DNA from: Shinella zoogloeoides
GTDB lineage: Bacteria > Pseudomonadota > Alphaproteobacteria > Rhizobiales > Rhizobiaceae
Length of the DNA: 64,000 nt
Direction: 5' to 3'
Assembly (NCBI RefSeq): GCF_022682305.1
Contig: NZ_CP093528.1
Span: forward strand, 943,501-1,007,500
Under the pieces are notes generated by a model, which was not told the DNA's origin, made no database searches, and saw only the letters and a program-made list of their open reading frames with translations. The number at the start of each line of letters is the position of its first letter. Position 1 is the stretch's first letter. Positions 1-64,000 of this stretch are shown here, in pieces. Made by a program: the position numbers and the translations under genes.

Positions 1-1
1 G

Positions 2-85
2 ACCTGTGATATCAAGGACCCCAACCAGAACATCAACTGGGTGCCGCCGCAGGGCGGCGAAGGGCCGGTCTATCCGAACATGTAA
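2..85 (+). CDS. C-terminal end of an unidentified protein (partial)
   Basis: The reading frame enters from the left edge and ends at TAA (83-85). The last 27 residues end in GGEGPVYPNM. They are too short to assign a family. The codon pattern is open from base 2 and is followed by a hairpin terminator about 100 bp downstream, so this looks like a genuine gene end. The last ten codons are repeated as DNA just downstream (see the repeat at 54-159). Confidence 0.5.
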   Translation, partial: TCDIKDPNQNINWVPPQGGEGPVYPNM

Positions 86-159
86 TGTTTGGAGAGTCCG
101 GTCCGCCCGGACCCCCGCTGGCAAGAAGCGCGGCGAAGGGCCGGTCTATCCGAACATGT
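54..159 (+). repeat. 30-bp direct repeat spanning a gene's stop codon
   Basis: A 30-bp stretch at 54-83, covering the last codons and the first base of the stop of the upstream gene, recurs exactly at 130-159. The two copies start 76 bp apart. The second copy again runs into a stop (TGA). This looks like a short local duplication of the gene's 3' end. Confidence 0.7.
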
Positions 160-180
160 GAGCGATTGCCTCATCAGCGA

Positions 181-209
181 AAGGCCGCCTTCGGGGCGGC
201 CTTTTTCTT
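181..209 (+). terminator. Rho-independent terminator
   Basis: The stem AAGGCCGCC/GGGCGGCCTT with a TTCG-type loop is followed by a T run. It would end the transcript of the gene that enters from the left edge. Confidence 0.85.
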
Positions 210-306
210 GCCACGCTCCTTAATGCGCGGCGCGCCGTTTAACCCTCCATTAACCATAGCTGCATAATTTCCACCTCGAGGACGTGATGTTCAGGGGGCT
301 TTAACC

Positions 307-936
307 ATGTCGATTTCCCGCCGCGGATTCCTGCTCGGCGCATCCGCATTGCTTGCGGGCTGCGCGACGAACGGCACGAGCGATCGCGCCAATTACGGCG
401 AACGCCTGGACGAGAAGCATCCGATGAAGGCGATGCCGCTTGACAAGATCAAGCCGGAACTGCGCCGCCAGGAGGTCGCCTATTCGACCGATCATGCGGC
501 GGGAACCATCGTCGTCGATACGCCCGCGCGCCGGCTCTACTATGTCCTGGGTGACGGCAGGGCGATGCGCTACGGCATCGGCGTCGGCCGGCAGGGCTAT
601 TCGCTGGCGGGCAACGCCTATATTGGCCGCAAGGCGGAATGGCCGAGCTGGACGCCGACGCCCAACATGATCCGCCGCGATCCCAAGAAGAACCTGAAAT
701 ATGCAGGCGGCCTTCCGGGCGGCATCAATAACCCGCTCGGCGCGCGCGCCATCTATCTCTACCAGAACGGCAACGATACCATGTTCCGCATCCACGGCAC
801 CAACCAGCCATGGTCGATCGGGCAGGCCATGTCGAGCGGCTGCGTGCGCATGCTCAATCATGACGTGATCGACCTCTACGAGCGGGTGAAGCCGGGCGGC
901 AAGGTCCACGTCATCCAGGGCCGCCGCGAGGCCTGA
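307..936 (+). CDS. L,D-transpeptidase (YkuD/ErfK family) lipoprotein
   Basis: This 209-residue protein should form or edit 3-3 peptidoglycan cross-links, or attach proteins to peptidoglycan, in the periplasm. The N-terminus carries a twin-arginine-like RRGF stretch and a lipobox LAGC (Cys19), so it is probably an exported lipoprotein. The YkuD signature is clear near the C-terminus: HGTNQPWSIG (His163) followed by SSGCVRM (catalytic Cys179). The length is normal for the short rhizobial members. The ATG follows GGGGGCTTTAACC, a weak ribosome site. It is a single gene with its own terminator just downstream. The family is certain; the in vivo role is inferred. Confidence 0.9.
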   Translation: MSISRRGFLLGASALLAGCATNGTSDRANYGERLDEKHPMKAMPLDKIKPELRRQEVAYSTDHAAGTIVVDTPARRLYYVLGDGRAMRYGIGVGRQGYSLAGNAYIGRKAEWPSWTPTPNMIRRDPKKNLKYAGGLPGGINNPLGARAIYLYQNGNDTMFRIHGTNQPWSIGQAMSSGCVRMLNHDVIDLYERVKPGGKVHVIQGRREA

Positions 937-972
937 AACGGGCGGGCTTGCGCACCCCGAAATGCAGCGACG

Positions 973-995
973 AGGCCGGCCGATGCCGGCCTTTT
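973..995 (+). terminator. Rho-independent terminator
   Basis: The stem GGCCGGC/GCCGGCC with a four-base loop is followed by TTTT, 40 bp after the L,D-transpeptidase stop. The remaining 300 bp up to the next gene presumably hold that gene's promoter; no site could be assigned with confidence. Confidence 0.85.
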
Positions 996-1292
996 CCGTT
1001 TTGCGGGTTGAAAAAGCTGAATCCTATCATACCATTGCCCTCGCAATCCCGCGCCTGGACAAAGTGGGGGCGGTCCTGCGATTTCACGGCCTCATGACGC
1101 AATGAGGGCAATGGCAGACGCATTCGTACCGGCATGCGATCCCGTAGCTGCAAAAGTCGAGGCTGCGGTATCGTGGGAGGGGTCTTTCCGGCCTCTTCGA
1201 AAGCGATCCGCGGAGGATCACGGGCCTGGCGGCGGCGGTGCTGCGGGGCGCGAAAGAACACAACGACACCGTCGCCAATGAGGGAACGGATT

Positions 1293-2291
1293 ATGAAACA
1301 TCTTCTTGCTTCCACCTGTCTCGTCGCCGGCCTTATGGCCATGACGGGTGCTGCACGCGCCGAGTGCGGCGACCTGACCATCGCCAGCATGAACTGGCAG
1401 AGCGCCGAAGTTCTCGCCGCGCTCGACAAGTTCATCCTGAACGAGGGCTATGGCTGCAACGCCGAGGTCATCGTCGGCGACACGGTTCCGACCATCACCT
1501 CGATGATCGAGAAGGGCGAGCCGGACCTGGCGCCGGAAGGTTGGGTGGACCTGTTGCCGGATGTCGTCAAGCGCGGCATCGACGAAGGCAAGCTCGTCGG
1601 CGCGGCCGTTGCGCTTTCCGATGGCGCCGTTCAGGGCTGGTGGATCCCGAAATACATCGCCGACGCCAACCCGGACATCAAGACGATCGACGACGCGCTG
1701 AAGCATCCCGAACTGTTCCCGGATCCGGAAGACAAGAGCAAGGGCGCCGTGCATAACGGCCCGCAGGGCTGGGGCGGCACGGTCGTGACCAGCCAGCTCT
1801 ACAAGGCCTATGGCGGGGAAGCTGCGAACTTCACGCTGGTCGACACGGGTTCGGCCGCCGGCCTCGACGGCTCCATCGCCAAGGCCTACGAGCGCAAGGA
1901 AGGCTGGGTCGGCTACTACTGGGCCCCGACCGCGCTGCTCGGCAAGTACGAGATGGTGAAGCTGGAGCACGGCGTTCCCTTCGACGCTGCTGAATGGAAG
2001 CGCTGCAACACCGTCGCCGACTGCCCGGACCCGAAGAAGAACGACTGGCCGAAGGATACGGTCCAGACGCTCGTGACGAAGCCCTTCTCCGAACGCGCCG
2101 GCGCGGACGTGATGGGCTACCTCAACAAGCGGGCCTGGAGCAACGCGACGGTCAACAAGCTGATGGCCTGGATGACCGACAACCAGGCGAGCGGCGACGA
2201 TGGCGCCAAGCAGTTCCTCAAGGAGAACGAAGCGCTCTGGAAGGAATGGGTCTCGCCGGAAGCCGCCGAGAAGATCAAGGCTGCCCTCTGA
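1293..2291 (+). CDS. Glycine betaine/proline-type ABC transporter substrate-binding protein (ProX/OpuAC family)
   Basis: This 332-residue periplasmic binding protein of the OpuAC family captures a quaternary ammonium compound such as glycine betaine, choline or proline betaine. The start chosen is the ATG at 1293: it is preceded by GAGGGAACGG and opens a typical Sec signal (MKHLLAS through ARAEC). An upstream in-frame extension to 1134 would precede the signal peptide and is unlikely. The aromatic-rich segments GAVQGWWIPKY and GWVGYYWAPTALL are characteristic of the ligand cage. The permease gene follows 168 bp downstream, after a hairpin. No ATPase gene adjoins it. The true substrate cannot be told from the sequence. 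Confidence 0.88.
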   Translation: MKHLLASTCLVAGLMAMTGAARAECGDLTIASMNWQSAEVLAALDKFILNEGYGCNAEVIVGDTVPTITSMIEKGEPDLAPEGWVDLLPDVVKRGIDEGKLVGAAVALSDGAVQGWWIPKYIADANPDIKTIDDALKHPELFPDPEDKSKGAVHNGPQGWGGTVVTSQLYKAYGGEAANFTLVDTGSAAGLDGSIAKAYERKEGWVGYYWAPTALLGKYEMVKLEHGVPFDAAEWKRCNTVADCPDPKKNDWPKDTVQTLVTKPFSERAGADVMGYLNKRAWSNATVNKLMAWMTDNQASGDDGAKQFLKENEALWKEWVSPEAAEKIKAAL

Positions 2292-2309
2292 TAGCCTGAC
2301 CGACGACGA

Positions 2310-2345
2310 GGCGGCGCGTCCCTTGTGGCGCGCCGCCTTCCGCCT
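2310..2345 (+). terminator. Intercistronic hairpin, possible attenuating terminator
   Basis: The 9-bp GC-rich stem GGCGGCGCG/CGCGCCGCC lies 18 bp after the binding-protein stop, with a pyrimidine tract and TTTTT slightly downstream. Between a binding-protein gene and its permease gene such hairpins usually give more binding protein than permease. Confidence 0.65.
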
Positions 2346-2459
2346 TCGTTTTTAGCGCATGTCGTTGACGCAAATCGATGCGCGTATCCCGGCGACATGT
2401 ATCAGGGTTGGCTCAGATAAACCGGCGCAAGACCGGACGGAGCCGGAAGGGGATCCCAT

Positions 2460-3347
2460 ATGGAATGGTTCACGAAATTTCCGACAATGGACGCGGATTC
2501 GCTGCGCGACCTCAAGAAGGCGATCGATGAAGGCTTTCGCGGCTTCACGCGCGCCTATGGCGACGGCATCGAAGCCATCTTCGAGCCGCTGCAGCACTTC
2601 CTGATCTGGTCCGAGCGCTTCATGACGAAGACGCCCTGGCCGATCATTCTCCTCCTTATCGCGCTCGTCGCCTGGTTCGGCAGCCGCAACTGGAAGATCG
2701 TCGCCGGCACGGTCGTCACGCTCCTGCTGATCGGCTATTTCGATATGTGGGACGACACGATGAAGACGGTCTCGATGATCTTCGTCTGTACCGTGCTGTC
2801 CATCGTCATCGGCATTCCGATCGGCATCCTGATGTCACGGTCGGACCGGGTGCAGAACGCCATCAACCCGATCCTCGACGTCATGCAGACCATGCCGAGC
2901 TTCGTCTACCTGATCCCGGTCGTCATGCTGCTCGGCATCGGCAAGGTGCCGGGTCTCATCGCCGTCGTCATCTACGCCATTCCGCCGATGATCCGTCTCA
3001 CCAACCTCGGCATCCGCCTCGTCGACAAGGACGTGCTGGAAGCTGCCGACGCCTTCGGCTCGTCGAGCTGGCAGAAGCTGAAGAACGTGCAGATGCCGCT
3101 GGCGCTGCCCACCATCATGGCCGGCATCAACCAGACGATCATGATGGCGCTCGCCATGGTCGTCATCGCCTCGATGATCGGCGTGCAGGGCCTCGGCCAG
3201 CCGGTGCTAAAGGCGATCTCGAACCAGTATTTCACGCTCGGCATCTTCAATGGCCTCGCCATCGTCGGCATCGCGATCATCTTCGACCGCGTCAGCCAGG
3301 CTTTTGGCGCGCGCCTGCAGAAGCATCGCGAGATCATCCACGGCTGA
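2460..3347 (+). CDS. Glycine betaine/proline-type ABC transporter permease (ProW/OpuAB family)
   Basis: This 295-residue inner-membrane permease should form the channel through which the ligand held by the upstream binding protein is imported. About six hydrophobic segments are visible. The permease EAA-like loop is ADAFGSSSWQKLKNVQMPLALP (about residues 193-214), and the run from SMIFVCTVLSI through MQTMPSFVYLIPVVMLLGIG is typical of OpuAB/ProW. ATG 2460 follows GGGGATCCCAT. It is co-directional with the binding protein. The partner ATPase, usually encoded in the same operon, is not found on either side, so it must come from another locus. Confidence 0.88.
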   Translation: MEWFTKFPTMDADSLRDLKKAIDEGFRGFTRAYGDGIEAIFEPLQHFLIWSERFMTKTPWPIILLLIALVAWFGSRNWKIVAGTVVTLLLIGYFDMWDDTMKTVSMIFVCTVLSIVIGIPIGILMSRSDRVQNAINPILDVMQTMPSFVYLIPVVMLLGIGKVPGLIAVVIYAIPPMIRLTNLGIRLVDKDVLEAADAFGSSSWQKLKNVQMPLALPTIMAGINQTIMMALAMVVIASMIGVQGLGQPVLKAISNQYFTLGIFNGLAIVGIAIIFDRVSQAFGARLQKHREIIHG

Positions 3348-3365
3348 TCCGCCTTTCCGGCCAGC

Positions 3366-3405
3366 AAAAAAGGGCGCCCGGCGAAAGCCTCGGACGCCCT
3401 TTTTC
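3366..3405. terminator. Bidirectional terminator between converging genes
   Basis: AAAAAAGGGCG pairs with CGCCCTTTTT around a 20-base loop. It has an A run on one side and a T run on the other, so it can serve both the permease (+) and the MFS gene (-). Confidence 0.8.
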
Positions 3406-3423
3406 ATTGCCTCGACAAGACGG

Positions 3424-4662
3424 TCATTCCGCCGGACAGGCCGGCGTTTCCGCTCGGTCCATCCTCTCCAGCGACAGCGACAGGAGGAAGATGCCGAAGC
3501 CGACGACGGCCGTTGCCGCGCCCACGAAGCCCATCGAGCCATAGCCGTAGCCGGCGGTGATCGCCATGCCGCCGAAGAGCGCGCCGAGCGCGTTGGCGAC
3601 ATTGAAGGCCGAATGGTTGAGCGCGGCGGCGAGCGTCTGCGCATTGCCGGCGACATCCATCAGGCGTGTCTGGAGGGCGGGGCCGACGACGAAGCTGCAG
3701 CCGATGAGGAAGCAGCAGAGGCCGAGCAGGATCGGATTGTGCGCCGTCAGCGACAGGCTGACCAGCACGAAGAAATAAAGCACCAGCGACCAGCCGATGG
3801 TGCGCATCAGCGACAGGTCGGCGAGCTTCGCGCCAAAAATGTTGCCGACGATCATGCCGCAGCCGAAGATCGCCATGATGACCGGAACCATGCCGACATC
3901 GAGGCCCGCGACCTCGGTGACGATCGGCGAGATATAGGTGAAGACAGCGAACATGCCGCAGAAGCCGGTCGCCGCGATGCCGAGCGTCAACCAGACCTGC
4001 TTGCGCTTGAGGGCCGAAAGCTCGGTCAGTGCGTTGATGCCCTTCGGGGCCTTGTCGCGCGGCAGGAAGATCGCGATCAGCAGGACGGTCAGAAGCCCGG
4101 TGACGCCGACGGCGGCGAACATGTACTGCCAGTCGAGGAGCTGGCCGAAGAAGGCGGCGAGCGGCGTGCCGATCAGCGTGGCGACTGTGAGGCCCAGCAT
4201 GACCTTGCCGACCGCCTGTGTGCGCCTGTTGACCGGCACCATGGAGGCGGCGACGAGGGCGGCGACGCCGAAATAGGCGCCATGTGGCAGGCCGGAGAGG
4301 AAGCGCAGCAGCATGAAGCTCCGGAAGGTCGGCGCGACGGCGCTGGCAAGGTTGCCGGCCGCGAAAAGCCCCATCAGCACCAGCAGCAGGTCGCGGCGGC
4401 GATAGCGCGCGCCGATGACGGCGATGACCGGCGCGCCCACCACCACGCCAAGCGCATAGGCGCTGATGACATAGCCGGCTTCGGCGGTCGTCACGCCGAA
4501 GGTGGCCGCGACATCCGGCAGCAGGCCCATGATGGCGAACTCGCCCGTGCCGATGCCGAAGCTGCCGACGGCAAGCGCCAGGATGATCAGGGTGACGGTA
4601 AGCGCCGAAAGCGGCGGCTGCCCGGAGGAGAGGGCGGCGTCGGGCAGGGGATGTTCGGACAC
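3424..4662 (-). CDS. MFS transporter, DHA1-type drug or metabolite exporter
   Basis: This inner-membrane protein of about 412 residues has 12 predicted hydrophobic segments and belongs to the AraJ/PbuE-like branch of DHA1 transporters. Those use the proton gradient to export sugars, purines or drugs. After the second segment lies GARYRRRDLLL, the short loop typical of MFS. The start is uncertain. A GTG at 4662 (VSEHPLP...) sits eight bases after GCGGAG and gives a normal N-terminus, whereas the longer ATG at 4752 would add 30 residues without membrane character. It is transcribed alone, converging with the ABC permease and divergent from the lipid kinase. The substrate is unknown. The 388 bp between it and the lipid kinase hold both promoters; no specific site was recognised. 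Confidence 0.85.
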   Translation of the reverse strand: MSEHPLPDAALSSGQPPLSALTVTLIILALAVGSFGIGTGEFAIMGLLPDVAATFGVTTAEAGYVISAYALGVVVGAPVIAVIGARYRRRDLLLVLMGLFAAGNLASAVAPTFRSFMLLRFLSGLPHGAYFGVAALVAASMVPVNRRTQAVGKVMLGLTVATLIGTPLAAFFGQLLDWQYMFAAVGVTGLLTVLLIAIFLPRDKAPKGINALTELSALKRKQVWLTLGIAATGFCGMFAVFTYISPIVTEVAGLDVGMVPVIMAIFGCGMIVGNIFGAKLADLSLMRTIGWSLVLYFFVLVSLSLTAHNPILLGLCCFLIGCSFVVGPALQTRLMDVAGNAQTLAAALNHSAFNVANALGALFGGMAITAGYGYGSMGFVGAATAVVGFGIFLLSLSLERMDRAETPACPAE

Positions 4663-5050
4663 GAGGCGGCTCCGCAAGGATAATTCCGGCAAGAGCGCCA
4701 AGCGATCTGCGTTCGGAATCGTAGAAGACAAACAGATGGCCCACACGGGCAAGCCGGCGACGAGCCCTTACACGGGCGGCCACTCCTCCTGGCTGCTGAT
4801 GCGGACTGGTTCGGCCGGAATGGCCGCGATAGGAAAGGTAAAACCGGCCGGCGGGCGCTCTCTCCCGACGCACGCGACCAGCTTGCATTATATCAAACCG
4901 CGCCGCGATGCCTACTGTGATTTTTCACCTCATCGGGAATGTCCCGTTCACGATTTCTTGCCCCCTGTTTCGCGCTCGCCTGTTAATCGCCGCTTTCTCG
5001 ACTATCTAATGACGGCACAGGCGTTCTCGGCCGTCACGCGGAGTATGGGA

Positions 5051-5989
5051 ATGAGAGTACAGGCGATTTTCAACAGGGACGGAGGGACGTTCCGCACCAC
5101 CGACATGGAGGCCTATGCGCGTCACGCGGAAAAGGTCTTCGCCGAGGCGGGGCACCATCTCGACTGCGATATCGTCGAGGGAACCGATATCGAGATGTCG
5201 TTGCGCCGCTGCGCGGACCGCACCGATCTCGACGCGATGCTGGCGGGCGGCGGCGACGGCACCGTCTCGGCCGCGGCCGGCCTCGCCTGGCAAAGCCGGA
5301 TGCCGCTCGGCATCGTTCCTGCCGGCACGATGAACCTTTTCGCGCGCTCGCTGAGGATCCCGCTCGACATCTGGCAGGCCATCGACGCCCTTGCCGATGG
5401 CGACATCGCGGCCGCCGATATCGGCACGGCGGACGACCGCGCCTTCGTGCACCAGTTCTCCGCCGGCCTGCATGCTCGCATGGTGCGCCTGCGCAACGCC
5501 ATGACCTACCGCTCGCGCCTCGGCAAGATCGCCGCCAACACCCGCGCCGCCCTCGGCGTCATCCTCGATCCGCCGGAATTCGAGGTGGAATTCAATGTCG
5601 ATGGCGTCGAGGAGCACCGGACGGTCTCGGCCATCAACGTCTCCAACAACCGCTTCGGCGAAAACGGCCTGCTCTATGCCGACGACCTGACGGGCGGCCA
5701 TCTCGGCTTCTACACGACCAATCCGCTGAAGCCAGCGGGCGTTGCAAAGCTCGCCTTCGATATCCTGCGCGGCAAGCTGCGCGAGAATGCCGATGTGACG
5801 GAAATGACCGGCACGGAGGTGGAGTTGCATTTCCCGAAGGTCGACCGGGCCATCAATTGCGTCATCGACGGCGAATTGCTGCCGATGGACCGCGACGTCT
5901 CGATCCGGCTGCATCCCGGTGAACTGAAGGTGATGGTGCCGAAGGTGCAGGCGGAGGCCATGGCGACGACTGAGCCGGCGGCGGCTTGA
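5051..5989 (+). CDS. Lipid/diacylglycerol kinase family protein (LCB5/YegS-like)
   Basis: This 312-residue member of the DAGK catalytic family phosphorylates a lipid alcohol such as diacylglycerol using ATP at the membrane face. The nucleotide-binding GGGDGT motif is at residues 66-71, followed by PLGIVPAGTMN, the second conserved DAGK block. ATG 5051 is chosen because GCGGAG lies eight bases upstream; an ATG two codons earlier (5045) is too close to it. Upstream open frame to 4502 is non-coding by this reading. The gene converges on the glutamine-synthetase-like gene, with a RIME-type repeat between them. The exact lipid substrate cannot be read from the sequence. Confidence 0.88.
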   Translation: MRVQAIFNRDGGTFRTTDMEAYARHAEKVFAEAGHHLDCDIVEGTDIEMSLRRCADRTDLDAMLAGGGDGTVSAAAGLAWQSRMPLGIVPAGTMNLFARSLRIPLDIWQAIDALADGDIAAADIGTADDRAFVHQFSAGLHARMVRLRNAMTYRSRLGKIAANTRAALGVILDPPEFEVEFNVDGVEEHRTVSAINVSNNRFGENGLLYADDLTGGHLGFYTTNPLKPAGVAKLAFDILRGKLRENADVTEMTGTEVELHFPKVDRAINCVIDGELLPMDRDVSIRLHPGELKVMVPKVQAEAMATTEPAAA

Positions 5990-6008
5990 AGCGAGGGTTT
6001 CGGGGCGG

Positions 6009-6147
6009 CCTCTCACCCTAACCCTCTCCCCGCAGGCGGGGAGAGGGGACTTGCCCCACGCATCGTCATTGGTTGGGAAGCCCGCGCGGCATATTCCCTT
6101 CTCCCCGCTTGCGGGGAGAAGGTGGCCGGCAGGCCGGATGAGGGGGC
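6009..6147. repeat. RIME-type intergenic palindromic repeat, copy 1
   Basis: This 139-bp element is made of two hairpins. The first pairs CTCTCCCCG with CGGGGAGAG, the second TTCTCCCCGC with GCGGGGAGAA, and it ends with GGCCGGCAGGCCGGATGAGGG. A second copy with nearly the same sequence lies at 17663-17801. The sequence matches my recollection of the Rhizobium-specific intergenic mosaic elements. Both copies lie between the 3' ends of converging genes, where they may act as bidirectional terminators or RNA stabilisers. Confidence 0.8.
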
Positions 6148-6165
6148 AACGTCTGCCCCCAACCC

Positions 6166-7536
6166 TTAAATTCGCGGCAGATAGGTCTGGTAATCGAAAT
6201 CCGAGACCGTGCGCAGGTAGGTGATCGCCTCCTTGCGCTTCGTGTCGCCGTAGAGCTTCTGGTATTCCGCGCCGAAGGCATCCTTGATGAAGGGCGAGGC
6301 GGAGAATTCCTCCACGGCCGTCAGGAAGTCGTGCGTCAGGCGCTTTGCGTCCGGCACCTCCTTGCCCGGTTCCGTCACAGGACCCGGGTCGAGGTCGTTG
6401 TCGAGGCCGAGCAGGATGCCGCCGAGGATCGCCGTCAGCAGCAGGTAGGGATTGACGTCCGCGCCCGCCACGCGATGCTCGACGCGCGCCGCCGGGCCGT
6501 CCTTGTCCGGGATGCGGATGGCGGTGCCGCGATGGCCGAAGCCCCAGGTGAGGTCGACCGGCGCGAAGGAACCCGGCTGGAAGCGGCGGTAGGAGTTGGC
6601 GAAGGGCGCGAAGACGAGCTGCGCATCGCGCATCGTCTGCAGCATGCCGGCGCAGATCGACTTCAGCTTCGTCGGCTCGCCGCCCTTGGCGTCGAGAATG
6701 TTCTTGCCTTCCTTGTCGATGACGCTGCAATGGACATGCAGGCCGGAACCCGCATGATCCGCATAGGGCTTGGCCATGCAGGTGGATTTCAGGCCGAAGC
6801 GGGGGGCGGCCTGTTCGGCAATGCGCTTCAGGTAGATGCAATCGTCGGCGGCGGCCAGCGCATCGGGCCGGTGCAGCAGGTTGATCTCGAACTGGCCGGG
6901 GCCGAATTCCGCGGTCGTCGCGTCCGCCGGCAGGTCCATGGCCTTCGCCCAGGCCCGCACGGTCTGGAGATAGCCGTCGAGCGCATCCGTCGCGCGCATG
7001 TCGTAGAGCTGGAAGCCGTTCGGCTCGTCGCGATACATCAGCGCTGCCGGCGGACGCGGCTTGCCCGTCTCGCGCCAGTCGTCCTCGACCACATAGAATT
7101 CAAGCTCCGTCGCGACGACTGGTGTCAGGCCCCTGTCCTCGAAACGCTTCAGCATGCGCGCGAGAATGGCGCGCGGGTCCATGAAGGAGGCGGTGCCGTC
7201 GAATTCGTGCATGGTGGCGAGCACCTGGCGCGAGCCTTCCGGCGCCCAGGGCAGGACGGTCAGCGAGCGGCGGTCGGGAATGCAAACGCCGTCCGGGTCG
7301 CCGACGGAAAGGGAAAGGCCCGTGATGTCGTCGTTGTCGTCGCCCCAGATATCGAGCGACTGGGTGGAGGAGGGCAGGCGCACCGAACCGTCCCAGATCT
7401 TCTTCTCGCCTTCCGGCGGAACCTGCTTGCCGCGCAGGTCGCCGTTCATGCCGACGAGGAGGATTTCGATACGGGCCGGGGCATCGGTGGGGGCATTGGC
7501 GGACGGCGAACCGGCTGCCTTCTTGTCGTTTGTCAT
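6166..7536 (-). CDS. Glutamine synthetase family protein, probably gamma-glutamylpolyamine synthetase (PuuA-like)
   Basis: This 456-residue enzyme of the glutamine synthetase superfamily probably ligates glutamate to putrescine with ATP, the first step of the Puu pathway. Conserved blocks are visible: TELEFYVVED, TAEFGPGQFEINL, GSGLHVHCSV (metal and ATP site) and RVEHRVAGADVNPYL. ATG 7536 starts MTNDKKAAGS; longer forms to 7716 would run into the divergent aminotransferase promoter. The neighbour on the other strand is a SpuC-like aminotransferase, which supports polyamine catabolism. Alternatives within the family are ligases for ethanolamine or other amines. The family is certain, the substrate inferred. 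Confidence 0.85.
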   Translation of the reverse strand: MTNDKKAAGSPSANAPTDAPARIEILLVGMNGDLRGKQVPPEGEKKIWDGSVRLPSSTQSLDIWGDDNDDITGLSLSVGDPDGVCIPDRRSLTVLPWAPEGSRQVLATMHEFDGTASFMDPRAILARMLKRFEDRGLTPVVATELEFYVVEDDWRETGKPRPPAALMYRDEPNGFQLYDMRATDALDGYLQTVRAWAKAMDLPADATTAEFGPGQFEINLLHRPDALAAADDCIYLKRIAEQAAPRFGLKSTCMAKPYADHAGSGLHVHCSVIDKEGKNILDAKGGEPTKLKSICAGMLQTMRDAQLVFAPFANSYRRFQPGSFAPVDLTWGFGHRGTAIRIPDKDGPAARVEHRVAGADVNPYLLLTAILGGILLGLDNDLDPGPVTEPGKEVPDAKRLTHDFLTAVEEFSASPFIKDAFGAEYQKLYGDTKRKEAITYLRTVSDFDYQTYLPRI

Positions 7537-7638
7537 GGTGCCTGCTTTTGGTTTGGCGGGAAGCAAGGACAGGAAATTTTGCGTGTGCTCGATCTCTTGC
7601 CAAATGCCTGTTGTATGGGCATTTTCGTAACCCATTCT

Positions 7639-7663
7639 GTCCCGCCGTTCAATAAGGCGGGAC
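7639..7663. promoter_or_regulatory. Inverted repeat in the polyamine gene leader
   Basis: GTCCCGCC pairs perfectly with GGCGGGAC around a nine-base AT-rich spacer, 23 bp upstream of the aminotransferase start and within the divergent intergenic region. It may be an operator or a leader hairpin. No regulator gene is adjacent. Confidence 0.45.
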
Positions 7664-7685
7664 CTACCCCCAAGGATGTAGTCAA

Positions 7686-9059
7686 ATGTCGAAGACCAGC
7701 GCAGCAGCCGTTTCAAACCTCGGTGCCCTCGATGCCGCCCACCATCTTCATCCCTTCTCGGACATGAAGAAGCTGAACGCGGCCGGCACGCGCATCATCG
7801 AGCGCGGCGAAGGCTCCTACATCTTCGACAATCACGGCAAGCGCTATCTCGATGGCTTCGCGGGCCTGTGGTGCGTCAATATCGGCTATGGCCGCAAGGA
7901 GATCGCCGACGCCGTCGTCCGCCAGATGAACGAGCTGCCCTATTACAACACCTTCTTCGGCACCACGACGCCGCCGGCCGTGCTGCTTGCCCAGAAGATC
8001 ACCTCCCATGCCGGCCCGAACATCAACCGTGTCTTCTTCACCGGTTCCGGCTCGGAAGCCAACGACACCTGGTTCCGCATGGCCCGCGTCTATTGGGGCG
8101 CCATGGGCAAGCCGACCAAGAAGGCGATCATTGCCCGCAAGAATGGCTATCACGGCTCCACCGTCGCCGGCGCCTCGCTCGGCGGCATGAAGTGGATGCA
8201 CGAGCAGGGCGACTTGCCGATCGCCGGCATCCACCATATCGACCAGCCCTTCTGGTACGGTGAGGGCGGCGACCTGACGTCCGACGAATTCGGCCTGAAG
8301 ATGGCCCGCCAGCTGGAGGAGAAGATTGACGAACTCGGTGAGGACAATGTCGCCGCCTTCGTCGCCGAGCCGATCCAGGGTGCGGGCGGCGTCATCGTAC
8401 CGCCGGCCACTTACTGGCCGGAAATCGCCCGCATCTGCAAGGCGCGCAACATCCTGCTCGTCTGCGATGAAGTGATCTGCGGCTTCGGCCGCACCGGCCA
8501 CTGGTTCGGCCACCAGCATTTCGGCGTGGAGCCGGACCTTGCGCCCATCGCCAAGGGCCTTTCCTCCGGCTACCTGCCCATCGGCGGCGTCATGGTCTCC
8601 GACCGCGTCGGCAACGTGCTGGTCGAGGAAGTGGGCGACTTCAACCACGGCTTCACCTATTCCGGCCACCCGGTCTGCGCCGCCGCGGCGCTGGAGAACC
8701 TGCGCATCATCGAGGATGAAAAGCTCGTCGAGCGCGTCCACGACGATATCGGCCCCTACCTTGCCGCCGGCCTCAAGTCGCTGGAAGACCTGCCGATCGT
8801 CGGCCAGGTCCAGCAGGTCGGCCTGATGGCCGCCGTCCAGCTCGCCGAGGACAAGGCGACCCGCAAGCGCTTCGAGGACAAGGAAAAGGCCGGCGTCACC
8901 GTGCGCAACCATTGCCTCGAAAACGGCCTCGTCCTGCGCGCCACCGGCGACCGCATGCTCTTCTCCCCGCCGCTCGTCATCACCCATGCCGAGGTCGATC
9001 AGATGATCGATATCACGCGCAAGGGGCTGGAGCATGCGTGGAAAGTGATGACGGCCTGA
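7686..9059 (+). CDS. Class III aminotransferase, putrescine/omega-amino acid:pyruvate type (SpuC-like)
   Basis: This 457-residue PLP enzyme of fold type I, class III, transfers the amino group of putrescine or a related omega-amine to pyruvate. Landmarks are NTFFGTTTPP, the substrate-binding TGSGSEANDT (residues 119-128), VCDEVICGFGRTG (PLP-binding Asp261) and the Schiff-base lysine Lys290 in APIAKGLSSGYLP. The length matches the family. It is divergent from the glutamylpolyamine synthetase and shares a 149-bp promoter region containing an inverted repeat. A beta-alanine:pyruvate aminotransferase is the main alternative; the neighbour favours putrescine. A strong terminator follows. Confidence 0.87.
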   Translation: MSKTSAAAVSNLGALDAAHHLHPFSDMKKLNAAGTRIIERGEGSYIFDNHGKRYLDGFAGLWCVNIGYGRKEIADAVVRQMNELPYYNTFFGTTTPPAVLLAQKITSHAGPNINRVFFTGSGSEANDTWFRMARVYWGAMGKPTKKAIIARKNGYHGSTVAGASLGGMKWMHEQGDLPIAGIHHIDQPFWYGEGGDLTSDEFGLKMARQLEEKIDELGEDNVAAFVAEPIQGAGGVIVPPATYWPEIARICKARNILLVCDEVICGFGRTGHWFGHQHFGVEPDLAPIAKGLSSGYLPIGGVMVSDRVGNVLVEEVGDFNHGFTYSGHPVCAAAALENLRIIEDEKLVERVHDDIGPYLAAGLKSLEDLPIVGQVQQVGLMAAVQLAEDKATRKRFEDKEKAGVTVRNHCLENGLVLRATGDRMLFSPPLVITHAEVDQMIDITRKGLEHAWKVMTA

Positions 9060-9069
9060 CGAAAAACAA

Positions 9070-9094
9070 AGGGGCGGAATTTCCGCCCCTTTTT
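9070..9094. terminator. Bidirectional terminator
   Basis: AGGGGCGGAA pairs with TTCCGCCCCT, with an A run before and TTTTT after. It separates the aminotransferase (+) from the converging AMP nucleosidase gene (-). Confidence 0.85.
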
Positions 9095-9119
9095 CATATC
9101 CTCAAGCATCTTGCGGCCG

Positions 9120-10622
9120 TCACTGGAACGCCGTCTCGAAGAAGCTCCTCAGCTTGCGTGAATGCAGCTTCTCCGGCGGCATGCCGGCGAGTTTTTCCAG
9201 GGCACGGATGCCGATGCGCAGGTGCTGGTTGACCTGCGTGCGGTAGAAGGCCGTCGCCATGCCCGGCAGCTTCAGTTCGCCGTGCAGCGGCTTGTCGGAA
9301 ACGCACAGCAGCGTGCCGTAGGGCACGCGGAAGCGGAAGCCGTTGGCGGCGATGGTGGCCGATTCCATGTCGAGCGCGATGGCGCGGGACTGGGAGAGGC
9401 GCTTCACCGGGCCGCGCTGGTCGCGCAGTTCCCAGTTGCGGTTGTCGATGGTGGCCACGGTGCCGGTGCGCATGATGCGCTTGAGGTCGTAGCCTTCGAG
9501 GCCCGTCACCTCCTCCACCGCGCTTTCCAGCGCCACCTGCACCTCGGCAAGCGCCGGAATCGGCACCCAGACCGGCAGATCGTCGTCGAGGACGTGGTCC
9601 TCGCGCACATAGGCGTGGGCGAGCACGTAGTCGCCGAGCGTCTGGCTGTTGCGAAGGCCGGCGCAATGGCCGAGCATCAGCCAGGCATGCGGGCGCAGCA
9701 CGGCGATGTGGTCGGTGATCGTCTTGGCGTTGGAGGGGCCGACGCCGATATTGACGAGCGTGATGCCGCCATGGCCCTTCTTCTTGATGTGGTAGGCCGG
9801 CATCTGCGGCAGGCGGCCGGGCGTGATGTTCGGCTCGGGCCGGTCGGAGCCGGCGGGCGTGATGATGTTGCCCGGCTCGATGAAGGCCGTGTAGCCATTG
9901 CCGCCCTCGGCCATCTGCTGGCGCGCCCACTCGCAGAATTCGTCGACATAGAACTGGTAGTTCGTGAAGAGCACGAAATTCTGGAAGTGGTTGGCGCTGG
10001 TGGCCGTGTAGTGGCTGAGGCGGGCCAGCGAATAGTCGATGCGCTGGGCGGTGAAGGGGGCGAGCGGCGAAGGCTCGCCCGGGCCGGGCTCATAGGCGCC
10101 GTTGGCGATCTCGTCGTCGGTGTTGGTGAGGTCCGGCGCGTCGAAGAGGTCGCGCAGCGGCAGCTCGATGCTCTCGGCGACCTGCGCCTCCACATGGGCG
10201 CCTTCCCCGAAGGCGAAGTGCAGCGGGATCGGCGTCGTCGATTCGGAGACGAAGACCCGGACGCCGTGATTGCGCATCAGCAGGCCGAGCTGTTCCTTGA
10301 GGTAATGGCGGAAGAGCTTGGGACGGGTGATCGTGGTCGTGTAGATGCCCGGCGAGGCGACATAGCCGTAGGAGAGGCGGGAATCGACATGGCCGAAGCT
10401 GGTCGTCTCGATGCTGACCTGCGGATAGCAGGCGCGGAAACGCTTGTCGGGCGTGCCGTTCTCGCCGAGTGCGGTGAAGGCCGCGGTCAGGAACGTCGTG
10501 TTGCGATTATAGAGGTCCTCGAGGGCATCGACGGCAGCGACCGGATCGTCGAAGGATCGGGCTTCGTAGGGTTCCGGCGTGGCGAAGGAAAGCGGCTTGG
10601 GAGAGAAGATTCGTTTGCTCAT
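9120..10622 (-). CDS. amn: AMP nucleosidase
   Basis: This 500-residue enzyme hydrolyses the N-glycosidic bond of AMP to adenine and ribose 5-phosphate, controlling intracellular AMP. It has the Amn-specific N-terminal half (about residues 1-200) and the C-terminal purine nucleoside phosphorylase-like half. Visible blocks are VNIGVGPSNAKTITDHIAVL, WLMLGHCAGLRNSQ, LGDYVLAHAYVREDHVLDDD and ALDMESATIAANGFRFRVPYGT (PNP-like active site). The ATG at 10622 overlaps no neighbour. Full length and well conserved, so the assignment is firm. It is transcribed alone toward the converging aminotransferase gene. Confidence 0.95.
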   Translation of the reverse strand: MSKRIFSPKPLSFATPEPYEARSFDDPVAAVDALEDLYNRNTTFLTAAFTALGENGTPDKRFRACYPQVSIETTSFGHVDSRLSYGYVASPGIYTTTITRPKLFRHYLKEQLGLLMRNHGVRVFVSESTTPIPLHFAFGEGAHVEAQVAESIELPLRDLFDAPDLTNTDDEIANGAYEPGPGEPSPLAPFTAQRIDYSLARLSHYTATSANHFQNFVLFTNYQFYVDEFCEWARQQMAEGGNGYTAFIEPGNIITPAGSDRPEPNITPGRLPQMPAYHIKKKGHGGITLVNIGVGPSNAKTITDHIAVLRPHAWLMLGHCAGLRNSQTLGDYVLAHAYVREDHVLDDDLPVWVPIPALAEVQVALESAVEEVTGLEGYDLKRIMRTGTVATIDNRNWELRDQRGPVKRLSQSRAIALDMESATIAANGFRFRVPYGTLLCVSDKPLHGELKLPGMATAFYRTQVNQHLRIGIRALEKLAGMPPEKLHSRKLRSFFETAFQ

Positions 10623-10682
10623 GAATCACTATAGGTGTTGTTATTTGACAAGCAAACGACAAGTCGCGCGCGCCCGCAAGCC

Positions 10683-11003
10683 CTATCGCGGGGCCGCCAG
10701 GATGACGCCCGCGCCCGCCAGTGCCAGCGCGGCGCCCGCCACGTCGAAGCGGTCGGGACGCATGCCTTCGGCAAACCACAGCCATAGCAGGGAGGCGGCG
10801 ATATAGACCCCGCCATAGGCCGCATAGGCGCGGCCGGCAAAGGCGCTGTCGGCCTGGGTCAGCAGCCAGCCGAAGAGGGCGAGCGAGACCATGCCGGGTA
10901 GCAGCCAGAGAGCGGATTTGTCGAGCCGCCACCAGGCCCAGAAGGCGAAGCATCCGGCAATTTCTGCAAGGGCGGCTATGGAAAAGACGAGAAGGGATTT
11001 CAT
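10683..11003 (-). CDS. YnfA/UPF0060 family small membrane protein
   Basis: This 106-residue protein has four hydrophobic segments, typical of the YnfA (UPF0060) family, which is structurally related to SMR exporters. The run [12 protein letters not shown] followed by [20 protein letters not shown] is characteristic. It lies in the inner membrane. Its role is unproven in this organism; some family members have been reported as weak multidrug exporters. It lies upstream of amn on the same strand, 60 bp away, and could be co-transcribed with it. Confidence 0.9.
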
Positions 11004-11124
11004 TCGGCGTTCCGGGCATTGGCGGGGAGCCTGCCCGGTCTAGCACGGATCGCCCGCGCGTTGCCGGTAAAAGTGCGGGGCGCGGCATGCCTGCGGGAAT
11101 GCGCGAAAGCGCCTGCGCGGGATA

Positions 11125-11301
11125 TCAGCTCATCGACTGGCGCTGGAGGGTGACGAAGAGCACGAGGCCGGCGCCTTTCTTCGTGATGCCGAGGCTGCCT
11201 GCATTGCTCCAGGCAAGTGCGCCGACGGGACCGATCATCATGGCCGAAAGGGCGAGGATGCGCAGGGCGGTGGCGGAGGTGCGCAGCAGGGTGGCGGTCA
11301 T
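11125..11301 (-). CDS. Small hypothetical membrane protein (58 aa)
   Basis: ATG 11301 to TGA 11125 encodes 58 residues starting MTATLLRTSA. It has one hydrophobic stretch (about residues 10-28), a lysine pair, and a second hydrophobic patch (GLVLFVTL). It does not match a family I know. It lies 31 bp downstream of another small membrane ORF on the same strand. The two may form a bicistron of small envelope proteins. Confidence is limited by the short length. Confidence 0.4.
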   Translation of the reverse strand: MTATLLRTSATALRILALSAMMIGPVGALAWSNAGSLGITKKGAGLVLFVTLQRQSMS

Positions 11302-11332
11302 CGTCGTGGCTCCGGGCGTCAGGGCGTCGGGA

Positions 11333-11497
11333 TCAGAGCGCGGCGCGGCACATGCCGGGCGCCGAGCAGGCGACGAGCTTGCCGGCGTCGTTGTGCGTGT
11401 TGCGGCGATAGTCGGTCTCGACGGCGGCGGCCAGCATGATGGCGAAGACGGCCATCAGGAGGGTAATGATCGTGAGGCGGCGTGCGAGGATGTCCAT
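11333..11497 (-). CDS. Small hypothetical secreted or membrane protein (54 aa)
   Basis: ATG 11497 to stop at 11333 encodes 54 residues. A basic N-terminus (MDILARR) precedes a strong hydrophobic helix (TIITLLMAVFAIMLAAA), then a short polar tail with two cysteines (ACSAPGMC). It looks like a signal-anchored or exported small protein. The start is placed at 11497 because the helix then lies at a normal distance. No function is known. It is followed on the same strand by another small ORF. Confidence 0.5.
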   Translation of the reverse strand: MDILARRLTIITLLMAVFAIMLAAAVETDYRRNTHNDAGKLVACSAPGMCRAAL

Positions 11498-11711
11498 GGT
11501 GTTGTCCCTCATCCATGTGTTTCGGTGTACCCGTTGTCGCACTCCGGGACTGAACGATCCCTGAGAGGCCGGTTCATCTCCCGTTCAGGAAAGTTGTGAT
11601 CCGGATTTTCGAGGATCGGTGGATTTATGCAGTTTGCAAAATACTGAAAAAACAGTGGCTTAAATTGTTTTAAAAGTGTGGCGTCGATCTCGGCGGAAAT
11701 CTGTGCCGAAA
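11498..11711. other. Intergenic region without recognised genes
   Basis: About 210 bp between a small ORF and the DUF2147 terminator. It becomes AT-rich near 11630-11680 (TTGCAAAATACTG, TTAAATTGTTTTAAA), consistent with a promoter for the small ORFs on the minus strand. No firm -35/-10 pair could be assigned. Confidence 0.3.
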
Positions 11712-11741
11712 TAAAAAAAGCCGGCGCATCGCACCGGCTTC
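11712..11741 (-). terminator. Terminator of the DUF2147 gene
   Basis: On the minus strand AAGCCGG pairs with CCGGCTT around a nine-base loop and is followed by a seven-T run, 43 bp after the DUF2147 stop. Confidence 0.85.
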
Positions 11742-11783
11742 AAAATGATGCGTTTCCCGGAGATTGCGCCCCGGTTTCTCCCG

Positions 11784-12122
11784 TCAGAGCCGCGTCCAGG
11801 TCTGCGACTTGCAGAGCACCGCGAGCACGCAGCCCTTCATGCGCAGGGAATTGCCGTTGACCGTACCGGAGCCGCTATAGGTCTTGTCCGTTTCGGGATC
11901 GGTGATCGAACCGCTGTAGTCGGCGCCAGCGCCTGCCAGCTTGCCGATGCTCTTGCCGGCGTGCTTGCCCGTCTTCAGGGTGATGCAGAAGCTGCCGCCG
12001 CATTTCGCGATAGCGGCGGTCGCGCCGCTTGCCGTCTTCCAGTTGCCCTCGATCGGCTCGGCGGCAAGAGCGACGCCCGGCACGGTCAGAAGGGCGGCGG
12101 CAATCCATGTCCTCAGTTTCAT
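11784..12122 (-). CDS. DUF2147 family exported protein
   Basis: This 112-residue protein has a clear Sec signal (MKLRTWIAAALLTVPGVALA, cleavage after AEP-like site) and a small beta-rich DUF2147 domain: IEGNWKT at the start, then the repeating glycine/serine strands, ending CVLAVLCKSQTWTRL. It is expected in the periplasm. The function of the family is unknown. It is a single gene with a good ribosome site (AGGAAGAGA before ATG) and its own terminator. Confidence 0.85.
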   Translation of the reverse strand: MKLRTWIAAALLTVPGVALAAEPIEGNWKTASGATAAIAKCGGSFCITLKTGKHAGKSIGKLAGAGADYSGSITDPETDKTYSGSGTVNGNSLRMKGCVLAVLCKSQTWTRL

Positions 12123-12565
12123 TCTCTTCCTCCTCCAGAATGAGAGCCGGAATATATCTTACGCACACGTAAAGGTAAATACGCCGGAAGACCGGTTTGC
12201 GGTGAAAATCGGTGTGCCGGAAAACGGCCCTCGCTTGCCGTGGTTAGCGAAAGGTTGAAATCGCCGGTTGAACAATCCGTAAATTTTTAAGCGAATGCGG
12301 CGGTTTCCAAGGGGTGCGATGTTTAACGAAAGTCCAATTTTACCAAGCGTTTGGATTTTGTTCGTTTCAAATTAAGCATGCATTTTAAGCGCATTTTGAA
12401 AGGCCCACGGCATAGTGGAGCCATAAGACGAGCACGGAAAACCGCGCCGCAAAACTCTGAAGGAAGACCAAGGCCGCACAAGACGGCAGGCTCCCGAGGA
12501 GGCCCGAAAGGGCAGGTAAAACAGGATACTAAAGCAGTAAACCAAGTCAGACAGGGACAATCGAA
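12123..12565. other. Intergenic region, nothing identified
   Basis: A 443-bp stretch between divergent DUF2147 and the small Sel1 gene. The part 12270-12400 is AT-rich and may hold promoters. The part 12420-12560 is purine-rich. No open frame with coding character, RNA gene or repeat was recognised. Confidence 0.3.
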
Positions 12566-12835
12566 ATGGCACGCTTTGATTTTCAGAACACCGAAACGGC
12601 CGCCATGATGGGCGGCGAGAACCGCGCCGAAATCTTCTGCGACATGGGCCTGATGTATGCCACGGGCCGCGGCTGCGATATCGATGTCATCCAGGCGCAC
12701 AAGTGGCTCAATATCGCCGCTATCAAGGGTTGTGAACGTGCAGCCGAGCTGCGCGCCGACCTTGCCGCGACGATGACCAAGACCGATCTCGCCCTGGCGC
12801 TGCGCGCCGCCCGCGAGTGGATGACGGTTCACTGA
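12566..12835 (+). CDS. Small Sel1-repeat protein (89 aa)
   Basis: This 89-residue protein contains about one and a half Sel1-like repeats: AEIFCDMGLMYATGRGCDIDVIQAHKW followed by LNIAAIKG, then a helical tail. Sel1 units are alpha-alpha repeats used for protein contacts. No signal peptide or membrane segment is present, so it is probably cytoplasmic. Short one-repeat proteins like this are common in Rhizobiaceae; their role is unknown. ATG 12566 has a weak ribosome site (GGGACAATCGAA). Confidence 0.75.
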   Translation: MARFDFQNTETAAMMGGENRAEIFCDMGLMYATGRGCDIDVIQAHKWLNIAAIKGCERAAELRADLAATMTKTDLALALRAAREWMTVH

Positions 12836-12883
12836 GAAATGGGGAATTAGGAATTAGCCAGTAGGCAATAGGGGAGTATTTTT

Positions 12884-14020
<1,137 letters not shown>

Positions 14021-14131
14021 GGAAGCGCCTGGAAACGGGTGGAACGGTGGGGAAGCGCCCGCCGGACGGAAATGCCCGCGGAATCGATCTTCCGCGGGCA
14101 CCCTATCCAATAAAGCGGGAAGGCGAAACGT

Positions 14132-14560
14132 TCAGGTGACGGCAGAGCCGAGACGGCCTTTTTCCACGCCCACCATGTAACGCCGCTCGTCCTTCTTCGG
14201 GCCGCCATTGACGCCGCCCGTGAAATAGTCGGAGCGCACGATGGTATGCAGCAGCTCCTCGTCGATCTCCTTGATGAACTGCACGCCGATGCGGCTGTCG
14301 TTGCGGTAGACCTCTGCACAGCCGATGCGCGAGGCGACGCCCACGATGGAGAGGTAATAGTGCAGCGGCAGGCCGATGGTCGTGGTGACGGTGAAGCTCG
14401 CGCCGCCCCGCGAAATGTCCATGAGCTTGCAGCTCCGCATCTTGGGAGCGGCAAGGTCGAAGCCCACCGTCATCAGCATGCCCTGCCGGTTGACGGCAAA
14501 GCGTTCCCATTTACGCTCGTAAAGTCCTGCGGCGGACCGCTGGTCGGTACCGATGCTCAT
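14132..14560 (-). CDS. PilZ domain protein
   Basis: This 142-residue single-domain PilZ protein is a likely cyclic-di-GMP receptor. The N-terminal RxxxR-like arginines (ERKWERFAVNRQG) precede the second motif, MDISRGGASF, which corresponds to the (D/N)xSxxG box. ATG 14560 is chosen since CGGGAG lies seven bases upstream; a GTG two codons earlier is possible. A second PilZ gene lies just upstream on the same strand. The partner process (motility, polysaccharide or other) is unknown. Confidence 0.82.
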   Translation of the reverse strand: MSIGTDQRSAAGLYERKWERFAVNRQGMLMTVGFDLAAPKMRSCKLMDISRGGASFTVTTTIGLPLHYYLSIVGVASRIGCAEVYRNDSRIGVQFIKEIDEELLHTIVRSDYFTGGVNGGPKKDERRYMVGVEKGRLGSAVT

Positions 14561-14680
14561 TGCCACACTCCCGCTTGGGACATCATGTCCGACAGATGGA
14601 CGGAGTGTCGCAGGCGAGTATTTTGTTTCGTTGAAGCAAATCCTTAAAAGTTTAACGGGCCGGATTTTCTTGCGGCGGCC

Positions 14681-15037
14681 TCAGGCATCCTGCGTTTCGG
14701 CCTGGCGGCCGAGCACCATGTTCAGGAAGTCCTGGTCGAGGAACATGTTGAAGCGCACGACCATCTCCTCGCCGTCGCGCTTGAACTCCGTGCAGGGGAT
14801 CTCGTCGCGAATGCCCTGGATCTCCAGGTAGAAATTTTCCGGCAGCGTCAGCGTCTTGTTGATCGACAACACCGCGCCCGCGCTCGAAATGCTGCGGATG
14901 AGACAGGTATAGCGCAGCGACGTGCTGAGGTGATGGCCGATCGGAGTGACGAAGCCGGGCTTGTCGAGGCGATACTGGACGAAGCTGCGCTTGGGGTGAC
15001 GCAGGTGAAGCTGCTCGTGGACGGTTTCGAGGGGCAT
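14681..15037 (-). CDS. PilZ-like domain protein
   Basis: This 118-residue protein starts at MPLETVHEQL (ATG 15037, preceded by GGGAGGGAACC). The central part, TCLIRSISSAGAVLSI, resembles the PilZ (D/N)xSxxG region with IRSISSAGA, and QYRLDKPG stands where the RxxxR loop would be. The arginine pair is incomplete, so cyclic-di-GMP binding is doubtful. It probably arose as a paralogue of the neighbouring PilZ gene. A terminator of the upstream gcdH unit precedes it. Confidence 0.7.
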   Translation of the reverse strand: MPLETVHEQLHLRHPKRSFVQYRLDKPGFVTPIGHHLSTSLRYTCLIRSISSAGAVLSINKTLTLPENFYLEIQGIRDEIPCTEFKRDGEEMVVRFNMFLDQDFLNMVLGRQAETQDA

Positions 15038-15096
15038 GGTTCCCTCCCGCTTATGTTGCCGGGTTTCAACTGTATCGAAACGGGATTGATAAGACA

Positions 15097-15130
15097 TGAA
15101 AACGGCCGCTCGTATTTTAACGAGCGGCCG
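15097..15130 (-). terminator. Terminator of the glutaryl-CoA dehydrogenase gene
   Basis: On the minus strand a 10-bp stem (CGGCCGCTCG/CGAGCGGCCG) with an AT-rich eight-base loop is followed by TTTTC. Confidence 0.88.
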
Positions 15131-15156
15131 CTGGAAACCGTGAAGTTTGGAATGGC

Positions 15157-16380
15157 TTACTGGAAGGCCTGCAGGCCCGTCTGGGCACGGCCGAGGATCA
15201 GCGCGTGGATGTCGTGCGTGCCCTCGTAGGTGTTGACGGCTTCCAGGTTCATGACGTGGCGGATGACGCCGTATTCGTCGGAAACGCCGTTGCCGCCGTG
15301 CATGTCGCGGGAAACGCGGGCGATGTCGAGCGCCTTGCCGCAATTGTTGCGCTTCATCAGCGAGATCAGCTCGGCCGGGGCGCGGTGCTCGTCGAACAGA
15401 CGGCCGAGGCGCAGCGCGCCCTGCAGGCCGAGCGAGATTTCCGTCTCCATGTCGGCCAGCTTCTTCTGGATGAGCTGGGTGGCGGCGAGCGGCTTGCCGA
15501 ACTGCTTGCGATCGAGCGTGTACTGGCGGGCAGCGTGCCAGCAGAACTCGGCGGCGCCCATCGCGCCCCAGGCGATGCCGTAGCGGGCGCGGTTAAGGCA
15601 GCCGAACGGACCGGCAAGGCCGGCGACTTCCGGCAGCAGGTTCTCTTCGGGAACGAAGACGTCCTGCATCATGATCATGCCGGTGACGGAGGCGCGCAGC
15701 GAGAACTTGCCCTCGATCTTCGGCGTCTCGAAGCCCTTCATGCCGCGTTCCAGCACGAAGCCCTTGATCTTGCCGTCATGCGCGTCGGACTTGGCCCAGA
15801 CGACCGCGACGTCGGCGATCGGCGAATTGGTGATCCAGTTCTTGGCGCCCGAGATCAGGTAGCCGCCGTCGACCTTCTTGGCGCGGGTGATCATGGAGGA
15901 GGGGTCCGAGCCATGGTCCGGCTCGGTCAGGCCGAAGCAGCCGACCCATTCGCCGGAGGCGAGCTTGGGGAGATACTTCTTGCGGGTCTCTTCCGTGCCG
16001 TAGGCGAAGATCGGATGCATGACCAGCGAGGACTGCACGGACATGGCCGAGCGGTAACCGGAATCGACGCGCTCGACTTCGCGGGCGACGAGGCCGTAGG
16101 AGACGTAGTTGGCGCCGACGCCGCCGTATTCCTCCGGCACGGTCGGGCCGAGCAGGCCGAGTTCGCCCATCTCGCTCATGATTTCACGGTGGAACACTTC
16201 ATGGCGGTTGGCTTCGGTGACGCGCGAGGCGAGCTTGTCCTGGCAATAGGCGCGGGCCGTATCGCGGATCATGCGCTCTTCGTCGGTCAGCTGATCCTCG
16301 AGGAGGAAGGGATCGGCCCAGTCGAAGGGCGCCATCTTGGCGCGGGCCTGTTCCGGAGTGGCGCTGTGATGCTCGCTCAT
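15157..16380 (-). CDS. gcdH: Glutaryl-CoA dehydrogenase
   Basis: This 407-residue FAD enzyme oxidises and decarboxylates glutaryl-CoA to crotonyl-CoA in lysine and tryptophan breakdown. The acyl-CoA dehydrogenase blocks are present: [36 protein letters not shown] (GcdH-type), and the catalytic base Glu386 in [17 protein letters not shown]. An arginine/serine-rich [18 protein letters not shown] is typical of GcdH rather than medium-chain enzymes. It is transcribed alone with its own terminator and is divergent from the esterase gene. Confidence is high. Confidence 0.93.
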
Positions 16381-16610
16381 TGTTTCCGTCCTGTCGCGGG
16401 TTTGTCGTTGCAGAAGTGCTACATCAGCTTCTTGTTCTCCGAAAGAGCGGGAACGAAAGCGAGCGACGAACGCTTTGGCTATTTATGAATGCCCTCATGA
16501 GCCGGCAGAATGAGCGCTTGCCGTGTGAAACCGCCTTTTTGCCTTGTTCGTGCCCTTCGCAACGCGCATGTAGTCTGACAATGAGCAATTCCGAGAAAGA
16601 GAGGCCAAGC

Positions 16611-17639
16611 ATGCGGGACCGCTTCAAGAGGTCGGTCGAGCGGCTGGCGCCGACCGAGATACGGCTGGGCGACCTGCTCTGGCCATTCCACCGCCCATCC
16701 GAGCGCAAGGCTCCCGCCGCCCGCCGTCGCCCGGCGGACACGTCGCCCCTTGTCGAGGTCGCGGATTTCGGCAGCAATCCCGGCAGCCTGCGCATGTTCT
16801 GGCATAAGCCGGAGGGCCTTCCCGCCGGCCGTCCGCTGGTTCTGGTGTTGCATGGCTGCCGGCAGGACGCCGAAAGCTACGATCGTGCGGCCGGCTGGGC
16901 GTCGCTTGCCGAGGAACGCGGCTTTACCGTCGTCTATGCCCAGCAACGCGAGGCGAACAATCCGCGCCTCTGTTTCACCTGGTTCCGCCCGAGCGAGGTG
17001 ACGCGTGACCGCGGCGAGCTGATGTCGATCCGCCAGATGATCGCCCATGCGGCGGCGCAGGCCGGCAGCGACCCGGAGCGCATTTTCGTCACTGGTCTTT
17101 CCGCCGGCGGTGCCATGACCGCCGCCATGCTGGCGAACTACCCGGAACTCTTTTCCGCCGGCGCAATCATTGCGGGCCTGCCCTTCGCTGCCGCCCGCGA
17201 CGCCACCCGCGCCTTCGACGCCATGGGGGAGGCCCCGGAGCGCACCGCGCGCGAATGGTCCGATCTCGTCCGCACGGTTTCCCCCCGTATCGCGCGCAAG
17301 CCGGCCATCTCCATCTGGCACGGCACGGCCGACGACACCGTTTCCCTCTCCAACGGCATCGCCCTCGTCGAGCAATGGCGCGACCTCTACCGCCTGCCGA
17401 AGGACGCCTTCGTGGAGAAACGCATGAAGGGCCGCCGCACCCGCATCTGGCCCGACAAGGACGGCAAGCCGCTCGTCACCTTCCACGAGGTCGACGGCAT
17501 GGGCCACGGCACGCCGGTGCTTTCCGGCGAGGGCGGCGGTTATGCCCTCTCCACCGAACCGTTCATGCTGGAGGCAGGGTTTTCCTCGACGCTGGAGATT
17601 GCCAAGGCGTGGGGTTTGACGCGGAAGTGGAAGCGATAG
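16611..17639 (+). CDS. PHB depolymerase-like esterase (LpqC family)
   Basis: This 342-residue alpha/beta hydrolase belongs to the PHB depolymerase esterase group. HGCRQDAESYDRAAGW forms the oxyanion side, the nucleophile is Ser164 in VTGLSAGGAM, and SIWHGTADDTV and DGMGHGTP supply the Asp and His. Substrate may be polyhydroxyalkanoate oligomers or a feruloyl/acetyl ester. There is no convincing signal peptide. ATG 16611 is chosen because AGAGAGG lies six bases upstream; an in-frame ATG at 16581 is the alternative. The 230 bp up to gcdH hold the divergent promoters. The gene ends at a RIME repeat. Confidence 0.82.
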   Translation: MRDRFKRSVERLAPTEIRLGDLLWPFHRPSERKAPAARRRPADTSPLVEVADFGSNPGSLRMFWHKPEGLPAGRPLVLVLHGCRQDAESYDRAAGWASLAEERGFTVVYAQQREANNPRLCFTWFRPSEVTRDRGELMSIRQMIAHAAAQAGSDPERIFVTGLSAGGAMTAAMLANYPELFSAGAIIAGLPFAAARDATRAFDAMGEAPERTAREWSDLVRTVSPRIARKPAISIWHGTADDTVSLSNGIALVEQWRDLYRLPKDAFVEKRMKGRRTRIWPDKDGKPLVTFHEVDGMGHGTPVLSGEGGGYALSTEPFMLEAGFSSTLEIAKAWGLTRKWKR

Positions 17640-17662
17640 AACCTACGCCTTCCTTTCCGGTT

Positions 17663-17801
17663 GCCCCTCACCCTAACCCTCTCCCCGCAAGCGGGGAGAG
17701 GGGACTTGCCCTGAGCATGCCCATTGGTTTGGGAAAAGGGTGCGGCATATTCCTTCTCCCCGCTTGCGGGGAGAAGGTGGCCGGCAGGCCGGATGAGGGG
17801 C
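17663..17801. repeat. RIME-type intergenic palindromic repeat, copy 2
   Basis: Second copy of the two-hairpin element seen at 6009-6147, with the same order of blocks and only small differences in the spacer. It again separates the 3' ends of converging genes (esterase and iolB). Confidence 0.8.
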
Positions 17802-17866
17802 CGCCGGCATAGGCGGAGTGACAGCATGGGGCTGGTCCGTCCAAAGGGAGGCGATCTCGCGAGAGT

Positions 17867-18661
17867 TCACCCCAGCAGCCACTCATGCTCCTTCGCATTG
17901 TGGAATTTCCACACCCGCTTCGGCCCGGCCATCACATTGAGATAATAGAGATCGTAGCCGTGGATGGTCGCGCAGGGGTGATACCCCTTCGGCACCAGCG
18001 TCACGTCGCCGTCCTCCACCGCCATTGCCTCGTCCAGCGAGCGGTCGTCCGTATAGACGCGCTGGAAGGCAAAGCCCTGGGGCGGGTTGAGTCGGTGGTA
18101 ATAGGTCTCTTCCAGCAGGCTTTCGTTGGGCAGGTCGTCCCGGTCGTGCTTGTGCGAGGGATAGGACGACGTGTTGCCGCTTGGGGTGATTACCTCCACC
18201 ACGAGCAGGGAATGGGCCGAATTGTCGTCCTCCGGCATGATGTTGTGCACGTGACGGACATTAGAACCCTTGCCGCGTGAAAGCTTTGGATGGGTGCCCG
18301 GCGGAATGGCTTTCGCCCTATAATCGCCGCCGCCCGGGGCCGAGCAGACGGCAAGCTCCAGATCGGTTTCCGCCGTCACCGACCAGTTGGCATCGGCCGG
18401 AACATAGAGCGCGTGCGGCGCGCCCTCGAAGGGCGTCATGCGCTCGCCGAGGACGCCGAAATCCTCACCGCCCGCCGTCGCCTTGCCCTTGCCGGAAATC
18501 CACACGAGGCAGACTTCGCGGCTTCCGGTCTCCGCCGCGACGATCTCGCCGGGCTTCATGCGGTGCAGGTCGAAGCCGACATAGGTCCAGCCGGCGCTTT
18601 CCGGCGTCACATGACTGACGCGGCCGTGCCTGCCTTCGGGTTTGACGAGGAGCTTCGGCAT
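17867..18661 (-). CDS. iolB: 5-deoxy-glucuronate isomerase
   Basis: This 264-residue cupin-like enzyme isomerises 5-deoxy-D-glucuronate to 2-deoxy-5-keto-D-gluconate in myo-inositol catabolism. Metal-binding histidines are visible in SYPSHKHDRDD and in PKGYHPCATIHGYDLYYLNVMAG, both characteristic of IolB. ATG 18661 follows AGGAGAAACCC. It is the last gene of the iolCDEB operon, 9 bp after iolE. Confidence 0.95.
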   Translation of the reverse strand: MPKLLVKPEGRHGRVSHVTPESAGWTYVGFDLHRMKPGEIVAAETGSREVCLVWISGKGKATAGGEDFGVLGERMTPFEGAPHALYVPADANWSVTAETDLELAVCSAPGGGDYRAKAIPPGTHPKLSRGKGSNVRHVHNIMPEDDNSAHSLLVVEVITPSGNTSSYPSHKHDRDDLPNESLLEETYYHRLNPPQGFAFQRVYTDDRSLDEAMAVEDGDVTLVPKGYHPCATIHGYDLYYLNVMAGPKRVWKFHNAKEHEWLLG

Positions 18662-18670
18662 GGGTTTCTC

Positions 18671-19588
18671 CTATCCTTTCGCAAAGCCTTGCGTTTCGAC
18701 AGTATAGCCCGCCGCGGTCATCACGCGCATCAATTCGGCATGGCCGACCTCCGCCATCCTCTGAGGCGGGGCCTTGCGCGGATCCTGCTCGGCCTCCACG
18801 ACGAACCAGCCCTCGTAGCCGTAATCCGCGAAGCGCTGCACGATGGCGCCGAAATCCAGCGAGCCGTCGCCCGGCACGGTGAAGGCGCCGAGCGCCACGG
18901 CGTCGAGGAAGGATTGCCGGTTGCGGTCGAGCCCGTCGACCACGGAGCGGCGGATATCCTTCACATGCACATGGTTGATGCGGGCATGGTGATTGTCGAT
19001 GGCGCGCAGCACATCGCCGCCGGCAAAGGCGAGGTGTCCGGCATCGAGCAGCAGCGGAATGCCTTCGCCGGAGGCCCTCATGAAGGCGTCGAGTTCCGGC
19101 TCGGTCTCCACCACGGCAGCCATGTGATGGTGGTAGGAGAGGGGCATGCCCTGTTCTGCGCACCATTCGCCGAATTCCGTCAGCTTCCGGCCATAGGCCT
19201 TCATTTCATCGTCGGAAAGGCGCGGCTTGGTGGCGAGCGGCCGGGAACGGTCGCCCTGGATGGAACGGCCGACCTCGCCATAGACGATGCAGGGCGCATC
19301 GACGGCCTTGAACAGTTCGATCATCGGCGCGATGCGGTCCTTGTTGACGGCAAGCTCCTCGTCGACCAGCGTCCCGGAGAACCACCCGCCGCACAGCGTC
19401 ACGTCGGCCGCGCGCAGGATCGGCAGCATCTCCTCGGGGGTGCCCGGGAAACGGCGGCCCTGTTCCATGCCGGTGAAGCCGGCGCTGCGCGACTGGCGAA
19501 GGCACTCCTCGAGCGAGACGTCGTCGCTGAGTTCGGGAAGGTCGTCGTTCCACCAGGCGATGGGCGACATGCCGAGTTTGGCTTTCAT
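18671..19588 (-). CDS. iolE: Myo-inosose-2 dehydratase
   Basis: This 305-residue TIM-barrel enzyme removes water from 2-keto-myo-inositol. It has the xylose-isomerase-like fold with metal ligands at YGEVGRSIQG, LSYHHHMAAVVE, LLLDAGHLAFAGGD and NHVHVKDIR. The start ATGAAAGCC at 19588 follows GGAGACCCAG. It lies between iolD and iolB on the same strand. A long palindrome occupies the iolD-iolE gap. Confidence 0.95.
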   Translation of the reverse strand: MKAKLGMSPIAWWNDDLPELSDDVSLEECLRQSRSAGFTGMEQGRRFPGTPEEMLPILRAADVTLCGGWFSGTLVDEELAVNKDRIAPMIELFKAVDAPCIVYGEVGRSIQGDRSRPLATKPRLSDDEMKAYGRKLTEFGEWCAEQGMPLSYHHHMAAVVETEPELDAFMRASGEGIPLLLDAGHLAFAGGDVLRAIDNHHARINHVHVKDIRRSVVDGLDRNRQSFLDAVALGAFTVPGDGSLDFGAIVQRFADYGYEGWFVVEAEQDPRKAPPQRMAEVGHAELMRVMTAAGYTVETQGFAKG

Positions 19589-19638
19589 CTGGGTCTCCTT
19601 GGGAAGGCGCCGGCCTTCCGATAGATTGTTTCTCCTTT

Positions 19639-19687
19639 CCTCCTCTCCGTCATCCTCGGGACAAGCCCGAGGATGACGGAGAGGAGG
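19639..19687. repeat. Perfect 22-bp inverted repeat between iolD and iolE
   Basis: Two 22-bp arms, perfectly complementary, surround the five-base loop ACAAG. The core (CATCCTCGGG/CCCGAGGATG) resembles a dispersed rhizobial palindrome. It lies inside the operon, so the transcript would contain a very stable hairpin that could block 3' decay of iolCD mRNA or reduce downstream iolEB. Confidence 0.85.
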
Positions 19688-19702
19688 GGGCGTTGGCGAT
19701 CC

Positions 19703-21553
19703 CTAACCGAGGCTCTGCGCCGAGCGTGCCTTCACATAGGTCTCGCGCGCCTTGTTGACCTCGGCCCGCGGGCTGACCTCCGGCACGGCGACGTCCCACC
19801 AGTGGCCGCCCTCCTGCGTCGTCACCAGCGGGTCGGTGTCGATGACGATGACCGAGGTCCGGTCGTTGCCCTTGCTTTGCTGGATCGCCGTTTCGAGGTC
19901 CGCGATGGAGGAAACCTTGACGGCGACGGCTCCCATGCTCTCGGCGTGGGCGCGGAAATCGATATCCGGCATGGTCTCGATCATCGCGTCCTTGAGCAGG
20001 TTGTTGAAGTTCGCACCGCCGGTGCCCATCTGCAGGCGGTTGATGCAGCCGTAGCCGCGATTGTCGAGCACGACGACCGTCAGCTTCTTGCCGAGCATGA
20101 TCGAGGTCGAAAGCTCGGAATTCATCATCATGTAGGAGCCGTCGCCGACCATGACGACGACATCCGCCTCCGGCCGCGCCAGCTTGACGCCGAGCGCCCC
20201 GGCGATCTCGTAGCCCATGCAGGAGAAGCCGTATTCCATATGGTAGCCGCCCGGCTTCCGGGCCTGCCAGAGCTTGTGCAATTCGCCCGGAAGCCCGCCG
20301 GCCGCACAGACGAGCACGGAATTCTCCCCGCCGATCGTGCGCTGAACCGCGCCGATGACCTGTGCATCGGAGGGAAGGGCGGCATTGCTCGCGGCAGTCG
20401 CCCTGTTTGCCGCCGCTATCCACGCCTCCTTGCGGGCCTTCGCCGCAACCTCCACCGAAGCGGGGGCCTTCCAGCCACCAAGCGCCTCGGAAAGCAGCGT
20501 CAGCCCCTCGCGCGCATCGGCGACGAGCGGCTGGCTGTCATGTTTCGCCGCGTCGAAGAGGGCGGTGTTGAGGCCGATCATCTTCACGTTTTCATTCTTG
20601 AAGAGCGCCCAGGAGCCGGTCGTGAAATCCTGCATGCGCGTGCCGACGGCGAGGATGACGTCCGCCTCCTCGGCAAAGGCATTGGCGGCCGAGGTGCCGG
20701 TGACGCCGATGGACCCCATGCAGAGCGGATGGTCGTCCGGCAGCGCCGACTTGCCCGCCTGGGTGACGGCGACCGGAATGCCATGCAGGCCGGCAAAGGC
20801 CTTCAGCTCGGCGGTCGCCTGCGAATAGAGCACGCCGCCGCCGGCGATGATCAGCGGCTTTTCCGCCTTGCGCAGGGTCTCGATGGCGGCGGCCAGCTCA
20901 TCGCTGTCCGGGCGCGGACGGCGCTGCGTCCAGACCTTCTCCGCAAAGAGGCTCGCCGGATAGTCGTAGGCTTCCGCCTGTACATCCTGGCAGAGCGAGA
21001 GCGTCACCGGACCGCAATCGACGGGATCGGTCAGTACCTGCATGGCCCGCTTCAGCGCCGGGATGATCTGCTCGGGGCGGGTGATGCGGTCGAAATAGCG
21101 CGAGACGCAACGGAAGGCGTCGTTGACGGAAACGGTGCCGTCGCCGAAATCCTCGATCTGCTGGAGCACCGGGTCGGGAATGCGGTTGGCGAAGACGTCG
21201 CCGGGCAGGAACAGGACGGGCAGGCGGTTGACATGCGCGACGCCGGCCGCCGTCACCATGTTGAGCGCGCCGGGGCCGATGGAGGTCGTGCAGGCCATCA
21301 CGCGCTGGCGAAAACTCGCCTTGGCGAAGGCGACGGCGGCGTGGGCCATGCCCTGTTCGTTATGGGCGCGCAGCGTCGGCAGTGCCTCGCGCACTTGGTA
21401 GAGCGCTTCGCCCATGCCCGCGACGTTGCCATGGCCGAAAATGGCCCAGACACCGGCGAAGATCGGCATCTTCCTGCCGTCCACGACGGTCATCTGCGCC
21501 TTCAGGAAATGCGCGACGGCCTGCGCCATCGTCAGCCGGATCGTCTTGCCCAT
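19703..21553 (-). CDS. iolD: 3D-(3,5/4)-trihydroxycyclohexane-1,2-dione hydrolase
   Basis: This 616-residue thiamine diphosphate enzyme opens the ring of the diketo-inositol intermediate to 5-deoxy-glucuronate. It has the acetolactate synthase-like three-domain layout: GVWAIFGHGNVAGMGEAL at the N-terminus, a central FAD/nucleotide-like domain, and the ThDP/Mg site VVMVGDGSYMMMNSE with the following LDNRGYGCI. ATG 21553 follows GGGAGGAAGACG. It lies between iolC and iolE. Confidence 0.95.
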   Translation of the reverse strand: MGKTIRLTMAQAVAHFLKAQMTVVDGRKMPIFAGVWAIFGHGNVAGMGEALYQVREALPTLRAHNEQGMAHAAVAFAKASFRQRVMACTTSIGPGALNMVTAAGVAHVNRLPVLFLPGDVFANRIPDPVLQQIEDFGDGTVSVNDAFRCVSRYFDRITRPEQIIPALKRAMQVLTDPVDCGPVTLSLCQDVQAEAYDYPASLFAEKVWTQRRPRPDSDELAAAIETLRKAEKPLIIAGGGVLYSQATAELKAFAGLHGIPVAVTQAGKSALPDDHPLCMGSIGVTGTSAANAFAEEADVILAVGTRMQDFTTGSWALFKNENVKMIGLNTALFDAAKHDSQPLVADAREGLTLLSEALGGWKAPASVEVAAKARKEAWIAAANRATAASNAALPSDAQVIGAVQRTIGGENSVLVCAAGGLPGELHKLWQARKPGGYHMEYGFSCMGYEIAGALGVKLARPEADVVVMVGDGSYMMMNSELSTSIMLGKKLTVVVLDNRGYGCINRLQMGTGGANFNNLLKDAMIETMPDIDFRAHAESMGAVAVKVSSIADLETAIQQSKGNDRTSVIVIDTDPLVTTQEGGHWWDVAVPEVSPRAEVNKARETYVKARSAQSLG

Positions 21554-21577
21554 CGTCTTCCTCCCAAATGTCTTTCT

Positions 21578-23500
21578 TTAAAGCCCGCGCGTGCGCAGCC
21601 ACGCATCGGTGAGCGTGCGGAAACGGCCGGCCATGTCGACGATCGCCGCCTCGTCGTCCATCCTGCCGGCCATCCACGCCCGCGCCGCATCGGCGAAGAT
21701 CGTGCGGCCCACGGCAAAACCTTTGACAGCCGGAGCCACCTTCGTCGCTTCAAAAGCCCTGACCAGTTCCTCCGCCGGCGCTTCGAGGCCGAGCAGCACG
21801 ATACCACGGCAATAGGCATCGTTTTTCGCAATCACCGCCTCGATGTTCCGCCATGCCTCGGCGGAAGCCTGCGGCTCCAGCTTCCACCAGTCCGGCCTGA
21901 TGCCGAGGTCGTAAAGCTCCTGCAACGCCGTCGAGACCGTATCGTCCTTCAGCGGCCCGTTCTTGCCGGTGATGATCTCGACCAGCAGTTCGCGCCCGAC
22001 GCGGCGCGCGGCCTCGAAAAGTGTGCGCAGCTTCTCCTGCTGCTCCTGCTTGAGCGCGGCCGGATCATCGGGATGGTAGAAGCAAAGGCACTTGATGCAA
22101 TGGTCGAGCGGCCATTCCACGAGCTGCGAGCCGATATCCTGGCTGAACTCGAAGCGCAGCGGCTTGGAGCCGGGCAGCTCGACCGGCCGGCCGAGCCACG
22201 AGAAATTCTTGGTGGCGGCATCGAAGAAGGCCTCGCGGCCGAAGCGCTCGTCGATCAGCATGCCATAGCCCGGCCGCCCCTCGGCGACGCGCGCGGCCGC
22301 TTCTACAGTGAGGCGCTTGAACTGCGAAATCCGCTCATGCGGCACGCCGAGTTCGTCCGCGACGTCGACAAGCTGCATGCGGTGGTCGCAGGCGAGCGCC
22401 ATCAGCAGCGGAATGCCGCCCGCCTTGCGGTTCGTCGCCCAGTGAATGTGGTTGATCGCCTCGTCCTTGCGCAGCGCCCGGTGTTTGCTGCCGTTCTTCA
22501 GGAAGAATTGCAGCTCCTCCCAGCTCGGATATTCCGGCGAGCAGAGCAGGCGCGAGACGGCGAACGCGCCGCAGGCATTGGCCCAGGTGGCGGAGGTCGC
22601 GTGATCCTTGCCCGTCAGCCAGCCGCGCAGGAAGCCGGACATGAAGGCGTCGCCCGCGCCGAGCACATTATAGACCTCGATGGGAAAGCCCTGTCCGACC
22701 ACGCCGTCTTCCAGATCGTCGGAGATCGGCCCGTCATAGACGATGCAGCCCATCGCGCCGCGCTTGAGAACGATGGTGGCGGCGGAAACCGCGCGGATCG
22801 CCTTCAGCGAGGACAGCACGTCGTCCGCACCCGAGGCGATCATGATCTCCTCCTCGGTGCCGACGATGAGGTCGCAATCCGGCAGCACGGATTTCAGGAT
22901 GGCGGAGACACGGTCGGACTTTACATAGCGCTCGAAACCCTCGGCATGGCCGGCAAGGCCCCAGAGGTTCGGGCGATAGTCGATGTCGAAGATCACCTTG
23001 CCGCCGCTCTGCTTCGCGACACGGATCGCCTTGCGCTGCGCGGCCTCGGTGTTGGGGCGGGAGAAATGCGTGCCTGACACGAGCACGGCGCGCGAGGAGC
23101 GCACGAAGGTCTCGTCCACGTCGCTCTCGTCGAGCGCCATGTCGGCGCAGTCCGTGCGCACGAAGATCATCGGCGAGACGCCCTCGGATTCGATGGCGAG
23201 CAGCACGAGCGCCGTCAGCCGTTCCCTGTCGGTGCCGATTCCCTCGACATTCACGCCCTCGCGCGCCGATTGCTCGCGGATGAAGCGACCCATCTGTTCG
23301 TTGCCGACGCGCGTGATGAGCGCGGACTTCAGGCCGAGGCGCGCGGTGCCGATGGCGATATTGGCCGGGCAGCCACCGACGGACTTGGCGAAGGACGCCG
23401 TGTCTTCCAGGCGCGTGCCGAGCTGCTGGCCGTAAAGATCGACGGACGAACGGCCGATGGTGATGACGTCGAGCGTCTTCGTCTGTTCGTCATGGGGCAT
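21578..23500 (-). CDS. iolC: 5-dehydro-2-deoxygluconokinase fused to a DUF2090 aldolase-like domain
   Basis: This 640-residue fusion joins a PfkB-family kinase (about residues 1-330) to a C-terminal DUF2090 domain (about 340-640). The kinase phosphorylates 2-deoxy-5-keto-gluconate. Its PfkB signatures are GGCPANIAIGTARLG and the ATP-binding NVLGAGDAFMSGFLRGW. The DUF2090 part (ALACDHRMQLVDVADELG, then RGIVLLGLEAP) resembles class I aldolases and may cleave the product as IolJ does; this is inference. ATG 23500 follows GGGAGGAAGAC. It opens the iolCDEB operon and has an IolR-type site just upstream. Confidence 0.92.
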   Translation of the reverse strand: MPHDEQTKTLDVITIGRSSVDLYGQQLGTRLEDTASFAKSVGGCPANIAIGTARLGLKSALITRVGNEQMGRFIREQSAREGVNVEGIGTDRERLTALVLLAIESEGVSPMIFVRTDCADMALDESDVDETFVRSSRAVLVSGTHFSRPNTEAAQRKAIRVAKQSGGKVIFDIDYRPNLWGLAGHAEGFERYVKSDRVSAILKSVLPDCDLIVGTEEEIMIASGADDVLSSLKAIRAVSAATIVLKRGAMGCIVYDGPISDDLEDGVVGQGFPIEVYNVLGAGDAFMSGFLRGWLTGKDHATSATWANACGAFAVSRLLCSPEYPSWEELQFFLKNGSKHRALRKDEAINHIHWATNRKAGGIPLLMALACDHRMQLVDVADELGVPHERISQFKRLTVEAAARVAEGRPGYGMLIDERFGREAFFDAATKNFSWLGRPVELPGSKPLRFEFSQDIGSQLVEWPLDHCIKCLCFYHPDDPAALKQEQQEKLRTLFEAARRVGRELLVEIITGKNGPLKDDTVSTALQELYDLGIRPDWWKLEPQASAEAWRNIEAVIAKNDAYCRGIVLLGLEAPAEELVRAFEATKVAPAVKGFAVGRTIFADAARAWMAGRMDDEAAIVDMAGRFRTLTDAWLRTRGL

Positions 23501-23568
23501 GTCTTCCTCCCGGTCGTGTGGCGTCATGGCGGGAAAATGAAACATGAATTCCATTATTCTGTCAATTC

Positions 23569-23582
23569 GGAATATTCATTCC
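23569..23582. promoter_or_regulatory. Probable IolR operator upstream of iolC
   Basis: GGAATATTCATTCC fits the GGAA-N6-TTCC motif reported for IolR of Sinorhizobium meliloti. It lies 69 bp upstream of the iolC start and overlaps the stop codon of the regulator gene. The same motif with one mismatch lies upstream of the regulator gene itself. Confidence 0.65.
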
Positions 23583-24439
23583 GTTTTGGTTGTGCGCTTC
23601 AGGCTGCGGCGGCGCTCCGCTATGGCGACAGGCAGGGCCATGGCGAGCGCCATGGAGGCGGAGAGGGAGCGGAAGCCGGCGTAATCGGCCTCGGACACCT
23701 CGATCCAGTGGGTGGCGGTGGCGGCGAGGGGAGAGAAGACCGAATCGGTGATGGCGACGATCGGCACGCCCCGCCCGGCCAGTTCCTGCGCCTGCGCCAG
23801 GCTTTCGGCAGCATAGGGCGCGAAGCTGGCGGCGATCACGGCGTCCCTGTCCGTCGCGAATTGCGCGATCTCCGGGTCGATGCCGTTCGGCGAGGCGATG
23901 ATCTGGTGGCGGATGCCGAGCTTGCCGAAGGCATAGGCGATATGCGCGGTCAGCGGATAGGAGCGGCGCTTGGCCACGAGATAGATGGTCTCAGCGCGGG
24001 CAAGCAAGTCGACGGATCTGGAGAAGGCTTCACCGTCGATGGCGCTGGCGAGCCGTGCGACGGACTGGCTGGCGGCGGCCAGGAAGCCGGACAGCAACTC
24101 CGTATCGCTGTTGGCCGCCGGTCCCGCTTCCAGCGAAAGCAGGCGCTCCTCGTAGGAAAGCGTGCGATCCCGCAGCCGGGCGCGAAAAACGCTCTGCAGG
24201 TCGGAAAACCCCTCATAGCCGAGGTGATGGGCAAGACGCACCAGCGTGGAGGGCTGCACATCGGCCGCCGTCGCAATGCTCGCGGCGGTTCCGAAGGCCA
24301 TCTCGTCCGGGTTGGAGAGCGCATAGGCCGCGACCTGCGCCAGCCGTTTCGGCATCGTCTCCTTGCGCTCGATGATCACGCCGCGCAGGCTGTCGAAATC
24401 ACGGGGACCGCGCGCCGGGGCGGCTTCGCTGCTGCTCAT
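23576..24439 (-). CDS. iolR: MurR/RpiR family transcriptional regulator of inositol catabolism
   Basis: This 287-residue regulator has an N-terminal RpiR helix-turn-helix (about 20-95: AFGTAASIATAADVQPSTLVRLAHHLGYEGFSDLQ-type) and a C-terminal SIS sugar-phosphate-binding domain (about 125-260). It probably represses iol genes until an inositol-derived phosphate binds. The start at 24439 opens MSSSEAAPAR; the longer frame to 24565 runs through the promoter. It is co-directional with iolCDEB, 75 bp upstream of iolC. Two GGAA-N6-TTCC-type sites, one in front of each, suggest autoregulation and control of the operon. Confidence 0.9.
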   Translation of the reverse strand: MSSSEAAPARGPRDFDSLRGVIIERKETMPKRLAQVAAYALSNPDEMAFGTAASIATAADVQPSTLVRLAHHLGYEGFSDLQSVFRARLRDRTLSYEERLLSLEAGPAANSDTELLSGFLAAASQSVARLASAIDGEAFSRSVDLLARAETIYLVAKRRSYPLTAHIAYAFGKLGIRHQIIASPNGIDPEIAQFATDRDAVIAASFAPYAAESLAQAQELAGRGVPIVAITDSVFSPLAATATHWIEVSEADYAGFRSLSASMALAMALPVAIAERRRSLKRTTKTE

Positions 24440-24476
24440 GGACCTGTCCTCCCTGTTGCGGCCGATCTCGCGTGGC

Positions 24477-24490
24477 GAAATGAATATTCC
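24477..24490. promoter_or_regulatory. Probable IolR operator upstream of iolR
   Basis: Read on the minus strand this is GGAATATTCATTTC, one base different from the site at 23569-23582. It lies 38 bp upstream of the iolR start in the region shared with the divergent caspase-like gene. Confidence 0.5.
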
Positions 24491-24641
24491 AAATTTCAGG
24501 AAAAGATAGTTTCGGTTCCAGATCTTTCCTCCACGGGGCAGCGGGGAGGGTGGTGCGCTGACCAAAAAATCCGGCCGGTCCTACATTGAAACGCCCCATG
24601 CCATACGTAATACTCTCGGCAATAATGCCGGAGGGAAGGGC

Positions 24642-27600
24642 ATGTTCAAGCGAATGCAGAAACGTTGGGCGCCGGTCTTCTTCGTGTCTGTCGCTGTCGT
24701 CGTGTTCAATGCGGGCGCCGCTGAGGCGAAACGCGTTGCGCTGCTGATCGGCAACCAGAAATACGAAGAGACGGCCCAGCTCAATAATCCTGCGAACGAC
24801 GTGGAGCTGATGCGCGCCTCGTTCAAGGAGGCGGGTTTCGACAGCGTCAAGACCGTGTTCGATCTCGACCGCGGCGCCATGGTGCGGGCGCTGCGCGAGT
24901 TCGAGGACGAGGCGGTGGATGCGGAAATGGCGGTGGTCTACTATTCCGGCCACGCCATGGAGATGAACGGGATCAATTACCTCATCCCCGTCGATGCGGC
25001 GCTGAAGAGCGACCGCGACGTGGAGGACGAGAGCGTCGCCATCGACCGCGTGCAGCGCTCGCTGGAGGGCGCCAAGAAGCTGAAGCTCTTCATTCTCGAT
25101 GCCTGCCGCAACAATCCCTTCGCCCAGTCGATGACGCGCTCGATCGGCACCCGCGCCGTCGCGCGCGGCCTTGCCCGCGTCGAGCCGGAATCGGCCGATA
25201 CGCTGATCGCCTTCGCCTCCAAGGCCGGCACGGTGGCGCTGGACGGGGAGGGCAGGAACAGTCCCTTCGCCACCGCGCTCTCCAAATACCTCACCGAACC
25301 CGGCCTCGATGTGCGCATTGCGCTCGGCAAGGTGCGCGACGAGGTGGTGGAAGCCACCAACCGTGAGCAGGAGCCCTTCGTCTACGGTTCGCTCGGCGGC
25401 GCGCAGATCTTCCTGAACATCAAGGAAGTGAACATCAACATCACCAACAGCGGCAACACGCAGGAAGTCTCGCCGAACGGCCAGTCGGAAGCGGCGGCCG
25501 ACTGGCAGAACATCCGCGACCTCGCCGACGAGGACCTGATCAACGCCTTCATCGTCAAGCACGGCAAGGACCCGGTCTACAAGATGCTGGCGGAAAAGAA
25601 GCTCGCCAGCCTCAAGGAAGCCACGCAGAACGAGGGACAGGATGCGGCAAGCATCGCCTGGGAGGCCCTGAAGGAATCGACCGATGCCGCCGCCCTCCAG
25701 CGCTTCATCGAGCGCTATCCGGACAGCCGGCACCGCAGCGACGCCGAACACCTCATCGCCGCGCTGGAGCCGAAGAAGGGCCTCAGCGTCGATGTCGCCT
25801 CCAAGGAAACGGCCGCCTCGCGTGATTGCTTCCTGCTTGCCGGCGAACCGCAGTCGCTGCCCGGCTTCATGGGCGTCAATTTCCTGAAGATCGACGCCAA
25901 GCGGGCGCTCACCGCCTGCGCGCAGGCCGTCAACGAGAACCCCTCCGACGGCATGCTCGTGAACCTGCTCGGCCGCGCGCACGATGCCGACCGCAACTAT
26001 GTCGAAGCCCGCCGCACCTATGAGAAGGCGATCGAGCTGGGCAACATGTATGCGCTCACCAACCTCGCCTGGTTCTCGATCTATGGCACGGACAGTCCCG
26101 TCGACGTGGCGAAGGGCCTGTCGATGTTCGAGAAGGGCGCGATTGCCGGCAACTCCTATGCCCAGGCTTCGCTCGGCTGGATCTACCGCGAAGGCTATGG
26201 CGGCACGCGCCAGGACTATGACGAGGCGGTGAAGTGGTATCAGCAGTCGGCCAACCAGGGCTATGCCAATGCCATGGCGACGATGGGCTGGTTCCATCGC
26301 GAAGGCCTCGGCGTCTCGCAGGATTATGTCCAGTCGCTCGCCTGGTATCGCAAGGCGGCCGATGCGGGTGACGCCAACGCCATGTCCTCGCTCGGCTGGG
26401 CCTACCAGAATGGTCTCGGCACGCCGCAGAACTATGCCGAGGCCAAGGTCTGGTACGAGAAGGCCGCCAATATCGGCGATTCCTACTCCATGGCCTCGCT
26501 CGCCTGGCTCTATGACGTCGGCAACGGCGTGAAGCAGGATTATGTGGAAGCCCGCTACTGGTATGAAAAGGCCGCCAATGCCGGCAGCGCCTATGCCATG
26601 GGCAACCTCTCCCGCCTCTACGATCAGGGCCTCGGCACGCCGGCCGACGCGAAGGAGGCCGTCCGCTGGGCCGCCGCCAGCATCGAGAGCGGCGATCCCA
26701 ACAAGCTGAAGGAGCTGAAGGACACGCCCGGCAACTTCACCGTTGCCTTCCGTCAGGAAATGCAGAACCTCCTGCGCGAGCGCGGCTATTACAGCGGCGC
26801 GTCGGATGGCGAATTCGGTGCGGCGACGCTGGCGGCAATCGACAAGCTCGCCACCGGCCGCAACGATAGCGCGTCGCTGTCGACGACGACGACCACCACC
26901 GGCCAGTCCGCGGTCGTCCTCAGCGGTTCGGATGCCGAGCAATGCTACGAGCTTGCCGGAGAACCGAATGTGCGCCCGGGCTTCGTCGGCAAGCTCTTCG
27001 CGCAAATCGATTACGGTCGCGCGATTCCGGTTTGCGAAGCGGCGCTCGCCGCCAGCCCGTCGGACAATTCGATCCGCAACATGCTGGGCCGTGCCCATGA
27101 CGCCGCGCGCAATTATCCGAAGGCGCGCGAGAACTACCAGAAGGCTGCTGACGAGGGGAACCTCTACGCCCTGACGAACCTGGCCTGGTACTCGATCTAC
27201 GGCACGGACGGCGCGGCCGACATGGCCAAGGGCACCCGCATGTTCGAGCAGGCCGCCAATGCCGGCAACGCCTATGCCCAGGCCTCGCTCGCCTGGCTCT
27301 ACCGCGAAGGCTACAACGGCACGCGCAAGGACTATGGCGAAGCCTTCAAGTGGTACAGCAAGGCGGCCGAGCAGGGCTATGCCAATGCCCAGGCCAGCGT
27401 GGGCTGGCTCTACCGCGAGGGCCTCGGCACGGCGCGCGACTACAACCTCTCGCTCGACTGGTACAAGAAGGGCGCGGCAGGCGGCGATATCAACGCCATG
27501 TCCTCGGTCGGCTACGCCTATCAGTCCGGCCTCGGCGTCGCGGTCGATTACGCCGAGGCGCGCAAATGGTACGAGATGGCCGCCGCGCAGAACGATTACT

Positions 27601-27980
27601 ATTCGATGGCCTCCATCGGCTGGCTCTACGACGCCGGCAACGGCGTGAAGCAGGACTATGCCCAGGCCCGCGACTGGTACGAGAAGGCGGCCAATGGCGG
27701 CAACACCTACGCCATGGGTAACCTCTCCCGCCTCTACGACCAGGGCCTCGGCACCCGCGCCAACGCCCGGGAGGCCGCCCGCTGGGCCGCCGCCAGCATC
27801 GAGGGCGGCGATCAGGCCAAGCTGCAGGAGCTCAAGGGCGCGCCGGCGAACTTCACGCCGCAGTTCCGCAAGGAGTTCCAGCAGCTTCTCAAGTCCCGCG
27901 GCTACTACGACGGCCCCATCGACGGCGACTTCGGCGCCTCGACGCAAAACGCGATCGACCGTCTCGCCTCCCGCACCTGA
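24642..27980 (+). CDS. Caspase-like (C14) protein with two Sel1/peptidoglycan-binding modules
   Basis: This 1112-residue exported protein starts with a Sec-type signal (to about residue 29). The caspase-like domain (about 30-260) keeps the catalytic dyad: His104 in YYSGHAMEMNG and Cys155 in ILDACRNNPF. A linker follows, then two homologous modules (about residues 393-745 and 765-1112). Each has about eight Sel1 repeats and ends with a PG_binding_1-like segment (ERGYYSGASDGEFGAATLAAID and SRGYYDGPIDGDFGASTQNAID). It may act in the periplasm near peptidoglycan. The neighbour is the divergent iolR, with no obvious link. The architecture (peptidase plus peptide-repeat scaffold) recalls rhizobial caspase-like proteins; the substrate is unknown. 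Confidence 0.88.
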   Translation: MFKRMQKRWAPVFFVSVAVVVFNAGAAEAKRVALLIGNQKYEETAQLNNPANDVELMRASFKEAGFDSVKTVFDLDRGAMVRALREFEDEAVDAEMAVVYYSGHAMEMNGINYLIPVDAALKSDRDVEDESVAIDRVQRSLEGAKKLKLFILDACRNNPFAQSMTRSIGTRAVARGLARVEPESADTLIAFASKAGTVALDGEGRNSPFATALSKYLTEPGLDVRIALGKVRDEVVEATNREQEPFVYGSLGGAQIFLNIKEVNINITNSGNTQEVSPNGQSEAAADWQNIRDLADEDLINAFIVKHGKDPVYKMLAEKKLASLKEATQNEGQDAASIAWEALKESTDAAALQRFIERYPDSRHRSDAEHLIAALEPKKGLSVDVASKETAASRDCFLLAGEPQSLPGFMGVNFLKIDAKRALTACAQAVNENPSDGMLVNLLGRAHDADRNYVEARRTYEKAIELGNMYALTNLAWFSIYGTDSPVDVAKGLSMFEKGAIAGNSYAQASLGWIYREGYGGTRQDYDEAVKWYQQSANQGYANAMATMGWFHREGLGVSQDYVQSLAWYRKAADAGDANAMSSLGWAYQNGLGTPQNYAEAKVWYEKAANIGDSYSMASLAWLYDVGNGVKQDYVEARYWYEKAANAGSAYAMGNLSRLYDQGLGTPADAKEAVRWAAASIESGDPNKLKELKDTPGNFTVAFRQEMQNLLRERGYYSGASDGEFGAATLAAIDKLATGRNDSASLSTTTTTTGQSAVVLSGSDAEQCYELAGEPNVRPGFVGKLFAQIDYGRAIPVCEAALAASPSDNSIRNMLGRAHDAARNYPKARENYQKAADEGNLYALTNLAWYSIYGTDGAADMAKGTRMFEQAANAGNAYAQASLAWLYREGYNGTRKDYGEAFKWYSKAAEQGYANAQASVGWLYREGLGTARDYNLSLDWYKKGAAGGDINAMSSVGYAYQSGLGVAVDYAEARKWYEMAAAQNDYYSMASIGWLYDAGNGVKQDYAQARDWYEKAANGGNTYAMGNLSRLYDQGLGTRANAREAARWAAASIEGGDQAKLQELKGAPANFTPQFRKEFQQLLKSRGYYDGPIDGDFGASTQNAIDRLASRT

Positions 27981-27997
27981 GTCGGGAACACGAAAGC

Positions 27998-28038
27998 GAA
28001 ACCGCCGGAAACGATCTCGTTTCCGGCGGTTTCATTTT
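27998..28038. terminator. Strong bidirectional terminator
   Basis: GAAACCGCCGGAAACGA pairs with TCGTTTCCGGCGGTTTC around a two-base loop, followed by ATTTT. It ends the caspase-like gene and lies between it and the converging deacylase gene. It also marks the last gene on this side that looks clearly core. Confidence 0.88.
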
Positions 28039-28063
28039 GCTCCGGGCGTGCGGCGCGGTCCTG

Positions 28064-29248
28064 CTATTCGGGGTAGGTTTCGACGCTGTCCGGCGTCGGA
28101 CTGTTGAAGAGGACCATGATCAGGGGATTGCCCGGCTCGGCCATTGCATCGGTGCGCAACCCCATGACCTCTCCGGCTATCTCGCATGTATACTCGGCGA
28201 CCACGTCACCGAAGCCGTTGCGCTGGATGGCGACCTTCTGTCCAGCCTCGACCTTGTCGTTGAGTTTGACCAGATACTCGACGATCCCGCCCTTCGTCGC
28301 CAGGACGGGAAACCCGCTGTTGCCGATGAAGACGGTGACGTCCTTGGCCGTGCGACCCATCGGGCCGGCAACGATGCCATAGTGCTTGAGGACGTTCATC
28401 GTGCCTTCCACGAACAACGGGATCATCCCGGTATCGAGCACGCGGGCCGCGCCGACCTCCGGCGTTATGGCAGGGATGCCCACGTCGATGAAGGCATTGT
28501 GCAGCACGGTCGGATAGGCCTGTTTCGGCATGTTGAAGATCTGGCCGACGGGATAGAGGTCCAGCATCGCCTTGACCTCGGGCCGGTCGACCTCGCCGAT
28601 GTTGAAGGCGGTGACCTCGACCCCGGTCGTGCCGGTGTGGAAATCGATTGCGGCGTCGGCATTCGGCCGTAGCAGCCGGTTGAACAGCAGACCGGCATGA
28701 CGGCTCGTCGCCGTCAGGCCGTTCTCGTTCCCGGGCCATTCCCGGTTCATGTCGATCAGGTCGATGCCTCTGCCCTGATTGGGCCATCGGCGCTGCATGC
28801 CTTCCAGGGCCGGGCGGGAAATGTCGGTGACCGCCATGACCGTACCCGACATCTCTGACGGATCGAGCTGATTCATCACGGTCAGGACCGTTTGGATGGA
28901 ACTCATCTCGTCGCCATGCACTCCGCTTGTCAGGACGACCCGTTTGCCCGGCTTCGCACCCCTGGCGACGATTACCGATACATTCCAGTGGTGCCCCGTG
29001 GGCGTTTCCACGCCCTGGAAATAGAGACGATGCGTCCTGCCCGGCTCCAGATCGTTCACGTCGAGCGCGCTGACGACTTTTTTCCCGTCGATGACGTCGC
29101 CGGTATAGACGGTTCCCGATCCCGGGCTTGCGGAGGCGGTCGCCTCCTCCTGCGCATTCGCGGCGCCGGCGCTGCCGAGAAGGGCCGCCGATGCGCCCAC
29201 GGTTGCAATGGATGCGATCATGAAGTCGCGGCGATCGAGACGGTCCAT
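28064..29248 (-). CDS. Tat-exported succinylglutamate desuccinylase/aspartoacylase family protein
   Basis: This 394-residue zinc-dependent deacylase-like protein carries a twin-arginine signal (DRRDFMIAS, then a hydrophobic stretch to ANAQ). The zinc site HGDEMSSIQ (His and Glu) and the later DFHTGTTGVE (third ligand region) fit the M14/AstE-AspA fold. It probably hydrolyses an N-acylated amino acid or amide in the periplasm. ATG 29248 is chosen because GGAGGAAACC precedes it; an ATG five codons upstream is less likely. It stands alone at the start of the accessory region. Confidence 0.82.
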   Translation of the reverse strand: MDRLDRRDFMIASIATVGASAALLGSAGAANAQEEATASASPGSGTVYTGDVIDGKKVVSALDVNDLEPGRTHRLYFQGVETPTGHHWNVSVIVARGAKPGKRVVLTSGVHGDEMSSIQTVLTVMNQLDPSEMSGTVMAVTDISRPALEGMQRRWPNQGRGIDLIDMNREWPGNENGLTATSRHAGLLFNRLLRPNADAAIDFHTGTTGVEVTAFNIGEVDRPEVKAMLDLYPVGQIFNMPKQAYPTVLHNAFIDVGIPAITPEVGAARVLDTGMIPLFVEGTMNVLKHYGIVAGPMGRTAKDVTVFIGNSGFPVLATKGGIVEYLVKLNDKVEAGQKVAIQRNGFGDVVAEYTCEIAGEVMGLRTDAMAEPGNPLIMVLFNSPTPDSVETYPE

Positions 29249-29263
29249 GGTTTCCTCCGACAT

Positions 29264-29844
29264 GATGGGCCTCTGTCACTATGAGGCGCGGGGCGTGCGA
29301 TGGTGGGCGCTTCGGTGTCGAGCACCGCGCATATTCGCCCGGCCTGTTTCCGAGACCTGGACATTGCCCAACTTTATAGACGCCATCAATGGGGCTGCCC
29401 TGAGGCAGGCCAGCCGACATGAGTTCGTGCGATAATTGGTGGAAACTGGCGGGCCGAAGACGATGAAACTGAGAACTACGTCTACGCTATAGCCCTCCAA
29501 AATGATTGATGAAAGCGGACCCGGCGCGAGAGCGCCGGGACTTTTGCGGGCGGCCCTCCGGCTCACTACGGCGCAATGGGGGAGCGCGTTCGCCTCCGGG
29601 CCGGTGCGGCTATCGCCGCGTAGTGCGACACCTCCTGTCAGGGGGGATACGGGAGAACGAGATGCGCGGCATACCGATCCTCCCCACCATCCTCATCCGA
29701 TGCCCTCTCGTTCTCTTGTTCGATAGATCGCTCACACGCCAGCAGCTTGAACAATGAAATGTAGGATGGCGTAGAGTGAAAGTGATTGTGAAGGCCCGCT
29801 GCTTGGATAGAGAGACGTGGCGGCATAGGGAGACCGAAAACAAG
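29264..29844. other. Gene-poor stretch with one hairpin
   Basis: About 580 bp between the divergent deacylase and TetR genes. It holds a GC-rich hairpin at 29520-29539 (CCCGGCGC/GCGCCGGG, GAGA loop, ACTTTTG after), which could be a terminator or remnant. No convincing protein frame was found. Promoters of both flanking genes must lie here. Confidence 0.35.
29520..29543 (+). terminator. Possible terminator hairpin in an intergenic stretch
   Basis: An eight-base-pair GC-rich stem with a GAGA tetraloop and CTTTT after it. No gene ends close upstream on the plus strand, so it may be a relic or end a non-coding transcript. Confidence 0.4.
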
Positions 29845-30495
29845 TTGGCAAAAACACGAACCCGAGGAAGGCCGACAACGGCTCTTGCAGGCGCGATTGC
29901 CGAACAGATCGTCGTTCAAGCCCTAAAGAGCTTCCGACGTGCCGGCTTCGAAGCGACGACGATCGATCATGTCGCCATCGCCTGCCGGGTTTCCAAGCAT
30001 ACGATCTATCGCCGGTTTCCGACCAAACGCGACCTCTTTGTGGCGGCCCTCGACTATGATCGACAGGGCTTCCTCGCCCGCTTGAACGGGCTGGAGATCG
30101 AGACCGAGAGCACTTTGGAGCGACTGCGGCGCACCTGTCTCGAACTGTTCGAACTCGTCGTCTCGCCCGGCAACACCGATCTTTATCGCGCCTGTATCGG
30201 CGCGGCGCCCAGGCATCCCGAGATCGGCGCTCATTTCCGGGAAAGCGAGCGGCGCATTCAGGATGTGATTGAGCCTCTGGTCCAGCAGGCCCAGGACGAG
30301 AAACTTCTGATCGAGGGCGACTCCCGCCGCCTCACTCGCCAGCTCTATTACGCAACGATCGGTGAGGTTTGGCTTCACGCTCTTTTGGGCAGCGAGCAGG
30401 CAGACGACGAGACGACACGCGAGACCATCTTCAACGACAATTGGGCAATGTTCATCGCCGCCTTCGGCAAGCCAGCCAACCGTCTGTCACCATAA
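29845..30495 (+). CDS. TetR/AcrR family transcriptional regulator
   Basis: This regulator of about 216 residues has an N-terminal helix-turn-helix: FEATTIDHVAIACRVSKHTIYRRFPTKRDLFVAAL. The C-terminal domain is of the AefR/TetR_C type (PRHPEIGAHFRESE). The proposed start is TTG 29845 (MAKTRTRGRPTT), which gives the usual TetR leader; a GTG at 29776 would add 23 residues. It lies 86 bp upstream of the PQQ dehydrogenase on the same strand and probably regulates it or its own region. The inducer is unknown. Confidence 0.82.
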   Translation: MAKTRTRGRPTTALAGAIAEQIVVQALKSFRRAGFEATTIDHVAIACRVSKHTIYRRFPTKRDLFVAALDYDRQGFLARLNGLEIETESTLERLRRTCLELFELVVSPGNTDLYRACIGAAPRHPEIGAHFRESERRIQDVIEPLVQQAQDEKLLIEGDSRRLTRQLYYATIGEVWLHALLGSEQADDETTRETIFNDNWAMFIAAFGKPANRLSP

Positions 30496-30580
30496 AAGCA
30501 CGGCACCGTGCTTTTTAATGGACTTCGCTTCCTCCCCGCATAAAATGGCGCGCAAATCGCGCCGTAGGGGAGGTTTTACG

Positions 30581-33034
30581 ATGTCGTCACCTGTTGCGCC
30601 CGCCGCGAATGCCGGCTGGCCACATATCGTCTTTGCCATCCTCATGGTGCCGATCGGGCTTTTTCTTCTCGTCGGGGGCGTATGGCTCATCGCGCTTGGT
30701 GGCTCCTGGTATTATCTCGCGACCGGACTTGCCTGCCTGGGTTCCGGCTATCTGCTCTATCGCGGCAGGATGCTGGGCATCTGGCTCTATACGGCCATGC
30801 TGCTGTGGACTCTTATGTGGTCCTTTCTTGAAGTCGGCCTCGATTTTTGGGGCGTGTTCCCGCGCATTGCGGGGCCTGCCGTGTTGGGGTTGTGGCTCGC
30901 GCTGCCGATGGTCTGGCGCCCGTTGTTGACCCGCGCCGCAGGCACGCGCGCGTTCGCGGTGGCGAAGCGGGGACGCTTTTCCCGACCGACACGGCTCGCG
31001 GTTCTAGGCAGCTTGGCGGTCGTGCTGGCCGGCGCAGGCGTGATGGTCAGCCGGACCTTGCTGGCGCCATCCGCTACGGATGTTCATGCGTCTGGTGCTG
31101 TCTCGACGGACAGGCCGGCGGGCCTGAACACGCCTGATGGCGCGGAGGTCGCGAATCCAGTGCCGGGCGCCGACGATTGGAGCGATTGGGGCCGAACAGC
31201 CAGCGGCGACCGTTTCATTCCATTTGAGCAGATCACGACGGCCAACGTTGCGAACCTCGAAATCGCATGGACCTATCGAACCGGGGGCGCGGGGCCGAAC
31301 CAGGCCACACCCTTGCAGATCAACGACACGCTCTATTTCTGCACCCGCGACAACATCGTCGTGGCGCTCGACGCCGAGACCGGCTCCGAACGCTGGCAAT
31401 ATAATCCGGTGCTGGGTCCGCTCGCGAATGGCGGCGGCTGCCGGGGCGTCTCCTTCCATCGTCAGGACACGACGCCCGCCGATGGACAATGCCAGTCACG
31501 GATCATCACGACGACACGCGACGCTCGCCTGATCGCCGTCGATGCTCGCGATGGTCGGCCCTGCGTCGGCTTCGGGGTGGATGGCGAGATCGACCTGCGG
31601 TCAGGGATGGGTGAGGACGTGTTGGGCTACCAACACAACACGTCGCCCGCTCTCGTGGTCGGCAACGTGGCCGTCGTCGGCTCGGCGATCCATGACGGTC
31701 AGTCGGTGGATGAGCCTTCTGGCGTGATTCGCGCCTACAACGCCGTCAGCGGGGCCTTTCTGTGGGCGTGGGACATGGGCCGCCCCGGCGTCAATACCGA
31801 GCCCGGTCCCGGCGAGACCTACACGCGCGGCACACCCAATGTCTGGAGCCTGATGAGCGCCGATCCCGACCTGGGGATGATCTATCTGCCGCTCGGCAAT
31901 GCCACGCCTGACTATTACGGCGGCCATCGCACACCAGAGATGGAGAAATACGCATCGTCCGTCGTCGCGCTACGGGTCGCGGACGGGTCCGTCGCCTGGT
32001 ATTTCCAGACGGTTCACCACGACATTTGGGACCTCGACGTAGCCTCTCAGCCGGTGCTGATCGATTTCCCCACCGAAAACGGGCCGGTGCCCGCCGTCCT
32101 CCAGGCGACCAAACGCGGTCAGTTCTTCGTGTTCAATCGCGCGACGGGCGAGCCGCTGATCGATGTCGAGGAACGGCCGGTGCCGCAGGGCGCGGTCGAA
32201 GGCGACTTCACCGCACCCACGCAGCCCTATCCGAGCGGCATGCCACACGTCGCTGGCGAACGGCTGCGCGAGGCCGACATGTGGGGCCTTACCCCGCTCG
32301 ACCAGTTGATGTGCCGCATCGTGTTCAAACAATCCCGATACGAAGGCGAATTCACACCGCCGTCCTTGCAAGGGTCCATCCTCTATCCGGGCTTCTTCGG
32401 CGGTTCGAATTGGGGAAGCGTCTCCATCGACACCAAACGCAACATCATGCTGGCATCGAGCCAACGCCTCGCCCAACTCGTCACTCTCTATCCGCGCGAC
32501 CATCCGATCGCTGCCGGAATCGAGGCGACGGGTCCGGATGGTCGCCCCCTGATCCACCAGGGGGAAGCATCGCCGCAACATGGCGTGCCCTACGTAGCGA
32601 CCAATGGGGGCTTCATGTCGCCGATCGGCGTTCCCTGCCAGCGACCGCCCTATGGCATGATGACGGCGATCGACCTCGACACGCGCACCGTGCTTTGGGA
32701 AAGGCCACTCGGCACCACCCGCAACAGTGGACCATTCGGCTTGGCCATCGGCCTGCCGCTGGAAATGGGCGTCCCCGTCAACGGTGGCTCGCTGGTGACG
32801 GCCAGCGGCCTCACTTTCCATGCCGGTTCGCAGGACGGCTACCTGCGCGCCTTCAATACCGAGACGGGCGACGAGGTATGGCGCTCGGCGTTGCCGGTCG
32901 GCTCTCAGGCGACGCCGATGAGCTACATCTCGCCGGAAAGCGGTGAGCAGTTCATCGTCGTCACAGCGGGCGGTGCGATGGGGATCGCGCAGACGGGTGA
33001 TTATGTCGTCGCTTACAGGCTGCGCCGCTCATGA
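30581..33034 (+). CDS. Membrane-bound PQQ-dependent dehydrogenase (glucose/quinate/shikimate family)
   Basis: This 817-residue quinoprotein has five hydrophobic segments in the first 150 residues that anchor it in the inner membrane and bind ubiquinone, followed by an eight-bladed PQQ beta-propeller facing the periplasm. Repeated tryptophan-docking elements are seen (DWSDWGRTASGDRFIPFEQI; NLEIAWTYRTG; YFQTVHHDIWDLD; LVTASGLTFHAGSQDGYLRAF). It oxidises glucose or a cyclitol acid such as quinate. The start at 30581 follows AGGGGAGG. Glucose versus quinate cannot be separated by eye. PQQ synthesis genes are not in the window. Confidence 0.9.
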   Translation: MSSPVAPAANAGWPHIVFAILMVPIGLFLLVGGVWLIALGGSWYYLATGLACLGSGYLLYRGRMLGIWLYTAMLLWTLMWSFLEVGLDFWGVFPRIAGPAVLGLWLALPMVWRPLLTRAAGTRAFAVAKRGRFSRPTRLAVLGSLAVVLAGAGVMVSRTLLAPSATDVHASGAVSTDRPAGLNTPDGAEVANPVPGADDWSDWGRTASGDRFIPFEQITTANVANLEIAWTYRTGGAGPNQATPLQINDTLYFCTRDNIVVALDAETGSERWQYNPVLGPLANGGGCRGVSFHRQDTTPADGQCQSRIITTTRDARLIAVDARDGRPCVGFGVDGEIDLRSGMGEDVLGYQHNTSPALVVGNVAVVGSAIHDGQSVDEPSGVIRAYNAVSGAFLWAWDMGRPGVNTEPGPGETYTRGTPNVWSLMSADPDLGMIYLPLGNATPDYYGGHRTPEMEKYASSVVALRVADGSVAWYFQTVHHDIWDLDVASQPVLIDFPTENGPVPAVLQATKRGQFFVFNRATGEPLIDVEERPVPQGAVEGDFTAPTQPYPSGMPHVAGERLREADMWGLTPLDQLMCRIVFKQSRYEGEFTPPSLQGSILYPGFFGGSNWGSVSIDTKRNIMLASSQRLAQLVTLYPRDHPIAAGIEATGPDGRPLIHQGEASPQHGVPYVATNGGFMSPIGVPCQRPPYGMMTAIDLDTRTVLWERPLGTTRNSGPFGLAIGLPLEMGVPVNGGSLVTASGLTFHAGSQDGYLRAFNTETGDEVWRSALPVGSQATPMSYISPESGEQFIVVTAGGAMGIAQTGDYVVAYRLRRS

Positions 33035-33106
33035 GACGTTCCGGGGAGCGGCAAGCGGTTCCCCGAGCAGTTCACACCACTCGAACAACCTATCGGGAGC
33101 TTTGCG

Positions 33107-33631
33107 ATGTCGGTGATACGGGAAATCGGCGAGATCATGCAGTTGGGCTACGTGCCGGCTGATTTCGATGCCACGCTCGAATTCTGGATAAAGACGATGG
33201 GAGCCGGCCCATTCTATGTGATGCAGGGACGACTCGCCGAGACATCCAGCCATCGCGGCAAGGACTCGAACCCGGACCTGACGATCGCGCTCGGCTATTG
33301 GGACGACATGCAGATCGAGATCGTGCGGCAGAATGACGACACCCCCAGCCTCTATCGGGAGTGGCGGGAGGCCGATGGCCAGGGCTTGCACCACATTTGC
33401 GTGCTGACCGACGACATGGACCGCGCCAGGACGATCATGACGGCGGCGGGAGCGGAGATCATCTTCGAAGGCTCTGCCATCGGCGCCGCATGGTTCTATG
33501 CCGACACTGGCGGCGGTCCCGGCACGATGGTCGAGGTTTCGCGTCAATCGCAACAGTCGGCCGCGTTGATGGCGATGATACGGGACGCGAGCCGTGCGTG
33601 GGACGGATCGGACCCTATCCGGTTCCTATAG
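33107..33631 (+). CDS. VOC superfamily (glyoxalase/dioxygenase fold) protein
   Basis: This 174-residue protein has two beta-alpha-beta-beta-beta units of the vicinal oxygen chelate fold. Possible metal ligands are His and Glu in QGLHHICVLTDDMDRA and the C-terminal GPGTMVEVSRQ. Similar proteins are annotated as lactoylglutathione lyase-like. The substrate is unknown. It follows the PQQ dehydrogenase by 72 bp on the same strand and may be in its operon. Confidence 0.8.
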   Translation: MSVIREIGEIMQLGYVPADFDATLEFWIKTMGAGPFYVMQGRLAETSSHRGKDSNPDLTIALGYWDDMQIEIVRQNDDTPSLYREWREADGQGLHHICVLTDDMDRARTIMTAAGAEIIFEGSAIGAAWFYADTGGGPGTMVEVSRQSQQSAALMAMIRDASRAWDGSDPIRFL

Positions 33632-33740
33632 AACCGGCTTCCCGGCCGTTTTGGCGTGTTTGGACCTGAGAGATCGGACTTCGATATCGGCCGCTCAGCA
33701 CCAGCTTCGTCGGGTATACCAACCCCAGCAAACGCGGGTC

Positions 33741-34463
33741 TCAATCGAAGGTCTGGATGGAAAGGGATTTGAGCACCTGTTCGTGCTGGTCCCGGCTGAG
33801 CGTGATGTCGGTGTAGGAGGAAAGATCGGTCAACTGGAAACCTTCGATCTGCGCCCTCGCGAGATTGGCCCCGTCCAGATTGGAGCGGAGAAACCGCGCA
33901 TTGTTGAGGTTGGAGGAAAAGAAGCTCGCATTCGCGCAGTTGCTTTCCGAGAAATCGCAGTCGCGCAGATCGCAGTGCTCGAATATGCAGTCGCGATAGT
34001 CGCCGGGACCGAACGCGCTGAACATCATGGCGCAATGAGAGAAGGTCACAGCTCCGATACGCCGCCTAGCGGGGCGATAGACTTCGGCCGAAAACTTAAT
34101 CCCGACAGCCTTGCATTCGACGAACCGCGCTCGAAACGCGGCTCCGCCGGCCATGGTGTTGTGGCTGAGATTGCACTTCTTGAATTCGACATCCGCCAGG
34201 TTCGCTTGCACCCATCGGCTGCCGCTGTCTTCCGCGTCGCCGCAAAAGGCGCAGTCGGTGAACACGGCATCCTGAAAGCTGCATCCACGGAAACTGCAAT
34301 TGACGAAACTCGAATTCGAGATGCGGGCGGCGTTGAAATTGCAATCGATGAACGAGCACTTACTGAAGTTCACCTCGTGAAGATGATACTCGGAAATATC
34401 GACGCCTTCGAACGTGACATCCTCTGTCGGCTCGGTTCGCCGTATCGCCTCTTCGAACTCCAT
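33741..34463 (-). CDS. Pentapeptide-repeat protein
   Basis: This 240-residue protein is mostly A(D/N)(L/F)xx-type pentapeptides: VNFSKCSFIDCNFNAARISNSSF, then CDLRDCDFSESNCANASFFSSNLNNARFLRSNLDGANLARAQ. They form a right-handed quadrilateral beta-helix. Members such as Qnr and MfpA mimic DNA and protect gyrase from quinolones, but many have other roles; no specific match is claimed. It starts two bases after the stop of the other pentapeptide gene, so the two are translationally coupled. Confidence 0.85.
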   Translation of the reverse strand: MEFEEAIRRTEPTEDVTFEGVDISEYHLHEVNFSKCSFIDCNFNAARISNSSFVNCSFRGCSFQDAVFTDCAFCGDAEDSGSRWVQANLADVEFKKCNLSHNTMAGGAAFRARFVECKAVGIKFSAEVYRPARRRIGAVTFSHCAMMFSAFGPGDYRDCIFEHCDLRDCDFSESNCANASFFSSNLNNARFLRSNLDGANLARAQIEGFQLTDLSSYTDITLSRDQHEQVLKSLSIQTFD

Positions 34464-34465
34464 GG

Positions 34466-35170
34466 TCAGTGAACCCGCAAGCCCATTTCGGCAAGGAGAG
34501 CCCCGGCCTGGTCGCGCGAGATCGTCGCTCCCTTGAACTTGCGAGCATCATCGAGCCGAATGCCGCCCAGGTCCGCGCCGCGCAAATCCGCGCCCTCGAA
34601 ACGGGCATCCACGAGATTGGCTTCCCTGAGACTTGAATCGAAAAAGATGGCCTCCCGGAAATCGCATTTGGCGAGGTCGGCCAAACTGAAATCCACCCGC
34701 TCGATCTCCACCTTGCGGAACGAAACACCCGGAAGGCGTGCCGCCGACAGAGTGGTTTCCTTGAAGACGACGGCGGTGGTGCGCGCTCTGGTGAAGTCGG
34801 CGCCAGTGAGTTTGCACCCGATGAAGTTCGCCTGGGTGACGGTCGCCCCTCCGAACTTGCCATTGTTGAAATCGCACTTCTCGATGGTCGCCTCAGCGAG
34901 CCTCGCCGCCGTGAAATCGACGAACGCTCCCCGGCAACTGACGAACTTGGCCTCTTCAAGCGTGGCGCTGGTGAAATTGGCGCGCTTCAGGATGCAATCC
35001 GCAAAGTGCCAACCCGTCATGTCGATGTTGGAAAGGTCGGCCTCTTCCAACTCGCAGTTCACGAGACGTATTGGTCGCCTCTCGGCAGCCAGGGCCGCGA
35101 TCTCGGCGCGGGAAGGCGCGCCGCCGTCAACCGTCTTGAGCGTCGCGTCGGGCGCTGAATGTGTCGTCAT
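34466..35170 (-). CDS. Pentapeptide-repeat protein, first gene of the pair
   Basis: This 234-residue protein has an N-terminal non-repeat cap (MTTHSAPDATLKTVDG) and then pentapeptides: CELEEADLSNIDMTGWHFADC, FTSATLEEAKFVSCRGAFVDF, NLVDARFEGADLRGADLGGIRL. A C-terminal tail ends LLAEMGLRVH. ATG 35170 is favoured since the longer frame to 35383 overlaps the divergent TetR gene. The promoter region (35171-35248) is AT-rich and shared with the broken tetR. The function is unknown; topoisomerase protection is possible but unproven. Confidence 0.83.
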   Translation of the reverse strand: MTTHSAPDATLKTVDGGAPSRAEIAALAAERRPIRLVNCELEEADLSNIDMTGWHFADCILKRANFTSATLEEAKFVSCRGAFVDFTAARLAEATIEKCDFNNGKFGGATVTQANFIGCKLTGADFTRARTTAVVFKETTLSAARLPGVSFRKVEIERVDFSLADLAKCDFREAIFFDSSLREANLVDARFEGADLRGADLGGIRLDDARKFKGATISRDQAGALLAEMGLRVH

Positions 35171-35248
35171 GAGAAAGACCCGCTGGAGATGTCGGTGAGG
35201 ATTCGATATGCTAATCAATACGAACATATTTATTGAAACGAGGCAAGC

Positions 35249-35786
35249 GTGAGCCGGGCCAAGACAATTGACGAGAACACGATCCTCGACGCGGCAGAGG
35301 CAGTCATTCGGGAAGACGGAGCGGCGGGCCTGACCATCGAGGCGGTGGCAAGGAAAGCCGGCGTATCGGTCGGTGGGCTGCAATTACTCGTTCCGCTCGA
35401 AAGACGCTCTCATCGCCGGCATGTTCGAACGATGGGGCCGTGAGTATGAAGCCGACCTGACTTCCCTCTATCCCAAACCTGTCAATGCCCTTGATGAAGC
35501 GCGCCGGGATATCGTGGTCGGCTTCAAGCAAAGCGTAACCGCGAAGAAGAAAGCGGCCAGCATCATTGCGGCGCTTCTGCGCTCACCTGAGCATTTGGCC
35601 CCCGTGAAAAGATGGTATCAAAGCCGCCTGAGCGGGATCGACATGGCTACGGAGGAAGGCAGGAAAGCACGTCTGGCTTTTCTGGCAGCCGAAGGCGCGT
35701 TCATGCTTCGGTTTATGGGGCTGCGCGAAATTCAGGACACGGAGTGGCAAGAAATAATGGATGACGTATTGGCGCTGCTGGAATAA
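35249..35786 (+). pseudogene. TetR family regulator gene disrupted by a frameshift
   Basis: The first part (GTG 35249) encodes a normal TetR helix-turn-helix up to AGVSVGGLQ. It then shifts out of frame and stops at 35443. The rest continues in another frame as YSFRSKDALIAGMFERWGREYE down to 35786. Removing one T in CAATTACTCG (about 35383-35392) restores GVSVGGLQYSFRSKDALI, the expected sequence. It faces the two pentapeptide-repeat genes across a 78-bp gap and was probably their repressor. If the mutation is real, those genes may be constitutive. A sequencing error is the alternative. Confidence 0.8.
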
Positions 35787-36117
35787 ATGCCGCAGCGACG
35801 AAGAAAACTTGCTTTCTGAGTTTTCCTGACTTCGAACCCAAAGTCGGTTTGAATCATCCCAGCATTCCATTCGGTTGTCATTCTGCCCGCCCGCTCTGCT
35901 TCGGCCGATTGGCTTGGGAGCGCTGCCCCCCGGCGCGGCGCAAGAGACCAAGCCGGTTTCCCCGGCCTTCCTCCACTTCGTTCCTCGCTCCGTGCAGGCT
36001 GGGTGATCCCCCTCCGGCCTGGTCTCTTGCTCCTTGCACCCCCCGGTCTCGGCGACGGCCAGAAGGTCAGGCGCGGCACACCGCTTCGCTGACCTTCAGA
36101 CCCAAAGGAATAGAGAC
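35787..36117. other. Intergenic region at the probable start of the conjugative module
   Basis: A 331-bp stretch without a credible protein frame. It is C-rich and contains an inverted pair AAGGTCAG/CTGACCTT (36063-36097) just before the methyltransferase gene, perhaps a leader hairpin or operator. The left edge of the mobile element may lie near here or further left; no att-like repeat could be proven. Confidence 0.3.
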
Positions 36118-36789
36118 ATGACCGGCAACGCCAAAGCCCCCCGCAACGTGATTTTCAATGCCGATTGCATCAACGTAATGCAGGCTTTTGACACCGGCAC
36201 GGTAGATTTCATCCTGACCGATCCGCCCTATGTGACACGCTTCCGCGATCGGCGGGGCCGCACCGTCGCCAATGACGATAACGGCCGTTGGCTCCGCCCT
36301 GCCTTCCGGCAGATGCACCGCGTTTTGAAGGACGGCGGCTTTGCGGTTTCCTTCTACGGTTGGAACAAGGTCGATTTGTTCATGGACGCATGGAAGGCGG
36401 CAGGCTTCCGCGTCGTCGGGCATCTTGTGTTCCGCAAGCGTTATGCGTCGTCGGCCCGCTTCCTTCGCTATGAGCACGAGCAAGCCTATTTGCTGGCGAA
36501 GGGTAATCCGGCCCGGCCCGCGCGTCCTATCCCCGATGTGCTTGACTTCCCCTATACCGGGAACCGGCTGCATCCGACGCAGAAGCCGGTCGAGGCGCTG
36601 GCCCCGTTGATCGAGGCTTTCACACGGCCGGGCGACCTTGTGCTGGACCCGTTTTGCGGCAGCGGTTCGACACTCGCGGCAGCTCACCAGCTTGGCCGGG
36701 ATTGGACCGGCATCGAACTAGAAAACGGACACTATCGCACCGCTGGCAAGCGGCTTGCCGCGCAGCAACATCAACGTGCGGCTGCATAG
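36118..36789 (+). CDS. Site-specific DNA methyltransferase (N4/N6, beta class)
   Basis: This 223-residue orphan methyltransferase has motif IV first (ILTDPPYVTRF, about residues 36-46) and the SAM-binding motif near the C-terminus (VLDPFCGSGSTLAAA), the beta-class order. It should methylate adenine N6 or cytosine N4. No restriction gene adjoins it, so it may protect the element during transfer or mark its DNA. ATG 36118 follows AGGAATAGAGAC. A lone methyltransferase near the excision genes is common on such ICEs. Confidence 0.88.
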   Translation: MTGNAKAPRNVIFNADCINVMQAFDTGTVDFILTDPPYVTRFRDRRGRTVANDDNGRWLRPAFRQMHRVLKDGGFAVSFYGWNKVDLFMDAWKAAGFRVVGHLVFRKRYASSARFLRYEHEQAYLLAKGNPARPARPIPDVLDFPYTGNRLHPTQKPVEALAPLIEAFTRPGDLVLDPFCGSGSTLAAAHQLGRDWTGIELENGHYRTAGKRLAAQQHQRAAA

Positions 36790-36936
36790 GCCACACACAT
36801 CCTACGCGATGAGACTGCCGACCGGAACGCCAGCCGGCGGCAGGACTCGCTAGTGTCGCGCGCTCGCCGTTCTTTGCGCGGCTCGCGGAATCACAGAGAC
36901 TATGTTAAGAAGAAAACAACCAATAATGATCGGTTT

Positions 36937-36966
36937 AGCCGCTCAACATATCTGTCTTGAGCGGCT
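36937..36966. promoter_or_regulatory. Hairpin upstream of the fseA-like gene
   Basis: AGCCGCTCAA pairs perfectly with TTGAGCGGCT around a ten-base loop, 77 bp before the DUF6499 start. On the plus strand it is followed by TCTATTACTTC and not a clear T run, so it could be a weak terminator for the methyltransferase or an operator. The rest of 36790-37042 shows nothing clear. Confidence 0.45.
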
Positions 36967-37042
36967 TCTATTACTTCTACCAATCTTTGAACCTCTCTAG
37001 TCCGGGCGTTGCCCTGCACGTCCGGCTTTGGGAGGTGACGCC

Positions 37043-37261
37043 ATGCTACCAAGCATCGATTGGCGTTCACCGGCGGCATACAGGCATGCGAAGCACATTC
37101 CGGCCGCCGGTTTCGCCTGGGAATATCTACGCCGCAATGACGAGTATCGTCATGACTTCCACACCATCGCGCTGACCGGGCGGCCGAGCGACCGCGCGCT
37201 TGAAGCGTTCGCGCATCGCTGGGGCTTGCGATTTCCCGTGCGACCCCGACGCGCCGCATGA
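37043..37261 (+). CDS. DUF6499 protein, N-terminal part of an FseA-like excision activator
   Basis: ATG 37043, after GGGAGGTGACG, encodes 72 residues (MLPSIDWRSPAAYRHAK... FAHRWGLRFPVRPRRAA). This is the DUF6499 domain, the equivalent of Msi172 of ICEMlSymR7A. The frame stops at 37261 inside the downstream DUF2285 frame. A +1 shift after TTT CCC (37232-37237), skipping G37238, joins it to that frame and would give a 261-residue protein. In ICEMlSymR7A the same pair is fused by programmed frameshifting into FseA, which activates rdfS. Here the same role is inferred. Confidence 0.8.
   Translation: MLPSIDWRSPAAYRHAKHIPAAGFAWEYLRRNDEYRHDFHTIALTGRPSDRALEAFAHRWGLRFPVRPRRAA
37232..37241 (+). promoter_or_regulatory. 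Candidate +1 programmed ribosomal frameshift site
   Basis: The zero frame reads TTT CCC GTG CGA; after CCC the +1 frame reads TGC GAC CCC GAC. A proline tRNA on CCC-G can slip +1 to CCG. The +1 frame then runs into the DUF2285 coding region without a stop. The downstream frame has no good start of its own, which supports a shift. Confidence 0.6.
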
Positions 37262-37829
37262 CCGGCAACCGCCGTTCTGGAGTCCGAGCCTTCAACCGCA
37301 AGCGGTGATGCTGTCGCCGGTCGATCACAACGACAGCGACACCGAACCGACATTGACGCTAGCGCATCTCGACGGCCTCGATCTGCGCCGCGCAGCCGAT
37401 GGCTGGCATGGTATCTGGCGGGCGGATGGCGTCGCGCATCAATTCTGGCTGCCCGAGACGGTGCCGGACGCAGCCGCGTTTTACGCCGTCACGCTGCCGA
37501 TGGACTCCTTTCTGGAGCTTCGCGCTCACGCCGCCCGCCGTTTTTGGCGATCACTCGACGGCCGTGTGCCCGGTCCCGATTTTCGAGCGGTCCCCGCCCA
37601 GCTCCGGCAATGGCATATCCTGTCGTTGCGCGCGCTCGACGCGCGGCTGCGCGGCGAGAGCTATCGCATCATCGCCGAAGTCCTGCTTGCCTTTCGCGGC
37701 TCCAAGGAGGATTTCGAGAACGACCCGCGCAAGAACAAGGCCCGCCGCCTGGTCGCGCATGGCATCAAGATGATGCGGGGCGGCTATCGCTTGCTGCTCC
37801 ACTATCCGATCAAGCCCGGCAAGCGGTGA
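37239..37829 (+). CDS. DUF2285 protein, C-terminal part of an FseA-like excision activator
   Basis: This frame encodes about 196 residues from the proposed slip point: CDPDAPHDRQPPFWSPSLQ, a middle segment (TLTLAHLDGLDLRRAADGWHGIW), and the helical DUF2285 domain (RGESYRIIAEVLLAFRGSKEDFENDPRKNKARRL, then HGIKMMRGGYRLLLHYP). It matches the Msi171 half of FseA. No ATG with a ribosome site lies near its start (only a TTG at 37200 within the DUF6499 gene). It is therefore best read as the second half of a frameshifted fusion. It would bind DNA and activate the excisionase gene. Confidence 0.8.
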   Translation, partial: CDPDAPHDRQPPFWSPSLQPQAVMLSPVDHNDSDTEPTLTLAHLDGLDLRRAADGWHGIWRADGVAHQFWLPETVPDAAAFYAVTLPMDSFLELRAHAARRFWRSLDGRVPGPDFRAVPAQLRQWHILSLRALDARLRGESYRIIAEVLLAFRGSKEDFENDPRKNKARRLVAHGIKMMRGGYRLLLHYPIKPGKR

Positions 37830-37969
37830 TGCAACTGCGTATCGGGAAACCTCTAGGATTTCCGCGAAAGCCACTTGTAAACTGCCCGCCCGCGCTCAGA
37901 AAGCCGATAGCCGCTTTGTAGGCTTTCGGTCAGGCCGAGTTTCCAAGCCTGCGCCGCGCTTTGCGAAGA

Positions 37970-38263
37970 CTATCGCCTGTTGGCAGCGGCCTGTTCCAAA
38001 ATCTTCCGATAGCCCTCACGCGAAAGCCATTGCGCACGTTCGAGGTGGCTTTGCCAGCACCGGCGCGTTCGAAGTTCCTCGGCGGCCGGATCGCGGTGCA
38101 GGACGATAAGCGCGACTTCCTTCCAGTCCGCGCCTTCCGCCTTGGCATCCAGTAAACGCAAATACGTCACGAAGTGCCGCTCGTCATAGGTTGTGATGTC
38201 GTCGCCTGTCGGCGCCTCATCATCCACGCCAGGATCAAGTTCGACTGGCACTCGCATGGCCAT
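37970..38263 (-). CDS. Small DUF2285 protein, possible QseM-like antiactivator
   Basis: This protein of about 97 residues (start ATG 38263 or 38257) has the DUF2285 fold: a short acidic N-terminus (DPGVDDEAPTGDD), then TYDERHFVTYLRLLDAKAEG, WKEVALIVLHRDPAAEELRTRRCWQSHLERAQWLSREGYRKIL. It is encoded opposite to the FseA-like pair. On ICEMlSymR7A a small DUF2285-like protein, QseM, blocks FseA; this gene is a candidate for that role. The same frame extends upstream to 38539, but that part lacks a clear start. Confidence 0.72.
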   Translation of the reverse strand: MAMRVPVELDPGVDDEAPTGDDITTYDERHFVTYLRLLDAKAEGADWKEVALIVLHRDPAAEELRTRRCWQSHLERAQWLSREGYRKILEQAAANRR

Positions 38264-38724
38264 TCCCCGGTTTCCGAGAAGGTTTGTCTGCGGTGCGCCC
38301 CCGCAAACGATTCTCTCTGACTCTTGGTGATCGGGGAGTTCGAAACCGTCACGAAACGGCCCCGTGGCCTTTAGGCGGGTAGCCCTGGACATGCGCCACG
38401 GGCTCCCCGACCATAAGGTCAAGGAGTGTGGTGCCGTCATGGCCAGCACCAGCCATTCGTGAGGGGTTTCGACGCCCCAGAGCAGCGCGTCTGCTCCGCG
38501 TCCAGTCTTACCCGACCCGCGCATGAATGTCTTCGCCAATTCGGCGCAACAAGCAATGACGTGCTGAAACTCTTCATCTTTTCAGCTTGCTGCCGGTGCC
38601 TATGGGGTGCCGCCAGCGCATAGGCGCAAATGCGGCACGCTACGCGCCGCCGATCCCTCGCCATGGTTCGCCACAGCCCGCTGTCGTCACCGACAGCCGC
38701 ATCCTGACGAACCGGAGGTGATCC
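38264..38724. other. Regulatory-sized gap before the excisionase gene
   Basis: A 461-bp stretch without an assigned gene. A minus-strand frame (38264-38590), open into the DUF2285 gene, encodes KTGRGADALLWGVETPHEWL and could be a fragment of a real protein, but it has no convincing start. Promoters for the divergent DUF2285 gene and the AlpA-type gene probably lie here. Confidence 0.3.
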
Positions 38725-38994
38725 ATGGCCAACCCGCTGGCGGGCCTGCCGCCACGACTTTTGCGCACGAAGGAGGCCGCGCGCTTCCTTGGCATTTCCA
38801 TCCGCACCCTTGAGAAACATCGCACCTACGGGACCGGCCCGACCTATCGCAAGATCGGCGGGCGCGTCCTCTATGCGGTTGAGGACTTGCAAGCCTGGAC
38901 TGCAATCGGCGCGCGGAAATCCACCCGCGACGAGACCGCCGGCCGCGTCTTTCCGGCCCGTCCGCTGACCCCCGATGAGCGAGGCGAACAGTGA
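38725..38994 (+). CDS. rdfS: AlpA/HTH_17-type DNA-binding protein, RdfS-like excisionase
   Basis: This 89-residue protein has a MerR-like winged helix (LLRTKEAARFLGISIRTLEKHRTYGTGPTYRKIGGRVLYAVEDLQAW). In the same position in ICEMlSymR7A, RdfS directs excision by the integrase and activates transfer genes. The gene follows GGAGGTGATCC and overlaps the next gene, so it starts the traF-rlxS operon. The symbol is assigned by domain and position, not by functional test. Confidence 0.75.
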   Translation: MANPLAGLPPRLLRTKEAARFLGISIRTLEKHRTYGTGPTYRKIGGRVLYAVEDLQAWTAIGARKSTRDETAGRVFPARPLTPDERGEQ

Positions 38995-39491
38995 GTCGTC
39001 GTGCGCATCGCGGTGAGAATGGACCCGCGCCTTTCACCACATTGGTCGAGCTAACCTTCGAGAAACGCAAGGTCGAGCATTGGATACGCTTCGGCCGTAA
39101 GAGCTACGAACAGATCATCGACCGTCGCCGAAGTGTCGTCGGCTTTGCTCCGAACAGCATCTTCGCCTTCGTCCGTTGGGAGTCGGGCGAGCACGGCACG
39201 GTTGTTTCGCGCATCGACATTGTGCGCGCCAGTGGACGGGGAGAACCGTTCCAGACATTGCCCTTCGTCCGCCCCGGCGGCGAAATCCTGTTGCGGCTCG
39301 ACGGCTGGCCGAAGGTGCAGCGCGCGCTTGCAGCCATCGACGCCGTGGATGCGCTCGGCCTCGATCCGGCCGACGCCTCGCCGGATCACTGGCGGCACGT
39401 CCACAACCGTTTGACCGCCAATCTGGAGCCGCACGCCTACACGCCCGAGCGACATGCCGCTTGGCTTCATCGCCGAAGGATTGAGCCATGA
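38991..39491 (+). CDS. DUF2840 domain protein of the conjugative module
   Basis: This 166-residue protein (GTG start overlapping the excisionase stop) contains the DUF2840 domain: TLVELTFEKRKVEHWIRFGR, then a central block ending PGGEILLRLDGWPKVQRALAAIDAVD. It is an uncharacterised but constant member of this type of ICE operon, between rdfS and traF. No signal peptide or membrane segment is seen. Its role in transfer is unknown. Confidence 0.85.
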   Translation: MSRRAHRGENGPAPFTTLVELTFEKRKVEHWIRFGRKSYEQIIDRRRSVVGFAPNSIFAFVRWESGEHGTVVSRIDIVRASGRGEPFQTLPFVRPGGEILLRLDGWPKVQRALAAIDAVDALGLDPADASPDHWRHVHNRLTANLEPHAYTPERHAAWLHRRRIEP

Positions 39492-40033
39492 CGCGCCGCC
39501 GCACCCTTAAAGCGACGGCGTTGGCGGTGCTCGGCATCGCGGCTGCCAGCGCGGTCGAGACGCCGACGAAACTCATATGGAACGCCACCGCCAGCGCGCC
39601 AGTCGGGTTCTATACCGTCGAGTCAGCCGACCGGCTCGACGTGCCCGAGCTGGTCGCCGTCATGCCGCCCGAACCGCTCGCCGGCTTCATGGTCGAGCGC
39701 GGCTATATCGCGCAAGGCGTCCCGCTCTTGAAGCGCGTGCTCGGCCTGCCGGGACAGCGGGTTTGTCGCTTGCGATCCACGATCACGGTTGACGGGATCG
39801 AGATGGGCGAGGCGCTGGAGCGCGACAGCCTCGGCCGCGATCTGCCCGTCTGGCAGGGCTGCCGCGTCATCGGCGGCGACCAGCTTTTCCTCATGAATTG
39901 GGAAGTCCGCGACAGCCTCGACGGCCGTTACTTCGGACCCGTCCCCGCAGCTTCCGTCATTGGCCGAGCGGTCCCGCTCTGGACCGACGAGGAAGGCGTC
40001 GGCCGCTACGAGTGGCGCGCGCCGACGCACTGA
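39488..40033 (+). CDS. traF: TraF, conjugative S26 signal peptidase
   Basis: This 181-residue membrane protease belongs to the S26C (TraF) family. It matures the TrbC pilin in related systems by cyclising it. A hydrophobic N-terminal helix (ALAVLGIAAASA) is followed by SAPVGFY with the catalytic serine, and LLKRVLGLPGQRVC with the catalytic lysine. It overlaps the DUF2840 gene by four bases. TrbC encoded further right is the expected substrate. Confidence 0.9.
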   Translation: MTRRRTLKATALAVLGIAAASAVETPTKLIWNATASAPVGFYTVESADRLDVPELVAVMPPEPLAGFMVERGYIAQGVPLLKRVLGLPGQRVCRLRSTITVDGIEMGEALERDSLGRDLPVWQGCRVIGGDQLFLMNWEVRDSLDGRYFGPVPAASVIGRAVPLWTDEEGVGRYEWRAPTH

Positions 40034-40066
40034 AACCACCCCCGAAACCAACCGCAGGAGATTTCC

Positions 40067-40402
40067 ATGGCAGAGATAGGCACCTTCACCCGCACCGAAA
40101 CCGGCTATGCCGGGGAGCTTCATTCGTTCGGACTCCACGAAAAGCTGTTCATCGTCCCGGCCAAACCGAGCGACGCAAAAAACGCCCCCGACTATCGCGT
40201 GCGCCTCGATAGCGAGGACGGCCCGGACGCCGGACCCGCATGGAAAGACTCCAGCGAGAACGCTGGCGAGTTCGTATCGATGCGATTGGAGGGACCAATC
40301 TTTCCGTCCCCGATCCGCGCCAAACTGTTCCAGTCCAACGACGATCCTTCGGTCTGGACCCTACGTTGGAAGCACGCCCGGAAGATCGAGGATGAGGAAT
40401 GA
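40067..40402 (+). CDS. DUF736 family protein
   Basis: This 111-residue protein has the DUF736 fold: MAEIGTFTRTETGYAGELHSFGLHEKLF, then the repeat DYRVRLDSEDGPDAGPAWKDSS and VSMRLEGPIFPSPIRAKLFQSNDD. It is found in nearly every ICE of this family. The structure suggests a small beta-barrel; the function is unknown. It overlaps the lytic transglycosylase by ATGA. Confidence 0.9.
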   Translation: MAEIGTFTRTETGYAGELHSFGLHEKLFIVPAKPSDAKNAPDYRVRLDSEDGPDAGPAWKDSSENAGEFVSMRLEGPIFPSPIRAKLFQSNDDPSVWTLRWKHARKIEDEE

Positions 40403-41331
40403 AGGCCGCGCGCGTCCGGCCCACCATCCGGTCCAAGATCGGCATCCCTTTGTTCGCGGAAAAGCCGTCTCATCCCTTCGTCCCGCTCGGCGACCAGACG
40501 GCCGGCGCGCGCAGCGTTGGTCAGGGGCGGCCATCGGCCGGCGCTCGCGCCTTGCCCTTGACCGCAGCGAGCACGCTGGCAGGCTGGCGGCGAAGCGGAG
40601 ACAGGCAGGCATGGCGTTGTGCCGTCCTGCTGCTGGCCGGCGCGCTTTCCGTCTGCATCGGATCGGGCGTCGCTGTCGCGCAATCCGCGCCCATCGAGCG
40701 CCCGGCCGCAACCCATCCCTATGCGGCCCACATCGCCGAGGCGTCGCAGCGGTTCGGCATCCCCGAGCACTGGATTCGCGCCGTGCTGCGCGCCGAAAGC
40801 GCGGGCGACGTGCGCGCGGTTTCGTCGGCCGGCGCGATGGGATTGATGCAGGTGATGCCCGACACATGGGCGGGCCTGCGCGTCCGCTACGGCCTCGGCC
40901 GCGATCCCTATGACCCGCGCGACAACATCCTCGCAGGCACGGCCTACCTGCGCGAAATGTTCGACCGCTACGGCAATGTCGCGGCGATGCTGGCGGCCTA
41001 CAATGCCGGTCCCAGCCGCTATGACGAATACCTTGCGACCGGCCGCACCCTGCCGGCCGAGACGCGGGCCTATGTCGCCGCGCTCGCGCCGATCCTCGGC
41101 GGCGCGGCTGCAACCGAACCGCCGTCATCGGCACCGCCACCGCCGCCAGATTGGCGCGAGGCACCGCTGTTCGTCATGCGTCCGGGCGACGCGCGGGCTG
41201 TCGCCGCGCCGCCGTCCGACGCACAATCTGGCGACGGCCGCGCGACCGTTCCGGCGCGCGATCCCGTCGATGCAGAGTCGCAGGGCGACAGCATTTTCGT
41301 CGCCGACGCGAGCGGTTCGGGAACGCCATGA
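40399..41331 (+). CDS. Lytic transglycosylase (SLT) of the mating-pair system
   Basis: This 310-residue enzyme opens local holes in peptidoglycan for the secretion channel. After a basic N-terminus and a hydrophobic segment (AVLLLAGALSVCIGSGVAVAQ, about residues 75-95) comes the SLT domain: FGIPEHWIRAVLRAESAGDVRAVSSAGAMGLMQVMPDTW with catalytic Glu, then GTAYLREMFDRYGNVAAMLAAYNAGPSRY. A Pro-rich tail follows. The N-terminal 70 residues are atypical for the family; a later start is possible. Confidence 0.87.
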   Translation: MKAARVRPTIRSKIGIPLFAEKPSHPFVPLGDQTAGARSVGQGRPSAGARALPLTAASTLAGWRRSGDRQAWRCAVLLLAGALSVCIGSGVAVAQSAPIERPAATHPYAAHIAEASQRFGIPEHWIRAVLRAESAGDVRAVSSAGAMGLMQVMPDTWAGLRVRYGLGRDPYDPRDNILAGTAYLREMFDRYGNVAAMLAAYNAGPSRYDEYLATGRTLPAETRAYVAALAPILGGAAATEPPSSAPPPPPDWREAPLFVMRPGDARAVAAPPSDAQSGDGRATVPARDPVDAESQGDSIFVADASGSGTP

Positions 41332-41644
41332 GGGCGGCGTTCCCGCGCTCGGCGGCGCTCATTCCGGTGTCCAGTCAGACAGGTTTTTGTCCGGCTGGAT
41401 TCCCGGCAGGAGGGGCAGAAAAGGCAGAAAGGGCGGAGGGCAAGATTAAAGAAGACGGCACCATATCGGGCCGCTTCTGGAAATTGTTGTTGTCTGCACA
41501 CTGGTTAGGTGGCCGGTTCCGGCACCATGGTTTTGAGGGGCCGCGTGCCGCGATTTCGCGCAAAGCCTTGGCTTTGCAGGGTTTCGAGCGGCACCATAGG
41601 CCCATATCGGCCTGTTGTCGGCGGTTTTGGCTGGAGTCGCGCCC
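41332..41644. other. Region before rlxS, probable oriT
   Basis: A 313-bp stretch without a convincing gene (a 106-residue frame overlapping the transglycosylase stop lacks coding character). It contains an exact hairpin GCAAAGCC-TT-GGCTTTGC at 41560-41577 and three direct copies of CGGCACCAT (41456, 41520, 41589). Such a region directly upstream of the relaxase is where oriT lies in related elements. Confidence 0.5.
41456..41598. repeat. Hairpin and CGGCACCAT repeats, candidate oriT
   Basis: Direct repeats CGGCACCATA (41456-41465), CGGCACCATG (41520-41529) and CGGCACCATA (41589-41598) flank the perfect 8-bp inverted repeat at 41560-41577. These could be binding sites for RlxS or an accessory protein and the nick region. 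The nick position was not determined. Confidence 0.5.
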
Positions 41645-43699
41645 TTGAGCGCCGACGACGAAAACCGCTTCCGTCCGAAGCCGGGCCGTATCCGATCCGA
41701 CACACCGAAGGCCGGCAAGACCAAGAGCTTTTTCACGCAGGTCAAGAAGATCACCCGGCAGCATCAGGCAGCAGCCTCCCGCGATCCTTCCATGCCGTCA
41801 TCCGCTCGCCCGTCATCGCCGGGGCGGTCCCGTGCCGTGGTCGCCAGCGGCAAGGGCGTGAAGCGCGGCCGGGGCGCGAGCTTCGTGCGCGCTCGGAACA
41901 TCTCCGGCCAATGGCATCATCGCCAGCCCGGCAGCCGCCGCGTGATCGTCAAGCAGCGCAGCGTTCGGGCCGCGTGGAAGGGCGCACGCGCCCGCGCGCA
42001 TCTGCGCTATGTCCAGCGCGACGGCACGTCACGCGACGGCGAGCGGGGCCGGCTCTATTCGGCGACCGAGGACCGCGCCGATGGCGACGCCTTCCTTGAT
42101 CGCGGCAAGGACGACCGCCACCAGTTCAGATTCATCGTCTCGCCCGAGGATGGCGCGGAGCTATCGGACCTCACGGCCTACACCCGCGATTTCATGAAGC
42201 AGGTGGAAGCCGACCTCGGCACGAAACTCGATTGGGTCGCCGTCAACCACTACAACACCGGCCATCCCCATGTGCATGTCATCGTCAACGGCCGCGACGA
42301 GATGGGCGAGGATCTAATCATCAATGGCGACTACCTCGCCAACGGCCTACGGGAGCGCGCCAGCGAGCTTGCCAGTCTGGAACTCGGCCCCGTCACCGAA
42401 ATCGAGCAGACCCGCAAGCTGTCGGCCGAGATAGACCAGGACCGTTTCACCCAGATTGACCGCGCCATGGCCGAGGAAGCCGATGCCCGGTTCCTCGACC
42501 TGCGCCATGAACCGGCCGCACCGCGCCGCCAGTTCGAGCGCACCTTACGCCTGCGCCGTCTCGCCAAGCTGGAGAAGATGGGACTGGCGACCGAGCACGC
42601 GCCCGGCGTTTGGGAGTTGAGCAAGGACATGGAGCCGGCCCTGCGCGAGTTGGGCGAGCGCGGCGACATTATCCGCACCATGCAGAAGGCGCTCGGCCCG
42701 CAGGGAGGCGAACGCGATCCCATGAGCTTTCAAATCCATGACGGAGCGCCAGAGACACCCATCGTCGGCCGCGTCGTGGACAAGCACCTGTCGGACGAGC
42801 TGGGCGAGAACCTGACCATTGTGGTGGACGGGATCGACGGCAGGACGCACCACATCGCAGGCATCGCGCCCGAGCGGCTGGAGGACGCCCGCGTTTGCAG
42901 CGTCGTCCAGATCGGCCCGGCCGAGGCGACCGCCCGACCGTCCGAACGCGCCATTGCCGCCATCACCGAGGACGGCATCTATCGTCCGAGCCGCCATCTG
43001 GAGCAGGCGAAGTTCGAGGGCCGCGTTCCGGGCGGCGATTATGAGGGCTATGTCGATGCCCATGTCCGGCGACTGGAGGCATTGCGCCGCGCCGGGATCG
43101 TCGAGAGGATCGACGCCGACCAATGGCGCATCCCCGATGATCTGGTCAGCCGCGCCGCCGCCTATGACGCCGGCCGTGACCGGCAGGCCAGCGTTCGCAT
43201 CCTTTCCCCGGTCGATCTAGGCAAGCAGATCGGATCGGACGGCACGACATGGCTGGACCGGCGATTGGTCCATGGCGAAACGGCCGACCTTGCGCCGGCC
43301 GGCTTCGGCCAGCAGGTGCGTGAGGCGATGGACCAGCGGCGCGAGCATCACATCGAACAGGGCGATGCCACCCGAGCACGGAACGGCCGCATCTTCTACC
43401 GGCGCAGCCTTCTCGCCACCTTGCGCGAGCGGGAGGTTGCCCGCATTGGCGCGGAGATGGCCGAGGGCAAGGGGTTGCCGTTCCGTGCCGCCACGGACGG
43501 CGAGAACGTCAGCGGCAAGTTCACCGGGACCGTTCAGCTATCGAGCGGCAAGTTCGCCGTGGTGGAAAAGAGCCATGAGTTCACGCTTGTCCCGTGGCGG
43601 CCGGTGATCGACCGCCAGCTCGGCCGCGAGATCACTGGCGTCGTGCAGGGCGGATCGGTGTCGTGGCAGTTGGGGCGAAGGCATGACCTTGGCCTTTAG
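41645..43699 (+). CDS. rlxS: RlxS-type relaxase (mobilisation nuclease with DUF3363)
   Basis: This 684-residue relaxase nicks oriT and leads the transferred strand. The N-terminal nuclease domain has the three-histidine metal site (VAVNHYNTGHPHVHVIVNGRDE, about residues 200-221). The large C-terminal part is DUF3363. The likely start is TTG 41645 (MSADDENRFRPKPGRIR), eight bases after GGAG; another TTG at 41615 is in frame. Neither is ATG, which suggests low expression. It ends just before the phenicol island; in related elements traG would follow. The family relates to the virD2 gene named in floR segments. Confidence 0.9.
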   Translation: MSADDENRFRPKPGRIRSDTPKAGKTKSFFTQVKKITRQHQAAASRDPSMPSSARPSSPGRSRAVVASGKGVKRGRGASFVRARNISGQWHHRQPGSRRVIVKQRSVRAAWKGARARAHLRYVQRDGTSRDGERGRLYSATEDRADGDAFLDRGKDDRHQFRFIVSPEDGAELSDLTAYTRDFMKQVEADLGTKLDWVAVNHYNTGHPHVHVIVNGRDEMGEDLIINGDYLANGLRERASELASLELGPVTEIEQTRKLSAEIDQDRFTQIDRAMAEEADARFLDLRHEPAAPRRQFERTLRLRRLAKLEKMGLATEHAPGVWELSKDMEPALRELGERGDIIRTMQKALGPQGGERDPMSFQIHDGAPETPIVGRVVDKHLSDELGENLTIVVDGIDGRTHHIAGIAPERLEDARVCSVVQIGPAEATARPSERAIAAITEDGIYRPSRHLEQAKFEGRVPGGDYEGYVDAHVRRLEALRRAGIVERIDADQWRIPDDLVSRAAAYDAGRDRQASVRILSPVDLGKQIGSDGTTWLDRRLVHGETADLAPAGFGQQVREAMDQRREHHIEQGDATRARNGRIFYRRSLLATLREREVARIGAEMAEGKGLPFRAATDGENVSGKFTGTVQLSSGKFAVVEKSHEFTLVPWRPVIDRQLGREITGVVQGGSVSWQLGRRHDLGL

Positions 43700-43803
43700 C
43701 ACATACGCGTGTTTCATCCGGTATCTATCATGCCCCGTGTATCTCACGCTGGATGCCGGCTATTGTAGGGGCCATCATTCAAGCGAGCAGTAGAAAAGAA
43801 GAT

Positions 43804-44373
43804 ATGCCGAGACCGAAACTTCATAGCGATGAGTTCATTCTAGATACCGCGCTAGGCATCCTTCTTCAGAAAGGTCCATCGGCCTTCACCCTCTCCGATG
43901 TTGCGGAAGCGGTCGGCATCTCGCGGGCTGCACTGATCCAGCGGTTCAAAGACAAGGCGACGCTGCATCTAAAGGTCATGGAGCGCAACACGCAGGAGGT
44001 GCGCGACTATTTCGCGGGTGCGAGTCCCGAAAAGGGCCTCGATCCGCTGTGGGCGATGCTCAAGGACCTCATCGCCGGTATGGGTGACGGTGCCGGAACG
44101 GAAGGCTACCTTCTTCTATTGTGGGGAGACGTTCAGGAGCCGTCGCTTCGCGCCCTTGCGGCGGAGCGGAACTGACTGGTCCTGAAAGCTATCGAGGCAC
44201 GACTGCCCGCCGGGCCGCGCCCACCCGAGCATACCGCCGGCTTGATTCAGACGGTCATTCAGGGGTCTTGCATGCAATGGCTCGTTGAGCCGGAAGGCGA
44301 GCTAGCGGCTTTCATGACCAAGCGCACCCACATGCTTCTGTCCGTCCTCTATCCCGACCATGTGTTCGGGTAA
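43804..44373 (+). pseudogene. TetR/AcrR family regulator gene with an internal stop
   Basis: ATG 43804 begins a typical TetR protein (MPRPKLHSDEFILDTALGI, helix-turn-helix at FTLSDVAEAVGISRAALIQRFKDKATLH). The frame stops at TGA 44173-44175 after LAAERN, then continues in the same frame with LVLKAIEARLP... and ends at TAA 44373. The tail (IQTVIQGSCMQWLVEPEGELAAFMTKRTHMLL) looks like a normal TetR end, so a TGG-to-TGA change is likely. The truncated 123-residue product would retain DNA binding but lose most of its ligand/dimer domain. It precedes the methyltransferase gene. Confidence 0.8.
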
Positions 44374-44393
44374 CACCATCTGGAGGGTTGTTT

Positions 44394-44413
44394 ATAACAG
44401 TCGTGTCGGTTAT
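44394..44413. promoter_or_regulatory. Possible operator upstream of the rlmN/cfr-like gene
   Basis: ATAAC and GTTAT are separated by ten bases and lie in an AT-rich patch (TTTATAAC ... GGTTATTTATAAGG), 53 bp before the methyltransferase start. It could be the binding site of the adjacent TetR or part of the promoter. Confidence 0.35.
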
Positions 44414-44466
44414 TTATAAGGCGTGCGCCACGGTATCGCCGGGCACGGAAACCCGGAACGACTATC

Positions 44467-45540
44467 ATGCCTATACAAGAACCCAGCCCGTTGGGGGGCG
44501 AACGACAAAAAGCACTGCCTGCGCCAACCTTGGCGCTGAACCTCATGGCCGACGAGTTCGATGCGTTGAACGCGAGCAGCGGGCCGCAAATCGCTTATCG
44601 CGACCTGTTCTGCCCACACATGGACCTGCCGCGCGCCTTGCGGAACTGGTCAGAGGCTCGGGGCGTCCAGTTGCGGAGCCTTCGCAAAATCACGCATGAG
44701 CGCGGCGGTCGGTCGCAGAAGGTGCTTTTCGGCCTTCATGACGGTTATGCCGTTGAAAGCGTTCTGATCCGTCGTCACGACGGACACACCGCCTGTATTT
44801 CGTCACAGGTTGGATGTGCCTTCGCCTGCCAGTTCTGCGCTTCCGGCCAAGCCGGCCTCAAGCGCAACCTTTCGGCGGGCGAGATTGTCGAACAGGTCGT
44901 TCAACTCGGGCCGAAGGTCAACCGGATCGTGTTCATGGGCATCGGCGAGCCTTTGAACAACTACGAGCAGGTGATGAAGGCGATTCGTATCCTGCGCGAC
45001 CGGCGAGGGATGAATTTTCCCACCACGGGAATCACGCTTTCGACCATCGGCATACCGAAGGCTCTAGCGCAATTGCGAGAAGAGCATCTGGCGATCAATC
45101 TGACTATATCGCTGCATGCGACGACGCAGGAAGTTCGCGACCGTCTCATCCCCGGATCGCGTAAGCACGACATCAAGGAAGTCATCGCGCGCGCTTCGTC
45201 ATGGGCGGAACGGCACAACCGGATCGTCACCTTTGTCTATCTGGTCCTCCCCGGCATCAACGACACGCTTGCTGATGCGAAACGGCTTGCCGGTCTCATG
45301 AACAAGCGAAGGGCGCGTGTGAACCTTATGCGCTGGAATCCTGTCGATGGCATCGCGCTTGATCGAACCGGCGACCGCAGCCTCGGACTTTTCCGTGAAG
45401 TGCTGGATCGCGCCGGTGTGCCGGTCGTGGTGCGGGATACACAGGGGCGGGATATTTCGGCGGCATGCGGTCAGCTCTGGTTGCGCGATCTGCGCGGAAT
45501 CCCGGTCGAAAAACGCGGAGCCACAAAAAAGGCCGCCTAG
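44467..45540 (+). CDS. RlmN/Cfr family radical SAM 23S rRNA adenine-2503 methyltransferase
   Basis: This 357-residue enzyme has the radical SAM cluster C117-x3-C121-x2-C124 (GCAFACQFCASGQ) and the two family cysteines: Cys110 in TACISSQ and Cys334 in SAACGQLW. RlmN methylates A2503 at C2, Cfr at C8; Cfr gives resistance to phenicols, lincosamides, oxazolidinones, pleuromutilins and streptogramin A. Several segments recall Cfr rather than RlmN (CISSQ, LSTIGI, NLTISLH, LPGINDTLADA), while GEPLNNYE is RlmN-like. It lies among regulators and floR, so a resistance role is plausible. It could instead be a diverged RlmN paralogue. The N-terminal 90 residues are a poorly conserved accessory domain. 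Confidence 0.85.
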   Translation: MPIQEPSPLGGERQKALPAPTLALNLMADEFDALNASSGPQIAYRDLFCPHMDLPRALRNWSEARGVQLRSLRKITHERGGRSQKVLFGLHDGYAVESVLIRRHDGHTACISSQVGCAFACQFCASGQAGLKRNLSAGEIVEQVVQLGPKVNRIVFMGIGEPLNNYEQVMKAIRILRDRRGMNFPTTGITLSTIGIPKALAQLREEHLAINLTISLHATTQEVRDRLIPGSRKHDIKEVIARASSWAERHNRIVTFVYLVLPGINDTLADAKRLAGLMNKRRARVNLMRWNPVDGIALDRTGDRSLGLFREVLDRAGVPVVVRDTQGRDISAACGQLWLRDLRGIPVEKRGATKKAA

Positions 45541-45552
45541 CGGGAGCTTAGG

Positions 45553-46515
45553 ATGCGGCGTTCGAAAAGACATGCGAACGATGCCTTCCGATCAAGTGAA
45601 ACGCTGCTCGGGTCGCGCATACCTCTCTTGTCGCTGATCCAGACGCTTGCGGTCGCTGAATATCTCAACTTCCGCCACGCAGCGAACGCACTCGGGGTTG
45701 CACAATCCAGCGTCAGCGCCCGCGTGAAGGCGCTGGAAGAAGACCTTGGCATCCTCCTGTTCGAGCGTCGTGCGCGTGGCGTTCGGTTGACCGAAGCCGG
45801 ACGCCACTTCGTCGAGCGGATCGCAGCCGGCGTCGATCAACTCGACCATGCGGTGAAGACCGCAGGCATGGCGGCGACGGGGGAATGGGGCCGCCTGCGC
45901 ATCGGCGTCCATGCCTTGATTCCGCGCAGCTTCCTCGCCGATCTGATCGGGCAGTATCGGGAAAACCATCCCGGCATCGAGGTCGAAATCACCGAAGGCA
46001 CGGCCCGCGATGCGGTCATGCAGCTTCGTGCCGACCGGCTGGACGTGGCGTTCGTCGCTGGCACACCAGAGCTGCCCGACTGCCATACACGGCCGGTCTG
46101 GACTGAATCGCTGGTAGCGGTGCTACCGGATAGGCATCGTCTTGCCGGGCAGCCGGCAATCACTTGGGCCGATCTGGTCGGCGAAACCTTCCTTGTCCGC
46201 TATGGTGGCACTGGCCCGCAGGTTCATGACCATATCGTGCTGCGCCTTGCCGGGCGCTGGCCCGCGCCTTCGATACTGCGCTTCGACGTAGGACGTGGCA
46301 CGCTACTATCCATGGTCGGACAGGGATTCGGCATTACCATCGTCGGGGCAGCGACGGCACTGCTGCCGACTGCCGGCATCACCTTCCTGCCTTTCGCCGA
46401 TGAGCCAGAGCCGGTTGCCTTTACCGCCGTCTGGTCGCCGTTCAATCGAAGCGCCGCGCTCCGTGATCTGCTCTCTCTCGCAAAAGAAATGGGTCGGCTG
46501 ATCCGCGTCGACTGA
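45553..46515 (+). CDS. LysR family transcriptional regulator (copy 1)
   Basis: This 320-residue regulator has an N-terminal winged helix (LAVAEYLNFRHAANALGVAQSSVSARVKALEEDLGILLFERR) and a LysR substrate-binding domain from about residue 105. It lies 12 bp after the methyltransferase gene and may be co-transcribed. It is closely similar, throughout its length, to the second LysR gene at 48073-49056. The inducer is not known. Confidence 0.88.
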   Translation: MRRSKRHANDAFRSSETLLGSRIPLLSLIQTLAVAEYLNFRHAANALGVAQSSVSARVKALEEDLGILLFERRARGVRLTEAGRHFVERIAAGVDQLDHAVKTAGMAATGEWGRLRIGVHALIPRSFLADLIGQYRENHPGIEVEITEGTARDAVMQLRADRLDVAFVAGTPELPDCHTRPVWTESLVAVLPDRHRLAGQPAITWADLVGETFLVRYGGTGPQVHDHIVLRLAGRWPAPSILRFDVGRGTLLSMVGQGFGITIVGAATALLPTAGITFLPFADEPEPVAFTAVWSPFNRSAALRDLLSLAKEMGRLIRVD

Positions 46516-46694
46516 ACCTCTGCCCGTTCCAGCCAACCGCCAAAGCAAGGCATAGGGGTTTCATACGGCCAAGAATGACGGGAACGTCAACAGCGGGGGA
46601 TTGGGTGGCTACGAGCCAGCGATACGGCATTGCGAGGCAACAGCTGATCGTATAAGTGATAGCTAGTCAAATTTGTGATCGTGGAGTGGTCAGC

Positions 46695-46724
46695 ATGGGA
46701 AATCCAAAGTCAGCAGACAAGTAA
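46695..46724 (+). CDS. floR leader peptide (MGNPKSADK)
   Basis: A nine-codon frame starts at ATG 46695 and ends at TAA 46722-46724. The peptide resembles the cmlA leader MSTSKNADK, which stalls ribosomes in the presence of chloramphenicol. The match at K-x-A-D-K and the same length support a shared function. GGAGTGG lies upstream as a ribosome site. It precedes a hairpin and floR by 106 bp. Confidence 0.65.
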   Translation: MGNPKSADK

Positions 46725-46752
46725 GCCGCAACAGCAAAATTGTTGTTGCGGC
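46725..46752 (+). promoter_or_regulatory. Hairpin directly after the floR leader peptide
   Basis: GCCGCAACA pairs perfectly with TGTTGCGGC around a ten-base loop, starting at the base after the leader stop codon. In phenicol attenuators a ribosome stalled on the leader opens the first hairpin and frees the resistance gene's ribosome site. The further pairing that would hide floR's own ribosome site was not resolved by eye. Outside the leader and hairpin, 46516-46830 contains nothing else recognised. Confidence 0.5.
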
Positions 46753-46830
46753 GCTCTGTGAGACCAATCCCATGTGATTGCTGATGTGCAGACGCCGCCC
46801 GAGATTTCTTAATCGAGCGGTTGACTTATC

Positions 46831-48045
46831 ATGACCATCACACGCCCTGCATGGGCCTATACGCTGCCGGCAGCCCTACTGCTGATGGCTCCCTTCGACA
46901 TCCTCGCTTCACTGGCGATGGATATTTATCTCCCCGTCGTTCCAGCGATGCCCGGCATCCTGAACACGACGCCCGCCATGATCCAACTCACGTTGAGCCT
47001 CTATATTGTGATGCTCGGTGTGGGCCAGGTGATTTTTGGTCCGCTCTCAGACCGCATCGGGCGACGGCCAATTCTACTTGCGGGCGCAACGGCTTTCGTC
47101 ATTGCGTCTCTGGGAGCAGCTTGGTCTTCAACTGCACCAGCCTTTGTCGCTTTCCGTCTGCTTCAAGCAGTCGGCGCGTCGGCCATGCTGGTGGCGACGT
47201 TCGCGACGGTTCGCGACGTTTATGCCAGTCGTCCTGAGGGTGTCGTCATCTACGGCCTTTTCAGTTCGATGCTGGCGTTCGTACCTGCGCTCGGCCCTAT
47301 CGCCGGAGCGTTGATCGGCGAGTTCTTGGGATGGCAGGCGATATTCATTGCTTTGGCTATACTGGCGATGCTCGCACTCCTAAATGCGGGTTTCAGGTGG
47401 CACGAAACCCGCCCTCTGGATCAAGCGAAGACGCGCCGATCTGTTTTGCCGATCTTCGCGAGTCCGGCTTTTTGGGTTTACACCATCGGCTTTAGCGCCG
47501 GTATGGGCACCTTCTTCGTCTTCTTCTCGACGGCTCCCCGTGTGCTCATAGGCCAAGCGGAATATTCCGAGATCGGATTCAGCTTTGCCTTCGCCACTGT
47601 CGCGCTTGTAATGATCGTGACAACTCGTTTCGCGAAGTCCTTTGTCACCAGATGGGGCATCGCGGGATGCGTAGCGCGTGGAATGGCGTTGCTCGTTTTC
47701 GGGGCGGTCCTGTTGGGGATCGGCGAACTCTTCGGTTCGCCGTCATTCCTCACCTTCATCGTGCCGATGTGGGTCATGGCGGTCGCCATTGTCTTCACTG
47801 TGTCCGTTACCGCGAACGGCGCTTTGGCAGAGTTCGACGACATCGCAGGATCAGCGGTCGCGTTCTACTTCTGCGTTCAAAGCCTGATAGTCAGCATTGT
47901 CGGGACATTGGCGGTGACGCTGTTAAACGGTGACACAGCGTGGCCGGTGATCTGTTACGCCACGGCGATGGCAGTGCTGGTGTCGTTGGGGCTGGCGCTC
48001 CTTCGGCTCCGTGGGACTGCCACCGAGAAGTCGCCAGTCGTCTAA
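46831..48045 (+). CDS. floR: FloR chloramphenicol/florfenicol exporter (MFS)
   Basis: This 404-residue, 12-segment MFS pump of the DHA1 (Bcr/CmlA) family exports chloramphenicol and florfenicol. The sequence from MTITRPAWAYTLPAALLLMA to ATEKSPVV agrees with known FloR along its whole length, with scattered differences (for example MTITRP for MTTTRP). The conserved LSDRIGRRPILL loop is intact. Expression is probably inducible through the upstream leader. It is flanked by two related lysR genes; a lysR gene downstream is the usual floR context. Confidence 0.95.
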   Translation: MTITRPAWAYTLPAALLLMAPFDILASLAMDIYLPVVPAMPGILNTTPAMIQLTLSLYIVMLGVGQVIFGPLSDRIGRRPILLAGATAFVIASLGAAWSSTAPAFVAFRLLQAVGASAMLVATFATVRDVYASRPEGVVIYGLFSSMLAFVPALGPIAGALIGEFLGWQAIFIALAILAMLALLNAGFRWHETRPLDQAKTRRSVLPIFASPAFWVYTIGFSAGMGTFFVFFSTAPRVLIGQAEYSEIGFSFAFATVALVMIVTTRFAKSFVTRWGIAGCVARGMALLVFGAVLLGIGELFGSPSFLTFIVPMWVMAVAIVFTVSVTANGALAEFDDIAGSAVAFYFCVQSLIVSIVGTLAVTLLNGDTAWPVICYATAMAVLVSLGLALLRLRGTATEKSPVV

Positions 48046-48072
48046 CCGACGACTGGTGGCAGGCCCGCTCCG

Positions 48073-49056
48073 ATGCGGCGCACTAACCATCGAAACCTCG
48101 TGAATGGCGGTATCCTGTCTGGCAGGATACCGCTCATTTCCCTTGTTCAGTTCATCGCCGTCGCCGAGCATCTGAATTTTCGGCATGCGGCCAAGGCACT
48201 CGGCGTCAGCCAGTCGAGCGTCAGCGCGCGTGTGAAAGCGCTGGAGGATAACCTTGGTATCCTGCTGTTTGAGCGCCATGCGCGGGGCGTTCGGCTAACA
48301 GACGCAGGCAGGCACTTCATGGAGCGTGTCACGGCGGGTGTCGATCAACTCGATCACGCGGTGAAGACCGCCGGCATGACAGCTCAAGGAGAATGTGGCC
48401 GGCTTCGCATCGGCATCCATGCCTTGATCCCACGCAGCTTTCTCACGGAGCTGATCCGTCATTATCGGGAAGCCCATACCGGCATTGAGGTCGAGATAAC
48501 CGAAGGCACGGCCCGCGATGCGGTGATGCAGCTTCGTGCTGACCAGCTCGACGTGGCGTTCGTCGCGGGCAAGCCCGAGATGCCCGACTGCCATACCCGA
48601 CCGATCTGGACCGAACCGCTGGTGGTGGTGCTATCGGATGGGCATCGCCTCGCCGGGCAGTCCGCAATCACTTGGTCCGATCTGGTCGGCGAGACTTTCA
48701 TTGTTCGCTATGGTGGCACCGGCCCGCAGGTCCATGACCATATCGTGCTGCGCCTTGCCGGGCGTTGGCCCGCACCGTCGATCCTGCGCTTTGATGTGGG
48801 GCGCGGCACGCTGCTATCTATGGTCGGACAAGGCTTCGGCATCACTATCGTCGGCGAGGCCACGTCATTATTGCCGACGACCGGCATCGTCTTCCTGCCC
48901 TTCCTCGATGAACCGGAGCCGGTTGCCTTTACAGCCGTCTGGTCGCCGTTCAATCGCAGCTCCGCACTGAAAAATCTACTCAACCTCGCAGGCAAAATGA
49001 AGCGTGACGGCGATTCGCCCAATCGTTTCCTCGATGGCACTCGACCGGCACGATAA
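48073..49056 (+). CDS. LysR family transcriptional regulator (copy 2), floR-associated
   Basis: This 327-residue LysR protein (helix-turn-helix at AVAEHLNFRHAAKALGVSQSSVSARVKALEDNLGILLFERH) starts 27 bp after floR. It is closely similar to the gene at 45553-46515; the C-terminal thirds (HDHIVLRLAGRWPAPSILRF and beyond) are almost the same. A lysR gene right after floR is found in many floR regions of other bacteria. It ends 131 bp before traG. Confidence 0.9.
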   Translation: MRRTNHRNLVNGGILSGRIPLISLVQFIAVAEHLNFRHAAKALGVSQSSVSARVKALEDNLGILLFERHARGVRLTDAGRHFMERVTAGVDQLDHAVKTAGMTAQGECGRLRIGIHALIPRSFLTELIRHYREAHTGIEVEITEGTARDAVMQLRADQLDVAFVAGKPEMPDCHTRPIWTEPLVVVLSDGHRLAGQSAITWSDLVGETFIVRYGGTGPQVHDHIVLRLAGRWPAPSILRFDVGRGTLLSMVGQGFGITIVGEATSLLPTTGIVFLPFLDEPEPVAFTAVWSPFNRSSALKNLLNLAGKMKRDGDSPNRFLDGTRPAR

Positions 49057-49187
49057 CGGCAAAGGCGACCCGTCCTATTTGCCGCCGATAGTATCCGGCA
49101 GCCCTCCGGCATCCTCTTTCCTGTTGCCCGTCCCGATTTTGCCTACTCTCTGATCGGCTCCGTCTTTTTTTGCCGACTGGAGCCTGT

Positions 49188-51176
49188 ATGCGCGGAGGCC
49201 GAATCCTTTGGGGGCAGATTGGTGCCGTCTTCACCATCGTTCTGGTGATGGTGTGGGCAGCGACGCAATGGACGGCGTTCCGCCTCGGCTTCCAGCCGCA
49301 GCTTGGAGCACCATGGTTCGAGCTGGCGGGCCTGCCGGTCTATTATCCGCCCGCCTTCTTCTGGTGGTGGTTTTCGTTCGACGCCTACGCGCCCGCGATC
49401 TTCGTCGAGGGCGGCATCATCGCGGTATCGGGCGGCTTCCTCGCCATCGCCGCCGCCATCTTCATGTCGATCATCCGGGCGCGGGAGGCGCGCAACGTCG
49501 CCACCTACGGATCGGCGCGATGGGCTGAGGACCGGGAAATCCGTGCGGCCGGATTGCTCGGCCCCGATGGCGTCTTGCTCGGCCGATACGACCGGGACTA
49601 TCTGCGCCATGACGGTCCCGAGCATGTCCTATGCTTTGCCCCGACGCGTAGCGGCAAAGGCGTCGGGCTGGTGGTGCCGACGCTGCTGACATGGCCGGCA
49701 TCCGCCATCGTTCACGACATAAAAGGCGAGAACTGGACGCTGACAGCGGGCTTCCGCGCGAAGCATGGCCGCGTGCTGCTGTTCGATCCGACCAACGCCA
49801 GATCGTCGGCCTACAACCCGCTGCTGGAGGTCCGGCAAGGGGAATGGGAAGTCCGCGACGTGCAGAATATCGCGGATATTCTGGTCGATCCCGAAGGCAG
49901 TCTCGACAAGCGCAACCATTGGGAAAAGACCAGCCATAGCTTGCTGGTCGGCGCGATCCTGCATGTTCTCTATGCGGAGAAGGACAAGACCTTGGCGGGC
50001 GTCGCCAACTTCCTGTCCGATCCCCGCCGCCCGGTCGAGGCAACCTTGCGCGCGATGATGGACACGCCGCATCTCGGCGAAGCAGGCGCTCATCCCGTCA
50101 TCGCGTCGTCCGCCCGCGAACTGTTGAACAAATCCGAGAACGAGCGGTCGGGCGTGCTCTCCACCGCCATGTCGTTTCTCGGCCTCTACCGCGATCCCGT
50201 GGTGGCGCGGGTGACGGCGCGGTGCGACTGGCGCATTGCCGACCTGGTCGGCAGCCGCCAGCCCGTCACGCTCTATCTGGTCGTGCCGCCATCCGACATA
50301 AACCGCACCAAGCCGCTCATTCGCCTGATCCTCAACCAGATCGGCAGGCGGTTGACCGAGGAACTGACCACCTCCGGCAAGCGCCATCGGCTGCTGTTGA
50401 TGCTGGACGAGTTTCCGGCGCTCGGCCGGCTCGACTTCTTTGAATCGGCGCTCGCCTTCATGGCGGGGTATGGAATCAAAGGCTTCCTGATCGCGCAGAG
50501 CCTCAACCAGATCGAGCGCGCCTATGGCCCGAACAACGCGATCCTCGACAACTGCCATGTGCGCGTCAGCTTCGCCACGAACGACGAAAGGACGGCCAAG
50601 CGGGTGAGCGACGCACTCGGCACCGCGACCGAACTGCGCGACTCCACCAACTACGCCGGGCACAGATTGGCCCCGTGGCTTGGGCATCTCATGGTTTCAC
50701 GGCAGGAGACGGCCCGCCCGCTACTCACGCCGGGCGAAATCATGCAGCTTCCGCCCACCGACGAAATCGTGATGGTCGCGGGCACACCGCCGATCCGCGC
50801 GACCAAGGCCCGCTATTTCGAGGACGCGCGGTTGCAGGAACGCATCCTGACCCCGCCCGATCTGGTCGCCGCTCCGCTGGCGCCCAGTCCATCCGCCGAT
50901 GATTGGTCCGGCCGTGTGGTCGCGGCGGAAAGCCATTCCGCGACCGACGCCGCACACGGGGCCGAGGGCGATCCGGCCAATGCTGGCATCCGCCGCGAGC
51001 CGGAGCTGCCTGAGCATGAGGAAATCGTCGCCCCGCCGCCATCACCCGAACAGGAGTTCGAGTTTGTGGACGACGAGCCGGACGTTGACGCGGCCAAGGC
51101 CCGCGCCATGCGCCAACGTATGAGGATGGTCGCGCGGCAGGTCGCATTGAACCCCGATGACGGAATCGACCTTTGA
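49188..51176 (+). CDS. traG: TraG/VirD4 type IV coupling protein
   Basis: This 662-residue ATPase links the relaxosome to the mating channel. Two or three N-terminal membrane segments (about residues 12-100) precede the P-loop APTRSGKGVG (151-160). Walker B is LLMLDEFPALGR. The C-terminal part is charged and proline-rich. ATG 49188 follows TGGAG; a TTG at 49170 is less likely. It overlaps nothing and is followed by copG. Confidence 0.93.
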   Translation: MRGGRILWGQIGAVFTIVLVMVWAATQWTAFRLGFQPQLGAPWFELAGLPVYYPPAFFWWWFSFDAYAPAIFVEGGIIAVSGGFLAIAAAIFMSIIRAREARNVATYGSARWAEDREIRAAGLLGPDGVLLGRYDRDYLRHDGPEHVLCFAPTRSGKGVGLVVPTLLTWPASAIVHDIKGENWTLTAGFRAKHGRVLLFDPTNARSSAYNPLLEVRQGEWEVRDVQNIADILVDPEGSLDKRNHWEKTSHSLLVGAILHVLYAEKDKTLAGVANFLSDPRRPVEATLRAMMDTPHLGEAGAHPVIASSARELLNKSENERSGVLSTAMSFLGLYRDPVVARVTARCDWRIADLVGSRQPVTLYLVVPPSDINRTKPLIRLILNQIGRRLTEELTTSGKRHRLLLMLDEFPALGRLDFFESALAFMAGYGIKGFLIAQSLNQIERAYGPNNAILDNCHVRVSFATNDERTAKRVSDALGTATELRDSTNYAGHRLAPWLGHLMVSRQETARPLLTPGEIMQLPPTDEIVMVAGTPPIRATKARYFEDARLQERILTPPDLVAAPLAPSPSADDWSGRVVAAESHSATDAAHGAEGDPANAGIRREPELPEHEEIVAPPPSPEQEFEFVDDEPDVDAAKARAMRQRMRMVARQVALNPDDGIDL

Positions 51177-51186
51177 GGACACGACC

Positions 51187-51654
51187 ATGGCAACCAGAAC
51201 CCGCCTGAATCTCTATTTCGACCCCGCGCTCATTCCGCAGATCGAAGCGATGGCGCTGCGCCGCTCGGTGGCGCTGCGCCGTAATGTCTCAAAATCCGCC
51301 ATCGTGGAGGCGGCGGTCATATCTTACCTGTCCGGCGATGCCGACGACCAGCTTGAAGCCGCCATGTCGCGCCGCATGGACAAGCTCGGCCGCCAGATCG
51401 ACACGCTCGACCTGGATCTCGCCGTGCTTGGCGAGACGGTCGCGCAGTTCATCCTTTTCTGGATGACCATCACTCCACCACTAACGGGAGCTGCACAATC
51501 CGCTGCTCGCGCGAAAGGCGCGGAACGGTTCGAGGGCTTCATGCAGAACCTCGGCCGGCGTCTGGCGACGGGGGACAGGTTCCTCAAGGAGCTGTCGCGC
51601 GATATCGTTCCCGATCAGATCCCAACCGACTTTGATGAAACCGACAGGGATTAG
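51187..51654 (+). CDS. CopG-like ribbon-helix-helix protein of the transfer operon
   Basis: This 155-residue protein starts with a ribbon-helix-helix (MATRTRLNLYFDPALIPQIEAMALRR, SKSAIVEAAVISYL) and continues with a coiled helix (RRMDKLGRQIDTLDLDLAVLG) and a C-terminal helix pair. Such genes stand between traG and trbB in this ICE family. It may control the transfer genes or act at oriT. Here trbB is separated from it by 8.5 kb of integron. Confidence 0.85.
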   Translation: MATRTRLNLYFDPALIPQIEAMALRRSVALRRNVSKSAIVEAAVISYLSGDADDQLEAAMSRRMDKLGRQIDTLDLDLAVLGETVAQFILFWMTITPPLTGAAQSAARAKGAERFEGFMQNLGRRLATGDRFLKELSRDIVPDQIPTDFDETDRD

Positions 51655-51881
51655 TGTTGGGTTTCGACCCTACTGCTGTCGTTCATTGGCTTGATCGCAG
51701 CGCCCCAAACCGAGTATAGAATGGCAGAAAAAAATGTGCCGCAGATTTTGGGATTTTCGCGACGAAGGTGTGTATTTAAATTTGGAATACGGATTGCTTG
51801 AAGATTCTCGTGCATGGGTTCCCATCAGGAGCGGGGAATCCGGTGATTTCCTCTATCGCCGTCACGATGATCTGGCCTACG
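51655..51881. other. Residual sequence between copG and IS6100
   Basis: This 227-bp piece lies between the CopG gene and the left end of IS6100. A frame from 51734 (MCRRFWDFRDEGVYLNLEYGLLEDSRAWVPIRS) runs into IS6100 and looks like the start of a gene cut by it. No Tn402 IRt end lies here, although it would be expected in a complete In4-type element. It is probably what is left after an IS6100-mediated deletion. Confidence 0.5.
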
Positions 51882-52761
51882 GGCTCTGTTGCAAAGATTG
51901 GCGGCAGTCAGAGGTAGGCTGTCGCTCTGCGCCGATCAGGCGGCTGCTGCGAAATGGTGGTTGAGCATGCCCATGGCCTCCGTCAGCGCCGAGGGCCCAA
52001 TGCCAAAAGCTCTCTCCACAAGGCGCACCTCGCCCCTGATGCCGGGCTGCAGGCACCAGGGGCGAGCCTGTCCTTTGCGCAGGGCTCGCATGACTTCGAA
52101 TCCCTTGATCGTGGCATAGGCCGTGGGGATCGATTTGAAACCGCGCACCGGCTTGATCAGTATCTTGAGCTTTCCGTGATCGGCCTCGATCACGTTATTG
52201 AGATACTTCACCTGCCGGTGGGCCGTCTCCCGGTCCAGCTTTCCTTCGCGCTTCAATTCGGTGATCGCTGCACCATAGCTCGGCGCTTTGTCGGTATTGA
52301 GCGTGGCAGGCTTTTCCCAGTGCTTCAGGCCTCGCAGGGCCTTGCCCAGGAACCGCTTCGCTGCCTTGGCGCTGCGGGTCGGCGACAGGTAGAAATCGAT
52401 CGTGTCGCCCCGCTTGTCGACTGCCCGGTACAGGTAGGTCCACTTGCCCCGCACCTTGACGTAGGTTTCATCCAGGCGCCAGCTCGGATCAAAGCCACGC
52501 CGCCAGAACCAGCGCAGCCGCTTCTCCATCTCCGGGGCGTAGCACTGGACCCAGCGATAGATCGTCGTATGGTCGACCGAAATGCCGCGTTCCGCCAGCA
52601 TTTCCTCAAGGTCGCGATAGCTGATCGGATAGCGACAATACCAGCGCACCGCCCACAGGATCACATCACCCTGGAAATGGCGCCACTTGAAATCCGTCAT
52701 CGTTCCGTCCGTCCAATCTCCGCCAAGCATGCTCAAGCTTCACGATTTTTGCAACAGAGCC
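51882..52761 (-). mobile_element. IS6100 (IS6 family)
   Basis: 880 bp bounded by GGCTCTGTTGCAAA and its inverse TTTGCAACAGAGCC. It contains one transposase gene. The size and end sequences match IS6100. Direct repeats of the target were not seen, as expected after a rearrangement. Confidence 0.95.
51936..52700 (-). CDS. tnpA: IS6100 transposase
   Basis: This 254-residue DDE transposase starts at MTDFKWRHFQGD. The catalytic Asp is in WRLDETYVKVRG, with the later NTDKAPSYG and the Glu in NNVIEADHG. It forms cointegrates by replicative transposition, which explains deletions beside it. The start at 52700 matches the known gene; the frame upstream to 52736 lies before it. Confidence 0.95.
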   Translation of the reverse strand: MTDFKWRHFQGDVILWAVRWYCRYPISYRDLEEMLAERGISVDHTTIYRWVQCYAPEMEKRLRWFWRRGFDPSWRLDETYVKVRGKWTYLYRAVDKRGDTIDFYLSPTRSAKAAKRFLGKALRGLKHWEKPATLNTDKAPSYGAAITELKREGKLDRETAHRQVKYLNNVIEADHGKLKILIKPVRGFKSIPTAYATIKGFEVMRALRKGQARPWCLQPGIRGEVRLVERAFGIGPSALTEAMGMLNHHFAAAA

Positions 52762-52884
52762 CACACGAGTATTGAGCATAGTCGAGATTGGTGCAGATCA
52801 CTTCTGATATTGAACTGTCAGGAGCTGGCTGCACAACAGCCATTACGCCCAATCAACTGGTGCAGTCGTCTTCTGAAAATGACA
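52762..52884. mobile_element. Inverted fragment of the Tn402 IRt end
   Basis: This is 123 bp between IS6100 and the 3'-conserved segment. The 25-bp IRt repeat (TGTCATTTTCAGAAGACGAC and five more bases, read on the minus strand) is at 52860-52884. Its outer end points inward toward sul1, the inverted orientation typical of In4. The 123-bp length matches the known In4 fragment. Confidence 0.85.
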
Positions 52885-53206
52885 TTTGGTATCTCTCATA
52901 AACGGATGTTTTTGAGAGAACTATCTTCGGCCTTCACACGCACGAAAGGCGGCGAAGCTCCGCCGTTAATCCGTCCGCCGGAGATCTCGCCCAGGCAGGC
53001 TGAAGGCCGAGCAAGCCTGACAGGCCCGAAAAGCCCGGCACGGGCGTCGGCGGCGATGACGGCGGCGGCATTATCCAGGGTTGATGATGGAAGTGGAGGA
53101 TATCGACAACCTCTCGCGCAACCAAGACATCGCGGTCGGACTGCAAGTGATCTTGAAGCCACGGGCCCGTCCCACCCCGACATGGACCTCGATGCCCGAA
53201 CGGACG
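52885..53206 (-). other. End of the 3'-conserved segment (orf6 remnant)
   Basis: About 320 bp after orf5 on the minus strand. A 70-residue frame (52934-53146, MQSDRDVLVAREVVDILHFH) resembles the truncated orf6 region of class 1 integrons. No functional gene is expected. Confidence 0.55.
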
Positions 53207-53707
53207 TTAGATTTCGAGTTCTAGGCGTTCTGCGATGAAGGTTGGATCCCAGCCGGGATTGAAAGTGTCGACGTGGGTGAATCCGAGCCGCTCGTATAGG
53301 CCACGCAGGTTCGGGTGGCAGTCGAGCCGCAGCTTGGCGCACCCCTGCGTTCGCGCGGCATGGCGGCAAGCCTCGATCAGCGCGGAGCTGACACCCCGGC
53401 CCGCATGTGTCCGTCGCACCGCGAGCTTGTGCAGATATGCGGCCTCCCCCTTGAGGGCGTCGGGCCAGAACTCGGGATCCTCGGCCGACAAGGTGCAACA
53501 GCCGACGATGCCGTCGCTGCAACTCGCGACTAGGAGCTCGGATCTCAGGACGAAGGTCTCCGCGAATGTCCGGTCGATCCGCGCGACGTCCCAGGCGGGC
53601 GTTCCCTTGGCGGACATCCACGCCGCAGCGTCGTGCATCAGCCGCACAACCTCGTCGATATCACCCGAGCAGGCGACCCGAACGTTCGGAGGCTCCTCGC
53701 TGTCCAT
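53207..53707 (-). CDS. orf5: GNAT family acetyltransferase (orf5 of the 3'-conserved segment)
   Basis: This 166-residue GNAT protein has the acetyl-CoA binding loop KLAVRRTHAGRGVSSALIEACRH (about residues 92-114). It is the standard gene downstream of sul1 in class 1 integrons. Its substrate is unknown and no resistance has been shown. It is complete here. Confidence 0.93.
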   Translation of the reverse strand: MDSEEPPNVRVACSGDIDEVVRLMHDAAAWMSAKGTPAWDVARIDRTFAETFVLRSELLVASCSDGIVGCCTLSAEDPEFWPDALKGEAAYLHKLAVRRTHAGRGVSSALIEACRHAARTQGCAKLRLDCHPNLRGLYERLGFTHVDTFNPGWDPTFIAERLELEI

Positions 53708-53834
53708 TCGCTCCCCTGGCGCGGTATGAACCGCCGCCTCATAGTGCAGTTTGATCCTGACGAGCCCAGCATGTCTGCGCCCACCTTCGCGGAACCTGAC
53801 CAGGGTCCGCTAGCGGGCGGCCGGAAGGTGAATG

Positions 53835-54674
53835 CTAGGCATGATCTAACCCTCGGTCTCTGGCGTCGCGACTGCGAAATTTCGCGAGGGTTTCCGAGAA
53901 GGTGATTGCGCTTCGCAGATCTCCAGGCGCGTGGGTGCGGACGTAGTCAGCGCCATTGCCGATCGCGTGAAGTTCCGCCGCAAGGCTCGCTGGACCCAGA
54001 TCCTTTACAGGAAGGCCAACGGTGGCGCCCAAGAAGGATTTCCGCGACACCGAGACCAATAGCGGAAGCCCCAACGCCGACTTCAGCTTTTGAAGGTTCG
54101 ACAGCACGTGCAGCGATGTTTCCGGTGCGGGGCTCAAGAAAAATCCCATCCCCGGATCGAGGATGAGCCGGTCGGCAGCGACCCCGCTCCGTCGCAAGGC
54201 GGAAACCCGCGCCTCGAAGAACCGCACAATCTCGTCGAGCGCGTCTTCGGGTCGAAGGTGACCGGTGCGGGTGGCGATGCCATCCCGCTGCGCTGAGTGC
54301 ATAACCACCAGCCTGCAGTCCGCCTCAGCAATATCGGGATAGAGCGCAGGGTCAGGAAATCCTTGGATATCGTTCAGGTAGCCCACGCCGCGCTTGAGCG
54401 CATAGCGCTGGGTTTCCGGTTGGAAGCTGTCGATTGAAACACGGTGCATCTGATCGGACAGGGCGTCTAAGAGCGGCGCAATACGTCTGATCTCATCGGC
54501 CGGCGATACAGGCCTCGCGTCCGGATGGCTGGCGGCCGGTCCGACATCCACGACGTCTGATCCGACTCGCAGCATTTCGATCGCCGCGGTGACAGCGCCG
54601 GCGGGGTCTAGCCGCCGGCTCTCATCGAAGAAGGAGTCCTCGGTGAGATTCAGAATGCCGAACACCGTCACCAT
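53835..54674 (-). CDS. sul1: Sul1 sulfonamide-resistant dihydropteroate synthase
   Basis: This 279-residue DHPS replaces the chromosomal enzyme when sulfonamides block it. [21 protein letters not shown] is the known Sul1 start, with [15 protein letters not shown] and IHSF-type pterin contacts further on. The ATG at 54674 overlaps the end of qacEdelta1 by seven bases, as in all 3'-conserved segments. It is full length. Confidence 0.97.
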
Positions 54675-55015
54675 GGCGTCGGCCTCCGCAGCGACTTCCA
54701 CGATGGGGATCGGGCGAGCAAAAAGGCAGCAATTATGAGCCCCATACCTACAAAGCCCCACGCATCAAGCTTTTGCCCATGAAGCAACCAGGCAATGGCT
54801 GTAATTATGACGACGCCGAGTCCCGACCAGACTGCATAAGCAACACCGACAGGGATGGATTTCAGAACCAGAGAAAGAAAATAAAATGCGATGCCATAAC
54901 CGATTATGACAACGGCGGAAGGGGCAAGCTTAGTAAAGCCCTCGCTAGATTTTAATGCGGATGTTGCGATTACTTCGCCAACTATTGCGATAACAAGAAA
55001 AAGCCAGCCTTTCAT
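54668..55015 (-). CDS. qacEdelta1: QacE-delta1, truncated SMR exporter of quaternary ammonium compounds
   Basis: This 115-residue small multidrug resistance protein has four hydrophobic segments ([21 protein letters not shown], Glu in the first helix). The C-terminus ([13 protein letters not shown]) is replaced by 3'-conserved sequence, as is usual for the delta1 form. Activity is reduced but not lost. It starts 103 bp after the aadA2 attC. Confidence 0.95.
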
Positions 55016-55117
55016 GATATATCTCCCAATTTGTGTAGGGCTTATTATGCACGCTTAAAAATAATAAAAGCAGACTTGACCTGATAGTTTGGCTGTGAGC
55101 AATTATGTGCTTAGTGC

Positions 55118-55177
55118 ATCTAACGCCGGAGTTAAGCCGCCGCGCGTAGCGCGGTCGGCTTGAACGAATTGTTAGAC
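55118..55177. repeat. attC site of the aadA2 cassette
   Basis: A 60-bp attC bounded by ATCTAAC (55118-55124) and GTTAGAC (55171-55177) with a GC-rich inner palindrome (GCCGCGCG/CGCGCGGTCGGC-like). The length is that of aadA-type sites. Confidence 0.85.
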
Positions 55178-55178
55178 A

Positions 55179-55958
55179 TCATTTACCAACTGACTTGATG
55201 ATCTCGCCTTTCACAAAGCGAATAAATTCTTCCAAGTGATCTGCGCGTGAGGCCAAGTGATCTTCTTTTTGTCCCAGATAAGCTTGCTTAGCTTCAAGTA
55301 AGACGGGCTGATACTGGGCAGGTAGGCGTTTTATTGCCCAGTCGGCAGCGACATCCTTCGGCGCGATTTTGCCGGTTATTGCGCTGTACCAAATGCGGGA
55401 CAACGTAAGCACTACATTTCGCTCATCGCCGGCCCAGTCGGGCTGCGAGTTCCATAGCTTCAAGGTTTCCCTCAGCGCCTCGAATAGATCCTGTTCAGGA
55501 ACCGGGTCAAAGAATTCCTCCGCTGCCGGACCTACCAAGGCAACGCTATGTTCTCTTGCTTTTGTAAGCAGGATAGCTAGATCAATGTCGATCATGGCTG
55601 GCTCGAAGATACCCGCAAGAATGTCATTGCGCTGCCATTCTCCAAATTGCAGCTCGCGCTTAGCCGGATAACGCCACGGGATGATGTCGTCATGCACGAC
55701 AAGGGTGACTTCTATAGCGCGGAGCGTCTCGCTCTCGCCAGGGAAAGCCGAAGCCTCCATAAGGTCATTGAGCAATGCTCGCCGCGTCGTTTCATCAAGC
55801 TTTACGGCCACAGTAACCAACAAATCAATATCGCTGTATGGCTTCAGGCCGCCATCCACTGCGGAGCCGTACAAATGCACGGCCAGCAACGTTGATTCCA
55901 GATGGCGCTCAATGACGCTTAGCACCTCTGATAGTTGGTTCGAAATTTCGATGGTCAC
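55179..55958 (-). CDS. aadA2: AadA2 aminoglycoside (3'')(9) adenylyltransferase
   Basis: This 259-residue enzyme adenylates streptomycin and spectinomycin. The core HLYGSAVDGGLKPYSDIDLL is the nucleotidyltransferase signature. Residues throughout (MTIEISNQLSEVLSV, EEFFDPVPEQDLFEALRETL, VKGEIIKSVGK) are those of AadA2. GTG 55958 is favoured because GAGGG precedes it; an ATG four codons earlier (55970) is possible. It is the last cassette. Confidence 0.95.
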   Translation of the reverse strand: MTIEISNQLSEVLSVIERHLESTLLAVHLYGSAVDGGLKPYSDIDLLVTVAVKLDETTRRALLNDLMEASAFPGESETLRAIEVTLVVHDDIIPWRYPAKRELQFGEWQRNDILAGIFEPAMIDIDLAILLTKAREHSVALVGPAAEEFFDPVPEQDLFEALRETLKLWNSQPDWAGDERNVVLTLSRIWYSAITGKIAPKDVAADWAIKRLPAQYQPVLLEAKQAYLGQKEDHLASRADHLEEFIRFVKGEIIKSVGK

Positions 55959-55973
55959 CGCTACCCTCATGAT

Positions 55974-56030
55974 GTCTAACGCGCTGATCACCGGCGGTTG
56001 AAAACCGTCCGGTGGATTCGCAGGTTATGC
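55974..56030. repeat. attC site of the ereA cassette
   Basis: A 57-bp attC bounded by GTCTAAC (55974-55980) and GTTATGC (56024-56030), with an inner inverted repeat (CACCGGCGGTT/AACCGTCCGGTG). Confidence 0.8.
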
Positions 56031-56054
56031 TCCCTCATTTTCATTTCCGGTTTC

Positions 56055-57275
56055 CTATAGGGCAACTAGGCTGTCCTTGCCGGCGCTTGGAACACAGACG
56101 ATGGCATCAAATGCCTCGCTCAATTTCGTTTTTACAGAGGCGCTTTGAGACCGCATTCGCTTTGCTTCCATGGGGGCATCTGTCAATGTCAGACATGAAT
56201 TCTCCGTACCACAGGCGTCGATGACATACTGTTCCATACTATCCTCACGGATTGCATCGGCAGGCGTGGTCACAACAGAGAATCCAAGAGGACTGTCGGG
56301 CGATGGGAAATGCATTTCCGGCACGGTGGGTCCAAGATGGGTGAATGCAATCGCACGGTAATTCACCCTCTCTGCGAGGTGCTGCCCCATGGGAACAGCC
56401 GTAAGCTCGCCTGAAAAGGAGACTGGGGTTTTTTGTAAATGATTGTTGTGCGCCAGCAGAATTATCTTCACATCCGGATTCGCTCGAACCATTCCATCTA
56501 CTACGCCCGCCATATACGAGTCACGTACGGAAGTATCTCCCTCAAGAGAGGTACCATCGAAGAAAGTTTTCATTATACGCAAGGTTTCCAACGTATACTC
56601 TATCGATTCTATTCGATCAGAGGCTTTTCGGAACAAATCGCTGTTGACGTGTTTTTTCAGTACAGGGGCAAGCGACGCCAAGCGGAGCTTCAATCTGGTT
56701 ACCCCTGAGATAGCTTTCTCCTGCCGAGCCGTTTCTAGCTCCCCCCATTTTGCCGATGAAATAACCGCCGACTGGCCATCAATGGACGCCAACAAGTGAG
56801 TCAGCATATCAACGTGCGGTTTCATGAGGTGATCGATGAGCTGGATAATTTCGGCCAATTGCGCTAGGTCGTCCCTTGGGTTCAGGGTGTTGGGTAAGTC
56901 GATTCCGACTAACTGCAGTTTTCTTCCTGATTCGCGGAGATATGATTTCAGCCAGATCAGCACTGAGCCATACACAGAAAAGGTCAGGGTATCCGAAAAT
57001 CGCTCAAGTTCATGAGCACCGGCTGTTGAGTTGAGCCATTCAGATAACCGGGATGCCTGAATCGCCCCACATTCCAAACCAATCGCATTAAAATCATGCC
57101 TTTCGACCAAATAGCGGATAAGACTTGCTCTAGCCAGTGAAAACTCCGCGACAAAATGAGCGCCCTCGCCAATGCCGACAATTCGGGCGCCCTCAATTAC
57201 GGAAGTAAGAATCTCAAACTCATTGAAGTCCAGATTTTGAGGCTGTAAAAGTGTTCTGGTCGTTCTCCACGTCAT
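56055..57275 (-). CDS. ereA: EreA erythromycin esterase
   Basis: This 406-residue esterase opens the lactone ring of 14-membered macrolides. IVGIGEGAHFVAEF contains the conserved GE-H pair, and ILLAHNNHLQKTP supplies the second histidine region. It is a cassette gene with its own attC. The dfrA-ereA-aadA2 order has been reported before, with an ereA of this type. Full length; allele (ereA1 or ereA2) not decided by eye. Confidence 0.93.
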   Translation of the reverse strand: MTWRTTRTLLQPQNLDFNEFEILTSVIEGARIVGIGEGAHFVAEFSLARASLIRYLVERHDFNAIGLECGAIQASRLSEWLNSTAGAHELERFSDTLTFSVYGSVLIWLKSYLRESGRKLQLVGIDLPNTLNPRDDLAQLAEIIQLIDHLMKPHVDMLTHLLASIDGQSAVISSAKWGELETARQEKAISGVTRLKLRLASLAPVLKKHVNSDLFRKASDRIESIEYTLETLRIMKTFFDGTSLEGDTSVRDSYMAGVVDGMVRANPDVKIILLAHNNHLQKTPVSFSGELTAVPMGQHLAERVNYRAIAFTHLGPTVPEMHFPSPDSPLGFSVVTTPADAIREDSMEQYVIDACGTENSCLTLTDAPMEAKRMRSQSASVKTKLSEAFDAIVCVPSAGKDSLVAL

Positions 57276-57340
57276 TATTTTACCTTTGCGTTTATTACTT
57301 TAATCGCCATACGTTCGCTTCGCCAACAACCCGGGTCACA

Positions 57341-57473
57341 GCATAACGCCGAGTTCAGCGGCAGTTTTTAAGTTGTGGTTTTATGGAATATTTTTGCGCA
57401 GCAAAACCATAAAACCACAACTTAAAAACTGTCCAAGGAGCGGAGCGACTGGTGCTGCAACGACTTGTTAGCC
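57341..57473. repeat. Long attC site of the dfrA cassette
   Basis: A 133-bp attC bounded by GCATAAC (57341-57347) and GTTAGCC (57467-57473). The inner inverted repeat is long and nearly perfect (AGTTTTTAAGTTGTGGTTTT/AAAACCACAACTTAAAAACT). The site overlaps the dfrA stop codon. Confidence 0.85.
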
Positions 57474-57941
57474 TTTTTTCCAAATTTGATATGTATAATT
57501 TATATTAGACACAAAAAACTGTTCAAAAACCAAGTTGAAACCTTCAGGTAATATAGGGAATTTAATATCACCTTCAACCTCAACATGAATAGTAGATAGA
57601 TGAATTATATCTGCTTTTTCAATAAGGCTTTCATAGATTTGCCCCCCACCCGAAATATATACATGATCTGTAATTTTAGATAGTTCTTGCAAAGCATTTT
57701 CTATTGAAGGAAAAACCAAGACGTTTTCATTTGACCCTGAAATTCCATTCTTTGACACTACTGCATATTTGCGATTTGGAAGAACTCCCATAGAGTCAAA
57801 TGTTTTCCTTCCAACAAGAAGCCACTGATTGTATGTGAGCGCCTTAAAGATTAGCTGCTCACCTTTTGCTGACCACGGAATATCAGGACCACTACCGATT
57901 ACGCCATTTTCTGACACTGCAGAAATCAATGAAATTTTCAA
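57468..57941 (-). CDS. dfrA: DfrA trimethoprim-resistant dihydrofolate reductase (dfrA1 group)
   Basis: This 157-residue DHFR confers trimethoprim resistance. [32 protein letters not shown] and [10 protein letters not shown] are typical of the family of 157-residue class A enzymes related to dfrA1. The likely start is TTG 57941, behind GGGAG; an ATG at 57965 would lie within the attC/cassette boundary. The gene is AT-rich compared with everything around it, a sign of recent origin. The allele resembles the dfrA of dfrA32-ereA-aadA2 arrays; not confirmed. Confidence 0.9.
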
Positions 57942-57957
57942 TTTAACTCCCGATATG

Positions 57958-58018
57958 GCTAACACCTGAATTAAGCCGCGCCGCGAAGCGGCGTCGGCTT
58001 GAATGAATTGTTAGATGC
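57958..58018. repeat. attC site of the qac cassette
   Basis: A 61-bp attC bounded by GCTAAC (57958-57963) and GTTAGATGC (58010-58018), with the inner palindrome GCCGCGCCGC/GCGGCGTCGGC. It is of the aadA type. Confidence 0.85.
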
Positions 58019-58026
58019 CAGCCCGA

Positions 58027-58359
58027 TCAATGTGCGCTGACCTTGGATAGCAGATTTAGAACGGCGACGCCACTAACGATAAGTCCCATGCCAACGAACG
58101 CCCACAAGTCTAGTTTCTGGCCATGGAAGATCCAAGCGATAGCTGCCACAAGTACGATGCCGAGGCCAGCCCAAACAGCATAAGCAATGCCGACCGGGAT
58201 GGACTTGATTGCGAGAGAGAGGAAATAGAACGCAAGCCCGTAGCCAGCCACAACTACAACAGAAGGAACTAACTTGGTGAATCCATGGCTGGACTTCAGT
58301 GCGGAAGTTGCGACGACCTCACCAAATATTGCAATAGCCAGAAAGAGCCAGTTCTTCAC
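58027..58359 (-). CDS. qacH: SMR exporter of quaternary ammonium compounds (QacF/QacH type)
   Basis: This 110-residue small multidrug resistance protein has four membrane helices with the essential Glu in the first ([15 protein letters not shown]). The sequence ([31 protein letters not shown]) and the C-terminal NLLSKVSAH fit the cassette-borne QacF/QacH/QacL group rather than QacE. GTG 58359 follows GAGGAGATT. It is the first cassette. The exact allele name is tentative. Confidence 0.85.
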
Positions 58360-58465
58360 GTGCAATCTCCTCTACGGTATGAAGGATAAATAGTGGTGGC
58401 TATGAGTTGCCAAAAACAGTCTTGCGGCTGTCGATTTTCTGTGAGCATACGCAACGCCAAATCTG

Positions 58466-58474
58466 GCATCTAAC
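58466..58474. promoter_or_regulatory. attI1 crossover point
   Basis: GTTAGATGC (minus strand) at the junction of the 5'-conserved segment and the first cassette. attI1 proper extends about 60 bp from here toward intI1. Confidence 0.75.
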
Positions 58475-58609
58475 TTTGTTTTAGGGCGACTGCCCTGCTG
58501 CGTAACATCGTTGCTGCTCCATAACATCAAACATCGACCCACGGCGTAACGCGCTTGCTGCTTGGATGCCCGAGGCATAGACTGTACAAAAAAACAGTCA
58601 TAACAAGCC

Positions 58610-59623
58610 ATGAAAACCGCCACTGCGCCGTTACCACCGCTGCGTTCGGTCAAGGTTCTGGACCAGTTGCGTGAGCGCATACGCTACTTGCATTACAGTT
58701 TACGAACCGAACAGGCTTATGTCCACTGGGTTCGTGCCTTCATCCGTTTCCACGGTGTGCGTCACCCGGCAACCTTGGGCAGCAGCGAAGTCGAGGCATT
58801 TCTGTCCTGGCTGGCGAACGAGCGCAAGGTTTCGGTCTCCACGCATCGTCAGGCATTGGCGGCCTTGCTGTTCTTCTACGGCAAGGTGCTGTGCACGGAT
58901 CTGCCCTGGCTTCAGGAGATCGGAAGACCTCGGCCGTCGCGGCGCTTGCCGGTGGTGCTGACCCCGGATGAAGTGGTTCGCATCCTCGGTTTTCTGGAAG
59001 GCGAGCATCGTTTGTTCGCCCAGCTTCTGTATGGAACGGGCATGCGGATCAGTGAGGGTTTGCAACTGCGGGTCAAGGATCTGGATTTCGATCACGGCAC
59101 GATCATCGTGCGGGAGGGCAAGGGCTCCAAGGATCGGGCCTTGATGTTACCCGAGAGCTTGGCACCCAGCCTGCGCGAGCAGCTGTCGCGTGCACGGGCA
59201 TGGTGGCTGAAGGACCAGGCCGAGGGCCGCAGCGGCGTTGCGCTTCCCGACGCCCTTGAGCGGAAGTATCCGCGCGCCGGGCATTCCTGGCCGTGGTTCT
59301 GGGTTTTTGCGCAGCACACGCATTCGACCGATCCACGGAGCGGTGTCGTGCGTCGCCATCACATGTATGACCAGACCTTTCAGCGCGCCTTCAAACGTGC
59401 CGTAGAACAAGCAGGCATCACGAAGCCCGCCACACCGCACACCCTCCGCCACTCGTTCGCGACGGCCTTGCTCCGCAGCGGTTACGACATTCGAACCGTG
59501 CAGGATCTGCTCGGCCATTCCGACGTCTCTACGACGATGATTTACACGCATGTGCTGAAAGTTGGCGGTGCCGGAGTGCGCTCACCGCTTGATGCGCTGC
59601 CGCCCCTCACTAGTGAGAGGTAG
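58610..59623 (+). CDS. intI1: Class 1 integron integrase IntI1
   Basis: This 337-residue tyrosine recombinase inserts and removes cassettes at attI1/attC. The catalytic residues are present: Arg in [12 protein letters not shown], His/Arg in [14 protein letters not shown], His in LLGHSDVST and Tyr in TMIYTHVLK. The start [16 protein letters not shown] and the end [12 protein letters not shown] match complete IntI1. It is divergent from the cassettes, and the cassette promoter Pc lies within it. Confidence 0.97.
58697..58725 (-). promoter_or_regulatory. Cassette promoter Pc, hybrid type PcH1
   Basis: Read on the minus strand: -35 TGGACA (58720-58725), 17-bp spacer, -10 TAAACT (58697-58702). 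This combination is the PcH1 variant, weak to intermediate. The second promoter P2 (58580-58606) has a 14-bp spacer, without the GGG insertion, and should be inactive. Pc drives all four cassettes. Confidence 0.85.
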
Positions 59624-59800
59624 GGCAGCGCAAGTCAATCCTGGCGGATTCACTACCCCTGCGCGAAGGCCATCGGTGCCGCATCGAACGGCCGGTTGCG
59701 GAAAGTCCTCCCTGCGTCCGCTGATGGCCGGCAGCAGCCCGTCGTTGCCTGATGGATCCAACCCCTCCGCTGCTATAGTGCAGTCGGCTTCTGACGTTCA

Positions 59801-59825
59801 GTGCAGCCGTCTTCTGAAAACGACA
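59801..59825. repeat. IRi, initial inverted repeat of the integron
   Basis: The 25-bp repeat (minus strand TGTCGTTTTCAGAAGACGGC and five more bases) marks the outer end of the 5'-conserved segment. Sequence beyond it is not of integron origin. Confidence 0.93.
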
Positions 59826-59883
59826 AAATCGTCGTCAAACGCGATCTTTGCCACGTCATACAGGGCACGGTACTTGTCCGCTT

Positions 59884-59997
59884 CGTCGCATATATCCTAA
59901 GTTTTGCGACAAAATCGCCGGCGCTGATTTTGTAGGGAAAAAGCTGTCGCGACAATCAGGCATGAAAATCTAACTTGCGCGACAGATTTTTGCGACA
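59884..59997. repeat. Cluster of resolvase res-like boxes
   Basis: Five TGTCGC/GCGACA-type boxes occur in 114 bp. The first pair (59884-59911) is a 28-bp dyad CGTCGCA...TTGCGACA, the size of a serine-resolvase site I. A second pair (59945-59984) spans 40 bp and a third box lies at 59991-59997. No resolvase gene is in the window. Tn402-type transposons prefer res sites, and IRi lies 58 bp away. The surrounding 59826-60204 has no other recognised gene; a minus-strand frame (YRALYDVAKIAFDDDF) abuts IRi and may be a truncated gene. Confidence 0.5.
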
Positions 59998-60204
59998 CTG
60001 AACGACCGCTTCACCCTCTGTCGGCCCGGAAGCTGCCATTCCATTCTCCACCCCATCTTAGATGCCACCCATCCTATTTACCGCCGTTCGCCGCCGATCA
60101 CCGCACGCAGCTAGATACTTGTTGAACCGGCCGGATTTCGGCCTCTCTTAATCGACCCCGATCCGGGGATCGCCTGTCGCGCCCCATGAAGAAACGGGGC
60201 CGAC

Positions 60205-61200
60205 ATGACCACCAATCACCAAAAGCCGGAAGCCATTGCGCGCGGCGCGCGCATGTTGCGCACCGCGCTCGGCCCAGCCATTGCCCGGCTGCTCGAAGAC
60301 CCGGCCGTGGTCGAGGTGATGCTGAACCCGGATGGTCGCCTTTGGGTGGACCGGCTATCCGAAGGGCTTTCCGACACGGGCGAGCGACTGTCCGCCGCCG
60401 ATGGCGAACGCATCGTTCGGCTAGTCGCGCATCATGTCGGCGCGGAGGTTCATGCCCGCAGCCCCCGCGTCTCGGCCGAACTGCCCGAGAGCGGGGAGCG
60501 GTTTGAAGGGCTATTGCCGCCCGTGGTCGCTGCCCCGACCTTCGCCATCCGCAAGCCCGCCGTCGCGGTGTTCACGCTCGACGACTATGTGGCGGCGGGC
60601 ATCATGTCCACCGATCAGGCGGAAACGCTGCGCGAAGCCGTCGCATCCCGCGCCAATATCTTGGTAGCGGGCGGCACCAGCACCGGCAAAACCACGCTGA
60701 CCAATGCGCTGCTCGCCGAGGTGGCGAAGACGGCGGATCGCGTCGTCATCATCGAGGACACGCGCGAGCTGCAATGCGCCGCGCCCAACCTTGTCGCCAT
60801 GCGGACGAAAGACGGCGTGGCGACGCTTTCCGATCTGGTCCGGTCCTCGCTGCGCCTGCGCCCCGACCGCATCCCTATCGGCGAGGTGCGCGGATCGGAA
60901 GCCCTCGACCTGCTCAAAGCATGGGGCACGGGCCATCCGGGCGGGATCGGCACCATTCATGCAGGCACCGGCATCGGCGCGCTGCGCCGCCTTGAACAGC
61001 TCATCCAAGAGGCTGTCGTCACCGTCCCGCGCGCCCTGATCGCCGAGACAATCGACCTCGTTGCCGTCCTTTCCGGGCGCGGTTCCGCGCGCCGGCTGGC
61101 CGAACTCGCCCGCGTCGAAGGGCTGGGACCGGACGGCGACTACCGCATCACGCATCCCATCCCTTTGGCAATCCCCACCAGCACAGGAGAATCTTCATGA
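60205..61200 (+). CDS. trbB: TrbB, secretion ATPase of the conjugation channel
   Basis: This 331-residue VirB11-like ATPase powers pilus assembly and substrate transfer at the inner membrane. Walker A is GGTSTGKT (about residues 156-163); the Asp box ([12 protein letters not shown]), Walker B-like [19 protein letters not shown] and the following His box are present. It starts the trbBCDE operon, just after the integron. The stop overlaps trbC. Confidence 0.95.
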
Positions 61201-61529
61201 TCCGCACGATTTCGCGCGGCTATCGCTTCGCCGCGACCGCCGCATCCACCCTTGTCATCAGCTTCATGCTCGCCCCGGCCGCCCATGCGTCCGGTTCGTC
61301 GATGCCGTGGGAAGCACCGCTCCAAAGCATCCTCCAGTCCATCGAAGGGCCGGTCGCCAAGATCATCGCCGTCATCATCATCATCGTGACCGGCCTGACT
61401 TTGGCCTTCGGCGATACGGGCGGCGGCTTTCGCAAGCTGATCCAGATCGTGTTCGGCCTGTCCATCGCCTTCGCGGCGTCGAGCTTCTTCCTGTCGTTCT
61501 TCTCGTTCGGCGGCGGGGCGCTCATCTGA
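61197..61529 (+). CDS. trbC: TrbC, conjugative pilin
   Basis: This 110-residue prepilin (VirB2/TrbC family) has a long signal (FAATAASTLVISFMLAPAAHA) and two hydrophobic helices (IIAVIIIIVTGLTLAFGD and IVFGLSIAFAASSFFLSFFSFGGG). TraF should process it into a cyclic pilin. ATG 61197 overlaps the trbB stop. Confidence 0.93.
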   Translation: MIRTISRGYRFAATAASTLVISFMLAPAAHASGSSMPWEAPLQSILQSIEGPVAKIIAVIIIIVTGLTLAFGDTGGGFRKLIQIVFGLSIAFAASSFFLSFFSFGGGALI

Positions 61530-61810
61530 TGGCGGGCGGCCTCGAACAGCTCGACGCGGTGCCGGGGTTCACGGTCCCGGTCCATCGGGCGCTGACCGAG
61601 CATATTTTGCTCGGCGGCGCACCGCGCTCCATCGCGATTCTGAACGGCACGCTGGCCGGGGCCGTGGGCCTCGGCCTGCGCCTCTGGCTGGTCGGCATCG
61701 CCATCTGGGCCATCGGTCATTTCGCGGCCGTGTGGGCGGCAAAGCGCGATCCCCTCTTTGTCGAGGTCGGGCGGCGGCATCTGCGCATCCCCGGCCATCT
61801 GGCGGTGTGA
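61529..61810 (+). CDS. trbD: TrbD, VirB3-like membrane component
   Basis: This 93-residue protein (ATG 61529 overlapping the trbC stop) has the VirB3 form: GFTVPVHRALTEHILLGGAPRS, one or two hydrophobic helices (LAGAVGLGLRLWLVGIAIWAIG) and a short cytoplasmic tail. It belongs to the inner-membrane core of the channel. Confidence 0.92.
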   Translation: MAGGLEQLDAVPGFTVPVHRALTEHILLGGAPRSIAILNGTLAGAVGLGLRLWLVGIAIWAIGHFAAVWAAKRDPLFVEVGRRHLRIPGHLAV

Positions 61811-61823
61811 GGGAGGCGCGTCG

Positions 61824-64000
61824 ATGATGAACCTTGCCGAATACCGCAGCACCGCCACCCGACTCGCCGACTATCTGCCATGGGCGGCACTGGTCGGCTC
61901 CGGCGTCGTCTTGAACAAGGATGGGAGTTTTCAGAGGACCGCGAAGTTTCGCGGCCCCGATCTGGATTCCGCCGTCGCGGCCGAGCTGGTCGCCGTCGCC
62001 GGCCGCATCAACAACGCCGTGCGCCGTCTCGGCTCCGGCTGGAGCATCTTCGTCGAGGCACAGCGCAGCGAGGCGGCGACCTATCCCGATAGTCGCTTTC
62101 CCGATGCCGCGTCGGCGCTGGTCGATGCGGAACGGAAGGCTGGTTTCGAGGAAGCGGACGCGCATTTCGTGTCCGGCTACTTCCTCACCTTCCTCTGGCT
62201 GCCCCCGGCCGAGGAAGCCGCCCGCACTGAGGCATGGCTCTATGAGGGCCGCGAGAAAACCGGCGTGGACCCGTGGGAGCTGATGCGCGGCTTCATCGAC
62301 CGCACCGACCGCGTGCTGGCGCTGCTCGACGGCTTCATGCCCGAGTGCCGTTGGATGGATGACGGCGCAACGCTGACCTACCTCCATTCCACCATCTCAA
62401 CCAACCGCCATCGCGTGCGCGTGCCCGAGGTGCCGATGCACCTCGACGCGCTGCTCGCCGACCAGCCGTTGACTGGCGGGCTGGAGCCGCGCCTTGGCGA
62501 CACACATCTGCGCGTCCTGACCATCGTGGGATTCCCGACCGCAACGATGCCGGGCCTGCTCGACGAGATGAACCGGCTGCCGTTCCCCTACAGGTGGGGC
62601 ACGCGCGCGATCCTGCTCGACAAGACCGATGCGACCCGGTTGCTGACCCGCATCCGTCGCCAATGGTTCGCTAAGCGCAAGAGCATCGCGGCGATCTTGA
62701 AAGAGGTGATGACCAACGAGGCGTCCGCCCTTGTGGACACCGACGCGGCGAACAAGGCGCTCGACGCCGACATGGCGTTGCAGGAGCTTGGGGCAGACGT
62801 GGCGGGCATGGCCTACGTCACGGCGACCGTCACCGTATGGGATGCCGACCCGCGCGTGGCGCAAGAGAAGCTGCGCCTGGTCGAGAAGATCGTTCAGGGC
62901 CGTGACTTCACCGTCATGCCCGAGAGCGTCAACGCGGTTGACGCATGGCTCGGCAGTCTGCCCGGACACGCCTACGCCAATGTCCGCCAGCCGCCCATCA
63001 GCACTTTGAATCTCGCCCACATGATCCCGCTTTCAGCGGTGTGGGCGGGGCCGGAACGGGACGAGCATTTCGGTGCACCCCCTTTGCTCTTTGGAAAGAC
63101 TGAAGGCTCAACCCCGTTCCGGCTAAGTCTCCATGTCGGCGACGTAGGACACACCCTTGTCGTTGGCCCGACCGGCGCGGGCAAATCCGTGCTGCTGGCG
63201 CTCATGGCCTTGCAGTTCCGGCGCTATGCGGGATCGCAGGTTTTCGCCTTCGACTTCGGCGGCAGCATCCGCGCCGCCGCGCTCGCCATGGGCGGGGATT
63301 GGCACGATTTGGGCGGTGGCCTCACGGAAGGAGATGAGGCGTCCGTTTCGCTCCAGCCACTTGCCCGCATCCACGACACCTATGAACGCGCATGGGCGGC
63401 GGACTGGATTGCGGCCATCCTCATGCGCGAGGGGCTGGCGATCACGCCCGAGGTCAAGGAACACCTTTGGACGGCGCTGACTTCGCTCGCTTCCGCGCCG
63501 GTCGAGGAACGGACCATCACCGGCCTTGCGGTGCTGTTGCAATCCAACGATCTGAAACAGGCGCTCCGTCCGTTCTGCGTCGGCGGTGCCTATGGCCGGC
63601 TGCTCGACGCCGAGACAGAGCATTTGGGATCGGCGGACGTGCAAGCCTTCGAGATCGAGGGCCTTGTCGGGACCGGCGCGGCCCCTGCCGTGCTTGCTTA
63701 TCTGTTCCATCGTATCGGCGACCGGCTCGATGGCCGCCCCACGCTGCTCATCATAGATGAAGGCTGGCTTGCGCTGGACGACGAGGGTTTCGCCGGCCAG
63801 CTCCGTGAGTGGCTGAAAACGCTGCGCAAGAAGAACGCCAGCGTCATCTTCGCCACACAAAGCCTGTCCGACATTGACGGCAGCAACATCGCGCCCGCGA
63901 TTATCGAGAGCTGCCCGACGCGACTCTTGCTGCCGAACGAGCGCGCCATCGAGCCGCAGATCACGGCCATCTATCGCCGCTTCGGCCTCAATGACAGGCA
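61824..64000 (+). CDS. trbE: TrbE, VirB4-family ATPase (runs off the window)
   Basis: The open frame from ATG 61824 (behind GAGGGAGG) continues without a stop to base 64000, about 725 residues of an expected 810-820. N-terminal half: NLAEYRSTATRLADYLPWAALVGSG. The P-loop GPTGAGKS is near residue 447, Walker B is LLIIDEGWLALDD. It drives pilus assembly with TrbB. The C-terminus lies beyond the window. Confidence 0.93.
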   Translation, partial: MMNLAEYRSTATRLADYLPWAALVGSGVVLNKDGSFQRTAKFRGPDLDSAVAAELVAVAGRINNAVRRLGSGWSIFVEAQRSEAATYPDSRFPDAASALVDAERKAGFEEADAHFVSGYFLTFLWLPPAEEAARTEAWLYEGREKTGVDPWELMRGFIDRTDRVLALLDGFMPECRWMDDGATLTYLHSTISTNRHRVRVPEVPMHLDALLADQPLTGGLEPRLGDTHLRVLTIVGFPTATMPGLLDEMNRLPFPYRWGTRAILLDKTDATRLLTRIRRQWFAKRKSIAAILKEVMTNEASALVDTDAANKALDADMALQELGADVAGMAYVTATVTVWDADPRVAQEKLRLVEKIVQGRDFTVMPESVNAVDAWLGSLPGHAYANVRQPPISTLNLAHMIPLSAVWAGPERDEHFGAPPLLFGKTEGSTPFRLSLHVGDVGHTLVVGPTGAGKSVLLALMALQFRRYAGSQVFAFDFGGSIRAAALAMGGDWHDLGGGLTEGDEASVSLQPLARIHDTYERAWAADWIAAILMREGLAITPEVKEHLWTALTSLASAPVEERTITGLAVLLQSNDLKQALRPFCVGGAYGRLLDAETEHLGSADVQAFEIEGLVGTGAAPAVLAYLFHRIGDRLDGRPTLLIIDEGWLALDDEGFAGQLREWLKTLRKKNASVIFATQSLSDIDGSNIAPAIIESCPTRLLLPNERAIEPQITAIYRRFGLNDR

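Follow-up and report, generated by a model that had tools for sequence, protein, structure and literature searches.

On a mobile island of Shinella zoogloeoides, next to the phenicol exporter gene floR, an intact gene encodes a radical-SAM RNA methyltransferase of the RlmN/Cfr superfamily. Is this a resistance enzyme, and if so against which drugs, or is it an RlmN in an unusual place? The original prediction was an undescribed Cfr-like resistance gene, acting against florfenicol as FloR does, or a diverged RlmN paralogue. Our analysis of the window (the whole stretch of 64,000 nucleotides) and of related loci leads to a different answer: sequence comparison makes it likely that the gene encodes a Gram-negative macrolide-resistance methyltransferase of the MrmA type, normally induced by macrolides. 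Annotation pipelines name such genes rlmN, a housekeeping gene, as they do for two identical plasmid copies of the methyltransferase gene (with a start 63 bases further in), and a mobile Gram-negative determinant of macrolide resistance would thus be missed.

MrmA (macrolide resistance methyltransferase A), the closest characterised relative, was described in 2025 on transposons of Clostridioides difficile ribotype 176 and is carried by Tn6105, Tn6110 and Tn7806 of this species (PMC11983580). According to the accessible text of that paper, MrmA raises the erythromycin MIC of an E. coli delta-tolC strain from 2 to 512-1024 (about 512-fold) and the value for streptogramin B, in the authors' words, 4-fold, while tylosin, clindamycin, tiamulin, chloramphenicol and linezolid are called unchanged; the authors regard the enzyme as distinct from RlmN and Cfr and propose that it targets another adenine. 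Our locus L102 appears to be MrmA or nearly so, as its reading frame starts with MKRLPKYT and contains, without a mismatch, all 20 bases of the published cloning primer that are gene-specific (PMC11983580). It is 48.6% identical to the window enzyme over 259 residues; the corresponding values are 35.6% over 298 residues for Cfr and 37.5% over 256 residues for E. coli RlmN. With about 49% identity to MrmA over 259 residues, the drug spectrum and the target could differ.

In a literature search that mostly covered journals outside subscription, no paper joined MphR and RlmN, and a combination of rlmN-like, macrolide and mobile led only to the MrmA paper, which among the matches listed for MrmA is also the only one that concerns the enzyme (PMC11983580). 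No island with floR, rlmN and lysR was apparent from the titles found, and rlmN is not mentioned in the accessible part of a paper that describes floR on a putative ICE of a multidrug-resistant Brevundimonas.

The methyltransferase gene

The original prediction was right about the reading frame and its catalytic residues: the radical-SAM and methyl-transfer cysteines 110, 117, 121, 124 and 334 are invariant in all 27 aligned rows (window included) and in all 28 rows of the clade that the window enzyme forms with its relatives. The RlmN, Cfr and MrmA clans have these five cysteines in common. Against five diverged relatives the gene has a dN/dS of 0.07-0.13, thus the frame is more than chance and is under purifying selection; the value of 0.34 against two near-identical copies is based on very few changes. 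One relative, from Brevundimonas bullata (L030, 8001-9019), has its enzyme gene split over two reading frames, with the regulator gene open. The features of the locus are collected in Table 1.

Table 1. Features of the methyltransferase locus and its island, in positions of the window
Feature	Position	Strand	Remarks
RlxS-like relaxase, island backbone	41615..43699	+	662 bits, below cut-off 850
MphR-family (TetR-type) repressor gene, prematurely stopped	43804..44175	+	123 codons vs ~189 in relatives
-35-like TTGTTT	44388..44393	+	seen in the sequence; putative promoter element
MphR-type operator dyad	44395..44412	.	candidate site, 1 mismatch to family dyad
-10-like TATTTA	44411..44416	+	17-bp spacer from -35-like; putative promoter element
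MrmA-type radical-SAM RNA methyltransferase gene	44467..45540	+	intact ORF, 357 aa
LysR-type regulator 1, upstream of floR	45553..46515	+	83% identical to LysR 2
floR phenicol exporter, island-specific neighbour outside conserved cassette	46831..48045	+	871.5 bits, cut-off 700
LysR-type regulator 2	48073..49056	+	
TraG coupling protein, island backbone	49170..51176	+	1234 bits, cut-off 674
ereA, erythromycin esterase, same island	56055..57275	-	946.9 bits, cut-off 750
Tyrosine recombinase, near dihydrofolate reductase gene, ereA, aadA, sul1	58610..59623	+	
TrbB conjugation ATPase, island backbone	60205..61200	+	

Among curated profiles the enzyme matches RlmN best, followed among others by Cfr, and it passes the cut-off of neither. 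It reaches 275.7 bits with the RlmN model TIGR00048, below the cut-off of 290, and stays below the cut-offs of all Cfr models (NF000424, 200.3 against 530; TIGR04432, 196.6 against 550; NF011024, 194.5 against 468). Several short segments had been read as Cfr-like and one as RlmN-like, and we counted them in 28 clade, 17 Cfr and 48 RlmN-type rows. The lean towards Cfr held for LTxSLH (28, 14 and 0 rows, respectively), for LPGxND or SD (28, 6 and 0) and for STIGI (26, 8 and 3, with 22 of the 48 RlmN-type rows drawn from the same pattern scan, one of whose patterns contained STIGI), each of which is present in at least part of the Cfr rows but in hardly any or none of the RlmN-type rows. CISSQ turned out to be only weakly diagnostic (16, 16 and 10). 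GEPLxNY, taken from the segment GEPLNNYE, is indeed RlmN-like (28, 0 and 13).

A third clan beside RlmN and Cfr

In trees with RlmN and Cfr sequences the window enzyme falls in neither group but in a third clan with MrmA, and a placement inside the RlmN clade was not seen. The first tree unites 28 clade rows and three clostridial (MrmA) rows in one clan with a support of 100/98, the second unites 12 clade and 10 MrmA-group rows with 100/99. Cfr forms a separate clan without the window enzyme in both trees (100/100), and the RlmN-type rows form one of their own, again without it, in the second (97/93). Cfr joins RlmN weakly in the first tree (72/88), with PRK14464-type rows on the other side, and this tree came with a warning of long branches meeting, the clostridial branch among them; the second, unrooted tree of 55 chosen rows keeps the three clans separate and came without such a warning, with a bootstrap that had not fully settled. 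From the first tree we left out short pieces, two rows that failed the length filter (DV_L051 and DV_L059), the two-frame RX_L030 and the near-identical copies L008-L013; 11 names were thinned out (4 HK, 5 DV, RX_L014 and RX_L020), and RX_L015 and RX_L031, dropped for a stop, were re-entered as open frames.

A local duplication of the host's RlmN was considered and rejected: the genome has a separate RlmN, which groups with RlmN of Rhizobiales in the first tree, and the window enzyme belongs to a distinct clan. It is no branch of the alphaproteobacterial RlmN, and the diverged paralogue of the original prediction has to be abandoned in this sense.

Single residues give a similar picture. At 25 positions that separate Cfr from RlmN, the window enzyme agrees with Cfr at four, with RlmN at eight and with neither at 13 (two of them gaps). 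The Cfr-specific S153, Y252, H286, F330 and SQCGC are replaced by V, T, R, Q and SQVGC, and SQCGC is found in none of the 28 clade rows vs 15 of 17 Cfr rows. Positions of the R41/Q44/R206/R207 type, kept by RlmN and Cfr, are lost in the clade (the alignment at R41/Q44 being uncertain). Arginines 184 and 185 of Cfr, which contact helix 90, are conserved almost throughout the Cfr and RlmN rows but lost in 27 and 28 of the 28 clade rows, respectively, and also in all three MrmA-group rows of the same alignment; new arginines and histidines are fixed instead.

Furthermore, 16 signature positions are common to the 28 rows of the clade and the 18 rows of the MrmA group, each present in at most 15% of the RlmN-type (48) and Cfr (17) rows; this signature was defined in the present analysis and is not a published one. 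The N-terminal domain is shortened in both groups, with 18-21 residues vs 25-36 in RlmN-type proteins and 31 in Cfr over the same columns.

An MphR-type regulator upstream of the methyltransferase

By its sequence the regulator upstream of the methyltransferase gene is homologous to MphR. When 21 intact regulators are combined in a profile, MphR(A) (PDB 3frq) is found with E=9.6e-56 across 187 positions, and 6u18, an erythromycin resistance repressor, with E=2.7e-54; the next TetR protein follows at 2.5e-7. The intact regulator of the closely related island L014 shares 41.9% of its residues with MphR(A) in an alignment covering 98% of its length (E=3.5e-39). Averaged over the 21 regulators, identity to MphR(A) is 43% overall; the DNA-binding part is at 63%, the recognition segment at 93% and the ligand domain at 35%. 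MphR responds to erythromycin and other macrolides, according to the accessible parts of two papers (PMC4551912, PMC9662819); with a ligand domain only 35% identical, the inducer of the regulators described here may not be erythromycin.

The pair of regulator and enzyme is conserved. A regulator homologue is present at 27 of the 29 clade loci, and both misses (L009 and L031) are at contig ends. Distances between regulators correlate with those between enzymes (r=0.825, none of 5000 permutations as high, n=20, i.e. all of the 21 regulators except that of L030, which has no enzyme row). A partnership with floR, which is present at 7 of the 29 loci, was considered and rejected, the regulator being the steady neighbour. 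This wiring provides evidence, independent of the tree, that ties the enzyme branch to macrolides.

The regulator gene of the window is broken by one in-frame stop, and homologous sequence runs on to about position 44370 (the start at 43753 given by the ORF caller lies upstream of the conserved one). In eight other copies from islands or plasmids the frame runs through to its usual end, and the copy in L011 is in two pieces, interrupted by extra DNA. Since the domain for ligand and dimer contacts has lost about half of its length, repression should be abolished and expression of the window copy is probably constitutive.

The operator lies in the putative methyltransferase promoter

Upstream of the methyltransferase gene we found the family dyad TAACCGNCGNGNCGGTTA. 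Of 32 promoters examined, that of the window among them, 30 have it with at most three mismatches; near-identical island or plasmid copies account for 11 of the 32. The promoters of L031 and L035 have four mismatches and lack a convincing full dyad. Shuffled sequences were never as good in 29 of the 32 promoters; 1 of 200 shuffles was as good in L028 and 7 of 200 each in L031 and L035. The dyad of the window is the only match with at most one mismatch in the 5.14-Mb genome, in which the reversed control pattern matched twice. In a search of 12 genomes the cassette was matched in all 12 (in G404 and G408 by the dyad before the regulator gene), and there were six matches outside the cassette vs 39 of the reversed control.

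The operator overlaps the putative methyltransferase promoter, filling the spacer between a TTG-type -35 and a -10-like element. It stays by the enzyme gene where other reading frames part the latter from the regulator (L021, L024 and L026). In L029 the dyad core agrees letter for letter with a stretch of 18 bases from the promoter of mph(A) on a Shigella sonnei plasmid.

A second, similar dyad was seen by eye just upstream of the regulator gene at nine loci (L019, L020, L022, L024, L027, L028, L032, L034 and L035), suggesting autoregulation.

The island and the distribution of the cassette

The placement on a mobile island with floR, as originally predicted, was confirmed, with floR, an RlxS-like relaxase and TraG close by; instead of the two regulators mentioned there are three, a truncated one of the TetR/MphR type upstream and two of the LysR type around floR. 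The order is relaxase, TetR-type regulator, methyltransferase, LysR, floR, LysR and TraG. Further along lie an IS6-family transposase and a GNAT gene, then sul1, aadA and ereA, and after these a dihydrofolate reductase gene, a tyrosine recombinase and TrbB; the element also has a TraF-like gene (below cut-off). The block at 53207-59623 is integron-like (sul1, aadA, ereA, the dihydrofolate reductase gene and the recombinase), with the GNAT gene and the transposase adjoining; sul1 reaches 641 bits (cut-off 600), and aadA is above the AadA family cut-off and just under that of AadA3. From this arrangement the tyrosine recombinase would be a class 1 integron integrase. Two adjacent genes on the minus strand (33741-34463 and 34466-35383) encode pentapeptide-repeat proteins, the first a weak match to the Qnr family (67.8 bits vs 240).

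Related loci were collected with two peptide patterns in one collection of species genomes and are thus not a census. The scan gave 61 loci, 29 of which (L007-L035) form the clade; the other 32 (L036-L067) are more distant (34-43% identity), and the 22 of them included in the first tree fall with RlmN. Eight of the 29 clade loci are copies with 99-100% identity (the one from Kaistia adipata, L008, has an identical gene), the others are 64-85% identical and lie mostly on alphaproteobacterial contigs, with one from Nitratidesulfovibrio and one from an actinobacterial MAG. Of 385 genomes drawn evenly across the class, that of the window was alone in having the enzyme (at E<=1e-60) or the regulator (at E<=1e-25). 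All 28 genomes checked, one being that of the window and the others representing 27 of the 29 loci (all but L010 and L012), contain a further RlmN homologue, which exceeds the family cut-off in 26 genomes and is split into pieces in the other two.

An identical methyltransferase gene is located on two plasmids of Rhodobacter xanthinilyticus, before LysR-floR and then tet(G), with IS1247 flanking. Apart from these plasmids, floR accompanies the gene at L007-L013; it is missing from L014 and, within the flanks searched, from 21 more distant loci. The close island L014 (8001-12220) lacks the segment with floR and the second LysR gene (46506-49065 in the window), and floR could be gained or lost by recombination between the two LysR genes, which are 83% identical. 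Besides the regulator, no neighbour recurred at more than 4 of 21 loci within 5.5 kb, and queries with Ere, Mph, Mrx, Mef and HflX, each found in its own source, gave no homologue in the flanks of the 29 loci.

Proposed function and alternative explanations

The MrmA-type enzyme, with its methyl-carrier cysteine, would C-methylate an adenosine of 23S rRNA and thereby weaken the binding of 14-membered macrolides. The system would normally be a two-gene cassette, in which the MphR-type repressor sits on the operator inside the methyltransferase promoter; with a macrolide present the repressor would let go and the enzyme would be made on demand. Such a cassette may have been picked up by the conjugative island and placed beside LysR-floR as one more resistance cargo, and the window copy, with its broken repressor gene, would probably make the enzyme constantly. 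The phenotype reported for the MrmA clan (PMC11983580, accessible text), the conserved MphR-type repressor and operator, and the presence of ereA on the island together point to macrolides; the lack of hits to other macrolide genes in the flanks of the 29 loci, with the queries used, speaks against this.

It is very improbable that the enzyme is a Cfr-like resistance methyltransferase, even though it has all the catalytic cysteines, LTxSLH and STIGI are found more often in Cfr than in RlmN-type rows, and the gene is mobile and lies beside floR. Its 200.3 bits are far below the Cfr cut-off of 530, it lies outside the 100/100 Cfr clan and has the Cfr residue at only 4 of 25 positions, with S153, Y252, H286, F330 and SQCGC missing; Cfr membership was rejected on these grounds. 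Moreover, floR is present at 7 of 29 loci only, and MrmA shows none of the tested phenotypes of the Cfr kind and leaves chloramphenicol unchanged, as far as the accessible text goes (PMC11983580). A role against florfenicol loses its basis with these observations and with a regulator and operator that point to macrolides. What remains of the original prediction is that the gene belongs to the RlmN/Cfr superfamily, is mobile and not of the housekeeping kind, and probably serves in resistance.

The gene might also encode a second RlmN, i.e. a C2 methyltransferase for A2503 and tRNA A37 that is made when the housekeeping enzyme is limiting. We consider this unlikely: the score is below the RlmN cut-off, the clan is a separate one, positions of the R41/Q44/R206/R207 type (with the uncertainty at R41/Q44) and part of the N-terminal domain are lost, and a macrolide-type regulator would not be expected for a housekeeping spare. 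About equally unlikely is a cassette that answers a non-macrolide ligand and methylates another RNA such as tRNA, with resistance being incidental. The low identity of the ligand domain to MphR (35%), the environmental species names of many hosts and the changed RNA-contact positions would fit such a function, but the MrmA clan has a measured macrolide phenotype (PMC11983580, accessible text), ereA lies on the same island, and the copies travel with resistance genes on islands and plasmids.

Within the preferred reading, a macrolide-resistance methyltransferase of the MrmA type, it might be possible, although we are somewhat doubtful, that the MrmA clan including its Gram-negative branch is a third specificity class beside RlmN and Cfr, which methylates an adenosine other than A2503, an undescribed 23S modification, under direct macrolide control. 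The loss of R184/R185, the newly fixed arginines and histidines and the partly missing RNA-binding N-terminal domain argue for such a class, as does the phenotype of MrmA, which is unlike that of m8A2503 and for which the authors suggest another adenine, according to the accessible text (PMC11983580). As a guess, A2058, A2059 or A2062, which contact macrolides, could serve as examples of a target. The cassette offers a natural switched system for finding the modified nucleotide, and it may show how one radical-SAM scaffold gained C2-A2503, C8-A2503 and perhaps a third activity.

Two loci of the MrmA group stand out by their neighbours. On a Paraclostridium plasmid (L003, 479-4330) a Mef-like transporter gene (350.7 bits, below the cut-off of 675), HflX and an MrmA-group gene lie in a row, possibly a macrolide-resistance cluster. 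In Monoglobus (L103, 5641-6816) the MrmA-group gene follows a cysteine-rich KTR protein amid mobile-element genes, perhaps in the usual slot of tet(M).

Comparison with known systems

With the Cfr family (Cfr, Cfr(C), Cfr(D) and relatives) the window enzyme shares the radical-SAM fold, the five cysteines and LTxSLH, whereas it belongs to a separate clan, does not have the residues specific to Cfr and is without the loop that Cfr has between helix 5 and strand 6. From RlmN it differs in its separate clan, a score below the cut-off, the shorter N-terminal domain and the changed RNA-contact positions. The MphR(A)-mph(A) unit has a near-identical recognition helix and likewise an operator within the promoter of its target; there, however, the genes for the phosphotransferase targeted, mph(A), and for mrx(A) precede that of the regulator, which comes last, whereas in the cassette described here the regulator lies upstream of a methyltransferase.

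The greatest likeness is to MrmA, with the same clan, the 16 signature positions, the shortened N-terminal domain, mobility and the presence in addition to another RlmN. The annotated neighbourhood of L103 is without a TetR-type gene, and the accessible text of the MrmA paper names no MphR-type regulator (PMC11983580). The clade of the window, in contrast to MrmA, has Gram-negative hosts and an MphR-type regulator with its operator. The kind of enzyme is known from MrmA, and its lineage and regulation are new.
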